Positions 1 through 38,813 of a stretch of DNA of 38,813 bases are shown here, one piece after another. Where the stretch lies: assembly GCA_902774015.1 (NCBI GenBank), contig CACYHB010000016.1:1-38813 (forward strand), read 5' to 3'. A model generated the notes under the pieces. It was not told the DNA's origin. It ran no database searches and saw only the letters and a program-made list of their open reading frames with translations. How positions within the stretch are numbered: position 1 is the first letter of the stretch; the number at the start of each line of letters is the position of its first letter. This stretch comes from Oscillospiraceae bacterium. GTDB taxonomy: Bacteria; Bacillota; Clostridia; Oscillospirales; Oscillospiraceae. The translations under genes were made by a program, and so were the position numbers.

Positions 1-349
1 AAACAGCTTCTCCTTTCTTACTAATTTGCGCTTTCCTATTCAGACGTTATGCCGGACCGCTTCGTTGGATATATGATGCGGACGCGGTTTGAGAAATGCT
101 CATTTCATGTTCCAAGTAGGTGAAGGTGGAATTATCATGCATCTTGAGCTATTTGATGTTCGTTACGCCAATCTCGCTTCCGTTGAAGCCAATCAGCCGG
201 AGCACCGCCGTTGTGCTGTTTTCCTTGCTTGAGTCAATGGGGCGTTTTGGGACTCTTATCCACCTGTCTTTGCAAATTGTCGTTTTTTACAAATTCGGCA
301 ATCTATTTTTGTATATTCACTCAAAGACTGTGAAAAACGAAAAAAAATA
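1..349. other. Left-edge region without a convincing gene
   Basis: I see no credible complete gene here. A short minus-strand open stretch (about 149-285, stop codon at 149-151) translates to a protein-like tail containing ENSTTAVLRLIGFNGSEIG, but it has a stop codon just upstream and no start. It may be the decayed C-terminus of a gene that once entered from the right. A 77-codon plus-strand reading frame (120-353) has no ribosome binding site and low-complexity hydrophobic content, so I do not call it. Confidence 0.3.
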
Positions 350-378
350 TTGACATGGCATACAATAGTTGCTATATT
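350..378 (+). promoter_or_regulatory. Sigma-A promoter of the creatininase-IadA-Dpp operon
   Basis: TTGACA at 350-355 and TATATT at 373-378 are separated by exactly 17 bp. The first gene starts about 60 bp downstream, behind GGAGG at 426-430. It is the only good promoter in front of this nine-gene run. Confidence 0.8.
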
Positions 379-399
379 TTATGTATAGAACTATAGCAA
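369..399. promoter_or_regulatory. Inverted repeat over the -10 box, candidate RpiR operator
   Basis: TTGCTATA (369-376) is repeated in inverse as TATAGCAA (392-399). The left arm overlaps the -10 box and the right arm covers the probable transcription start. The third gene of the operon encodes an RpiR-type regulator, so autoregulation at this site is a reasonable inference. Nothing in the sequence proves which protein binds. Confidence 0.4.
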
Positions 400-437
400 A
401 CGCTTTAAGTTTCAAATAAACAACTGGAGGAAAGATT

Positions 438-1202
438 ATGCGTCTGGAACGAATGAATTCCCCGGAAGTAGAGGCCTATTTCAAAGATCATAAAATCGCG
501 CTGCTCAGCGTGGGCAGCATTGAGTGTCACGGTTTGCACAATGCGCTCGGAACCGACACGCTGATCCCGATGAAGCTCCTTGAGTTGGTAGAGCAGAAGT
601 CCGACGTTCTGATCCTGCCGACCCTCCCTTATGGCGATTGTGACTGGCATCTGGACTGGCCCGGTGCAGTCAGCATTGGTTCCGATCTGCTGGAGGCTGT
701 TATGCGGCGCATTTGTGACTGCCTGTATCGGTGGGGCTGCCGCTATTTTGTCATTCTGAACGGTCACGGTGGCAACACGCATGCTTTGGAAAAGGTATGC
801 GGATATCTTGACCGCAAAAACGCTGTCGGCACGGTGTTCAACTGGTGGACCGTCGCTGGCGATCTCAACCCTGCGTGGAAGGGCGGACACGGTGCTGGCG
901 AGGAAACGGCTGCGATGTTGGCGATCGACCCGAAGCTTGTGCGCAAGGATCTGATCTGCGACAACGCGCCGAAGGATCCGACCGACGAGCTGCACGCCTG
1001 CGGTTTGCGCAGAGTCGAATTCCGCGGCATTTCCCTGCCGCTGCCACGCACCAACCGCAAGATCACCGATAACGGCTGGTATGGTTCCGACCATCCATCC
1101 ACAGCTACGGTGGAATGGGGCACAGAGATGCTGAATACAACGGCGGACTTCCTCGTTGATTATATGCGCGCCTTTGAAAAGATTCCGCTGGATGCAGAGT
1201 GA
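438..1202 (+). CDS. Creatininase-family amidohydrolase
   Basis: This 254-residue cytosolic protein belongs to the creatininase family, whose members use a dinuclear metal centre to hydrolyse cyclic or linear amides (creatinine, formamidopyrimidines, mycofactocin precursor peptide). Visible metal ligands fit the family: E29 and H31 in GSIECHG, D40 in LGTD, H110 in LNGHGGN, and the HGAGEET motif (H151, E155/E156). Length is normal. The start follows GGAGG with good spacing. It is the first gene of an operon with IadA and a dipeptide-type ABC importer, so the substrate is probably an imported amide or something IadA releases. True creatininase activity is unlikely to be inferable from family alone. 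Family assignment is secure, substrate unknown. Confidence 0.85.
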   Translation: MRLERMNSPEVEAYFKDHKIALLSVGSIECHGLHNALGTDTLIPMKLLELVEQKSDVLILPTLPYGDCDWHLDWPGAVSIGSDLLEAVMRRICDCLYRWGCRYFVILNGHGGNTHALEKVCGYLDRKNAVGTVFNWWTVAGDLNPAWKGGHGAGEETAAMLAIDPKLVRKDLICDNAPKDPTDELHACGLRRVEFRGISLPLPRTNRKITDNGWYGSDHPSTATVEWGTEMLNTTADFLVDYMRAFEKIPLDAE

Positions 1203-1212
1203 GGGACGTGCG

Positions 1213-2013
1213 ATGAAATCATCTACACTCTACCGTTGGCTGGAGTGGACCTTCCAGCCACAGACCTGCACAGAGGTCTTTCCGGTGATCGGACTTCAGG
1301 AGGATAACACCGAGGAAATTACACGCGTATATACCGCGACCTTTGCAAGTCCGGAGGTTTTTGAGCAGTTGGAACGTCTGGATGCCAACACATGTATGCT
1401 CTTTACGCATCATCCGAAGCCGCAGCGGATGAACACGGCGGATCCACCACCGCAGATCCCGCAAAAATGGCTTGATTTTCTGAAGGAGCGGCACATCTCG
1501 TTGTTTACCTATCACATTCCGCTTGACCGTAACAGTCCGTTTTCTCCCGGCGTGAACCTTGCGAGGGCGCTTGGCGCTGAGCCGTATGATTCCTTCTTTG
1601 AGCAAAATCTGGTGCGCATGGGCGTTGTCTGTACCTCGCCGTTTTCAACGGCGACAGAGCTTGCGCAGGCGATGGAACGCGTCGTCGGGCACGCTGTCAA
1701 GCTCTATCGCTATGGGGAGGTTGCGCTTTCGCGCGGGCGCTTTGCCATTATGGCAGGCGGTGCAAAAAACACGCAGATTTACGAGCAGCTCCGCGACTGG
1801 GGTGTCAACACCTTTATAACCGGTGTGACGAATCCGGAGGTGCTTTGGGTGGGCGCCATTCACAAGGCCGCCAAAGCAAACGCCGTCAATCTTCTCGGCG
1901 GTACGCATTATTCCACAGAAAAATTTGCACCAATGCAAATGTGCCGCTACTTTGAAGCGTTCGGCCTGCCGTCGGAATTTTTGTCCGAGACGCCACGAAT
2001 GACGGAACTGTAA
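1213..2013 (+). CDS. Nif3-like dinuclear metal centre protein
   Basis: The 266-residue product resembles Nif3/YqfO proteins (also named GTP cyclohydrolase I type 2-like), which hold two metal ions. Candidate ligands are visible as THHP near residue 69, YHIPLD near residue 103, and the C-terminal GGTHYSTEKFAPM segment carrying the H and E ligands. I chose ATG 1213, ten bases after the previous stop and preceded by GAGGG, instead of an upstream frame extension into the creatininase gene. The biochemical role of the family is poorly defined. Its place between an amidohydrolase and a regulator in a peptide-import operon suggests a metal-dependent hydrolase acting on the same compound, which is inference. 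Confidence 0.8.
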   Translation: MKSSTLYRWLEWTFQPQTCTEVFPVIGLQEDNTEEITRVYTATFASPEVFEQLERLDANTCMLFTHHPKPQRMNTADPPPQIPQKWLDFLKERHISLFTYHIPLDRNSPFSPGVNLARALGAEPYDSFFEQNLVRMGVVCTSPFSTATELAQAMERVVGHAVKLYRYGEVALSRGRFAIMAGGAKNTQIYEQLRDWGVNTFITGVTNPEVLWVGAIHKAAKANAVNLLGGTHYSTEKFAPMQMCRYFEAFGLPSEFLSETPRMTEL

Positions 2014-2025
2014 AGGGGAGACTGC

Positions 2026-2922
2026 ATGGATATTATGGAAACGATCCGCGCCAGATATTCGGAAATCAGCTCCGTTCAAAAACGGATCGCAGACTACTGC
2101 CTGGAGCATCCTGATGCGGCAAGCTTTCAGAAGCTGCGCGAGTTTGCACAGACAACGCACACAACAGATGCGACCGTTCTGAAATTTTGCAGCAATATGG
2201 GCTGTCAGGGTTTTCTGGCTTTCCGTCGCCAGCTTCAGGAGTATGTGCGCATGCGTCTGAGTCCGAACGAAAAGGTTCGAATGTCGCTCGCGCGCTCGAC
2301 CGATGCAATCGACACTTGCCGTAAGATCATCGACGGCGAAAAGCGCGGGCTCGATATGACATTCCAGTATCTGGACATGGAAAGCTTCATGCAGATCATT
2401 TACCGGCTGAACCATGCGCGGCGCATTTTTGTCGCGGGACATCATCTCACGCGGATCGTAGCAGATTTTTTTCTCTATCATCTTAAGCGTATCGGTCGTG
2501 AGGCTCATCTGGTTGATACCTCGGATAAAAAGCAGACCTGTGATCAGCTCCTGCACGCCACAAAGGAGGATGTCTTTGTCCTCATCAGTATCCCCGTATA
2601 CGCGGAGCTGACCATTCAACTGGCACAGCATCTTCGGGAGGCCGAGATCACAAGCATCTCCATCACAGACAGCTTGACCTCCCCGGTGGCGCAGGCGTGT
2701 GAAATGTCTCTGACCTGCAACACAGAACACGATGTGTTTTTTAACTCTGTCTCCTCGATGATTGCGATGATCGAGATGCTCACTTCCGGGCTTCTGCTCA
2801 GCGACCGCGAGCGCTTTTTGACCGCACAGAAACGGCTTGAGCGACTCGAGGAAAAGCTCGGCATTCCGCAGAAGGATCAACAGTTTGTTCGCACTGACAT
2901 CCAGCGTCAAACGTTAAAATGA
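2026..2922 (+). CDS. MurR/RpiR-family transcriptional regulator
   Basis: The 298-residue protein has the RpiR layout: an N-terminal helix-turn-helix (about residues 1-77, with SSVQKRIADYCLEHPD and TDATVLKFCSNMGCQGFLAFRR) and a C-terminal SIS domain (about 120-255) that in this family binds a phosphosugar or other small effector. It lies 12 bp after the Nif3-like gene with GGGGAG before ATG. A regulator inside the operon it probably controls is common. The inverted repeat over the operon promoter at 369-399 is a candidate binding site. RpiR proteins usually sense sugar phosphates or amino sugars, so pairing with peptide uptake is slightly unusual, though not unique. Confidence 0.88.
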   Translation: MDIMETIRARYSEISSVQKRIADYCLEHPDAASFQKLREFAQTTHTTDATVLKFCSNMGCQGFLAFRRQLQEYVRMRLSPNEKVRMSLARSTDAIDTCRKIIDGEKRGLDMTFQYLDMESFMQIIYRLNHARRIFVAGHHLTRIVADFFLYHLKRIGREAHLVDTSDKKQTCDQLLHATKEDVFVLISIPVYAELTIQLAQHLREAEITSISITDSLTSPVAQACEMSLTCNTEHDVFFNSVSSMIAMIEMLTSGLLLSDRERFLTAQKRLERLEEKLGIPQKDQQFVRTDIQRQTLK

Positions 2923-2941
2923 ACACAGGAGGAAGTTTTCA

Positions 2942-4063
2942 ATGATTCTGATCAAAAATGCACAGGTATTTGCGCCGAAGGCGCTTGGCAAAAAGGACGT
3001 TCTGCTGGCCTATGACAAGATTCTTGAGATCGCGGACTGCATCGAGCCGTGGCGCGACGATCTGACCGTGATCGACGCGGCGGGCAAGATGCTTGTTCCC
3101 GGCTTCATCGACCAGCACGTTCACATCGTCGGCGGCGGCGGCGAGGGCGGCTTCGACACCCGGACGCCGGAATTCCAGCTTTCCAAGGCCGTTACCTCCG
3201 GCGTGACGACGCTCGTCGGTCTGCTTGGCACCGACGGCTACACCAAGAGCCCTGAGTTGCTGCTGGCAAAAACCAAGGCGCTCAACAACGAGGGTATCAC
3301 GGCGTACTGCCTGACGAATTCTTACGCATATCCGCCCAGAACCATCACAGGCTCTGTGGCAAACGATATTCTCTACATCTCCGAGATCATTGGCTGTAAG
3401 CTCGCCATTGCTGATCACAGATGCAGCCATCCCACCCGCGATGAGCTGATCCGTCTGGTTTCCGACATTCGTATGGCGTCGCTCGTCTCCGGCAAGGTCG
3501 GTGAACTGCACGTGCATGTCGGCGCCTCGCCTGAAGGGATTGAGCCGATCATGGACATCGTCCGCACGACAGATATTCCCATCTCCCATTTCCGCCCGAC
3601 ACATCTCGGCCGCCGGCTGGAGGAGGCTTCGCAGTTTACGCACATGGGCGGTTACGCAGACATCACCGCGAAGGCTGGCGTTTCGGAGTTTTTCCCCGGT
3701 CTGATGGAAACAGCTGTTCCCGAATTATTGACCATCAGCTCCGACTCCAACGGAAGTATGCCGAAATGGGACGAAAAGCATGAACACATTGTCGGTATGG
3801 GCGTCGGCGACATGGCCAACCTCTACCGCGTGGTCTACGAAATGGTGACCCAGCAGGGCGTTGCTCTGGAAAAGGCACTGCCCTTCATTACCTCAAACGT
3901 CGCCCGCGCGCTGGAGCTTTATCCGCGCAAGGGCTGCATCGCCGAGGGCAGTGATGCTGATCTGGTCCTTCTGGACGAGGGCTATGAGATCGACACCATG
4001 CTGGCAAAGGGCCGCATCATGATGCAGGACAAGCAGGTGCTTGTCAAGGGTACATTTGAATAA
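2942..4063 (+). CDS. iadA: Isoaspartyl dipeptidase
   Basis: This 373-residue amidohydrolase-superfamily enzyme cleaves beta-aspartyl (isoaspartyl) dipeptides, products of protein ageing or of cyanophycin breakdown. Expected metal and catalytic residues are visible: H59 and H61 in DQHVHIVGG, E68 in GGGGEGG, the bridging (carbamylated) lysine K153 in GCKLAIADHR, H190 in GELHVH, H221 in RPTHLGR and D268 in TISSDSNGS. Length is close to the E. coli enzyme. AGGAGG precedes ATG 2942. The ABC importer genes follow 37 bp later, supporting uptake of isodipeptides followed by hydrolysis. Confidence in the family is high; exact in vivo substrate is inferred. Confidence 0.92.
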   Translation: MILIKNAQVFAPKALGKKDVLLAYDKILEIADCIEPWRDDLTVIDAAGKMLVPGFIDQHVHIVGGGGEGGFDTRTPEFQLSKAVTSGVTTLVGLLGTDGYTKSPELLLAKTKALNNEGITAYCLTNSYAYPPRTITGSVANDILYISEIIGCKLAIADHRCSHPTRDELIRLVSDIRMASLVSGKVGELHVHVGASPEGIEPIMDIVRTTDIPISHFRPTHLGRRLEEASQFTHMGGYADITAKAGVSEFFPGLMETAVPELLTISSDSNGSMPKWDEKHEHIVGMGVGDMANLYRVVYEMVTQQGVALEKALPFITSNVARALELYPRKGCIAEGSDADLVLLDEGYEIDTMLAKGRIMMQDKQVLVKGTFE

Positions 4064-4100
4064 GTCTGCTGCCTGGCAGGCAAAGAGTAGGGGGTAAACT

Positions 4101-5087
4101 ATGTTTCGATTGATTCTCAAGCGATTGCTGCTGCTGATCCCGGTGCTGATCGGCGTGACCTTCCTGGTCTTCGCCATCTTGTCACTCGCCCCCGGCGACC
4201 CGGTTTTGGTCGTACTTGGCGACAATGCAACGGAAGAGGCAGCCGAGGCCATGCGCTCAGAGCTTGGTCTGGATAAGCCGTTCCTTGAGCGGTATGTCAA
4301 TTATATCTGGGATCTGCTGCATGGAGACTTCGGCAAGTCCTACAAGACAAAGCTAAGCGTCTCTGACCAGATCCTCTCGCGCTTCCCCAACACGATCCTT
4401 CTGGCTTTGAGCAGTATGCTCATCGCGTTGCTTTTCGGCATACCACTGGGTATATTGTCAGCGAAAAAGCAATATACCCTGTTGGATAACGTCGCGTCAG
4501 TCGGCGGACTGATTTCGGTGTCGATGCCGAACTTCTGGCTTGGCCTGCTGCTGGTTATCCTGTTCGCGCTGAAGCTGCGCTGGCTGCCGTCACAGGGTAT
4601 GAGCGAGGGCACCGGTCCGATGCTTAAAAGCCTGATCCTCCCTGCGGTGACACTGGGCACCGGTATCATGGCGACCATCATGCGTATGACGCGCTCGAGC
4701 GTGTTGGAGACCATGCGTCAGGACTATGTCTCTACTGCCCGTGCAAAAGGCATCTCCGAATCGCAGGTCACGACGGGGCATATGCTGAAAAATGCGCTCA
4801 TTCCCATCATCACCAGCGCGGGGCTGCAGTTCGGTCATTTGCTCGGCGGCTCCATGCTGACGGAAACCGTATTTTCCTGGCCCGGCGTCGGACGTTATAT
4901 GCTTGATGCAATCAAGACGAAGGACACGCCAGCCGTACTCGGCTCCGTCATTTTGATGTCGGTCAGTTTCTCGGTTGTCAATCTGCTCGTTGACATTCTC
5001 TACGCATTTGTTGACCCGCGCATCAAGTCGCAGTACAAAAAGCACGGTAAAAAGTCCGCCCTGCGTGCAAAGAAGCAGGAGGTATGA
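4101..5087 (+). CDS. dppB: Dipeptide/oligopeptide ABC transporter permease, DppB type
   Basis: The 328-residue membrane protein has the DppB/OppB layout: an N-terminal membrane helix (LLLLIPVLIGVTFLVFAIL), the GDPVLVVLGDNAT region, and a C-terminal permease block with the EAA-type loop YVSTARAKGISESQV that contacts the ATPase, followed by HMLKNALIPIITSAG and GSMLTETVFSWPGVGR. A basic tail (KSQYKKHGKKSALRAKK) ends the protein. GGGGG precedes the start. It is the first of five contiguous importer genes. It forms the inner-membrane channel together with the next gene. Confidence 0.92.
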   Translation: MFRLILKRLLLLIPVLIGVTFLVFAILSLAPGDPVLVVLGDNATEEAAEAMRSELGLDKPFLERYVNYIWDLLHGDFGKSYKTKLSVSDQILSRFPNTILLALSSMLIALLFGIPLGILSAKKQYTLLDNVASVGGLISVSMPNFWLGLLLVILFALKLRWLPSQGMSEGTGPMLKSLILPAVTLGTGIMATIMRMTRSSVLETMRQDYVSTARAKGISESQVTTGHMLKNALIPIITSAGLQFGHLLGGSMLTETVFSWPGVGRYMLDAIKTKDTPAVLGSVILMSVSFSVVNLLVDILYAFVDPRIKSQYKKHGKKSALRAKKQEV

Positions 5088-5089
5088 CT

Positions 5090-5983
5090 ATGAAAAAAGC
5101 ACAGAACATGCCTTATCAGAGCCGTACGCTCGGTGCAGAAGCATGGTATCGCTTCAAGAAGAACAAGCTCGCGCTTGGCGCACTCGCTATTTTCATTTTT
5201 CTGGCGCTGATGGCGATCACCACGATCATCATCGACCTTGTCACGAATAACTCATTTTACGACAAGTACGTCATTTCTCAGGATCTACTGCAGCGCTTGC
5301 AGCCGCCCTCGAAGGAGCACGTCCTCGGTATGGATGAGTTTGGCCGCGACATCCTGCTTCGCATCATCTGGGGCACGCGGTACTCGTTGTTTATGGGTGC
5401 ATTTGCCGTGCTCGGCGCGTCGGTGCTCGGCGGCATCATCGGCGCAGTCGCAGGCTACTACAACATGATGGACACGATCCTCATGCGCATCATGGACGTA
5501 TTCCTCGCAATTCCGACAACGCTGCTGGCTGTTGCGATCGTTGCGGCAATGGGTCCCAGTCTCGTCAATGTTGTTCTTGCCATTGCCATCTCCCAGACGC
5601 CGACCTTCGCGCGCGTCATTCGCGCACAGGTATTGACGATCAAGGATCAGGAGTTCATTGAGGCCGCACGTTCGGCTGGCGCGAGCGATGCACGCATTAT
5701 TTTCCGCTACATCGTTCCCAACGCCCTGTCCCCCATGATCGTTCAGGTCACGATGGGCATGGCAAGCGCGATTCTTTCCATTGCCGGTCTCTCCTTCATC
5801 GGCATGGGCATCCAGGCTCCGATGCCAGAATGGGGTGCAATGCTTTCCAACGCCCGTTCTTACATCCGTGACGCATGGCACATTACCGTTATGCCCGGTG
5901 CCGCAATCATGATTACCATTCTGATCCTGAACATCATCGGCGACGGTCTGCGTGATGCGCTTGATCCGCGTATGAAGAACTAG
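5090..5983 (+). CDS. dppC: Dipeptide/oligopeptide ABC transporter permease, DppC type
   Basis: This is the second channel subunit (297 residues). It has an N-terminal cytosolic segment and membrane helix (LALGALAIFIFLALMAIT), the HVLGMDEFGRDILLRIIWGTR motif diagnostic for DppC/OppC, and the ATPase-contact loop FIEAARSAGASDARIIFRY, then SFIGMGIQAPMPEWGAML. Two starts are possible: ATG 5084 overlapping the dppB stop, or ATG 5090. The AGGAGG at 5077-5082 leaves one base before 5084 and seven before 5090, so 5090 is the better start. Genes are effectively contiguous with dppB, so translation is probably coupled. Confidence 0.92.
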   Translation: MKKAQNMPYQSRTLGAEAWYRFKKNKLALGALAIFIFLALMAITTIIIDLVTNNSFYDKYVISQDLLQRLQPPSKEHVLGMDEFGRDILLRIIWGTRYSLFMGAFAVLGASVLGGIIGAVAGYYNMMDTILMRIMDVFLAIPTTLLAVAIVAAMGPSLVNVVLAIAISQTPTFARVIRAQVLTIKDQEFIEAARSAGASDARIIFRYIVPNALSPMIVQVTMGMASAILSIAGLSFIGMGIQAPMPEWGAMLSNARSYIRDAWHITVMPGAAIMITILILNIIGDGLRDALDPRMKN

Positions 5984-5993
5984 GAGGCCTGCT

Positions 5994-6980
5994 ATGAGCG
6001 ACATTCTGAAAATAGAAGACCTTGTCATTCAGTATGACACCGACAGCGGATGCGTCCACGCGCTCAATGGTCTGTCCTTGACGCTTCGCGAGGGCGAAAC
6101 ACTGGGTCTCGTCGGCGAGACCGGCGCGGGCAAAACAACGCTGGCGCGCAGCATCATGGGATTGATCCAGTGTCCACCGGGAAAGATTGTCAGTGGTAAG
6201 ATTCTCTATCGCGGGGAAGACCTTCTGACGATGAAGGAAAAGCATCGTCAATCCATCCGCGGCAAAGAGATCTCCATGATCTTTCAGGATCCCATGACCA
6301 GCCTCAACCCCGTCACGACAGTTGGCGACCAGATTGCCGAGGCTGTCATGGCGCATGAGAAAATCGGCAAGAAGCAGGCATGGGAAAAGGCGCTGGAAAT
6401 GCTGGAGACTGTCGGCATCAGCCGCGAGCGTGCGAGCGATTATCCGCACCAGTTCTCCGGCGGCATGAAGCAGCGCGTCATCATCGCCATCGCGCTGGTT
6501 CTCAACCCGAAAATTCTGCTGGCAGACGAACCGACCACGGCGCTGGACGTCACCATTCAGGTGCAGGTGCTTGACACAATCCAGGCGCTTCGTAAAAAGC
6601 TTGACATGTCGATGATCCTCATCACGCACGATCTTGGCATCGTAGCGCAGACCTGTGAACAGGTTGCAATCATCTACGGCGGCGAGGTCGTGGAATACGC
6701 AGACGTATTTACAATCTTTGAAAACCGCATGCACCCCTATACACAGGGCTTGTTCAACTCCATTCCCAAGCTGAATGAGGACGTGAACCGCCTTGTGCCG
6801 ATCGAAGGTCTGATGCCGGATCCCACCAATCTGCCGACGGGTTGCAAATTCTGCACGCGCTGTCAGCACGCGACCGACCGCTGCCGCGAGGAGCACCCGG
6901 AAATGATAGACGTTGGAAACGGGCATCTGGTCCGCTGCTTCCGTGCCGAAAATACCAACGCAGGAGGTGAGCAGAAATGA
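5994..6980 (+). CDS. dppD: Dipeptide/oligopeptide ABC transporter ATPase, DppD type
   Basis: The 328-residue cytosolic ATPase has Walker [10 protein letters not shown], signature FSGGMKQR, Walker [14 protein letters not shown] and the switch histidine in LITHDLG. The C-terminal extension with paired cysteines (GCKFCTRC plus the later DRC) is the oligopeptide-type domain that in this family can hold an Fe-S cluster. It powers the DppBC channel as one half of a heterodimer with the next gene, which it overlaps by four bases. AGGAGG precedes the start. Confidence 0.92.
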
Positions 6981-7963
6981 GCGCATCGAAGCAAACCATT
7001 CTGAGTGTTGAACACCTGAAAAAGTATTTTCAGACTGCTTCCGGTCAGCTCCATGCCGTAGATGACGTTAACTTTACCCTCGCAAAGGGTGAAACGCTTG
7101 GCGTTGTTGGCGAATCTGGCTGCGGCAAATCCACGCTGGGACGTACCATCCTTCGCCTGCATGAGCCGACCGACGGCAAGGTTATTTTTGATGGCAAGGA
7201 CGTCACCGCATGCAGCAAGCAAGAGATGAAGAAGCTGCGTGAGGACATGCAGATCATCTTCCAGGACCCGTTTGCATCCATCAACCCCCGAATGACCGTC
7301 AGCCAGACCATCGCGGAGCCGCTTCTGATTCAGGGCAAGTATAAGCCCGGCGACAAAGAGGCACTTAACCGCCACGTACGTCAGGTCATGGACCGCGTCG
7401 GTCTTGCCCAGCGTCTTGTGAATGCCTATCCGCATGAGCTTGACGGCGGCCGCCGGCAGAGAATCGGCATCGGTCGTGCGCTTGCACTCGAGCCGAAGTT
7501 CATTGTCTGTGATGAGCCGGTCTCCGCGCTGGATGTCTCTATTCAGGCGCAGATTTTAAACCTGATGCAGGATATTCAGGAGGAAATGGGACTTACCTAT
7601 CTGTTTATTACCCACGATTTGAGCGTTGTCAAGCATCTTTCCAACCAGATCATGGTCATGTATCTGGGGCAGGTCGTAGAGATCTGCGATGCAAAGCAGC
7701 TCTTCCGTGCGCCGGTACATCCCTACACAAAGGCGCTGCTGTCCGCCATTCCGATCCCGGATCCGAGGGTCAAAATGAACAAGATCCCGCTCAAGGGCGA
7801 GCTTTCATCCCCAATCAACCCCAAGCCTGGCTGTCGATTTGCAAAGCGTTGCCCATATGCCACACCGGAGTGCACTGCGGGCGACATCCCGCTGTGCGAG
7901 GTTGAGCCAGGTCACAGCGTAGCCTGCATCAAGGCCGCGCAATTCAAGGACGCAATGGCGTAA
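6977..7963 (+). CDS. dppF: Dipeptide/oligopeptide ABC transporter ATPase, DppF type
   Basis: This is the partner ATPase (328 residues) of DppD. It has Walker A GESGCGKST, Walker B FIVCDEPVSALD, switch histidine in FITHDLS, and the C-terminal cysteines in GCRFAKRCPYATPEC. The signature is LDGGRRQR where most DppF proteins have FSGGQRQR. The serine to aspartate and glutamine to arginine changes sit in the ATP-contacting loop, but related Firmicutes proteins carry the same variant as far as I recall, so it is probably functional. The ATG overlaps the dppD stop (ATGA), and GGAGG lies just upstream. Confidence 0.92.
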   Translation: MSASKQTILSVEHLKKYFQTASGQLHAVDDVNFTLAKGETLGVVGESGCGKSTLGRTILRLHEPTDGKVIFDGKDVTACSKQEMKKLREDMQIIFQDPFASINPRMTVSQTIAEPLLIQGKYKPGDKEALNRHVRQVMDRVGLAQRLVNAYPHELDGGRRQRIGIGRALALEPKFIVCDEPVSALDVSIQAQILNLMQDIQEEMGLTYLFITHDLSVVKHLSNQIMVMYLGQVVEICDAKQLFRAPVHPYTKALLSAIPIPDPRVKMNKIPLKGELSSPINPKPGCRFAKRCPYATPECTAGDIPLCEVEPGHSVACIKAAQFKDAMA

Positions 7964-8000
7964 ACGCCAAGAAAAAAGCGCAAATATAAGGAGGAACATC

Positions 8001-9593
8001 ATGAAACATCGACTTCTCGCACTTCTTCTCGCCGCCTGTACGCTGCTTTGTCTGGTGCTGACCAGTTGCAGCAAGTCAACCGACAGCAGCCAGGATAACA
8101 GCGCCGATGCCGCCGCTCAGGATCCACAGCAGGCAGATGCCAACGGCAACTACAAGGACACCGTTGTTTGGGCGCAGAGCGCAGACGTGACCTCAATGGA
8201 CCCGCACGTCGGCAAGGAAACTGCCGCCGTTACGGTCACGTGCAACATTTTCAGCACGCTGATGGAAGTCATCGGTGACGGCGACCCCCAGCCGCTTCTT
8301 GCTGAGAGCTATCAGCAGCTCAACGACACGGATTGGGAGTTTACCATCCGCCAGGGCGTCAAGTTCCACGATGGAAGCGACTTGACCGTTGAGGATGTCA
8401 AGTGGTCACTTGATCGTGCGATCGCCTCTAACTATGTCAACTACATCGTCAGCTTTATCGAAAGTGTGGAGATCACTGGTGACAACACAATTGTAGTCCA
8501 CTGCAAAGCGCCCTACGCTCCGATCCTGAATAACCTTTCGATGCCATTCTCCGCCATCGTGCCAAAGGCCTACATCGAGGCCAACGGCGATGAATACTTC
8601 TCTCAGCATCCTATCGGCTCCGGTCCGTACAAGATGGTCAAATGGAACCCGTCCGACTCTGTCAAGCTTGAGGCGTTTGATGAGTACTTCATGGGCAAAC
8701 CCGCGACCAAGAACCTCGTTATGAAGGTCATCCCTGAGGCCGCCCAGCGCGTTATTGCTTTGGAAATGGGTGAGGTCGACATTGCCTACTCCATTGAGGC
8801 CAACGACGTTAGCAAGATTGACGCCAACCCCGACCTGGTCAAGTATACACGGCCGTCCATGACCTGCTTCAACTACTTCTTCAATCTGATCGATGAGGAT
8901 CGCCCCACCTATGATCTGAAGGTTCGTCAAGCCATCTGCTACGCTATTGACCGCCAGAAGATCATCGATACCATCCTTCAAGGCAGCGCTACTCTTGCTG
9001 ACAGCATGATCGCGCCGATTGTTGCCTGCTACACACCGACCCCGACTTATGACTACGATCTGGAGAAGGCAAAGCAGCTCATGGCAGAGTCCTCCTATCC
9101 CAACGGCTGCGACCTCATCATGGTTACCAACCAGTCCCAGCAGCGTCTCGAGATCTGTCAGGTTGTCCAGCAGATGCTCAAGGAACTCAACATCAACGTC
9201 GAGATCCGCACCTATGAGCAGGCGACTTACATTCAGGCGCTGAACGAACATGAGCATGACATGGGTTTCTCCGCATGGATCACTTCCACCGGTGACGCCG
9301 ACTACACCTATTATCCGTGCTACCACTCCACGCAGAAGGGCAAGCCCGGCAACCGCTCCTTCTTCGGCAATCCCAAGGCGGACGAACTGATCGAGAAGGG
9401 CCGCAGTCTGAGCGATCCCGAGGCGCGTAAGGAGGTCTACTCCGAGCTCAACCAGATCATCTATGAAAACTGCACGCAGCTGTACATTTGCCATCCGCTT
9501 ACGGTCGAGGCCTGCACCAAGTATGTCGAGGGCTTCGTCAGCAACAAGGACGGCTACAACAGGCTGTGGACTGTGAAGTGCCTGCAGAGCTGA
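8001..9593 (+). CDS. dppA: Family 5 extracellular solute-binding lipoprotein
   Basis: The 530-residue receptor captures the substrate outside the cell and delivers it to DppBCDF. A lipoprotein signal is clear: basic start MKHR, hydrophobic stretch, lipobox LTSC with the lipidated cysteine at 23, then a low-complexity polar linker rich in S, D and A. The family 5 (DppA/OppA/NikA) core follows, with TSMDPHVGKETAAV, a WEFTIRQGVKFHDG segment and YDLKVRQAICYAIDRQKI. Length is typical. AAGGAGG precedes ATG. Last gene of the operon, with a terminator 90 bp downstream. Family 5 receptors bind peptides, nickel complexes, sugars or glutathione; the IadA neighbour favours short peptides. Confidence 0.92.
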   Translation: MKHRLLALLLAACTLLCLVLTSCSKSTDSSQDNSADAAAQDPQQADANGNYKDTVVWAQSADVTSMDPHVGKETAAVTVTCNIFSTLMEVIGDGDPQPLLAESYQQLNDTDWEFTIRQGVKFHDGSDLTVEDVKWSLDRAIASNYVNYIVSFIESVEITGDNTIVVHCKAPYAPILNNLSMPFSAIVPKAYIEANGDEYFSQHPIGSGPYKMVKWNPSDSVKLEAFDEYFMGKPATKNLVMKVIPEAAQRVIALEMGEVDIAYSIEANDVSKIDANPDLVKYTRPSMTCFNYFFNLIDEDRPTYDLKVRQAICYAIDRQKIIDTILQGSATLADSMIAPIVACYTPTPTYDYDLEKAKQLMAESSYPNGCDLIMVTNQSQQRLEICQVVQQMLKELNINVEIRTYEQATYIQALNEHEHDMGFSAWITSTGDADYTYYPCYHSTQKGKPGNRSFFGNPKADELIEKGRSLSDPEARKEVYSELNQIIYENCTQLYICHPLTVEACTKYVEGFVSNKDGYNRLWTVKCLQS

Positions 9594-9620
9594 TTTCTGC
9601 CGCAGACTTATCACAAAAGG

Positions 9621-9660
9621 GTTTGTCGCAAATTGAAATACACTAGAAATTTGCACAAAC
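9621..9660. repeat. Imperfect palindrome after dppA
   Basis: GTTTGT-c-GCAAATT is matched in inverse by AATTTGC-a-CAAAC, giving two stem segments around a short internal mismatch. A perfect palindrome CGTCTAGACG follows at 9665-9674. There is no T-run, so this is more likely an mRNA-stabilising structure than a terminator. Confidence 0.5.
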
Positions 9661-9682
9661 GAATCGTCTAGACGGTCAAAAC

Positions 9683-9726
9683 AGACGCTTTCAGAGGTAA
9701 ATCCGCCTCTGAAAGCGTCTTCCTTT
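9683..9726 (+). terminator. Terminator of the iadA-dpp operon
   Basis: A perfect 15-bp stem (AGACGCTTTCAGAGG with its complement at 9706-9720) and an 8-nt loop are followed by TCCTTTT. It marks the end of the first operon. Confidence 0.9.
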
Positions 9727-9773
9727 TGCGGAGTTTTTTGGAAAAATACTTTTCAACACCTTCCATGCGCTTA

Positions 9774-10107
9774 TTAAGATATATCTTTTAAAATTGAGTT
9801 GAGACTGCAGGTTGGCGGATCCAAGGCGTCAAGAATTTGCGCAAATTTATTTGCAGACTCCGGCTGAATGAAGCCATCTGGCATAGGAGTTCTCATGATG
9901 CAGCTCCGGCACTTCCTCCTGCACGGTGAAATTGCGAACCATCCAATCATATTCCGCCTGCACCTTATGCTTTTCGATGACCGCATCGGGCAGCGCGGCA
10001 TTCTGCACCTCTGCGGTCAGATACAGCAGCTCCTTGACCTCTGCGCATTCGCCTGCATTGTCGGTATAAACGGTTTCCGCTCCATTGTTTTCCATCTCGT
10101 TCAGCAT
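9774..10107 (-). pseudogene. Fragment of an unknown gene, frameshifted
   Basis: On the minus strand, 10107 to 9847 reads as 86 protein-like residues containing AEVKELLYLTAEVQNAALPD and VPELHHENSYARWLH. An overlapping second frame continues as MPDGFIQPESANKFAQILDAL to about 9774. The second frame takes over near the point where the first stops, which fits one frame-shifted gene remnant. I do not recognise the family. No ribosome binding site is obvious. It lies at the left edge of a stretch with integrative-element debris. Confidence 0.4.
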
Positions 10108-10109
10108 CT

Positions 10110-10174
10110 TACGTCATCACTATCGATGCACAGGCCAAAAAGCCAGTGTTTTCAAGGTGATGACGTATTTTTTT
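10110..10174 (+). terminator. Long two-tier hairpin with T-run
   Basis: TACGTCATCAC (10110-10120) pairs perfectly with GTGATGACGTA (10157-10167). Inside, CACAGGC and GCCAGTG form a second short stem. A run of Ts follows directly. This works as a plus-strand terminator and could also be a cruciform-forming end of a mobile element. Confidence 0.55.
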
Positions 10175-10179
10175 GTTTC

Positions 10180-10241
10180 AAAAAAACAGGTGATTTTCAC
10201 CGATGCCAAACAAGGACTGTAAGGACTTGAACCCTTTTTTA
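10180..10241 (-). other. Degenerate tRNA 3'-end-like remnant with terminator, minus strand
   Basis: Read on the minus strand, GGGTTCAAGTCC (a T-arm-like block, about 10230-10241) is followed some 28 bases later by the short hairpin GGTGA-TTT-TCACC (10189-10201) and a T-run. The pattern resembles a decayed tRNA 3' end with its terminator, a typical insertion boundary. The T-stem is only partly paired and no 5' half is present. Confidence 0.3.
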
Positions 10242-10327
10242 CGTTTCTTTCGAGTACTTGCCGGAATTTTGCAACAGCTCCACTCCCGACTTCCGATCAT
10301 TATTCAAAAAATCATTCACAAAATTTG

Positions 10328-10376
10328 AAGCGCCGATTCATTGGTTCTGACGAACCGATAGAACGGCGCTTTTTTG
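10328..10376 (+). terminator. Terminator or attenuator hairpin upstream of element genes
   Basis: AAGCGCCG (10328-10335) pairs with CGGCGCTT (10364-10371). The inner segment contains GGTTC-TGAC-GAACC. A T-run follows. It lies only a few tens of bases before the small Cys-rich ORF, so it either ends an upstream transcript or attenuates the following genes. Confidence 0.65.
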
Positions 10377-10586
10377 TTTTCTACGAAAGGAGAGATCACA
10401 CTGGAACAGAACACAACAAACCGGCCGGCGTTCGGCGACTGCCGGAGCTGCCCGTATCCGTCCGTCGGCTTTTGCTGCAGGGGGAAGCAGGACTGCCTGC
10501 GCACACGCATGGACAAGCTGAACGACATCGGAAACCCGGCGTATTCCATATGTTCAGAGAAAACAAAAGAGACGGAGGAAGCATGA
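10374..10586 (+). CDS. Small cysteine-rich protein of integrative-element type
   Basis: The product (up to 70 residues) has a compact cysteine pattern, GDCRSCPYPSVGFCCRGKQD followed by C, which suggests a small zinc-binding protein. Similar short Cys-rich ORFs commonly accompany DUF4314 genes in Clostridia integrative and conjugative elements; I judge this from pattern memory, not a search. The start is unclear. TTG 10374 is the first standard codon, but AAAGGAG at 10386-10392 points to CTG 10401, which would give 61 residues. It ends one base before the next gene, so both are probably co-transcribed. Function unknown. Confidence 0.5.
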   Translation: MFSTKGEITLEQNTTNRPAFGDCRSCPYPSVGFCCRGKQDCLRTRMDKLNDIGNPAYSICSEKTKETEEA

Positions 10587-10587
10587 C

Positions 10588-11565
10588 ATGAACATGGACA
10601 AAAATAGACTGGAAGCGCTCCGAAACCGGTATCCGGTCGGAACGATGATCCAGCTGGATGACATGACGGACGATCCAAACCCCGTTGAGGCCGGCACGCT
10701 CGGCACGGTCCGGGCAGTGGACGCGCTCGGCACGGTTCACGTTGAATGGGACAACGGCCGCACGCTCGGCCTCGTGCCCGGCGTGGACCGGTTCCATCCG
10801 GTGCAGCCGGAGCTGTACACGCTGAGGCTCTACATGCCGCTGACAGCGGAGCTCTGCGAGTATAACGACTGGGGAGACCTGGAGGATTCAGGCTGTGAGC
10901 TGTCCGGGCGTGCGCTTCTTGCGTATGAGGACGAGATCTCCTGCGCGTTGATCCAAAACCAGCTGCCCGAGGAAGCGGAACGCGGCCTTATGCACTGGTA
11001 CCACGATGCGGACAGCGTCAACGACAAAGTCCATTCCGTCCAATTCCAGGCCGAGGCCAGAGACAGGCAGCTCTGGGGCGTGGCGGAGTGCCGGGTGTCT
11101 GAAGCGCTCACGCCCGCGGAGCTGGACATCCTGAAGGATTACATCACAGGCCAGGCGTCAGACGGATGGGGAGAGGGCTTCGAGCAGCAGGAGATCAAAG
11201 TCGACGGTGGGGAACTGTATGTCCACCTATGGAACAGCAGGGACTGGTACATTGAGACGGAACAGGAGCGCTTTGCGCCAAAGCTGGCGGACGGCCTGCC
11301 GGAGATCTGCATGAGCGTCCTGCCGGGCAGCGGCGCGCTCATCTGCATCCGACGCGGCCAGACGGGCTACTACCCGTCGGAATGGGAGACGGGAGACCCC
11401 GAAAAGAATCGGGAGCTTGCGGATTACGCCAATTCCCGGCAGGGGATCACGAAGGAGCAGGAGCAGGCCATGCTGACAGGCTCCATGTTCGGATGGGCAG
11501 TCCCCGGCGCGGACCCGAAAAACTACGATCAGGACATGCCGAAGATGGAAATGACTGTATCATGA
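10588..11565 (+). CDS. DUF4314 plus DUF6329 domain protein of an integrative element
   Basis: The 325-residue protein starts with a DUF4314 domain (about residues 4-70: LEALRNRYPVGTMIQLDDM, EWDNGRTLGLVPGVDRF), a small beta-rich unit. A DUF6329-like part follows (about 75-230), with GLMHWYHDADSVNDKVHSV, LWGVAECRVSEALTPAELD and ELYVHLWNSRDWYIETEQE. Such proteins are accessory genes of Tn-like conjugative elements in Clostridia; their function is not known. GGAGGAAG lies eight bases before ATG. No relaxase, integrase or conjugation gene is present nearby, so this is probably a surviving fragment of a larger element. Confidence 0.75.
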   Translation: MNMDKNRLEALRNRYPVGTMIQLDDMTDDPNPVEAGTLGTVRAVDALGTVHVEWDNGRTLGLVPGVDRFHPVQPELYTLRLYMPLTAELCEYNDWGDLEDSGCELSGRALLAYEDEISCALIQNQLPEEAERGLMHWYHDADSVNDKVHSVQFQAEARDRQLWGVAECRVSEALTPAELDILKDYITGQASDGWGEGFEQQEIKVDGGELYVHLWNSRDWYIETEQERFAPKLADGLPEICMSVLPGSGALICIRRGQTGYYPSEWETGDPEKNRELADYANSRQGITKEQEQAMLTGSMFGWAVPGADPKNYDQDMPKMEMTVS

Positions 11566-11696
11566 TCTCAAACCTGCCTCTTGATACTATTTCGGTACAA
11601 CTGTTTATAGAGTATCGTGTTCTGAAAGAGATAGAAGAAAACCGGGAGAAGTTGATCTCCCGGTTCAAATCGTATGTATCAGGAGCGCAGGTTTGA
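11562..11696 (+). CDS. Small hypothetical protein (44 residues)
   Basis: ATG 11562 overlaps the stop of the DUF4314 gene (ATGA), and the product is a charged, probably helical peptide containing EYRVLKEIEENREKLISRF. Its 3' part contains an inverted repeat (11642-11663) that would also act as a terminator on the minus strand, so the ORF could be accidental. No family recognised. Confidence 0.4.
   Translation: MISNLPLDTISVQLFIEYRVLKEIEENREKLISRFKSYVSGAQV
11642..11663 (-). terminator. Inverted repeat, terminator on the minus strand
   Basis: CCGGGAG and CTCCCGG form a 7-bp stem. Read on the minus strand it is followed by TTTTCTTC. It lies 16 bp beyond the stop codon of the minus-strand gene remnant at 11679-11933, as a normal terminator would. 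Confidence 0.45.
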
Positions 11697-11933
11697 TGAA
11701 TCCGCCTCGTTCAGAACTGCTCCTGTTTCTGCGTTCATGAAAGTGACATGGACATCATGGATTTCTGCCCCTTTAAATGATTGATAGTAGCCTCCATACC
11801 AGATTGCTGGATCCGCTCCTATATTCGTTCCCCATGAGGACTTCGAATTTGTGAAAGACTTTATCCTGGAACGAATTCCGGAAACAGCGGAAGTGAAATA
11901 CGAATAAGACCATAACAGTATTATACGATTCTC
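11679..11933 (-). pseudogene. Minus-strand gene remnant (C-terminal part of an unknown protein)
   Basis: About 84 codons are open on the minus strand, ending at a TGA at 11679-11681. The last 55 or so residues look like real protein: SWGTNIGADPAIWYGGYYQ and KGAEIHDVHVTFMNAETG. There is no start codon with a ribosome binding site, because the pyr promoter and leader begin immediately upstream. This looks like a gene truncated when the pyrimidine operon was joined here. I do not recognise the family. Confidence 0.4.
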
Positions 11934-11937
11934 TTAC

Positions 11938-11966
11938 TTGACATTGATAATATCAGAGGGTATTAT
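11938..11966 (+). promoter_or_regulatory. Promoter of the pyr operon
   Basis: A perfect TTGACA (11938-11943) and TATTAT (11961-11966) are separated by 17 bp. Transcription should start near 11973, only about 10 bases before the leader ORF ribosome binding site. Confidence 0.88.
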
Positions 11967-11991
11967 GATAAAAACAGCTGGAGGGCGTCAG

Positions 11992-12105
11992 ATGATTCAT
12001 ATTCGGTCGATTACCTGTGTGATTGCGAAAAATGCCCGACGCGTATTTCTTTTTATTTTTATGCCGGTTTCGAAAGAACCGGTATTTTTTGTTAGGAGGA
12101 TTTAA
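11992..12105 (+). CDS. pyr operon leader peptide (37 residues)
   Basis: GGAGGG (11980-11985) precedes ATG 11992 by six bases. The reading frame runs 37 codons, through a T-rich tract (14 T in 19 bases, 12043-12061) that encodes VFLFIFM, then straight through the terminator hairpin, and stops at TAA 12103-12105, touching the pyrBI ATG at 12106. This is the arrangement of the E. coli pyrBI leader: when UTP is scarce RNA polymerase pauses at the U-rich tract, the trailing ribosome catches up and prevents the hairpin forming. The peptide itself is probably not functional. The match of promoter, ribosome site, U tract, hairpin and abutting stop makes chance unlikely, but it is inferred from sequence only. 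Confidence 0.75.
   Translation: MIHIRSITCVIAKNARRVFLFIFMPVSKEPVFFVRRI
12061..12090 (+). terminator. pyr attenuator (intrinsic terminator inside the leader ORF)
   Basis: ATGCCGGTT (12061-12069) pairs with AACCGGTAT (12077-12085) with one G-U pair and a 7-nt loop, followed by six Ts. It lies 21 bases upstream of pyrBI and inside the translated leader. A ribosome translating close behind RNA polymerase would cover the 5' arm. Confidence 0.85.
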
Positions 12106-13686
12106 ATGAGTAACGTATTTAAGGGAAGATCGCTGAACATTATTGAAGACTTTTCCATTGAAGAACGCCGTTATTTTTTCAGGAAAGTAATGGAACTGAA
12201 GAAGGCTATCCTCGAAAACGACCAGGCAAAACAGGATGAATATCGCATCAATGATCCTGACTTTGGTATCTATTCTGTGTTTTTAGAGAATTCTACACGA
12301 ACGAGAGAAAGTTTTAAAAACGCAGCGAAATTCCATCATGCAAAATTCAGCGAACTGTTGACCAGCGGATCTTCCATTAATAAGGGAGAATCCTATACAG
12401 ACACGTTCAACACAATCAGCGGTTATCAGAACAGCATCTTCATTGTCCGCAGCACGGTAGAGGGGTTGACGAAACTGCTTTCTGAGGAGACGGCTGTTTA
12501 TACAAAGCGCAACGGACTTCCTTATACGCCGGCTTTTATCAATGCAGGAGACGGCAAGCACGAACATCCGACACAGGAACTGCTGGATGAATTCACATTC
12601 CTGGAAGATAATGACATGAGTTTTGATTCCATTCACGTTGCGCTCGTAGGAGACCTGTATCACGGGCGTACGGTTCACAGCAAAGCGGATGGACTGAAAC
12701 TCTTTGATCACGTAAAGGTTGATCTGATCGCTCCGAATGAACTGCAGATGCCGGAAAGCTATGTGGAAAAAATGGAGCAGAACGGGTTCGAGGTTCGGAG
12801 CTTCTCTTCCATCGAAGAATATCTGAAACAGCCGGAAATCTCAACCAAATGGTACTTCACAAGGCCGCAGCTTGAAAGAATGGGCGAACGCATCTTACAG
12901 AAACAGGAACAGCTTCGCCAGTCGATTACCTTCCGCAAGGAGTTTCTTGACAAGCTGCTGCCCGATACTCGTTTTTATCATCCCTTACCCCGTCATAAAG
13001 AACATCCAACGATTCCGGTTTGGCTCGACAGTATGCCTCTGAACGGATGGGAGCGTCAGTCGATCAACGGTTATTACTGCCGTATCGTTCTGATTTCTCT
13101 GATCGCCGGTATCATAGGCGATGATTTCGTCCCGAGCAATAAAGAAAAAGCAGAGGAAGAAGACGAGTATATTCATGAGGTAAAAGAACGGAAGGAGAAG
13201 AAATACGCGGAGTATTCCGAAGGAATCAAACCGATCAAAAACGGCCTGGTAATCGATCATATCTGCAAGGGAGAGACGCCGAAGGAGATCCGTGAACATA
13301 TGGAACTGATCAGCCGCGTAATGCATCTGGATGACGGACGCGGCGGGCACTGGATCAGCCGCAGTTCTGACGGACAATTCAAAGGACTTCTGTTCTGCCC
13401 TGATGCACACAATCTGACGCAAAGAGACCTGAAGAGATTGGCAACCGTTGCGCCCGGAAGCACTTTGAATATCATCAAGGACGGAACTGTCGCAGAGAAA
13501 TATCGTGCCACAACGCCTCCGCGGGTCTATGATTTTGACGACCTGTGCTGCACGAATGAGGCCTGTATCACACATCCTGTGAATTCCGAGAACGTACCTG
13601 CGAAATTCGTCCGTACCAAAGACGGACAGTTTGCCTGTGCATACTGCGGAAGAGTTCATTCCTTTAAGGAAATCTGGAAGAAATGA
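12106..13686 (+). CDS. pyrB: Aspartate carbamoyltransferase, catalytic PyrB fused to regulatory PyrI
   Basis: This 526-residue protein catalyses the first committed pyrimidine step, carbamoyl phosphate plus aspartate to carbamoylaspartate. The catalytic part (about 1-345) carries STRTR (63-67), HPTQ (154-157), GDLYHGRTVHS (182-192) and HPLPR (292-296). A charged linker (about 345-372) leads to a PyrI-type regulatory domain (about 374-526): KNGLVIDHICKG, TLNIIKDG and a zinc site with C482, C487, C511 and C514, whose spacing matches E. coli PyrI. Normally PyrB and PyrI are separate chains; fusions are known from Thermotoga and some spirochaetes. It implies nucleotide feedback control of the enzyme, in addition to the leader attenuator. 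AGGAGG precedes ATG. Domain assignment is firm. Confidence 0.93.
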   Translation: MSNVFKGRSLNIIEDFSIEERRYFFRKVMELKKAILENDQAKQDEYRINDPDFGIYSVFLENSTRTRESFKNAAKFHHAKFSELLTSGSSINKGESYTDTFNTISGYQNSIFIVRSTVEGLTKLLSEETAVYTKRNGLPYTPAFINAGDGKHEHPTQELLDEFTFLEDNDMSFDSIHVALVGDLYHGRTVHSKADGLKLFDHVKVDLIAPNELQMPESYVEKMEQNGFEVRSFSSIEEYLKQPEISTKWYFTRPQLERMGERILQKQEQLRQSITFRKEFLDKLLPDTRFYHPLPRHKEHPTIPVWLDSMPLNGWERQSINGYYCRIVLISLIAGIIGDDFVPSNKEKAEEEDEYIHEVKERKEKKYAEYSEGIKPIKNGLVIDHICKGETPKEIREHMELISRVMHLDDGRGGHWISRSSDGQFKGLLFCPDAHNLTQRDLKRLATVAPGSTLNIIKDGTVAEKYRATTPPRVYDFDDLCCTNEACITHPVNSENVPAKFVRTKDGQFACAYCGRVHSFKEIWKK

Positions 13687-14396
13687 GAGAAAAGAATATG
13701 AAAACGATCGCTGAAGTGAAAGATTTCTACGGCCCCCAGTTGGCGGAAGCAGCTTTGAAGCTTGGCGCGATCAAACTGCGCGTCGAACATCCGTTCACCT
13801 GGGCGAGCGGTTACCGGATGCCGATTTATAATGACAACCGTCAGTTTCTTGCAGTTCCGGAGTACCGGAAACTGATCTGCAAAGCTTTCTCCGAAATGAT
13901 AGAAGTTCTGGGTTTAGGGGACGCAGACAATATAGCCGGAACATCCACGGCGGGAATTCCGCACGCCACCTCTTTAGCCGATGCGCTGAATAAACCCATG
14001 ACTTATGTCCGTTCCAGCGCGAAGGATCACGGAATGGGAAATCAGATCGAAGGGCTGGGCGATGGAAGCTACCATGGGAAGAAGGTAATTCTGATCGAGG
14101 ATCTGATTTCCACGGGTTCTTCTTCCATAAAAGCTTTGGAAGCAATCAGAAGAGCGGACGGCGAATGCAACACTTGCCTTGCGATCTTCACATACGGCCT
14201 GGACAAAGCTGCTCAGGCTTTTGACAACCTGGATCCCAAATGTGAGCTTCATGCGATTTTAGAGTATGACACCATGATCAAAACAGCTGCCAGAACCGGC
14301 TATATCGATGAAAAGAGTGCTGAAAGCCTGAAAGCATGGCGCAAGAGTCCGTTTACCTGGGGCGAAGAACGCGGTTTTCCGAAGGAGGAAGCATGA
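13683..14396 (+). CDS. pyrE: Orotate phosphoribosyltransferase
   Basis: The 237-residue enzyme converts orotate and PRPP to orotidine monophosphate. The PRPP-binding motif VILIEDLISTGSSSIKAL (about 137-154) and the upstream TYVRSSAKDHGMGNQIEG flexible-loop region are typical. ATG 13683 overlaps the pyrBI stop (ATGA); an internal ATG at 13698 is an alternative, neither having a strong ribosome site, so translational coupling probably sets the start. The C-terminal tail (SAESLKAWRKSPFTWGEERG) is a little longer than in short PyrE proteins. Confidence 0.92.
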   Translation: MREKNMKTIAEVKDFYGPQLAEAALKLGAIKLRVEHPFTWASGYRMPIYNDNRQFLAVPEYRKLICKAFSEMIEVLGLGDADNIAGTSTAGIPHATSLADALNKPMTYVRSSAKDHGMGNQIEGLGDGSYHGKKVILIEDLISTGSSSIKALEAIRRADGECNTCLAIFTYGLDKAAQAFDNLDPKCELHAILEYDTMIKTAARTGYIDEKSAESLKAWRKSPFTWGEERGFPKEEA

Positions 14397-15256
14397 ATTA
14401 TCTGGAACTTCTTCAAAAAAGCAGCGAAACCGCAGGCAATATCTTGTGCATGGGGCTGGATCCGGTGCCGGACGCGCTGCCCTATCCGGAAAAACCTGTA
14501 TCACGGAGAATCAGTGACTATTTTGAGGAACTGTTCGATGAAATGCTGAAAAGGAACCTGATTCCCGCAGCGTTCAAGCCGAACCTTGGCTATTATGCTG
14601 CGCTTGACCGTCCGCTGGACGGACAGTTCGATGGCTCACTGGCTCTTGCTCAGGTTCTGAAGATGCTGCGCGGTAAGTTTCCTGGTATTCCCGTCATTCT
14701 TGACGCCAAGCGTGGGGATATCGCGACAAGTTCAACCAACTACGCAAGGGAAGCGTTTGAAGCCTGGCATGCGGATTGCGTCACGGTCTCGCCTTACATG
14801 GGGACCGATAGTGTGATGCCGTTTGCTTTTGCTGATAAAGGCGTATACGTGCTAAACCGTACCTCGAATCCCGGCGGTGCAGATCTGCAGAATCTCCTTA
14901 TGGAAAATCAGGAACCGCTGTACATCACTGTTGCACGTACAATCGCGAAATGGCATAGGGAAAGCTCAGTCATCGGCGCAGTGGTGGGAGCCACGAATTT
15001 GAAGGAACTGGAGGATATCGCCGGGTATTTTGCTGACAAGGATATTCCGATGCTGATACCGGGCGTCGGCAGCCAGGGCGGTTCCGCACCGGAAGTTATG
15101 AAAAAACTCCGGAACACCGGATATCCGATCTGTCTGGCGCGTATCAACAGCTCCAGCGGTCTGACTCATCCCTGGAAGAAAGCCCCCGCACCGGATGATT
15201 ATCTGGAGCGGGTAATGACAAATCTGGCAAAACTGATAAAGGAGACATCTCTGTGA
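14393..15256 (+). CDS. pyrF: Orotidine 5'-phosphate decarboxylase
   Basis: This 287-residue enzyme makes UMP from OMP. The catalytic lysine-aspartate cluster DAKRGDIATSSTNYA (around 100-115) and the N-terminal CMGLDPVPDALPY, with length above 270, identify the subfamily 2 (bacterial long form). The phosphate-binding end is visible as MLIPGVGSQGG. I chose ATG 14393, which overlaps the pyrE stop and follows AAGGAGG, instead of an upstream in-frame start inside pyrE. Confidence 0.92.
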   Translation: MNYLELLQKSSETAGNILCMGLDPVPDALPYPEKPVSRRISDYFEELFDEMLKRNLIPAAFKPNLGYYAALDRPLDGQFDGSLALAQVLKMLRGKFPGIPVILDAKRGDIATSSTNYAREAFEAWHADCVTVSPYMGTDSVMPFAFADKGVYVLNRTSNPGGADLQNLLMENQEPLYITVARTIAKWHRESSVIGAVVGATNLKELEDIAGYFADKDIPMLIPGVGSQGGSAPEVMKKLRNTGYPICLARINSSSGLTHPWKKAPAPDDYLERVMTNLAKLIKETSL

Positions 15257-16923
15257 ATCGGGCGCAAGAGCTTCTGTATCACAATCATTTGAAAAAGCAG
15301 GTCGTTCTGTCAACGGTTTCGGGCATTTTGACAACGGAACCGGGGATGATCCAATACTTCGCAAAAACGGTTCCGAGCTGCGACATCATTACGACCAAGA
15401 GCTATCAGGTCGTTCAGACATTCGGACATCGCGAACCGGTGCTGTGCTCGGTAGAAGAGGGGAACTTCGGCAACTTTGTGGGCCTTCGGAATCCCGGCAT
15501 GGACGCTGTCTATCCGGAACTGGAGAAGATCGTGAAGAACGGATTCCCTCCGATTCTGAATATCAGCTTGTCTGCCAATGAAGTCCGGAATTTCATTACG
15601 CTGGTCAGGAAGTTTGACAAACTCGCGGATATGTTGGAACTGAATTTCTCCTGCCCGCACGCGCAGGCAGGATTCGGCGCGTCCATCGGGAGCGACGCAG
15701 CTGTCGCAAGCGATTATGTGCGCCGGATTTGCCGGGAGGTGCCGGAAAGACATGCGCTTTTAATCATCAAGCTGACTCCTAATGTGGAAAATATCGGGGA
15801 AATAGCCAGAGCGGTCATTGAAGCCGGCGCAGACGGCGTCGCAGCCATCAACACGGTCGGTCCGCTGAAGCATATCGACCCCGTTTCGGGAAGCGTTATT
15901 TTCTCAGAAGCGGAAGGCGGCAAGGGAGGCGCTTCGGGCGAATGGGTAAAGCAGAAAGCGCTGGACTGCGTCAGAGAGATCCGGCTTGCTATTGGGGACG
16001 AACCAATCTTACTGGGCATGGGAGGAGTTTCAACTCCTGCCGATGTCCGGAATATGCTCGATGCTGGAGCGGACAGCGTGGGAATCGGTTCGGTCCTGAG
16101 CAGGCTCGAGATGAAAGACTACGAAAACTACTTTTCCGCGCTGAAAAACGATGAAAGCGTTTCGGAATACATTGTTCCCGGAAACAAGCTGCAGTACCGT
16201 GGCCATACCGTGCTTGCCGCAAAAATAGTCGGCGGAGATATGAAAGAGATCACGCTGAGCGGGGAACTGGACTGCAGACCGGGTCAGTTCGCTTTCCTGT
16301 GGATCCCGCAGATCGGGGAAAAACCGTTCTCAGTCGCCGGAAACCATCCGCTGAAATTCCTGATCAAAAAACGCGGGCAGTTTACGGACTATTGTTTCGG
16401 ATTGAAAGAGGGGGATGCCGTATACACCCGCGGGCTGTACGGCAAGCCGATGAAGATCCTGCCTTCCGAAAAAGCGCTGCTGATCGCCGGAGGAAGCGGC
16501 GTGGCGGTTCTTCCGCTTATCGGAGAGGAACTGAAGAAACAGAATGTTCCCATGACGATTCTTGTCGGAGTTGTCGAAAAGCATGAGGACGAACCGTTGC
16601 AAAGCGATCTGGAAGCATACGGTGAAACGCGCTATATCGCTGACGATGGAAAACCGGGCAGAGTTCTGGATGCTATCACAAAAGAGATGGTCGAGGGCGA
16701 CACGAGAGTGTATATCGTAGGCCCTGGCAAAATGATGGAACTTGCAGCAAAGAAACTGGTTTCACTGGGCGTTCCGGAGGAAAGACTTTTCCTGTCCATG
16801 GAAAAACTGACTCTTTGCGGTGTCGGCATGTGCGGAGAATGTTTCTGCACGGACAGACTGCCCTGCAAGGAAGGAACATTCTATAGCTATCAAGAACTGA
16901 CAGAATACGGAGAAATGGTATGA
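15253..16923 (+). CDS. pyrD: Dihydroorotate dehydrogenase PyrD fused to electron-transfer subunit PyrK
   Basis: The 556-residue chain joins two proteins that are usually separate. Residues 1-305 form a class 1 PyrD that oxidises dihydroorotate on FMN, with the class 1B active-site cysteine C134 in LNFSCPHAQ, KLTPNV and the FMN phosphate site GMGGVSTP/GADSVGIGS. Residues 312-556 are PyrK-like: FAD contact KPFSVAG, NAD-site IAGGSGVAVLPL and a [2Fe-2S] cluster in LCGVGMCGEC with a further cysteine near 538. The fusion should give a self-contained NAD-linked enzyme. The start is GTG 15253, overlapping the pyrF stop, after AAGGAG. No frameshift is visible between the two halves. Confidence 0.92.
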   Translation: MNRAQELLYHNHLKKQVVLSTVSGILTTEPGMIQYFAKTVPSCDIITTKSYQVVQTFGHREPVLCSVEEGNFGNFVGLRNPGMDAVYPELEKIVKNGFPPILNISLSANEVRNFITLVRKFDKLADMLELNFSCPHAQAGFGASIGSDAAVASDYVRRICREVPERHALLIIKLTPNVENIGEIARAVIEAGADGVAAINTVGPLKHIDPVSGSVIFSEAEGGKGGASGEWVKQKALDCVREIRLAIGDEPILLGMGGVSTPADVRNMLDAGADSVGIGSVLSRLEMKDYENYFSALKNDESVSEYIVPGNKLQYRGHTVLAAKIVGGDMKEITLSGELDCRPGQFAFLWIPQIGEKPFSVAGNHPLKFLIKKRGQFTDYCFGLKEGDAVYTRGLYGKPMKILPSEKALLIAGGSGVAVLPLIGEELKKQNVPMTILVGVVEKHEDEPLQSDLEAYGETRYIADDGKPGRVLDAITKEMVEGDTRVYIVGPGKMMELAAKKLVSLGVPEERLFLSMEKLTLCGVGMCGECFCTDRLPCKEGTFYSYQELTEYGEMV

Positions 16924-17867
16924 TCGATCCGCATGTTCATCTGCGTGACTGGAATCAGGCAGAAAAGGAAACGGTCGCGCACGGACTCGCGACGGCAAAG
17001 GAATGCGGGTTTACGCATGTTTTTGACATGCCGAATACGGACCCGCCTCTGACGAGCAGAGAAACGATTCTGAAACGGTTTGAACTGGCGAAGGGAATCA
17101 CGGGCATCGAATACCATATTTGGGCAGGCCTGACTGCGGATCCGGATCAGATCAGGGAGATGACAGAGGTATATCGCGAACTGCACCCCCGGGTCGTCGG
17201 ATTGAAGCTTTTTCTGGGGCAGAGTACGGGAAACATGGGTGTGATCCGGTATGATGACCAGAAACTTGTTCTGAAGACGCTGACCGATCTTGATTATCGC
17301 GGTACAGTCGCGGTGCACGCGGAAAAAGAAAGCTGCATGCATCCGGAAAAATATGTGAAAGGGCAGTTTGAGACACATTCCGAAGCGCGTCCGCCTGAGG
17401 CGGAGATCGAGTCGGTAAAAGATATTCTGAAGATAGCAGAAGAAACAGGATTCCAGGGTAATATTCATATCGCCCATATCTCCACAGCAGGAGCGATAGA
17501 GGTTGTCCGGCAGGCCAGAATGCATCAAAGGGTGACGATGGGCGTTACGCCGCACCATGCTCTGTTCACAGTAGAAGACGCCAAAGATCATGATCGGTAT
17601 CTGAAAATGAATCCTCCTCTTCGAGAAGAAAGCGACCGCAAAGCGGTGTTTACCGCGCTGATGGACGGAACGGCCGACTGGATTGAGAGCGATCATGCGC
17701 CTCATACACTGGCGCAGAAACAGGCCGGCGCTTCCGGGATTCCGGGATTTTATAACATGCTTCTTCTGATTGATGCTTTAAAGTCAGCCGGAATATCCGA
17801 TTCACGACTGAAAGATCTGACTTATAATAACTGCGCGAAGCTATTACTAGGCATGAAATCCAGCTAA
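16920..17867 (+). CDS. pyrC: Dihydroorotase
   Basis: The 315-residue metalloenzyme cyclises carbamoylaspartate to dihydroorotate. Metal ligands: HVH in IDPHVHLRDW (residues 4 and 6 region), the carbamylated lysine in VGLKLFLGQ, HIAHIST and the catalytic aspartate in ESDHAPHT. It lacks the usual N-terminal beta-domain of type I enzymes, beginning directly at DPHVHLRD, so it is a short form. ATG 16920 overlaps the pyrDK stop and GGAG lies just upstream. It is the last gene of the operon. carAB and pyrR are absent from this window. Confidence 0.92.
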   Translation: MIDPHVHLRDWNQAEKETVAHGLATAKECGFTHVFDMPNTDPPLTSRETILKRFELAKGITGIEYHIWAGLTADPDQIREMTEVYRELHPRVVGLKLFLGQSTGNMGVIRYDDQKLVLKTLTDLDYRGTVAVHAEKESCMHPEKYVKGQFETHSEARPPEAEIESVKDILKIAEETGFQGNIHIAHISTAGAIEVVRQARMHQRVTMGVTPHHALFTVEDAKDHDRYLKMNPPLREESDRKAVFTALMDGTADWIESDHAPHTLAQKQAGASGIPGFYNMLLLIDALKSAGISDSRLKDLTYNNCAKLLLGMKSS

Positions 17868-17881
17868 CATTTATAAGCTAC

Positions 17882-17921
17882 AATCCCTCGAGAGCATTAT
17901 GCTTTCGGGGGATTATTGTTT
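17882..17921 (+). terminator. Terminator of the pyr operon
   Basis: AATCCCTCGAGAGC (17882-17895) pairs with GCTTTCGGGGGATT (17901-17914), 14 bp with two G-U pairs and a 5-nt loop, followed by ATTGTTTTTT. It lies 14 bp after the pyrC stop. Confidence 0.9.
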
Positions 17922-18033
17922 TTTACTGTTTTCGCGTTGCATGAGAAGGGCACGGAAAAACCGGGTGATCGCACAGAAGGATTGCCGGCGAACACTCGGT
18001 TTCAATAATGATTGATGGACTCATCGATCAGAG

Positions 18034-18177
18034 TCAGTATTCAATATCCCGTTCTCTGGAATACTCCACGTCAAAGTGGAACAGCTTCTGCCGGAGAACC
18101 ACGTGCGCTGTTCCGTGTTCCGGGAAAGAGGACGGGCGCGGCATTTCGAAATAGTAGTATGGGTTTTTCAAAACCGG
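18034..18177 (-). pseudogene. Minus-strand gene remnant
   Basis: An open stretch of about 47 codons on the minus strand ends at TGA 18034-18036 and reads like genuine protein, with PYYYFEMPRPSSFPEHG and LFHFDVEYSRERDIEY. A stop lies just upstream and no start is present. The interval also carries plus-strand reading frames of poor quality. I do not recognise the family. It mirrors the remnant on the other side of the pyr operon. Confidence 0.3.
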
Positions 18178-18497
18178 TCAAAGTTGGTCCGACGGATTAC
18201 CATGTTGACGGCTTGTCCGATACGTTTATCTCGCCGGCTAACATGATCATGAAAAAAAGCGAAGATGGTGAATCTTTCCTTGTCGGGACTGTGATTGGTT
18301 GCCAAGACGTAAAAGTGAACATGGGGAAAGCGGATCTCACTTTTGTAATTGCTCAGGTGAAAACTGCCTTGGGAATTGTTCCCGTTGCAATGAGCAGGGA
18401 TGTTTTCAACATCGATGGCATTTGTCCTGGTAAGGTCCTTGCTATGGCAGCTGTCGTAAAGGCGGATCTGTCAAAGCCAGATAGTTTTCTCCATTGA
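18159..18497 (+). CDS. Hypothetical protein, probably truncated
   Basis: The 112-residue product (FSKPVKVGPTDYHVDGLSD, then a beta-rich stretch ending in GKVLAMAAVVKADLSKPD) has protein-like composition. The frame extends upstream to 18012, but that part reads like translated antisense of the minus-strand remnant, so I prefer ATG 18159, although no ribosome binding site precedes it. It may be the 3' part of a gene broken by rearrangement. The alternating hydrophobic pattern could be an OB-like barrel; this is speculation. No family recognised. Confidence 0.4.
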   Translation: MGFSKPVKVGPTDYHVDGLSDTFISPANMIMKKSEDGESFLVGTVIGCQDVKVNMGKADLTFVIAQVKTALGIVPVAMSRDVFNIDGICPGKVLAMAAVVKADLSKPDSFLH

Positions 18498-18666
18498 CTA
18501 CAAAAGCCTAAAACAGAGATGAACCCCCGATTCCAACATTTTTACCACATTTTTATTGAAAAAGTGCCTATTCGTATATACTTATTGGCATTATGAAAGT
18601 GTAAAAAGCCCTTATTTCCGGACTAAAAAATGCCCGTATATAGGGATTTGTCATTTTAAGGTTTTG
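18498..18666. other. AT-rich gap before the first tRNA half
   Basis: There is no gene. An imperfect hairpin, AAATGCCC with GGGATTT at about 18628-18649, could act as a terminator. The segment AAAAAGCCC at about 18604 resembles the sequence upstream of the tRNA half at 20919. Confidence 0.4.
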
Positions 18667-18711
18667 CTCCTAAGCGACAGGCCGGAGGTTCGAATCCCGC
18701 CGGGGAGGCCA
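18667..18711 (+). repeat. tRNA-Arg(CCU) 3'-half fragment A
   Basis: A 45-nt block begins at the anticodon loop CTCCTAA (anticodon CCT), continues through the TTCGAAT T-loop and ends in the acceptor 3' strand CGGGGAG, discriminator and CCA. No matching 5' half lies upstream, so it is not a functional tRNA gene. The T-stem is degenerate. Block A differs from block D at only five positions. A hairpin related to the one after block B follows. Confidence 0.75.
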
Positions 18712-18873
18712 AAATAGCCCATAAACACTACGTTTTTTGGCTTTTTTGTTTGCCTTCTCGTCGAACACAGGTAGAACATTCTGTATTACTAAAGCACTTA
18801 TTATTCATTTCTTGTTTACTCTATACACACTTCAAGAACTGCCTTCTGCGATAATATCGGTGCAATTTACCAC

Positions 18874-18904
18874 AAAAAACGCTCCCAGTCAGGGAGCGTT
18901 TTTG
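18874..18904. terminator. Bidirectional terminator downstream of pgi
   Basis: CGCTCCC (18880-18886) pairs with GGGAGCG (18892-18898), flanked by an A-run on the left and a T-run on the right. It can terminate pgi on the minus strand. Confidence 0.85.
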
Positions 18905-18951
18905 ATCGAAATCACCGGATTCGTGTTCCTTTTGTTTCGGCAGGGAACAGA

Positions 18952-20535
18952 TCAGATGGTCAGCAGTTCGCTGTAGGCCTTCAGTGCGCCATCCGTTTCG
19001 TGTGCCAGCACGCGTTTGGCCAGCACTTTGCCCAACTGCACGCCCTCCTGGTCGAAGCTGTTCACGTTCCAGCAGAAACCCTGGAACATCACCTTGTTCT
19101 CAAAATGCGCCAGCAGCGCGCCGAGGGATTCCGGCGTAAGCTGTTCACCGATAATGATGCTGGAGGGACGACCGCCTTCGAAGCTCTTGTTGGGGTCTTT
19201 ATCCTGTTTGCCGCAGGCAAAGGCCATGATCTGCGCGGCGACGTTGGCGCACAGCTTCTGCTGGCTGGTGCTGCCCTGAATGTCCGCATCCATTCCCGCC
19301 TGATTCTTACGGAAACCGACAAACTGCAGGGGAACGATATCCGTGCCCTGATGCAGGAGCTGATAGAACGAGTGCTGGCCGTTGGTGCCCGGTTCACCGA
19401 AAATGACAGGCCCGGTGGGATAAGCGACCGGCTCGCCGAAGCGGTTGACGTGCTTGCCGTTGGACTCCATGTCGAGCTGCTGCAGGTGCGCGGGGAAACG
19501 GCTGAGCGCTTGCGAATAGGGCAGCACGGCGGTGACCGGATAGCCCAGTACATTGCGCTCGTATACGCCGATCAGCGCGTCAAGCATAGAGGGATTCTTC
19601 AAAAGATCGCTCTCTTTTGCGGTCAGATCCGCCGCATGCGCACCGTTCAGAAAGCGTGCGAACACTTCAGGACCGAACGCCAGCGACAGGACAACGCCGC
19701 CGACACAGGAAGTGGAGGAATAGCGCCCACCAATGAAGTCGTCCATGAAAAACGCTGCCAGATACTCATCGGATTTTGCCAGCGGTGAAGTCTCGCTGGT
19801 GACGGCGACCATGTGCTTGGAGGGGTCCAGTCCCGCGTCTTTCAGCGCGTTCTTCACGAAGGTTTCGTTGGTCAGCGTTTCAAGCGTGGTGCCGGACTTC
19901 GAAACCAGCACGAACAGACTGTGCGGCAGGTCAATCGATTTCAACACGTTCGCTGCATCGTCGGGGTCCACGTTGCTTATAAAACGGGCTTCGAGCCGGA
20001 ATGCTCCGTTTTCTCTGGCCCAGTTCTCCAGCGCCAGATACATGGCGCGAGGACCCAGGTCGCTTCCGCCGATGCCGATCTGCACGACGGTCGTGAACTT
20101 CTCACCGTCGGCGTTGGCGATCTCTCCCGCATGGACCTTTTCGGCAAACTCCGCTGCTTTTTTCTGTTCGCCGGTATAGAATGCGTACTTGTCCACACCG
20201 TCCACGATCACGGCATCTCCCAGCTGGCCTCTTGTCAACTGGTGCAGCACCAGACGCTTTTCACCGGTGTTGATCATTTCGCCGTTGTACAGCGCGGCGT
20301 ACTTCTCCTCCAGCTGCGTCTCTCGGGCAAGCTCTTTCAGGATAGAGAGCAGTTCGTCGTCTACTGTCTTTGCGGCATAGTTGTAGGCAAGTCCGCAAGC
20401 CATCGGCACCGTGTACTTCGAGACACGTTGAGCACCGCTTTCTCCCGCCATCGCTTCCGGCAGATTTACGCTGCCTTTTTTCTCTTTCAGCTTTTCAAAA
20501 GCCTTCAGCGTATCGAGATTCTTCCAATGCAACAT
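18952..20535 (-). CDS. pgi: Glucose-6-phosphate isomerase
   Basis: The 527-residue enzyme interconverts glucose 6-phosphate and fructose 6-phosphate. Both family signatures are clear: VIFGEPGTNGQHSFYQLLHQ (central) and the C-terminal FDQEGVQLGK with the catalytic lysine. The phosphosugar-binding SIS elements GIGGSDLGPRA and VLVSKSGTTLET are also present. Length is that of the long form found in E. coli and many anaerobes. AAGGAGG precedes ATG on the minus strand. The gene stands alone, with a promoter and a terminator of its own, between two tRNA-Arg fragments. This is normally a core gene, so its position in a row of boundary-flanked modules is noteworthy. Confidence 0.95.
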   Translation of the reverse strand: MLHWKNLDTLKAFEKLKEKKGSVNLPEAMAGESGAQRVSKYTVPMACGLAYNYAAKTVDDELLSILKELARETQLEEKYAALYNGEMINTGEKRLVLHQLTRGQLGDAVIVDGVDKYAFYTGEQKKAAEFAEKVHAGEIANADGEKFTTVVQIGIGGSDLGPRAMYLALENWARENGAFRLEARFISNVDPDDAANVLKSIDLPHSLFVLVSKSGTTLETLTNETFVKNALKDAGLDPSKHMVAVTSETSPLAKSDEYLAAFFMDDFIGGRYSSTSCVGGVVLSLAFGPEVFARFLNGAHAADLTAKESDLLKNPSMLDALIGVYERNVLGYPVTAVLPYSQALSRFPAHLQQLDMESNGKHVNRFGEPVAYPTGPVIFGEPGTNGQHSFYQLLHQGTDIVPLQFVGFRKNQAGMDADIQGSTSQQKLCANVAAQIMAFACGKQDKDPNKSFEGGRPSSIIIGEQLTPESLGALLAHFENKVMFQGFCWNVNSFDQEGVQLGKVLAKRVLAHETDGALKAYSELLTI

Positions 20536-20660
20536 GGTTTCGTTTTCCTCCTTGAACCGGCATGAATTATTACAGTTTCTTCAGTGTGACAAGTACAGCA
20601 CGGCGGGGATCTCGTCCCAGCCTTCGGGCATTTCCGACGCTTCCTCACCCTGCCGGTAAA

Positions 20661-20689
20661 AGTTTACCATTTCAGCGTCGTTTTTTCAA
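20661..20689 (-). promoter_or_regulatory. Promoter of pgi
   Basis: On the minus strand, TTGAAA (20684-20689) and TAAACT (20661-20666) are separated by 17 bp. The pgi start is about 125 bp downstream. Confidence 0.65.
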
Positions 20690-20771
20690 TCCCGCCGAAA
20701 CCAAAATCGCCTTCCTCTTGGAGCGAACTTATAGCTTTTCTTGAGAGGGGCATTAGGACGAGATAAGCTTG

Positions 20772-20795
20772 GGCACAGATTTGACAACAGATATG
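20772..20795 (+). repeat. 24-bp direct repeat, copy 1
   Basis: The block begins GGCACAGATTTGACAAC and is identical to 21038-21061. The two copies lie 266 bp apart and bracket tRNA half B. Confidence 0.85.
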
Positions 20796-20918
20796 ACCAC
20801 ACAATGCTCGCCATATTTACTCACGTGTGCCAGCATTGCCACATATGGAATGCGAAAAAGCCCTACAATTGGGATTTTTCCCTAAAACCCCTAGCTTTTT
20901 TGAGGGTGTCTCCCTACG

Positions 20919-20963
20919 CTCCTAAGCGGAAGTTCGTGGGTTCGAATCCCGCCAGGGACGCCA
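20919..20963 (+). repeat. tRNA-Arg(CCU) 3'-half fragment B
   Basis: The 45-nt block has anticodon loop CTCCTAA, a well paired T-arm (GTGGG, TTCGAAT, CCCGC) and ends in CAGGGAC-G-CCA. Its first 35 nt are identical to fragment C. No 5' half is present. About 60 bp upstream (GGGATT..CCCTAAAACC..GGCTTTTT-like) is shared with fragment D. Confidence 0.8.
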
Positions 20964-20965
20964 AA

Positions 20966-20999
20966 AAAGCCTATAAACTCTACGTTTATGGGCTTTTTT
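20966..20999 (+). terminator. Terminator attached to tRNA half B
   Basis: AAAGCCTATAAAC (20966-20978) pairs with GTTTATGGGCTTT (20984-20996), followed by Ts. A diverged version of the same hairpin follows fragment A at about 18714-18747, showing that the duplicated unit includes the tRNA terminator. Confidence 0.85.
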
Positions 21000-21037
21000 A
21001 TGGTTGTTACATATTGAAGACTGTGGTCGGTTCCATA

Positions 21038-21061
21038 GGCACAGATTTGACAACAGATATG
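21038..21061 (+). repeat. 24-bp direct repeat, copy 2
   Basis: Identical to 20772-20795. It lies 13 bp before the -35 box of the ade promoter. Confidence 0.85.
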
Positions 21062-21074
21062 TAGAGTTTTTATA

Positions 21075-21102
21075 TTGACAAAAGGGCCATATCGTATATA
21101 AT
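21075..21102 (+). promoter_or_regulatory. Promoter of ade-purine permease operon
   Basis: TTGACA (21075-21080) and TATAAT (21097-21102), both consensus, have a 16-bp spacer. Confidence 0.85.
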
Positions 21103-21120
21103 ATGTATGTTCTCAGGCAA

Positions 21121-21157
21121 GCTTCTTTCTGAAACGTGGAAGAAGCCTTTTCATTTT
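21121..21157 (+). promoter_or_regulatory. Leader hairpin with T-rich tail upstream of ade
   Basis: GCTTCTT (21121-21127) pairs with AAGAAGC (21140-21146), then CTTTTCATTTTT. This can be a weak attenuator 20 bp before the ade start. I see no purine-riboswitch core in the short leader. Confidence 0.5.
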
Positions 21158-21175
21158 TAAAGGGGAGGTATCGGA

Positions 21176-22948
21176 ATGAGGACCAGAAAGGCAAAAGACA
21201 CCCGAAAGCTGATCCAGGCCGCCTTGGGGCAGATCCCCTGCGATCTGACGATCAGCAACATCCGGTTGCTCAACGTGTTTACCGGAGAGATCTATCCCGC
21301 CAGCGTAGACGTGCTGGATGGATTCGTCGTCCGTGTCCGTGAAGAGGGCGTCGAGGCCGCCGTGCCCGCCCGGGATCACTACGACGGGAAAGGCAACTAT
21401 CTCATCCCCGGCTTTATCGATGCTCACATGCACGTGGAGAGCACCATGATGATCCCCGAAAACCTGTCCCGCGCCATCCTGCCCTGGGGCACCACCACCA
21501 TCTGCACGGATCCCCATGAGATCGGCAACGTGATGGGCGTCGAAGGCGTCAAGTTCATGCTGGAGAATGCCAAAAAGTCCCGCCTTCGCCAGTATGTGCT
21601 GGCGCCGTCCTCCGTGCCTTCCGTGCCGGGCATTGAGACCACCGGCGCCGTGTTCCTCGCAAAGGAGGTAGGCGAGATCCTGGACATGGACGACGTGGTC
21701 GGCGTCGCCGAGATCATGGACTACGTGGGCGTGATCCAGTGCAGCGACCGTATGACCTCCATCATCGAGGAGGGCGTCAAGCGCGGCATGTTCCTGCAGG
21801 GCCACGCCCCCTTCGTCACCGGAGCCGCCCTGGCGGCCTACCGCATCGGCGGGCCGGTCTCCGATCACGAGTCGACCTGCGCCGCGGAAGTGACGGAGAA
21901 GCTCCGCAATGGCGTCCATATCAACCTGAGAGCCAGCTCCATCGTGGACAACCTCTCCTTCCTGGTGGACGGCTGCAAGGATCATCCCTGGCGGGATTTC
22001 GTTTCCTTCTGCACCGACGACGTCCACGCCTCCGATCTGCTGACCGTCGGCCATATCAACCGGGTCGTGGGGAAGGCCATCGAGGCGGGCATCGACGGCA
22101 AGGAGGCCATCAAGCTGGCCACTCTCAACGCCGCGCGGGAATACGGCTTCGACGACCTGGGCGCCATCGCCCCCGGATATATCGCCGACATGCAGCTGGT
22201 GCCGGAACTCAACGGTTGCCGTCCGGCGGCGGTGTTCGTGGAGGGAGAGCTGGCCGCCGAAAACGGCGTGTACGTGGGCGCAGATGCCTGGAAGAAGGAC
22301 GTGACGCTCCCCAACACCGTGAACATCCCCCAGATCACCGGCCCCGAATCCTTCGAGCTGCGGGTGCCTGAAGGGTATACCGGCAGTACCATCACGGTCA
22401 ACGTGCTGACGCCGCCCTTTGAGGGCGCCATCGTTCGCACCGCGATCCCCACCGAGCTGCCCGTGAAGGACGGCAAGGTCGATATCAGCGCCGATCCCAT
22501 GTTGGATTTCGTCTGCTGCGCCAATCGCTACGGCACCGGCACGAAGACCATCGCGGTCTACCGCAATTTCCACCTGGACAAGGGCGCCATCGCGTCCACC
22601 ATCTCCCATGACAGCCACAACCTCACGGTCATCTACCGTGACGAGCGGGAGGCCTGGCTGGCCGCCGACACCCTGCGCCGCTACGGCGGCGGCGTGTGCG
22701 CCGTGCTGGAGGGAGAGGAGTCCCATATCGCCCTGCCCGCGGCGGGGCTGATGAGCCTCAGCACCTGCGAGGAGGTGGCGGCCCAGATCGACGAGGTACA
22801 GGAGAAGATCAACAGGCTGAGCGGCAACAGGCTGCCGGTGCTCGCCTCCGCGATCCTGGCGCTGCCGGTTTTGCCCAGCGTCGTCATCACGGATCTGGGG
22901 CTGGTCGACGGCAGCAATCAGACCTTCATTCCTGTTTTCATACAATAA
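21176..22948 (+). CDS. ade: Adenine deaminase
   Basis: This 590-residue amidohydrolase-superfamily enzyme converts adenine to hypoxanthine and ammonia. Landmarks: the metal motif GFIDAHMHVESTMM, the GTTTICTDPHEIGNVMG block, VSDHEST, and FCTDDVHASDLL, followed by the long C-terminal region characteristic of Ade. GGGGAGG precedes ATG 21176. It is co-transcribed with a purine permease 21 bp downstream, a typical salvage pair. Downstream the ECF/SAM hydroxide adenosyltransferase module releases adenosine, so adenine salvage could connect the modules; this is inference. Confidence 0.95.
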   Translation: MRTRKAKDTRKLIQAALGQIPCDLTISNIRLLNVFTGEIYPASVDVLDGFVVRVREEGVEAAVPARDHYDGKGNYLIPGFIDAHMHVESTMMIPENLSRAILPWGTTTICTDPHEIGNVMGVEGVKFMLENAKKSRLRQYVLAPSSVPSVPGIETTGAVFLAKEVGEILDMDDVVGVAEIMDYVGVIQCSDRMTSIIEEGVKRGMFLQGHAPFVTGAALAAYRIGGPVSDHESTCAAEVTEKLRNGVHINLRASSIVDNLSFLVDGCKDHPWRDFVSFCTDDVHASDLLTVGHINRVVGKAIEAGIDGKEAIKLATLNAAREYGFDDLGAIAPGYIADMQLVPELNGCRPAAVFVEGELAAENGVYVGADAWKKDVTLPNTVNIPQITGPESFELRVPEGYTGSTITVNVLTPPFEGAIVRTAIPTELPVKDGKVDISADPMLDFVCCANRYGTGTKTIAVYRNFHLDKGAIASTISHDSHNLTVIYRDEREAWLAADTLRRYGGGVCAVLEGEESHIALPAAGLMSLSTCEEVAAQIDEVQEKINRLSGNRLPVLASAILALPVLPSVVITDLGLVDGSNQTFIPVFIQ

Positions 22949-22969
22949 TAAAAGGAGGGCAGTCATTTC

Positions 22970-24307
22970 ATGGAAAAACTGTTCAAACTCAAAGCCCGCG
23001 GCACGGATACCAGAACGGAGATCATCGCCGGTCTCACAACCTTCATGACCATGGCCTACGTGCTGGCCGTCCAGCCCTTCGCCATCTGCGGCGGGGCCCA
23101 GTCCATCACGGATGTGAACGGCGTGGAGATCACCAGGACCGCCATCATGGTCTCCTGCGCCCTGATCTCCGGCCTCATCACCCTGCTGATGGCCTTCTAC
23201 ACCAACTTCCCCTTCGCACTGTCCACGGGCATGGGCTCCAACTTCCTGCTGGGCGCCCTCATCCAGTCTCAGCAGCTGTCCTTCGGCGCTGCCATGGCCA
23301 TCACGCTGATCTCCGGCATCGTCTTCGTCCTGCTCACCGTCTTCGGCCTGCGGGATCTGATGGTCCGCATGATGCCCAAGAACATCAAGATCGCCATCTC
23401 CGCCTCCATCGGCTTCTTCATCGCTTACCTGGGCTTCAAGAATTCCGGCATCGCCGCCTTCGAGGGCGGTGTGGCCATGGGTGACATCACCAACCCCGCC
23501 GTGCTGCTCGCCATCTTCGGGCTGCTGCTCATGATCGCGCTGAACGCCCTCAACGTGAAGGGCGCCATCCTGATCTCCATTATCGTGACCACCGTCATCG
23601 GCATCCCGGTGGGCGTCACGTCCCTGCCCGCCGCCGTCGTGTCCGTGCCCAAGTTCTCCGACCTCGGCAACGTCATGTTCAATCTGGACTTCGCGGGGGC
23701 CTTCTCCGGCGGCAACATCGCCGCCGTCACCAGCGCCCTGATCCTGGTGTTCATCTGCTTCTTCGGCGACTTCTTCTCCACCCTCGGCACAGTGCTGGGC
23801 GTGGCGAGCCGCGCCGGCATGCTGGATGAGAACGGCAACTTGCCCGGCATCGAGCGGCCCTTCCTGGTGGACGCCATCGGCACCTGCGTGGGCGCCCTGA
23901 CCGGTAACACCACCATCACCACCTACGTGGAGTCCACCTCCGGCGTTGAAGCCGGCGGCCGCACCGGTCTCACGGCGGTCACCACCGGTCTCATGTTCCT
24001 GCTCACCGTGTTCCTGGCCCCCCTGTTCGTGATCATTCCCGACGCCGCCACCGGCCCCGCCCTGATCTACGTGGGCTTCCTGATGATCAAGGGCTTTGCG
24101 GACATCGACTTCTCCGACTACGCCGAGTGCATCGGCCCCTGCGTCATGCTGATGTTCACCACCTTCACCGGCTCCATCGCCGGTGGCATCGGCGCGGGCA
24201 TCATCGTGGACGTGCTGGTCAAGCTCCTCAAGGGCAAAGCCAAGCAGATCCATCCCGCCATGTATGTCCTGTGCGTGCTGATGGTCGTCTACTACATCTA
24301 CGGTTGA
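22970..24307 (+). CDS. NCS2-family purine permease (AdeP/PbuG type)
   Basis: The 445-residue integral membrane protein belongs to the AzgA-like branch of nucleobase transporters. It opens with the branch-typical TEIIAGLTTFMTMAYVLAVQP and contains ALSTGMGSNF, FFGDFFSTLGTVLGVA and TGNTTITTYVESTSGVEAGG. These motifs mark hypoxanthine, guanine or adenine proton symporters. About 12-14 membrane segments are visible. AAAGGAGGG precedes ATG. Pairing with ade points to adenine or hypoxanthine as substrate. Confidence 0.93.
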   Translation: MEKLFKLKARGTDTRTEIIAGLTTFMTMAYVLAVQPFAICGGAQSITDVNGVEITRTAIMVSCALISGLITLLMAFYTNFPFALSTGMGSNFLLGALIQSQQLSFGAAMAITLISGIVFVLLTVFGLRDLMVRMMPKNIKIAISASIGFFIAYLGFKNSGIAAFEGGVAMGDITNPAVLLAIFGLLLMIALNALNVKGAILISIIVTTVIGIPVGVTSLPAAVVSVPKFSDLGNVMFNLDFAGAFSGGNIAAVTSALILVFICFFGDFFSTLGTVLGVASRAGMLDENGNLPGIERPFLVDAIGTCVGALTGNTTITTYVESTSGVEAGGRTGLTAVTTGLMFLLTVFLAPLFVIIPDAATGPALIYVGFLMIKGFADIDFSDYAECIGPCVMLMFTTFTGSIAGGIGAGIIVDVLVKLLKGKAKQIHPAMYVLCVLMVVYYIYG

Positions 24308-24345
24308 TCCCCCGAAGCTCGACCCAGGGCCTGCTTAAACAACAA

Positions 24346-24383
24346 AAGGACGCCCCCGCAGCAGCGGGCGGGCGTCCTTCTTT
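24346..24383 (+). terminator. Terminator of the ade-permease operon
   Basis: AAGGACGCCC (24346-24355) pairs with GGGCGTCCTT (24370-24379), with extra pairing inside, followed by CTTTT. Confidence 0.9.
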
Positions 24384-24410
24384 TATATATCTTACGGATA
24401 AATCGTTAAC

Positions 24411-24445
24411 CTCCTAAGCGGAAGTTCGTGGGTTCGAATCCCGCC
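24411..24445 (+). repeat. tRNA-Arg(CCU) 3'-half fragment C, cut after the T-stem
   Basis: The 35-nt block is identical to the first 35 nt of fragment B. It then diverges: instead of an acceptor strand and CCA the sequence continues GGTTATCATG. The identity ends exactly at the end of the T-stem, which looks like a recombination cross-over point. Confidence 0.8.
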
Positions 24446-24493
24446 GGTTATCATGAAGAACGAAGCATGGAGGACGGTCCCAACGGTACGATC

Positions 24494-24549
24494 AAAAAGG
24501 CGATGCCTTCTGTCAGCTCTGTGAGCTGCTTTGAGGCAACGCCTTTTCT
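24494..24549. terminator. Terminator between convergent operons
   Basis: AAAAGGCG-a-TGCCT pairs with AGGCA-a-CGCCTTTT, with an inner CAGCTC..GAGCTG stem. Read on the minus strand it ends in a T-run and so terminates the ECF operon. Confidence 0.8.
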
Positions 24550-24574
24550 TTGCTGATGCAGGTTTCTCTTCGCC

Positions 24575-25132
24575 TTATTCCTTGGACAGGGTGCCCTTGC
24601 CGGAGCGGGTCTTGGAGTAGAGGAAGAGGAGGATGGTGCCGATGACGCCCATGGAGACGGCGTTCCAGAGGGCCGCCACGGCGCCCTGGGTGAACACCAG
24701 GTTGGAGGGCTCGCCATAGACCACGATGTCGAGGACGGGGGCCACCACGATCCAGGCCACCACGTTGGCGATGATCTGGAAGACATTGAAGACCAGGATG
24801 TCCTTCCAGCCGAAGACGCCTTCATCCACCTTCAGCCGGGGATAGGCCAGGCCTACGATGAAGCAGGAGATGCCGGAAGCCACCACCCAGCTCCACCAGG
24901 GGGAGCCGTACTGGACGGCGTCGGAGATGGCGTGGCCGATGAAGGCGATCAGGAAGCCTGCAATGGGGCCGAACAGAGCGGCGAAGAAGGCGCCGATGCC
25001 GTAGGCGGTCTGGACGTCCGTCTCGGGGATGCCGGTGGGGACCTTCACGTACATGAACAGCAACATGAACAGGGCGGCGCCGATGCCGGTGGCGACGATA
25101 GTCTTTGTCTTGAACTCAAACATTTTTTTCAT
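24575..25132 (-). CDS. ECF transporter S component, UPF0397 family
   Basis: The 185-residue membrane protein is the substrate-binding (S) subunit of an energy-coupling-factor importer. The UPF0397 pattern is clear: TIVATGIGAALFMLLFMYV at the N-terminus (the alanine-rich helix that docks on EcfT) and AFFAALFGPIAGFLIAFIGH followed by SPWWSWVVASGI. Five to six membrane helices are visible. Some members are annotated as riboflavin transporters, but the substrate is not settled. TAGGAGG precedes the start. It is the last gene of the minus-strand operon, downstream of the SAM hydroxide adenosyltransferase, a pairing seen in other genomes. Confidence 0.88.
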   Translation of the reverse strand: MKKMFEFKTKTIVATGIGAALFMLLFMYVKVPTGIPETDVQTAYGIGAFFAALFGPIAGFLIAFIGHAISDAVQYGSPWWSWVVASGISCFIVGLAYPRLKVDEGVFGWKDILVFNVFQIIANVVAWIVVAPVLDIVVYGEPSNLVFTQGAVAALWNAVSMGVIGTILLFLYSKTRSGKGTLSKE

Positions 25133-25187
25133 GGGAAGTACCTCCTATATAGGTATAGTATATAAAAACCACGGTTTGCGGTTTTTG

Positions 25188-26039
25188 TCAAGCTTTGGTC
25201 AGGTCTACGACCCAATCCGAGCCGAAGCCCATGCCGTATTGGTGGGCCAAGGACCCCTGGGTGACGGCCATGGCGATCTTCATGAGCTCGTTGTTATACA
25301 GCATGGGATCGCCCACCTGGGCAAACCCGAAGCTCTGGTGGAACAGCACGTCCTTTTCAAAGATTAGCTCCGTCCCATGGAACACCTTCGTATGGACCAT
25401 GTCCCCGTATCGGAACCCGGCCCGGTTGAAGGCCTCCAGGGGGATGTTGGTCCACAGGTTCCCGAAGTTGGGATCGTCGATCTCGAAGATGCCCCGGGCG
25501 TGTCCCGGTTCGACGGTGGACTCAGGGATGGGATGGCAGATGATCTCATCCACGGGGTAGGCAGGGCCTACACCCTCAAAGTCGATGATGCCGGAGGCGA
25601 GACGGGCCGCCGTGTAGCCGAACAGGTCCCGGCCGTGGAAGATGGCCACGCCCCGGGTGGACTGGAGCCGGTTCACTGTTTCGTCGATCTCCCTGACCTC
25701 CAAAATGCCGAATTCCTTCTTGATGTGTGTCAGGGCCCCGTTGTCCGGGGTGACCACGTAGTATCCGTTGGCGGTCTTCGCCACGCAGGCCCGGCGGGAG
25801 GTGCCCACTCCCGGGTCCACCACGGATACGTAGATGGTGCCCTTGGGCCAGAAGGGCAGGCTCTGGAGGAGCCGGTAGCTGGCCGACCAGGTGTCGTACT
25901 GAGGGATCTCATGGGTGCCGTCGAAGATCTCCAGCTCCCGGTCCACGGTCTTGACCACGCCGTACATGGCGCTGACCGCCCCCTCCTTGTAGGTGAAGTC
26001 CGTCTGGAAGACCAGAATGGGTTTGTCAAACATGCTCAT
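25188..26039 (-). CDS. SAM hydroxide adenosyltransferase (DUF62 family)
   Basis: The 283-residue protein belongs to the fluorinase/chlorinase-like DUF62 family. Members without the halide loop hydrolyse S-adenosylmethionine to adenosine and methionine using a D/R/H set. Candidate residues are the aspartate in VFQTDFT, the HGR of IFHGRDLF and the SVVDPGVGTSRR and VTPDNGAL motifs. No halogenase-type insertion is visible. It lies inside an ECF transporter operon, an association already noted for the family, although its reason is unknown. The protein probably acts in the cytosol. Substrate assignment follows the family and is not proven here. Confidence 0.88.
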   Translation of the reverse strand: MSMFDKPILVFQTDFTYKEGAVSAMYGVVKTVDRELEIFDGTHEIPQYDTWSASYRLLQSLPFWPKGTIYVSVVDPGVGTSRRACVAKTANGYYVVTPDNGALTHIKKEFGILEVREIDETVNRLQSTRGVAIFHGRDLFGYTAARLASGIIDFEGVGPAYPVDEIICHPIPESTVEPGHARGIFEIDDPNFGNLWTNIPLEAFNRAGFRYGDMVHTKVFHGTELIFEKDVLFHQSFGFAQVGDPMLYNNELMKIAMAVTQGSLAHQYGMGFGSDWVVDLTKA

Positions 26040-26050
26040 ATACTTTTCTC

Positions 26051-26887
26051 CTATATGGCGAACGGGTTCCAGTACCGTCCGTGATCTATGAATATCGATA
26101 CGGCCAGGGCCGCGAGGGCGATGACGGCGCAGACGGCGATGGCCGCGGCGTCGTTCTTTCCCAGGGGCTTGAAGGCGTACCAGGTGCGCTTCTTGTGCTT
26201 GCCGAAGCCCCTCAGGTCCATGGCGTTGCTGATGACCTCCACCCGGTCCAACGAGGAGAAGATCAGCGGCACGAAGATATTCATGATGTTCTTGAGCCGG
26301 GTGATGATGCGCTCCTTCTTGGAAAGGTCCAGACCCCGGGCCTGCTGGGCCAGGGCGATGTCGTTGTAGTCCCGGATCATGTCGGGGAAATACCGCAGCG
26401 TCAGGCTGAGGGCAAAGGAGGCCTTGTAGCTCACGCCCACGGCGCTCAGCGACGCCGCGAACTCGCTGGGGTTGGTGGTCAAGAGGAACATCATGCCCAG
26501 GGGGATGACGGAGAGGTACTTCGTGACCTTGGTCCCCTGGTAGAGGAGCTGCTCCGTCGTCAGGGTGTAGCGGTCCGTGATGGTGAACAGCTCGTGCTTC
26601 GCTCCGTAGAGCTCCACGCCGTACTGAGGACTGAAGAGGAAGGTCAGCACGAAGTTGATGGCGATGAACACCAGCACGTAATAGAGCATGATCTTGATCT
26701 GAGAAAACTTTATCTCAGAGAGATGCAGCACCCAGAAGGAGAAGACGAGGATCGCCAGGATCACCCGCACGTCGTAGGAGTACATGACCGTGAAGGTGAG
26801 GATGAGGAAGCAGAGGAGCTTGGTCATGCCCGACAGGTTGAAGACGAAGTTGTCCTTCTCGATGTAGTCAAACAGCTTAGCTTTCAC
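26051..26887 (-). CDS. ecfT: ECF transporter transmembrane component (EcfT)
   Basis: The 278-residue membrane protein couples the ATPases to the S component. It has an N-terminal membrane region (LLCFLILTFTVMYSYDVR) and the two cytosolic coupling helices with the A-R-G type motif: AQQARGLDLSKKERI and SNAMDLRGFGKHKKRTW. I chose GTG 26887, which follows GAGGAGG on the minus strand and overlaps the ATPase stop by 11 bp, instead of the longer frame to 26923 that would overlap the upstream gene by 47 bp. Confidence 0.88.
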   Translation of the reverse strand: MKAKLFDYIEKDNFVFNLSGMTKLLCFLILTFTVMYSYDVRVILAILVFSFWVLHLSEIKFSQIKIMLYYVLVFIAINFVLTFLFSPQYGVELYGAKHELFTITDRYTLTTEQLLYQGTKVTKYLSVIPLGMMFLLTTNPSEFAASLSAVGVSYKASFALSLTLRYFPDMIRDYNDIALAQQARGLDLSKKERIITRLKNIMNIFVPLIFSSLDRVEVISNAMDLRGFGKHKKRTWYAFKPLGKNDAAAIAVCAVIALAALAVSIFIDHGRYWNPFAI

Positions 26888-28589
26888 GGCGGGCCTCCTC
26901 GTGATCGATAAACTGCTGGACAAAGTTCTGAGGGTCGGGGAGCTCCGCCTTTTGCGCCAGCTCGTAGAGGCTGGTGAGCTTCAGGTTCGCCTGCTGGGCC
27001 ATGGTCTCGTCCGTCAGGATCGCCACGGCGCTGTCGTCACCGATCTTTCGCCCCCCCGCGATGACGATGGCGTGAGGGGTGTATTCCAGCATCAGGTGCA
27101 TGTCGTGGGTGATCATAAGGATGGTGATGCCCTGTTGGTTCAGCCCCCGCAAAAACTCCATGATGTCGGTGTAGTGACGATAGTCCTGGCCGGCGGTGGG
27201 TTCGTCCAGGATCAGGATCTGAGGGTCCATCACCAGCATGGACGCGATGGTCACCCGCTTCTTCTGACCAAAGGATAGAGCGGCCACGGGCCAGTTGCGC
27301 ATGGGGTACAGGCCGCATACGGTCAGGGCCTGCTCCACCTTTTTCCGTATCGCCGCCTCGTCCATGCCCCGGATGCGCAGGCCCAGGGCCACCTCGTCGA
27401 AGATCATGGGCTTGGAGATCATCTGGTTGGGATTCTGCATCACGTAGCCGATCTTCAGCGAGCGCTCCTTGATGGTCCAGTCCCGAATGTTCTGGCCCTC
27501 ATAGAGGATCTCTCCCGCGTCCTCGTGGACGAAGCCGCAGATGACCTTGGCAAGAGTGCTCTTCCCCGCTCCGTTGGTGCCCACGATGGACACCATCTCT
27601 CCGCGGCGGATGTCAAAGGAGATGTCCTGCAATATCTTACGCTTTTTCGTGTACTGGAAGCTCAGGTTACGGACGGAGAGCAGCACCTCCCCCAGAGGCT
27701 TCTCCGGGTGGGGCGGCTGGGCGGCGTACCAGCGGGCAAGGGGCTCCCGGACCCGGTGGACATCCAGGGTGCTGAGATACCCCGGCCCCATGTCGGGGGT
27801 CAGGGCCACGCCCGCGTATTTGAGCGCCGTCACGTACAGGGGCTCCCGGTTGCCCAGAGCGCGGAGGGTGTCGCCGCACACCAGCTCGTCGGGGGTGCTG
27901 TCGGAGACGATACGCCCCTCGCTGATGACCAGCACCCGATCCACGTGCCGGTACAGCACGTCCTCCATGCGGTGTTCGATGATGATGATGGTCTTATGAT
28001 ACTCCCGATGGATGCGGTCGATGAGGTCGATGGCGGTCTTGCCGGTAAGGGGATCCAGGTTGGCGAGGGGTTCGTCGAAAAGGAGCACGTCCACGTCGTC
28101 CACCATGACGCCCGCAAGGGCCGTCCGCTGCTTCTGGCCGCCGGAGAGCTCGAAAGGAGAGGAGGAGAGGAGGGTCCCCATGTCCACCATGTCCGCCACC
28201 CGCTGGACGGTGGCCTTCATCTCAGATTGGGCCACCCGGTCGTTCTCCAGGGAGAAGGCGATGTCCTCCCCCACGGTGAGGCCCACGAACTGGCCGTCGG
28301 AATCCTGCAGCACCGTGCCCACTTTCTTGGACCGCTCAAAGAGGCTGCTTTGTTCAGGAGCCTTCCCGTCCACCGTCAGGGAGCCCGTGATGGTGCCCTT
28401 GTAGGCATAGGGAATGAGGCCGTTGATGCAATGCCCGAGGGTGCTCTTGCCAGACCCGGAGGGCCCCACGATCAGGACCTTTTCCCCGGGGTAGATGTTC
28501 AGATCCACATCCAGCAGCGTGGGCTCCTTCTGGCTGAAGTATTGAAAGCTGAAATTATGAAAGGAAATGATGGGCTCGCTGGTCGGCAT
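26877..28589 (-). CDS. ECF transporter ATPase with two fused ABC domains
   Basis: The 570-residue protein contains two complete ABC domains (about 8-240 and 300-535), equivalent to EcfA and EcfA', as in YkoD. Domain 1: Walker A GPSGSGKST, signature ELSGGQKQR, Walker B VLLFDEPLANLD. Domain 2: Walker A GTNGAGKST, signature LSFGQKKR, Walker B ILILDEPTAGQD. One polypeptide therefore supplies both ATP sites. It is the first gene of a four-gene minus-strand operon (ATPase, EcfT, DUF62, S component). The dedicated S component suggests a group I ECF system. Confidence 0.92.
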   Translation of the reverse strand: MPTSEPIISFHNFSFQYFSQKEPTLLDVDLNIYPGEKVLIVGPSGSGKSTLGHCINGLIPYAYKGTITGSLTVDGKAPEQSSLFERSKKVGTVLQDSDGQFVGLTVGEDIAFSLENDRVAQSEMKATVQRVADMVDMGTLLSSSPFELSGGQKQRTALAGVMVDDVDVLLFDEPLANLDPLTGKTAIDLIDRIHREYHKTIIIIEHRMEDVLYRHVDRVLVISEGRIVSDSTPDELVCGDTLRALGNREPLYVTALKYAGVALTPDMGPGYLSTLDVHRVREPLARWYAAQPPHPEKPLGEVLLSVRNLSFQYTKKRKILQDISFDIRRGEMVSIVGTNGAGKSTLAKVICGFVHEDAGEILYEGQNIRDWTIKERSLKIGYVMQNPNQMISKPMIFDEVALGLRIRGMDEAAIRKKVEQALTVCGLYPMRNWPVAALSFGQKKRVTIASMLVMDPQILILDEPTAGQDYRHYTDIMEFLRGLNQQGITILMITHDMHLMLEYTPHAIVIAGGRKIGDDSAVAILTDETMAQQANLKLTSLYELAQKAELPDPQNFVQQFIDHEEARRES

Positions 28590-28675
28590 ATCTTCTCCCG
28601 GTCGATCTTCATGAGAGTATCACAGATGGCAACCGACAGGATCGTTCCGTTTTGGCAGGCGTCTGCTTGGTTTTT

Positions 28676-28704
28676 AGCCTATCATGGCCGGGTGGGTTTG
28701 TCAA
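28676..28704 (-). promoter_or_regulatory. Promoter of the ECF-DUF62 operon
   Basis: On the minus strand, TTGACA (28699-28704) and TAGGCT (28676-28681) are separated by 17 bp, about 87 bp before the ATPase start. I see no riboswitch in the short leader. Confidence 0.65.
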
Positions 28705-28933
28705 CCGAAGGGACGCGGCGTCCGCGGTCCTGTTTCTGAGCTGCGAACGGACCTCCTTCATCACCGGTGCTGTCCTCGACGTGAACGACGGTGCATGGGT
28801 AGGTTGATCTCCTTTTCCTGCCCCATTGGCCAGCGAATTACCCGCTGGCTTTTAAGATGGAGAACAGTCGATAATGGAAGCCAACAACAGGGATTCCCTA
28901 AAACCTATGGCTTTTTGACGCATTCTCCATACA

Positions 28934-28978
28934 CTCCTAAGCGGGAGGCCGTGGGTTCGAATCCCACCGGGGAGGCCA
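28934..28978 (+). repeat. tRNA-Arg(CCU) 3'-half fragment D
   Basis: This is the best preserved fragment: anticodon loop CTCCTAA, fully paired T-arm (GTGGG, TTCGAAT, CCCAC), acceptor strand CGGGGAG, discriminator G and CCA. No 5' half, D-arm or acceptor 5' strand lies upstream. About 60 bp upstream resembles the sequence before fragment B. Confidence 0.82.
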
Positions 28979-28984
28979 AAAAAC

Positions 28985-29018
28985 AAAGACCCCTGCATGG
29001 GGGGTCTTTCACTTTTTT
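28985..29018 (+). terminator. Terminator attached to tRNA half D
   Basis: AAAGACCCC (28985-28993) pairs with GGGGTCTTT (29001-29009), followed by CACTTTTTT. The sequence then reads AAGGGATTCGAAC, as it does after the similar hairpin at 31218. Confidence 0.85.
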
Positions 29019-29147
29019 ATTCTAAGGGATTCGAACAGGTGCGGCAGTGAACATGGCCCCGATGGGGCCAAGGAACCGAACCAAAGACCTCGCTATCCTT
29101 TGCGAGGGCATTCGCCATTTAAATACCACTCTTCTGCGTATTCCTCA

Positions 29148-29183
29148 GAACAGGTTGAAAATGGCCTGTTCGCCTGATATATT
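29148..29183 (+). promoter_or_regulatory. Promoter of the alcohol dehydrogenase operon with an overlapping palindrome
   Basis: TTGAAA (29155-29160) and TATATT (29178-29183) have a 17-bp spacer. GAACAGG (29148-29154) and CCTGTTC (29165-29171) form a palindrome with 10-bp centre that encloses the -35 box. This is a well placed site for a repressor. No regulator gene is adjacent. Confidence 0.65.
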
Positions 29184-29250
29184 TTTTTATATCCCTCAAG
29201 CGCGGCGGCTGCTGAGCAAAGGGGATAATAGCCCAAGGGAGGTATCATCT

Positions 29251-30420
29251 ATGCTCAATTACGTTCACGCCATCCCCACAAAAGTGTATTTCGGCGAAGG
29301 CCAGATACAGCGCCTCCCGGAAGCCCTCGCAACCTTTGGAAAGCGGGTCCTGCTTGCCTACGGCGGCGGGTCCATCAAGCGCGTCGGCCTCTACGACACG
29401 ATCATGGCGCTGCTGCACGAGGGCGGATTTACTGTGACGGAGCTTTCCGGCATCGAACCCAATCCTCGGATCGAATCGGTGGCGGAAGGCGTGCGCCTGT
29501 GCAAGGAGAATCATATCGACGTGGTCCTGGCGGTGGGCGGAGGCAGTACCATCGACTGCGCTAAGGCCATCGCCTGCGGCGTGCTGTACGAGGGGGACGA
29601 TCTTTGGCAAATGATCGCCACCATCCCCGGTCGCAAGAAAGCTCTGCCCCTGGTGGACATCCTTACCCTCAGCGCCACCGGGTCCGAATTCGATGGCGTC
29701 GGCGTCATTAGCAACATGAAGCTGAATGAAAAGCTGGGCACCGGCCTCACGTACCCTGCGGTCTCCATCTGTGACCCCACCTACACCTTCACCGTGTCCC
29801 CCTATCAGACGGCGGCCGGATCTGCGGACATCATGAGCCATATCTTCGAGGGGTATTTTTCCAGAGAGGACGACTGTGAGCTGTCCGACGGCATCGCGGA
29901 GACGATCCTGAAAACCGTGATGAAGTATACGCCCATCGCGTTGCAGGACCCCGAAAACTACAGTGCTCGGGCCAATCTTATGTCCTGCTCCTCTGTGGCC
30001 TGCTCCGGCATCCCGGAATACGGCAAGGAGAGTACCGGCTGGCCCTGCCACGCCATGGAGCATGAGCTGTCCGCCTTCTACGACATCACCCACGGCGTGG
30101 GCCTCGCCATCCTGACGCCCCGCTGGATGCGCTTCATTCTGAAGAAAGACCCCACGGCCCTGCCCCGCTTCGTCCGGTTCGCCAAAAACGTCATGGGCCT
30201 GACCGGTGAGGACGAGAACGCCCTGGCGCAGGAGGCCATCGACAAGCTGGAAGCCTACTTCAGGTCTACCGGTATCCCCATGACGCTCCGAGAACTGAAC
30301 ATTGATGAAGAGCACTTTGCGGTCATGGCTGCTCACGCTAATTTAAACGATCGTCTTGCTCATGCTTTTGTTCCCTTGACCAATGACGACATCGTGAACA
30401 TTTATCGTGCCTGCCTTTAA
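29251..30420 (+). CDS. Iron-containing alcohol dehydrogenase (BDH type)
   Basis: The 389-residue cytosolic enzyme belongs to the group III iron-dependent alcohol dehydrogenases related to NADPH-dependent butanol dehydrogenases (YugK/BdhA). It has the NAD(P) motif AVGGGSTIDCAKAIACG and the metal-binding histidines in SADIMSHIFEGYF and HAMEHELSAFYDITHGVGLA. I chose ATG 29251, eight bases after AAGGGAGG, discarding a long upstream extension through the promoter. It reduces aldehydes or oxidises alcohols, probably in fermentation. It is followed after 26 bp by an SDR oxidoreductase. Confidence 0.93.
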   Translation: MLNYVHAIPTKVYFGEGQIQRLPEALATFGKRVLLAYGGGSIKRVGLYDTIMALLHEGGFTVTELSGIEPNPRIESVAEGVRLCKENHIDVVLAVGGGSTIDCAKAIACGVLYEGDDLWQMIATIPGRKKALPLVDILTLSATGSEFDGVGVISNMKLNEKLGTGLTYPAVSICDPTYTFTVSPYQTAAGSADIMSHIFEGYFSREDDCELSDGIAETILKTVMKYTPIALQDPENYSARANLMSCSSVACSGIPEYGKESTGWPCHAMEHELSAFYDITHGVGLAILTPRWMRFILKKDPTALPRFVRFAKNVMGLTGEDENALAQEAIDKLEAYFRSTGIPMTLRELNIDEEHFAVMAAHANLNDRLAHAFVPLTNDDIVNIYRACL

Positions 30421-30446
30421 AACAGTATTTGAAAGGAAGATACATC

Positions 30447-31163
30447 ATGCCTCAAACCGTTTTGATCACCGGTACTGGTCGATCGTATGCTCTGGGCTTC
30501 AACCTTGTAAAGCGATATCTGGAGCACGGTGACACCGTGTTCGCCAGCATCCGCCGCCCGTCGGAAGCGCTGGAGGAGCTTCAAAAGGAATACCCCCATA
30601 CCCTGCACATCCTGACTATGGACATCGCCTCCACGGAATCCGTGAACGCCGCGGCGAAGGAGGCGGAGAAGATGACGGACGCCCTGGATCTGATCATCAA
30701 CAACGCCACGATCGCCTCCGAGGACACCATGAAGGAGCTGCCGGACTTTGACTTGGATCTCATCGCGCCCGCTGTGAACGTGGGAGCGGTCGGCCCCATC
30801 CGGGTGTTGAAGGCTTTCCTGCCGCTGCTCAAAAAGAGCAAGATCGGCGCGTTGGTGGCGAACATCTCTTCCGAGGCGGGCAGCATCGGGAGATGCTATC
30901 GCACCTATTATCTGGACTATGCTACGGAAAAAGCTGCCCTCAACATGCTCACCATGACCATGCGCAACTATTTCAAGGACGATCCCAATCTGAACATCCT
31001 GTGCATCCATCCCGGCTGGATACGTACCAACCCGGATAATTCGGAAGCGCCCCTGGACCCCTATGAGCACGCCGAGACCCTTCGCCTGCTGTTTGAAACC
31101 AAACGGTATGATAAAGAAGGCCCCGTTTTCATCACGTATACTGGCGAGCCCTATCCCTGGTGA
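30447..31163 (+). CDS. Short-chain dehydrogenase/reductase
   Basis: The 238-residue Rossmann-fold oxidoreductase has the cofactor-binding glycine motif in LITGTGRSYALG, the NNA motif (IINNAT), and the active-site YxxxK in DYATEKAALN, with ISSEAGS upstream. The glycine motif is slightly atypical (TGTGRSYALG). ATG 30447 follows AAAGGAAG; the frame extends six codons further without a better start. The gene is probably co-transcribed with the alcohol dehydrogenase. Both may serve one redox pathway, but the substrate cannot be told from sequence. Confidence 0.88.
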   Translation: MPQTVLITGTGRSYALGFNLVKRYLEHGDTVFASIRRPSEALEELQKEYPHTLHILTMDIASTESVNAAAKEAEKMTDALDLIINNATIASEDTMKELPDFDLDLIAPAVNVGAVGPIRVLKAFLPLLKKSKIGALVANISSEAGSIGRCYRTYYLDYATEKAALNMLTMTMRNYFKDDPNLNILCIHPGWIRTNPDNSEAPLDPYEHAETLRLLFETKRYDKEGPVFITYTGEPYPW

Positions 31164-31208
31164 TACGGGAGACGGAATCTATAAGGATCATCTGCGGTTA
31201 GCATTTCT

Positions 31209-31290
31209 TGCCAAAGCGAAAGACTTCCATCGGGGGTCTTTCGTTTTACTCTTTTTCAAAGGGATTCGAACCGGGGTCGGTCCCCCAACA
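31209..31290 (+). repeat. Degenerate fifth boundary: terminator and flank like that after tRNA half D
   Basis: GCCAAA, then the hairpin GAAAGACTTCC (31218-31228) with GGGGGTCTTTC (31232-31242), T-rich bases and AAGGGATTCGAAC reproduce the order seen after fragment D (28976-29038). The tRNA half itself has been lost or changed beyond recognition. The hairpin can terminate the alcohol dehydrogenase operon. Confidence 0.6.
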
Positions 31291-31319
31291 GTCCGGCATC
31301 ACGCGCCGGGGGTTTCGTC

Positions 31320-31348
31320 TTGACAGCCGGGACGGGCAGGGATATAAT
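31320..31348 (+). promoter_or_regulatory. Promoter of the cobalamin operon
   Basis: TTGACA (31320-31325) and TATAAT (31343-31348), both consensus, have a 17-bp spacer and lead directly into the riboswitch. Confidence 0.9.
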
Positions 31349-31372
31349 ATGAACAATCAAATATAGAAAAGC

Positions 31373-31541
31373 AGTCGGTGCCTTTGCTCCGGAAGGGGCA
31401 GGGGGTAAAAGGGAAACAGGTGCAAGGCCTGTGCGATCTCGTCACTGTATGCGGAAAAGTCCGTCGGGCGTCGTTGGCGCGGCCACTGGGAGACCGGGAA
31501 GGCGATGGGCGAAGGGCCGCGAGCCAGGAAACCTGCCGATT
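31373..31541 (+). promoter_or_regulatory. Cobalamin riboswitch
   Basis: Diagnostic elements appear in order: P1 arms AGTCGG and CCGATT, GGTGCC, the GGGTAAAAGGGAA core with GGTGCAAGGCC, GTCACTGTA, GCCACTGGGA..CCGGGAAGGC, and the B12 box GAGCCAGGAAACCTGCC. Adenosylcobalamin binding normally lowers expression of the downstream genes, which here are cobalamin-related. Confidence 0.95.
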
Positions 31542-31610
31542 GTGGGGTACGGGAAAAGTCGGTTTTCCAGATCACGAGGGATTGATCGTGTACCATGCTC
31601 CCCTTGGGGC

Positions 31611-31655
31611 GCTCTTTACACGCAGTCTCTTTGCCAAACGGTGAAGAGCTTTTTT
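31611..31655 (+). terminator. Expression-platform terminator of the cobalamin riboswitch
   Basis: GCTCTT and CAC (31611-31621) pair with GTG and AAGAGC (31641-31649) with a small bulge, followed by six Ts. It lies 80 bp before the first gene, so control is probably by transcription termination. Confidence 0.7.
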
Positions 31656-31734
31656 CGTGCCGTGAGTTTTGCTGATGTAGGATATATATACATCGGGGAA
31701 CGCGAAGGCGCTCCAAAGAAAGAAGGAGGAGAAC

Positions 31735-33303
31735 ATGAAAAGAAAGATCGCATTGTTTCTGGCCCTCGTCATGCTGGCAGCCGTCAGCGTGATCGCCCTG
31801 CCCGTCGCGGCGGAGGAGGGAGAGCCCTCCGAGGCCGACAAGGAGGCTGCTCAGAAGGTGGCGGACCTCATCGACGCCATCTACGTCCAGACCCGCACCG
31901 ACGAGACCGACGCCCAGTGCGCCGCCGCCAAGGCCGCCTGGGACGCCCTGACCGATGCACAGAAGGAGCTGGTGGAGGGTGAGGAAGCCGATCCCGACTA
32001 CTTCGGCCGTGATACCGGCGACGCCGGCAAGGACGATCCCCGGAACGCTGACGGTATCGGCGAAAACGAGCTGCTGGTGGTGAGCTTCGGCACGTCCTTC
32101 AACGACAGCCGTGCGGAGGATATCGGCGGCATCGAGAAGGCTCTCGAGGCCGCTTTCCCCGAGTGGTCCGTTCGCCGCGCCTTCACCGCCCAGATCATCA
32201 TCAACCACGTCCAGGCCCGGGACGGCGAGTTCATCGACAACATGGACCAGGCGCTGGATCGCGCCGTAGCCAACGGCGTCAAAAACCTGCTCGTTCAGCC
32301 CACCCATCTCATGCACGGCGCCGAGTACGACGAGCTGACGGATGCTCTCAAGGGCTATGCGGACAAGATGAATATCGTCGTGGCCGAGCCCCTGCTGGGG
32401 CAGGTGGGCAAGGACGCCGCCGAAATCAACACCGACAAGGAGACCGTGGCCAAGGCCGTGGTGGCTGAAGCCGTGAAAGCAGCTGGGTTCGAGTCCCTGG
32501 AAGCCGCCGAGAAGGACGGCGCCGCCTTTGTGCTCATGGGCCACGGCACCGCCCATTTGGCCAAGGTCACCTATTCCCAGATGCAGACCCAGATGAACGA
32601 GCTGGGCTACAGGAACGTGTTCATCGGCACCGTGGAGGGCGAGCCCGAGGAGACCGCCTGCGAGAACATCATAAAGGCCGTCCACGAGGCAGGCTATACC
32701 AAGGTCATCCTGCGGCCCCTCATGGTGGTGGCCGGCGACCACGCCAACAACGACATGGCCGATCCTGAGGATGACGAATCCTGGGTGAGCCAGTTCACCG
32801 CGTCCGGCTTCTTCGAGACCATCGATTGCCAGATCAGCGGCATGGGTTCCATCGCTGAGGTGCAGGCCATCTATGTGGCCCATGCTCAGGCCGCCATGGA
32901 CGAGAAAGGTCTGAAGGCCGAGGCCGTTGCCCCCGCCGCCGCCCTCTCTGACGGGACCTACAAGGTCACCTTCAAGACCGACAGCGGCATGTTCAAGTCT
33001 CACAAAAACCAGGGGGTGCTCACGGTCAAGGACGGCCAAATGACGCTCCACTTCAGTCTGGAGTCCAAGAACATTCTGAACCTGTATCGGGGTCTGGCAG
33101 AGGATGCTGTAAAGGAAGGCGCCGTGCTGCTGCAGCCCACGCTGGATAAGGTGACCTTTGATGACGGCCTCACCGAGGAAGTCTACGGCTTCGACGTGCC
33201 TGTGCCCATCATCGGGGAGGAATTCGACCTGGCTCTGGTCGGCAAGAAGGGCACCTGGTACGACCATAAGGTCATCGTCACCGACCCCGTGCCTGAGGCG
33301 TAA
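31735..33303 (+). CDS. cbiK: Exported CbiK-type cobaltochelatase with extra C-terminal domain
   Basis: The 522-residue protein has a signal peptide (1-26, cleavage near VAA-EE), a short helical segment common in clostridial surface proteins (about 32-85, ending AAWDALTDAQKELV), a CbiK chelatase domain (about 110-395) and a C-terminal beta-rich domain (about 404-522, LSDGTYKVTFKTDSG to WYDHKVIV). Metal-binding residues of CbiK are present: H270 in LMGHGT, E301 in GTVEGEP and H336 in VAGDHANND. Cytosolic CbiK inserts cobalt into sirohydrochlorin; exported CbiK is known from Desulfovibrio, where a role in tetrapyrrole or metal handling outside the membrane is proposed. Control by a cobalamin riboswitch and the neighbouring BtuFCD-like importer favour a corrinoid or metal-tetrapyrrole uptake role. 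The exact role is inference. Confidence 0.88.
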   Translation: MKRKIALFLALVMLAAVSVIALPVAAEEGEPSEADKEAAQKVADLIDAIYVQTRTDETDAQCAAAKAAWDALTDAQKELVEGEEADPDYFGRDTGDAGKDDPRNADGIGENELLVVSFGTSFNDSRAEDIGGIEKALEAAFPEWSVRRAFTAQIIINHVQARDGEFIDNMDQALDRAVANGVKNLLVQPTHLMHGAEYDELTDALKGYADKMNIVVAEPLLGQVGKDAAEINTDKETVAKAVVAEAVKAAGFESLEAAEKDGAAFVLMGHGTAHLAKVTYSQMQTQMNELGYRNVFIGTVEGEPEETACENIIKAVHEAGYTKVILRPLMVVAGDHANNDMADPEDDESWVSQFTASGFFETIDCQISGMGSIAEVQAIYVAHAQAAMDEKGLKAEAVAPAAALSDGTYKVTFKTDSGMFKSHKNQGVLTVKDGQMTLHFSLESKNILNLYRGLAEDAVKEGAVLLQPTLDKVTFDDGLTEEVYGFDVPVPIIGEEFDLALVGKKGTWYDHKVIVTDPVPEA

Positions 33304-33334
33304 GGCTGAGGCGCACACGGACCCTAACCCAAAA

Positions 33335-33364
33335 GCGGTGCGGCAGCTTCGGCTGCCGTGCCGC
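33335..33364 (+). promoter_or_regulatory. Intercistronic hairpin with UUCG loop
   Basis: A 13-bp stem (two G-U pairs) with a TTCG tetraloop lies between cbiK and the lipoprotein gene. There is no T-run, so it probably stabilises mRNA or lowers downstream expression. Confidence 0.65.
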
Positions 33365-33412
33365 ATAGTTGTATTCAAAGGACAGGTGTTTACACCGGAA
33401 AGGATGCTTCCC

Positions 33413-33820
33413 ATGGGTAAAAAAACATTGTGCATCACCATAGCGCTCCTGCTGTTGATGCTCTGCGCGGGCTGTCAGAAGAAAGCGAACCCCCTGGCGG
33501 ATGGGACCTATCGCATAGCTGCCAGCCTCACCGGCGGCACCGGCAAGGCCAAGATCGCCTCCCCCGTTGAGATCACCGTGCAGGGCGGGCAGATGACCGC
33601 CATCCTCGTTTGGAGCAGTCCCAACTACGATTATATGAAGGTGAACGGCGTTCGATACGACGCCGTGATCGAGGACGGCCATTCGGTCTTCACCGTGCCC
33701 GTAGCTTCCCTGGAGGAGCCCCTCCCTGTGGTGGCGGACACGGTGGCCATGAGCGCGCCCCACGAGATCGAGTATACGATCACCTTCGACGCGGCTTCCC
33801 TGAAGGCGGACGCCAAATGA
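33413..33820 (+). CDS. Small lipoprotein with a domain related to the CbiK C-terminus
   Basis: The 135-residue protein has a lipoprotein signal with lipobox ending at C21 (LCAGC), then one domain: LADGTYRIAASLTGGTGKA, GGQMTAILVWSSPNYDYM, ending HEIEYTITFDA. The same order (DGTY, GQMT, short P-rich turn, DHKVIVTD-like end) is seen in the last 120 residues of the preceding CbiK protein. Such domains accompany iron and heme or corrinoid ABC systems in Clostridia. It probably sits on the outer face of the membrane and hands ligand to the receptor. ATG 33413 is nine bases after AAAGG; ATG 33404 is too close. Confidence 0.8.
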   Translation: MGKKTLCITIALLLLMLCAGCQKKANPLADGTYRIAASLTGGTGKAKIASPVEITVQGGQMTAILVWSSPNYDYMKVNGVRYDAVIEDGHSVFTVPVASLEEPLPVVADTVAMSAPHEIEYTITFDAASLKADAK

Positions 33821-34992
33821 GGACGCCGACGAAAAAAAGCATCTGCCTGCTGCTCCTGTTCGCCCTGGCGTTGGGCCTGCTTTCGGCCTGCGACAAAGGG
33901 CAGGGCCCCACGGCCAAGGCGGCCGCGGGCCCGGACTGGAGCACGCTGACCGTTCGACGGCAGGTGCCCCTAACTAACGCCGATCAGTTCTCCCTGACGG
34001 AGTACGACCGGGGGTACATCCTTCTTGACATCCCCACCAGCGGTCGGTTCCTGATCGTGCCCGAGGAAGCGGGGGTGCCTCGGGGGCTGGATGTGGACGT
34101 GGTCCCCCTGTATGCCCCGCTCGATCGCATCTATCTTGCAGCCACCTCCGCCATGGACTATTTTCGCGCCCTGGACAGCATCGATCGGGTCCGCCTGTCC
34201 TGCCTGGACGTGAACGGCTGGTACATCGAGGAGGCGAAGGCGGCTTTGCAAAGCGGCAGCATGCTGTTCGCGGGCAAGTACAGCGCCCCGGACTACGAGC
34301 TGATCTACGCGGAGAAATGCGATTTGGCCATCGAGTCCACCATGATCTATCACAGCCCAGCGGTGAAGGAGCAATTGGAAAAGTTAGGCGTCCCCGTGCT
34401 GGTGGAGCGGTCGAGCTACGAGGAGGACCCCCTGGGCCGCATGGAGTGGATCAAGGTCTACGGGGCCCTGCTGGGGAAGCTCCCCGAGGCGGAGGCCCTC
34501 TTCGCGGCGGAGGAGCAGGCCGTGACGCCCCTGTTGAGCCAACCCAAAAACGGTAAAACCGTAGCCTTCTTCTACATCACCACCACCGGCACCGTGAACG
34601 TGCGCAAGAGCGGCGATTACGTGCCGAAGATGATCGAGATGGCCGGGGGCCGCTATGTGTTCGACGATCTCGACAGCGGCAGCGCCCTGTCCACCGTGAA
34701 CATGACCATGGAATCCTTTTACGACGGGGCGAAGAACGCGGATATTTTGATCTACAACAGCACCATCGACGGGGAGCTGTACACCGTGGAGGACCTGCTC
34801 CAAAAGAGCGCCCTGCTCAAGGACTTCAAGGCCGTGCAGTCCGGGGACCTGTGGTGCACCGGCAAAAACCTGTTCCAGGAGCCCATGGGCGTGGGCAAGC
34901 TCATTTTGGACATCCATCGGGTGCTGACGGATCCGGACGCCCCCGATGAGCTCACATATCTTCATAAACTGACGGCGGGAGGCAAGGGATGA
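33817..34992 (+). CDS. ABC transporter substrate-binding lipoprotein, BtuF/FepB type
   Basis: The 391-residue receptor has lipobox LSAC with C25 and a class III periplasmic-binding fold suited to corrinoids, heme or siderophores. Visible: IAATSAMDYFRALDSIDRV-like start of the first lobe, ESTMIYHSPAVKEQLEKLG, PVLVERSSYEEDPLGRMEWI, and FYITTTGTVNVRKSGDYVPK in the second lobe. The conserved glutamates that salt-bridge to BtuC arginines are plausible at EEDPLGRMEW and FQEPMG. ATG 33817 overlaps the previous stop. Position in a cobalamin-riboswitch operon favours a corrinoid substrate. Confidence 0.88.
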   Translation: MRTPTKKSICLLLLFALALGLLSACDKGQGPTAKAAAGPDWSTLTVRRQVPLTNADQFSLTEYDRGYILLDIPTSGRFLIVPEEAGVPRGLDVDVVPLYAPLDRIYLAATSAMDYFRALDSIDRVRLSCLDVNGWYIEEAKAALQSGSMLFAGKYSAPDYELIYAEKCDLAIESTMIYHSPAVKEQLEKLGVPVLVERSSYEEDPLGRMEWIKVYGALLGKLPEAEALFAAEEQAVTPLLSQPKNGKTVAFFYITTTGTVNVRKSGDYVPKMIEMAGGRYVFDDLDSGSALSTVNMTMESFYDGAKNADILIYNSTIDGELYTVEDLLQKSALLKDFKAVQSGDLWCTGKNLFQEPMGVGKLILDIHRVLTDPDAPDELTYLHKLTAGGKG

Positions 34993-35999
34993 GGTCGAAC
35001 CGTACCCGGCTTTGGCTCGGCTTTGCGGGCCTCGTGGCGGCCCTGCTGGGGTTGATCGTCTGGAACGTCAACGCCGGCAGCGTGAGCCTGTCCCCGGGGG
35101 AGATCTGGAACATCCTCCTCACCCGGGGCGGCGACAACGGGGCCATCGTCTGGAACATCCGCCTGCCCCGCATCCTGGCCGCCCTGCTGCTGGGCGGAGC
35201 GTTGGCCCTGTCCGGTTTCCTTCTCCAAACCTTCTTTTCGAACCCCATCGCCGGTCCCTTCATTTTGGGCATCTCCTCCGGCGCCAAGCTGGTGCTGTCG
35301 TTGGTGATGATCGGCTTTTTGAGCCGGGGCGTCACCGTGGGCTCCCTGGGCCTCATCGCCGCCGCCTTCTCGGGGGCCATGCTGTCCATGGGCTTCGTGC
35401 TCCTTATCTCCGCCAAGGTGAAGCGCATGTCCCTGCTCATCATCGGCGGGGTCATGATCGGCTATATCTGCTCCGCCGTCACGGACTTCGTGGTGGCCTT
35501 CGCGGACGACGCCAACATCGTGAACCTCCACAACTGGTCCCGGGGCAGCTTCTCCGGCATGCTGTGGGAGAACGTGGGGGTCATGGCCGCGGTGGTGCTG
35601 CTGGTGCTGGTGCTGACCTTCCTGCTCTCCAAGCCCATCGGCGCCTACCAGCTGGGCGAGACCTACGCTCAGAACATGGGCGTGAACATCAAAGCTTTTC
35701 GGGTGGTGCTGATCCTTCTCTCCAGCGTCCTCTCCGCCACCGTCACCGCCTTCGCGGGACCCATCTCCTTCGTGGGCGTGGCGGTGCCCCATCTCATGCG
35801 GAGCCTCTTCAAGACCGCTAAGCCCATAATCATGATCCCCGCCTGCTTCCTGGGGGGCGGGGTGTTCTGCCTGCTGTCCGACCTGATCGCCCGGACGGCT
35901 TTCGCGCCTACGGAGCTGTCCATCAGCGCCGTCACGGCCCTGTTCGGCGCGCCGGTGGTGATCCTGGTCATGCTGAGGCGGCAGAGGGAGCAGCTATGA
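34989..35999 (+). CDS. FecCD-family ABC permease (BtuC type)
   Basis: The 336-residue integral membrane protein has the family start and motifs: WNIRLPRILAALLLGGALAL, GFLLQTFFSNPIAGPFILG, GVMIGYICSAVTDFVV, and AGPISFVGVAVPHLMRSL near the C-terminal ATPase contact. About ten membrane helices. It overlaps both neighbours by four bases, so expression is coupled. It forms the channel for the BtuF-like receptor. Confidence 0.93.
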   Translation: MRSNRTRLWLGFAGLVAALLGLIVWNVNAGSVSLSPGEIWNILLTRGGDNGAIVWNIRLPRILAALLLGGALALSGFLLQTFFSNPIAGPFILGISSGAKLVLSLVMIGFLSRGVTVGSLGLIAAAFSGAMLSMGFVLLISAKVKRMSLLIIGGVMIGYICSAVTDFVVAFADDANIVNLHNWSRGSFSGMLWENVGVMAAVVLLVLVLTFLLSKPIGAYQLGETYAQNMGVNIKAFRVVLILLSSVLSATVTAFAGPISFVGVAVPHLMRSLFKTAKPIIMIPACFLGGGVFCLLSDLIARTAFAPTELSISAVTALFGAPVVILVMLRRQREQL

Positions 36000-37132
36000 A
36001 CGCGTACTACCTCCACACCGAGAATATGACCGTGGGCTACGACGGCAAGCCCCTTATCGAGCACATCGAGATCGGCGTCCGCCGGGGGGAGATATTGACC
36101 CTCATCGGCCCCAACGGCTCCGGCAAGTCCACCATTTTGAAGAGCATGATCCGCCAGCTGAAACTGATAGCGGGCACGGTGGTACTGGACGGCCAGGCCA
36201 TGGCCGGCATGAAGGAAGGGGACATCGCTCAGCGCCTGTCCATCGTCATGACCGAGCGGATCAAAGCGGAGCTCATGAGTTGCTACGATCTGGTGGCTAC
36301 GGGCCGCTACCCCTACACAGGGCGGCTGGGGCTGCTGTCGGAGGAGGACCATCGGATCGTTCGGGAGGCCATCCGCACCGTTCATGCGGAAGAATTTGCC
36401 GACCGCCCCTTCACCGAGATCAGCGACGGCCAGCGGCAGCGGCTGCTCCTTGCCCGGGCCATCTGCCAGGAGCCGGAGGTCATCGTCCTGGACGAGCCCA
36501 CCTCCTTTCTGGACATCCGCCATAAGCTGGAGCTGCTGGACATTTTGAAAAACCTGGTCCGGGAAAAGAATGTGGCCGTGATTCTGTCTCTCCACGAGTT
36601 GGACCTCGCTCAGAAGGTGTCGGATCGGGTGGTGTGCGTGGCCAATGAACGCATCGATCGTTGCGATACCCCGGAGAACATCTTTACGGACGAGTATATC
36701 GCCCGGCTGTACGGCATCGAGAAGGGCAGCTACAACGCCCTCTTCGGCTGCCCGGAGCTGTCCGCCGTCCGGGGGGAACCCAGGGTCTTCGTCATCGGTG
36801 GGGGCGGCAGCGGCATCCCCGTCTATCGGCAGCTGCAGCGGCGGGGCATCCCCTTCGCCGCAGGCATCTTACAGGAGAACGACGTGGACTACCCGGTGGC
36901 CAAGGCCCTGGCGGCGGAATGTATCGCGGTGCCGCCCTTTACGGCCATGGACGAGGCGGCCATGGACCGGGGCCGGGCTCTCATAGCCCGTTGCGAGCAG
37001 GTGGTCTGCTGCCTCGATGCCTTCGGCGAACAGAACCAGGGGAACCGGCGCCTCCGGGACGAGGCTGCGGTGCGAGGGAAGATACTGAAGGTAAGCCGTC
37101 TCTCAGACCTGTGGACGGGAGGTGAACGCTGA
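35996..37132 (+). CDS. ABC ATPase (BtuD/FecE type) with C-terminal Rossmann-like extension
   Basis: The 378-residue protein has an ABC domain (about 1-250): Walker A GPNGSGKST, signature region EISDGQRQR (ISDGQ in place of LSGGQ), Walker B VIVLDEPTSFLD and switch histidine in SLHELD. After about residue 255 a second domain follows with a dinucleotide-type start VFVIGGGGSGIPVYRQLQRR and conserved-looking AGILQENDVDYPVAKAL. Ordinary BtuD proteins end near 250-260 residues, so this extension of about 120 residues is extra. Its function is unknown; I recall related clostridial cobalamin-locus proteins with it. It overlaps the permease gene by four bases. Confidence 0.9.
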   Translation: MNAYYLHTENMTVGYDGKPLIEHIEIGVRRGEILTLIGPNGSGKSTILKSMIRQLKLIAGTVVLDGQAMAGMKEGDIAQRLSIVMTERIKAELMSCYDLVATGRYPYTGRLGLLSEEDHRIVREAIRTVHAEEFADRPFTEISDGQRQRLLLARAICQEPEVIVLDEPTSFLDIRHKLELLDILKNLVREKNVAVILSLHELDLAQKVSDRVVCVANERIDRCDTPENIFTDEYIARLYGIEKGSYNALFGCPELSAVRGEPRVFVIGGGGSGIPVYRQLQRRGIPFAAGILQENDVDYPVAKALAAECIAVPPFTAMDEAAMDRGRALIARCEQVVCCLDAFGEQNQGNRRLRDEAAVRGKILKVSRLSDLWTGGER

Positions 37133-38106
37133 TGGGTCTCTATGCCCTCACCGCCCTATCCATCTTCGCCGGCTTTCTGCTGGACTGTCTCTTTGGCGAC
37201 CCTCTGAGCCGCCTCCATCCCGTGGTGCTCATGGGGAAGCTCATCTCCTTTCTGGAGAAGAAGCTCCGGCCCATCTTTCCCAAGACGCCCCAGGGGCAAC
37301 GGATCGCCGGGGCGATCATGGCCGTTTCGGTGGCCCTGATCAGCGCCGGGGCAGGCTTTCTGCTCCTCTATGGGGCCTGGGTCATCCATCCCTGGGCTTA
37401 TTTTGTCCTCAGCGCCTTCCTCTGCTGGCAGTGCTTTGCCGCCCGATGCCTCATGGCGGAATCTAAAAAGGTGGTGACCGCCCTGCAGCGGGAGGGCCTG
37501 GACGCCGGACGCCGCCAGATCGCCATGCTGGTGGGAAGGGACACACAGAATTTAACGGAAACACAGGTGATCAAGGCCGCCGTGGAGACCGTGGCGGAAA
37601 ATACCTCCGACGGGGTCATCGCCCCCCTCTGCTGGATGATCGTTGGCGGCGCGGTGGGCGGCCTCTTCTACAAGGCTGTGAACACCATGGACTCCATGGT
37701 GGGCTATAAGAACGAAAAATATTTGAACTTCGGCCGCTGGGCCGCCAAAATGGACGACGGGGCGAACTATGTCCCCGCCCGGCTGTCGGCTTTCGCCATG
37801 ATCGGCGCGGCTTTTCTTTTGAAGCTGGACGGCCCCAATGCCTGGCGCATTTGGCGGCGGGATCGGCGGAACCATGCGAGCCCCAACTCCGCCCAATGCG
37901 AGTCCGTCTGCGCCGGGGCCCTGGGGGTGCAGCTTGGGGGCAACGCCAGCTACTTCGGCGTGGTCCATAAAAAGCCCACCATCGGCGATCCCACCCGGCC
38001 CATCGAAGGGGCGGACGTGGATCGGGCCTGCAAACTGATGTACGGGACCAGCGTTCTGACGCTGGCGGCGTATGGGCTGATCCTGCTGTTGGGGGTGGTC
38101 CTATGA
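37132..38106 (+). CDS. cbiB: Adenosylcobinamide-phosphate synthase
   Basis: The 324-residue membrane enzyme attaches the aminopropanol phosphate arm to adenosylcobyric acid. The N-terminal LDCLFGDPLSRLHPVVLMGK, the central VAENTSDGVIAPL block and FYKAVNTMDSMVGYKNEKY are family signatures. Several membrane helices are visible. The ATG shares one base with the preceding stop (TGATG). The threonine-phosphate decarboxylase that makes its substrate follows immediately, as is usual. Confidence 0.95.
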   Translation: MGLYALTALSIFAGFLLDCLFGDPLSRLHPVVLMGKLISFLEKKLRPIFPKTPQGQRIAGAIMAVSVALISAGAGFLLLYGAWVIHPWAYFVLSAFLCWQCFAARCLMAESKKVVTALQREGLDAGRRQIAMLVGRDTQNLTETQVIKAAVETVAENTSDGVIAPLCWMIVGGAVGGLFYKAVNTMDSMVGYKNEKYLNFGRWAAKMDDGANYVPARLSAFAMIGAAFLLKLDGPNAWRIWRRDRRNHASPNSAQCESVCAGALGVQLGGNASYFGVVHKKPTIGDPTRPIEGADVDRACKLMYGTSVLTLAAYGLILLLGVVL

Positions 38107-38813
38107 TCCTGGGGCAGAACTACGGTCACGGCGGCGATATCTATTCTCGACCCGTTCATCTGGACTTTTCCGCCAACGTAAACCCCTTTGGCACGCCGGA
38201 AGCGGTGAAGGCGGCGGTCCGGGCGGCGACGGAGGACCTCTCCGCCTATCCCGACCCCTACTGCAGCCCCTTGCGGGAAAAGCTGGCCGCCCTGAACGGG
38301 GTAGATAAGGGCAATGTGGTCTGCGGCAATGGGGCGGCGGAGTTGATCTATCAGTTCGCCGCGGCGCTGCAACCGAAGCAGGCCCTGCTGCCGGTGCCCT
38401 CCTTCTCGGATTACGAGAGCGCTCTGCTGGCGGCGGGCTGTGAACCGACCTTTTATCCGTTGAGCCGGGAGAACGGCTTCCGGCTGACAGAGGATATCCT
38501 GGATGCCATCGGCCCCGAGACGGACCTCCTGATGCTCTGCTCTCCCAACAACCCCACGGGTCGGTCCGTGGAAAAGGGGCTGCTGCTGAAGATCCTGAAT
38601 CGGTGTCGGGAGACGGGGACCTGGCTGTTTCTGGACGAGTGCTTTTATGAGCTGACCGACGAGGACAGGGCCTTCTCCCTGACGTCCCAACTGCGGGACG
38701 GAGACCGGGTCTTCCTCCTGCGGGCCTTCACCAAAGCCTATGGCATGGCGGGGCTACGGCTGGGTTACGGCGTATGCATGAACAGGGCGCTGCTGGAAGT
38801 CATGTGCCGCCTC
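38103..38813 (+). CDS. cobD: Threonine-phosphate decarboxylase-like aminotransferase, cut by the window end
   Basis: The first 237 codons are present and open to the window edge. The protein is a fold-type I PLP enzyme of the HisC/CobD group: GQNYGHGGDIY and LDFSANVNPFGTP at the start, CGNGAAELIY, LCSPNNPTGR, FLDECFYEL and the PLP-lysine region RAFTKAYGMAGLRLGY. The GGDIY and SANVNPFG start and the cbiB neighbour favour CobD (L-threonine phosphate to aminopropanol phosphate) over histidinol-phosphate aminotransferase. The ATG overlaps the cbiB stop. Confidence 0.88.
   Translation, partial: MILGQNYGHGGDIYSRPVHLDFSANVNPFGTPEAVKAAVRAATEDLSAYPDPYCSPLREKLAALNGVDKGNVVCGNGAAELIYQFAAALQPKQALLPVPSFSDYESALLAAGCEPTFYPLSRENGFRLTEDILDAIGPETDLLMLCSPNNPTGRSVEKGLLLKILNRCRETGTWLFLDECFYELTDEDRAFSLTSQLRDGDRVFLLRAFTKAYGMAGLRLGYGVCMNRALLEVMCRL

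Follow-up and report, generated by a model that had tools for sequence, protein, structure and literature searches.

Metabolic operons in a row between tRNA-Arg(CCU) 3' halves: probable tandem attachment-site cores on a Clostridia contig

Integrons carry arrays of cassettes between short sites and are served by a recombinase encoded outside the cassettes, with intI next to attI and with attC hairpins as the cassette sites. Other tandem elements stand at tRNA or tmRNA genes. Among the ssrA-specific islands of Dehalococcoides, 16 encode a serine recombinase within an integration module and 15 have no such module (PMC3146451, in the part available). The CIMEs of Streptococcus salivarius have att sites without recombination genes; in the available part of PMC7563491, they could be detected only next to an ICE or IME and count as decayed. 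Additive flexible islands have been described in Methylophilaceae, with repeats of 20 nt (PMC10872708, in part), and in 'Ca. Actinomarinales', for which transfer between genera is reported (PMC7771536, in part). Finally, the tycheposons of Prochlorococcus, as portrayed second-hand in a section of PMC10872708, are tRNA-associated elements of 4-200 kb with nutrient genes as cargo and a tyrosine recombinase.

Here we compare these systems with a row of metabolic operons in a complete 38.8-kb MAG contig ("the window" means this whole stretch), which appears to be mis-binned. As in the Dehalococcoides islands, so far as that excerpt goes (PMC3146451), the elements are in tandem downstream of a tRNA-like gene, have direct repeats of its 3' end at their borders, and carry metabolic cargo; unlike those islands, they have no recombinase in the cassettes scanned, use the anticodon-loop site of tRNA-Arg(CCU), and have arms of the tyrosine-integrase type. 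They resemble the S. salivarius CIMEs in being cargo elements stacked at one target gene, but the integrase-free rows stand alone (compared with PMC7563491, seen in part). They share cassettes at tRNA genes and partial-tRNA direct repeats with the Methylophilaceae and Actinomarinales islands, whose accounts, in the parts available, are without arm anatomy (PMC10872708, PMC7771536). They are like tycheposons in being tRNA-associated and carrying nutrient genes, but no tyrosine recombinase lies at a tRNA end in the arrays scanned (definition second-hand, from part of PMC10872708). As in integrons, an array of cassettes lies between short sites; unlike in integrons, these appear to be arm-flanked tRNA halves instead of attC hairpins, the cassettes are operon-sized, and no platform integrase was seen in the arrays scanned. 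Among the literature matches listed, we found no report of such rows from gut or rumen bacteria, which is not proof of absence. Overall, our data support the view that the array is an integrase-free variant of the known tandem tRNA- or tmRNA-targeted islands. The features of the window are:

18536..18553, + strand: left arm repeat of core 1 (ACATTTTTACCACATTTT), about 125 nt upstream; exact match, with the same offset at other cores
18667..18711, + strand: core 1, tRNA-Arg(CCU) 3' half running from the anticodon loop through CCA; attR-like, with a left arm but no right one, shortly before pgi
18712..18748, + strand: terminator-like stretch past the CCA end of core 1 (by eye)
18952..20535, - strand: pgi, phosphoglucose isomerase (PF00342)
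20772..20801, + strand: two left arm repeats, 12 nt apart, before core 2 (TGACAACA and TGACCACA)
20919..20963, + strand: core 2, tRNA-Arg(CCU) 3' half with CCA; both arms present
21038..21061, + strand: right arm repeat of core 2, a 24-nt copy identical to 20772-20795
21176..22948, + strand: adenine deaminase (PF13382, PF01979)
22970..24307, + strand: xanthine/uracil-type permease (PF00860)
24411..24445, + strand: core 3, truncated half, identical to core 2 across its 35 nt; arm not found
24575..28589, - strand: ECF cassette, whole
24575-25132, - strand: ECF riboflavin-type S component
25188-26039, - strand: SAM hydroxide adenosyltransferase of the ECF cassette
26051-26923, - strand: CbiQ of the ECF cassette
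26877-28589, - strand: double ABC ATPase of the ECF cassette
28934..28978, + strand: core 4, tRNA-Arg(CCU) 3' half with CCA; arm not found
29017..29080, strand not assigned: stretch behind core 4 that resembles a hairpin mini-element (AAGGGATTCGAAC...)
29047..31163, + strand: dehydrogenase module
29047-30420, + strand: iron alcohol dehydrogenase ORF
30429-31163, + strand: short-chain dehydrogenase (SDR)
31228..31274, strand not assigned: repeat of 28996-29039 (85-87% over 20 and 23 nt) where the dehydrogenase module ends

The earlier note on this DNA described four 45-nt blocks (starting at 18667, 20919, 24411 and 28934) that begin at the anticodon loop of tRNA-Arg(CCU), reach or approach the CCA end, and share one orientation with no 5' half. 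Coordinates and alignments agree with this except for one length: three blocks run for 45 nt through CCA, but at 24411 the match stops after 35 nt and continues as GGTTATCATG. ARAGORN found no tRNA gene in the window. The halves resemble the intact tRNA genes of relatives from the 7-nt anticodon loop (CTCCTAA) onwards; one base earlier, the tRNA has C, and 27 of 31 halves have another base. The reversed core pattern, used as a chance control, had no match in 99 genomes (including the source genome, G000), and this, together with the ordered rows in relatives, implies that the halves exceed chance. Core 1 and its terminator-like stretch are repeated at 20918-20999 (84% identity, 82 nt), and terminator-like ends also follow cores 2 and 4 (by eye).

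The contents of the modules were correctly read from the sequence: Pfam matches identify pgi; adenine deaminase with a permease; an ECF cassette with a SAM hydroxide adenosyltransferase, which we take to be the family once called DUF62; and an alcohol dehydrogenase with an SDR. The listed start of the iron alcohol dehydrogenase ORF is probably too early (the Pfam domain begins at residue 77). The only Rfam match in the window is a cobalamin riboswitch.

A search of G000 (up to 3 mismatches) turned up two intact tRNA genes but no halves beyond the four blocks. G000's own tRNA-Arg(CCU) was rejected as their parent, as its acceptor stem differs. The contig appears to be mis-binned and fits the related Clostridia genomes G141 and G184-G192. 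A viral origin was also rejected, as exact-pattern scans of viral contigs for the core gave no matches.

In the relatives, intact tRNA-Arg(CCU) genes bearing the same 3' half stand at the head of rows of halves. In G187:C13, a tRNA at 39577 is followed on the same strand by halves at 34037, 20526 and 12177 (three halves across 27 kb), and in G190:C4, a tRNA at 137698 is followed by same-strand halves at 146418 and 182763 (two halves across 45 kb). Copies of the 3' part of the target gene thus lie at element ends, as in tandem tRNA-targeted islands. The array need not stem from a single tRNA-Arg locus: the window contig has no tRNA, and a right arm adjoins each of the two intact tRNA-Arg(CCU) genes of G192 (C3 and C8). 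Local duplication of the tRNA gene, which would leave the halves as remnants, had been named as a refuting alternative. At loci L192, L193 and L238, a second full tRNA-Arg(CCU) does come after a 5' half; however, none of 31 halves has a 5' half in the 40 nt upstream, and unrelated operons and arm repeats separate the halves, so duplication is highly improbable.

We surveyed arm repeats around 40 cores (9 intact tRNAs and 31 halves) in 22 of 23 stretches. The motif list holds eight variants picked after viewing the junctions (the class A arm is TTTACCACATTTT), and halves common to several genomes are counted more than once, so the counts are descriptive and not a blind test. In 563,193 nt, 53 of 81 motif matches adjoin cores. 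The T-arm part is present in 28 of the 31 halves (missing or interrupted in 3), and CCA is reached in 21. Intact tRNAs have a left arm in 0 of 9 cases and a right arm in 6 of 9. Among the halves, 20 of 31 have a left arm (17 of them at -121 to -125), 12 have a right arm, and 10 have both; at the halves within 2 kb before pgi, a left arm is present in 6 of 6 and a right arm in 0 of 6. Left-arm matches are absent from 11 halves, including cores 3 and 4 of the window; two of the 11 (G187 20526 and G184:C33 26414) show a looser match. This distribution over tRNAs, inner halves and pre-pgi halves matches that of attL, element-element junction and attR of tyrosine integrases. It is unlikely that present exchange occurs solely by homologous recombination between cores and flanks, with the halves as relics of old integration. 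That neither arm is found at 9 of 31 halves is consistent with such exchange, but homologous recombination does not need arm repeats at fixed offsets, ordered as attL, junction and attR, and most halves keep them.

We therefore consider it likely (probability about 0.8) that the blocks are tRNA-derived attachment-site cores of tandem integrative elements inserting at the anticodon loop of a tRNA-Arg(CCU) gene. Serial integration at this tRNA, as first proposed from the window, is supported by the halves behind intact tRNAs in G187 and G190, by the arm pattern, and by varying neighbours. A tyrosine integrase would link the circular form of a cassette either to the tRNA or to a half already in place, with strand exchange in the anticodon loop across an assumed 7-nt overlap. 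The exchange would rebuild the tRNA at the left and leave a 3' half at the right end, and repeated rounds would give tRNA - cassette - half - cassette - half. Each inner half would serve two cassettes, closing one on its right and opening the next on its left, and would thus resemble a complete attP. Because the cassettes are metabolic operons in which no integrase was found, we infer that the enzyme is encoded elsewhere or in a visiting element and acts in trans. The cassettes would also move between species.

The integrase scans covered 16 core-to-core cassettes, some of them identical between two genomes, whose cargo consists of metabolic and transport operons. Tyrosine integrase (PF00589) was absent from all 15 cassettes scanned (those outside G186), and serine recombinase (PF00239) from all 13 scanned (those outside the window, which has three). 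A tblastn search of the arrays with 22 integrase ORFs, a set without Xer-like and some other integrases, found no remnant (best E 0.028), and none of 50 proteins from array stretches matched a phage, conjugation or transfer family (7 matched no family at all). Loss of the integrases had been suggested: none is present in the arrays scanned, but loss is unproven, as there is no detectable remnant. The absence fits both mobilisation in trans and cassettes that lost their own gene, and it is also consistent with exchange by homologous recombination. Like CIMEs, the cassettes keep att sites while recombination and transfer genes are absent from the cassettes and proteins scanned. It is possible, at less than even odds, that each cassette began as an entire prophage, ICE or IME, whose integrase and transfer genes were lost later. 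Streptococcal CIMEs are so defined (PMC7563491, part available), and integrase genes adjoin other tRNAs in the array genomes. The lack of remnants and of phage or conjugation families argues against such decay, and no integrase with relaxase or phage genes, as in an ICE, IME or prophage, was found in the arrays and proteins scanned; nor was any array-borne ICE seen. Equally tentative is an integron-like exchange among uncultured gut Clostridia in which the cassettes never had an integrase and, as units with tRNA-Arg(CCU) half-sites and arms on both sides, are excised, circularised and inserted in trans from a catabolic pool shared across species, with even the central glycolytic gene pgi as a cassette.

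In G184, which has an array, an integrase next to tRNA-Arg(CCG) terminates in TTTTGACTGCA repeats, a type also found in arrays. G184:C38 has a serine recombinase 12 kb upstream of its half and outside the core-to-core cassettes, which could conceivably be array-linked; serine recombinase matches of like length and score occur on G190:C2 and G187:C41. We rejected the conserved tyrosine recombinase at L217-L224 as the cassette enzyme, as by eye it resembles a housekeeping Xer and no arm repeats lie near it.

A fixed module order with invariant junctions in relatives would have spoken against integration. Instead, the same cassettes have different neighbours, and several homology ends are at the core. 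Shared segments have 83 interior ends. A core is no more than 60 nt away from 17 of them in at least one genome (2.1 expected) and from 10 of them in both genomes (0.014 expected), where the expectation assumes random ends and takes overlapping pairs as independent. These 10 ends mark exact junctions at which single elements differ in their neighbours, and they argue against homologous recombination as the sole process. The other 66 ends are away from any core; many are from the pgi segment, and others are 276-706 nt before a core. The window's match with L050 stops at about 20789, inside the left-arm region of core 2. No empty site or circular form was seen among the genomes compared. With one chromosomal locus (Xer) as the reference for divergence, cassettes are 99.4% identical between G187 and G191 (vs. 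82.8% at Xer) and 99.9% identical over 8,924 nt between G188 and G191 (vs. 83.4%), an excess that speaks for transfer. In the close pair G184/G190, cassettes are 94.4-95.6% identical vs. 95.7% for the chromosome; there is no excess identity, and this ordinary divergence is consistent with homologous recombination.

All of the relatives are MAGs, nine contigs stop within 500 nt of a core, and the window contig is mis-binned, so some differences in order may be errors of assembly or binning. It is very unlikely that short-read assembly or binning at repeats produced the junction variation as a whole, because junctions recur in assemblies made separately: a 14.5-kb segment spanning two cores is common to G141 and G191 (99.6%), and the core 3 junction of the window recurs in G191:C93 and also, with a slightly different tail, in G192:C97. 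The core 4 junction recurs in G192:C97 as well. Furthermore, the tRNA and its halves are on a single contig in G187 and in G190.

The exact junctions show a possible way for uncultured gut bacteria to gain or swap whole metabolic operons: ready-made units stack behind one kind of tRNA gene, and the half-genes look like docking sites. If the units are moved in trans, this would be a route for building metabolic arrays that lies between integrons and autonomous islands. Arrays of this type can be sought elsewhere by a simple rule that combines the half-site with its arms (core, about -125, about +112). A caution is that MAG contigs from such arrays often stop at cores and can be mis-binned.

A scan for pgi found at least 80 loci. 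In six stretches (from G190, G141, G185, G188 and G140, and the window), pgi sits within 2 kb past an arm-bearing half, which makes it doubtful that pgi is purely cassette cargo. As it lies beyond the last arm-bearing half in these six stretches, pgi may be the old chromosomal flank.

Our best explanation for these arrays, with a probability of about 0.80, is that elements integrated one after another at the anticodon loop of tRNA-Arg(CCU). This serial integration would account for the tRNA 3' halves, their orientation, the short repeats (arms) on either side, the intact gene that heads the row and breakpoints that are exact. We lowered our confidence slightly, from 0.82, because there is more than one tRNA-Arg(CCU) gene and because the chromosomal comparison uses one locus. 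The earlier note described four same-strand blocks of 45 nt in the window. Their positions and strand are correct, and three of them have that length and end in CCA, but the third is only 35 nt:

18667, core 1, tRNA-Arg(CCU) 3' half, 45 nt
20919, core 2, same strand, 45 nt
24411, core 3, same strand, 35 nt, acceptor end missing
28934, core 4, same strand, 45 nt

ARAGORN found no tRNA in the window.

A search of one family gave a group of related genomes (G141 and G184-G192); for eight of these (G184, G185, and G187-G192), the grouping is also based on an Xer locus that is 82-96% identical. When at most 2 mismatches are allowed, the core is present in 14 of 103 genomes of G141's family, some of which (G148, G237) have only an intact tRNA of different sequence. 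Intact tRNA-Arg(CCU) genes whose 3' half ends in CCCGCCGGGGAGGCCA are encoded by G187 (contig C13), G189 (C39), G190 (C4), and G192 (C8); core 1 has the same end and cores 2 and 4 have nearly the same one. Three same-strand halves follow the intact gene in G187 and two in G190, which supports the serial integration proposed in the earlier note. The single locus of that note is not supported: G192 (on C3) and G187 (on C34) each have a second intact gene, and a genome can thus carry more than one.

We surveyed the arms around 40 cores on 23 stretches (22 with a core), using a motif list that was drawn up after inspection of the sites. The repeats, most of them T(G/T)ACNNCA, belong to the eight variants on this list and are frequently paired, 11 to 12 nt apart; 53 of 81 motif hits lie beside cores (array strand, 563,193 nt). 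Among 31 halves (cores without a tRNA 5' half), some of which are the same site in two genomes, 20 have a left arm at -180 to -60 (17 at -121 to -125), 12 have a right arm at +45 to +200 (mostly +111 to +133), 10 have both, and 9 have neither. Intact tRNAs have a left arm in 0 of 9 cases and a right arm in 6 of 9. Of the three that lack a right arm, those of G187 and G189 are followed directly 3' of CCA by a hairpin element and then an arm-like repeat; at that of G140:C13, no arm was found. Each of the six halves less than 2 kb before pgi (in G190, G141, G185, G188, and G140, and core 1) has an arm on the left and none on the right. Of the window's own cores, the first has a left arm alone, the second is flanked on both sides, and the motif survey found no arm at cores 3 and 4. 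Across the whole survey, the arms are distributed as would be expected for attL, element-element junctions, and attR.

The earlier note looked to relatives for single modules joined exactly at the blocks, and we found the same cassettes with varied neighbours. G141:C4 371-14860 matches G191:C40 189-14677 (99.6% identity), with both segments beginning one base before a core, and G141:C4 10996-16361 matches a segment of G187:C13 (99.3%). In the cassette common to G190 and G184:C42 (95.6% along the chain), the match likewise begins one base ahead of the core. G184:C32, G191:C71, and G140:C95 have one cassette in common up to the core and diverge past it. Across all pairs, shared segments have 83 interior ends. 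For 17 of these, a core lies no more than 60 nt away in at least one genome (2.1 expected), and for 10 in both genomes (0.014 expected); the expectations assume random ends and treat overlapping pairs as independent. The other 66 lie away from cores; many of them delimit the pgi segment, and some fall 276-706 nt before a core. The cores may also recombine by homology and so contribute to the reshuffling. Cassettes are 99.4% identical between G187 and G191, versus 82.8% for the Xer locus (the one chromosomal locus compared), and 99.9% versus 83.4% between G188 and G191; in the close pair G184/G190, cassettes and Xer locus are equally diverged. G188:C42 and G191:C40 are short contigs, and there may be binning error there.

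As for the window's own junctions, G191:C93 matches 20999-24765 (99.8%) and G192:C97 matches 24181-29327 (98.3%), which shows that other genomes have core 3 and the ECF cassette in the same arrangement. Two loci with related pgi genes (L050 and L053) have only pgi and its near flank in common with the window; L051 additionally shares the stretch running into core 1, and L052 (in G141) has its own cores. The pgi gene may be the old chromosomal flank. Against this, both the window and G186 have a further left arm and core beyond pgi, and at 20044 of G141:C4, 3.7 kb past the last full core, CTCCTAAGAGGCCA resembles the core's two ends joined, and homology with G190 stops there; judging from its sequence, this is perhaps a collapsed core or site.

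The 50 array proteins that we scanned (part of the ORFs; two sit past the last half of G187) are metabolic or regulatory, with 7 lacking a family. The cargo includes:

beta-mannosidase with MFS and AraC regulator
TctABC transporters
malonate decarboxylase
peptidase M20
ornithine cyclodeaminase with a sigma-54 system
Fe hydrogenase
lactate racemase
malic enzyme
TPP enzymes
phosphoglycerate kinase

In the genomes scanned, we found no tyrosine recombinases in 15 cassettes (of 16 core-to-core) and no serine recombinases in 13 core-to-core cassettes, though G184:C38 encodes one serine recombinase 12 kb upstream of a half. The earlier note proposed that the integrases were lost, and the cassettes may be decayed former ICEs or IMEs. 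The absence of integrases from the cassettes scanned agrees with this and equally with cassettes moved in trans, but tblastn with 22 integrase ORFs gave no remnant in any of the stretches (best E 0.028), which makes an integrase acting in trans on the cassettes plausible.

An integrase of array genome G184 (L234; Phage_integrase, Phage_int_M, and SAM_3) adjoins tRNA-Arg(CCG) and ends on TTTTGACTGCA repeats, which are also the right arm of several array cassettes. These common repeats suggest the type of enzyme. In G142 (L149), three TTGACAACA repeats lie between an integrase gene and an intact tRNA-Met. For the other arm class, ACATTTTTACCACATTTT (at most 1 mismatch), 9 of 16 genomes gave 16 matches in total; none of these shares a contig with a PF00589 match in the genomes scanned (all but G186). 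Separately, an integrase gene adjoins tRNA-Leu(CAA) at L146, L226, L228, L229, and L230 (G141, G189, G184, G187, and G191), and the loci of G141 and G187 are 98% identical over 1.9 kb.

Tandem islands at tRNA or tmRNA genes are known. The nearest systems are the ssrA islands of Dehalococcoides (PMC3146451), streptococcal CIMEs, which have att sites without recombination genes (PMC7563491), and the additive flexible islands of Methylophilaceae (PMC10872708) and 'Ca. Actinomarinales' (PMC7771536). The arrays have the features that these systems share. The differences are that no cassette scanned contains a recombinase and that many junctions have attP-like arms.

The window spans the whole of contig C16 (38,813 nt), which is probably mis-binned in G000, a MAG of 88 contigs (94% complete, 5.9% contamination). 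The earlier note proposed a genome-wide search for the intact tRNA-Arg(CCU); the one in G000 has an acceptor stem, GCCCACG, that does not fit the blocks. The window's pyrimidine cluster (12106-17867: fused PyrB-PyrI protein, OMP decarboxylase, dihydroorotate dehydrogenase, and amidohydrolase) recurs on stretches without a core in G187 (85% DNA identity) and G191 (76%). For the window's PyrBI-like protein, identity is 94% with G187 and 91% with G191, and elsewhere it is 39% or less (10 of 21 genomes gave a match). Besides G000, 12 members of its genus matched the adenine deaminase (13 of 101 genomes with G000 counted, E up to 1e-60), at no more than 37% identity. Among the matches listed, the closest pgi genes (95-98%; L050-L053) are from MAGs that bear the labels Oscillospiraceae, Clostridiales, or Clostridia; the names of two refer to water-buffalo rumen and goat omasum. 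In G000's genus, one MAG has a lone tRNA-Arg(CCU) 3' half of the same type (L025, G038:C125) with a GCATTTTGACTG-like repeat upstream; this could be a second mis-binned contig or wider spread. The window also has a cobalamin riboswitch (31359-31554) ahead of a cluster of CbiK, a FecCD-type transporter, and CobD.

A hairpin mini-element starting with GGGATTCGA lies directly behind tRNA 3' ends at L206, L214, L215, L216, and L051, at 29017-29080 and 31228-31274 of the window, and at L160 in G000; there are seven distinct matches, two within one locus. Several copies finish in TCGAATCCC, after which the tRNA 3' end occurs a second time (for example TCGAATCCCGCCGGGGAGGCCA in L206 and L216), and at L051 the element splits the core itself. 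At five loci, a complete tRNA-Arg(CCU) of other sequence lies no more than about 150 nt downstream of a tRNA-Arg(CCU) 5' half or core start:

L192, 6481-6557
L193, 3157-3233
L238, 1540-1616
L256, 1459-1646
L214, 1365-1552

These loci look as if an element broke the gene and supplied its own tRNA, which may be compared with tRNA-dependent lysogeny (PMC10865867).
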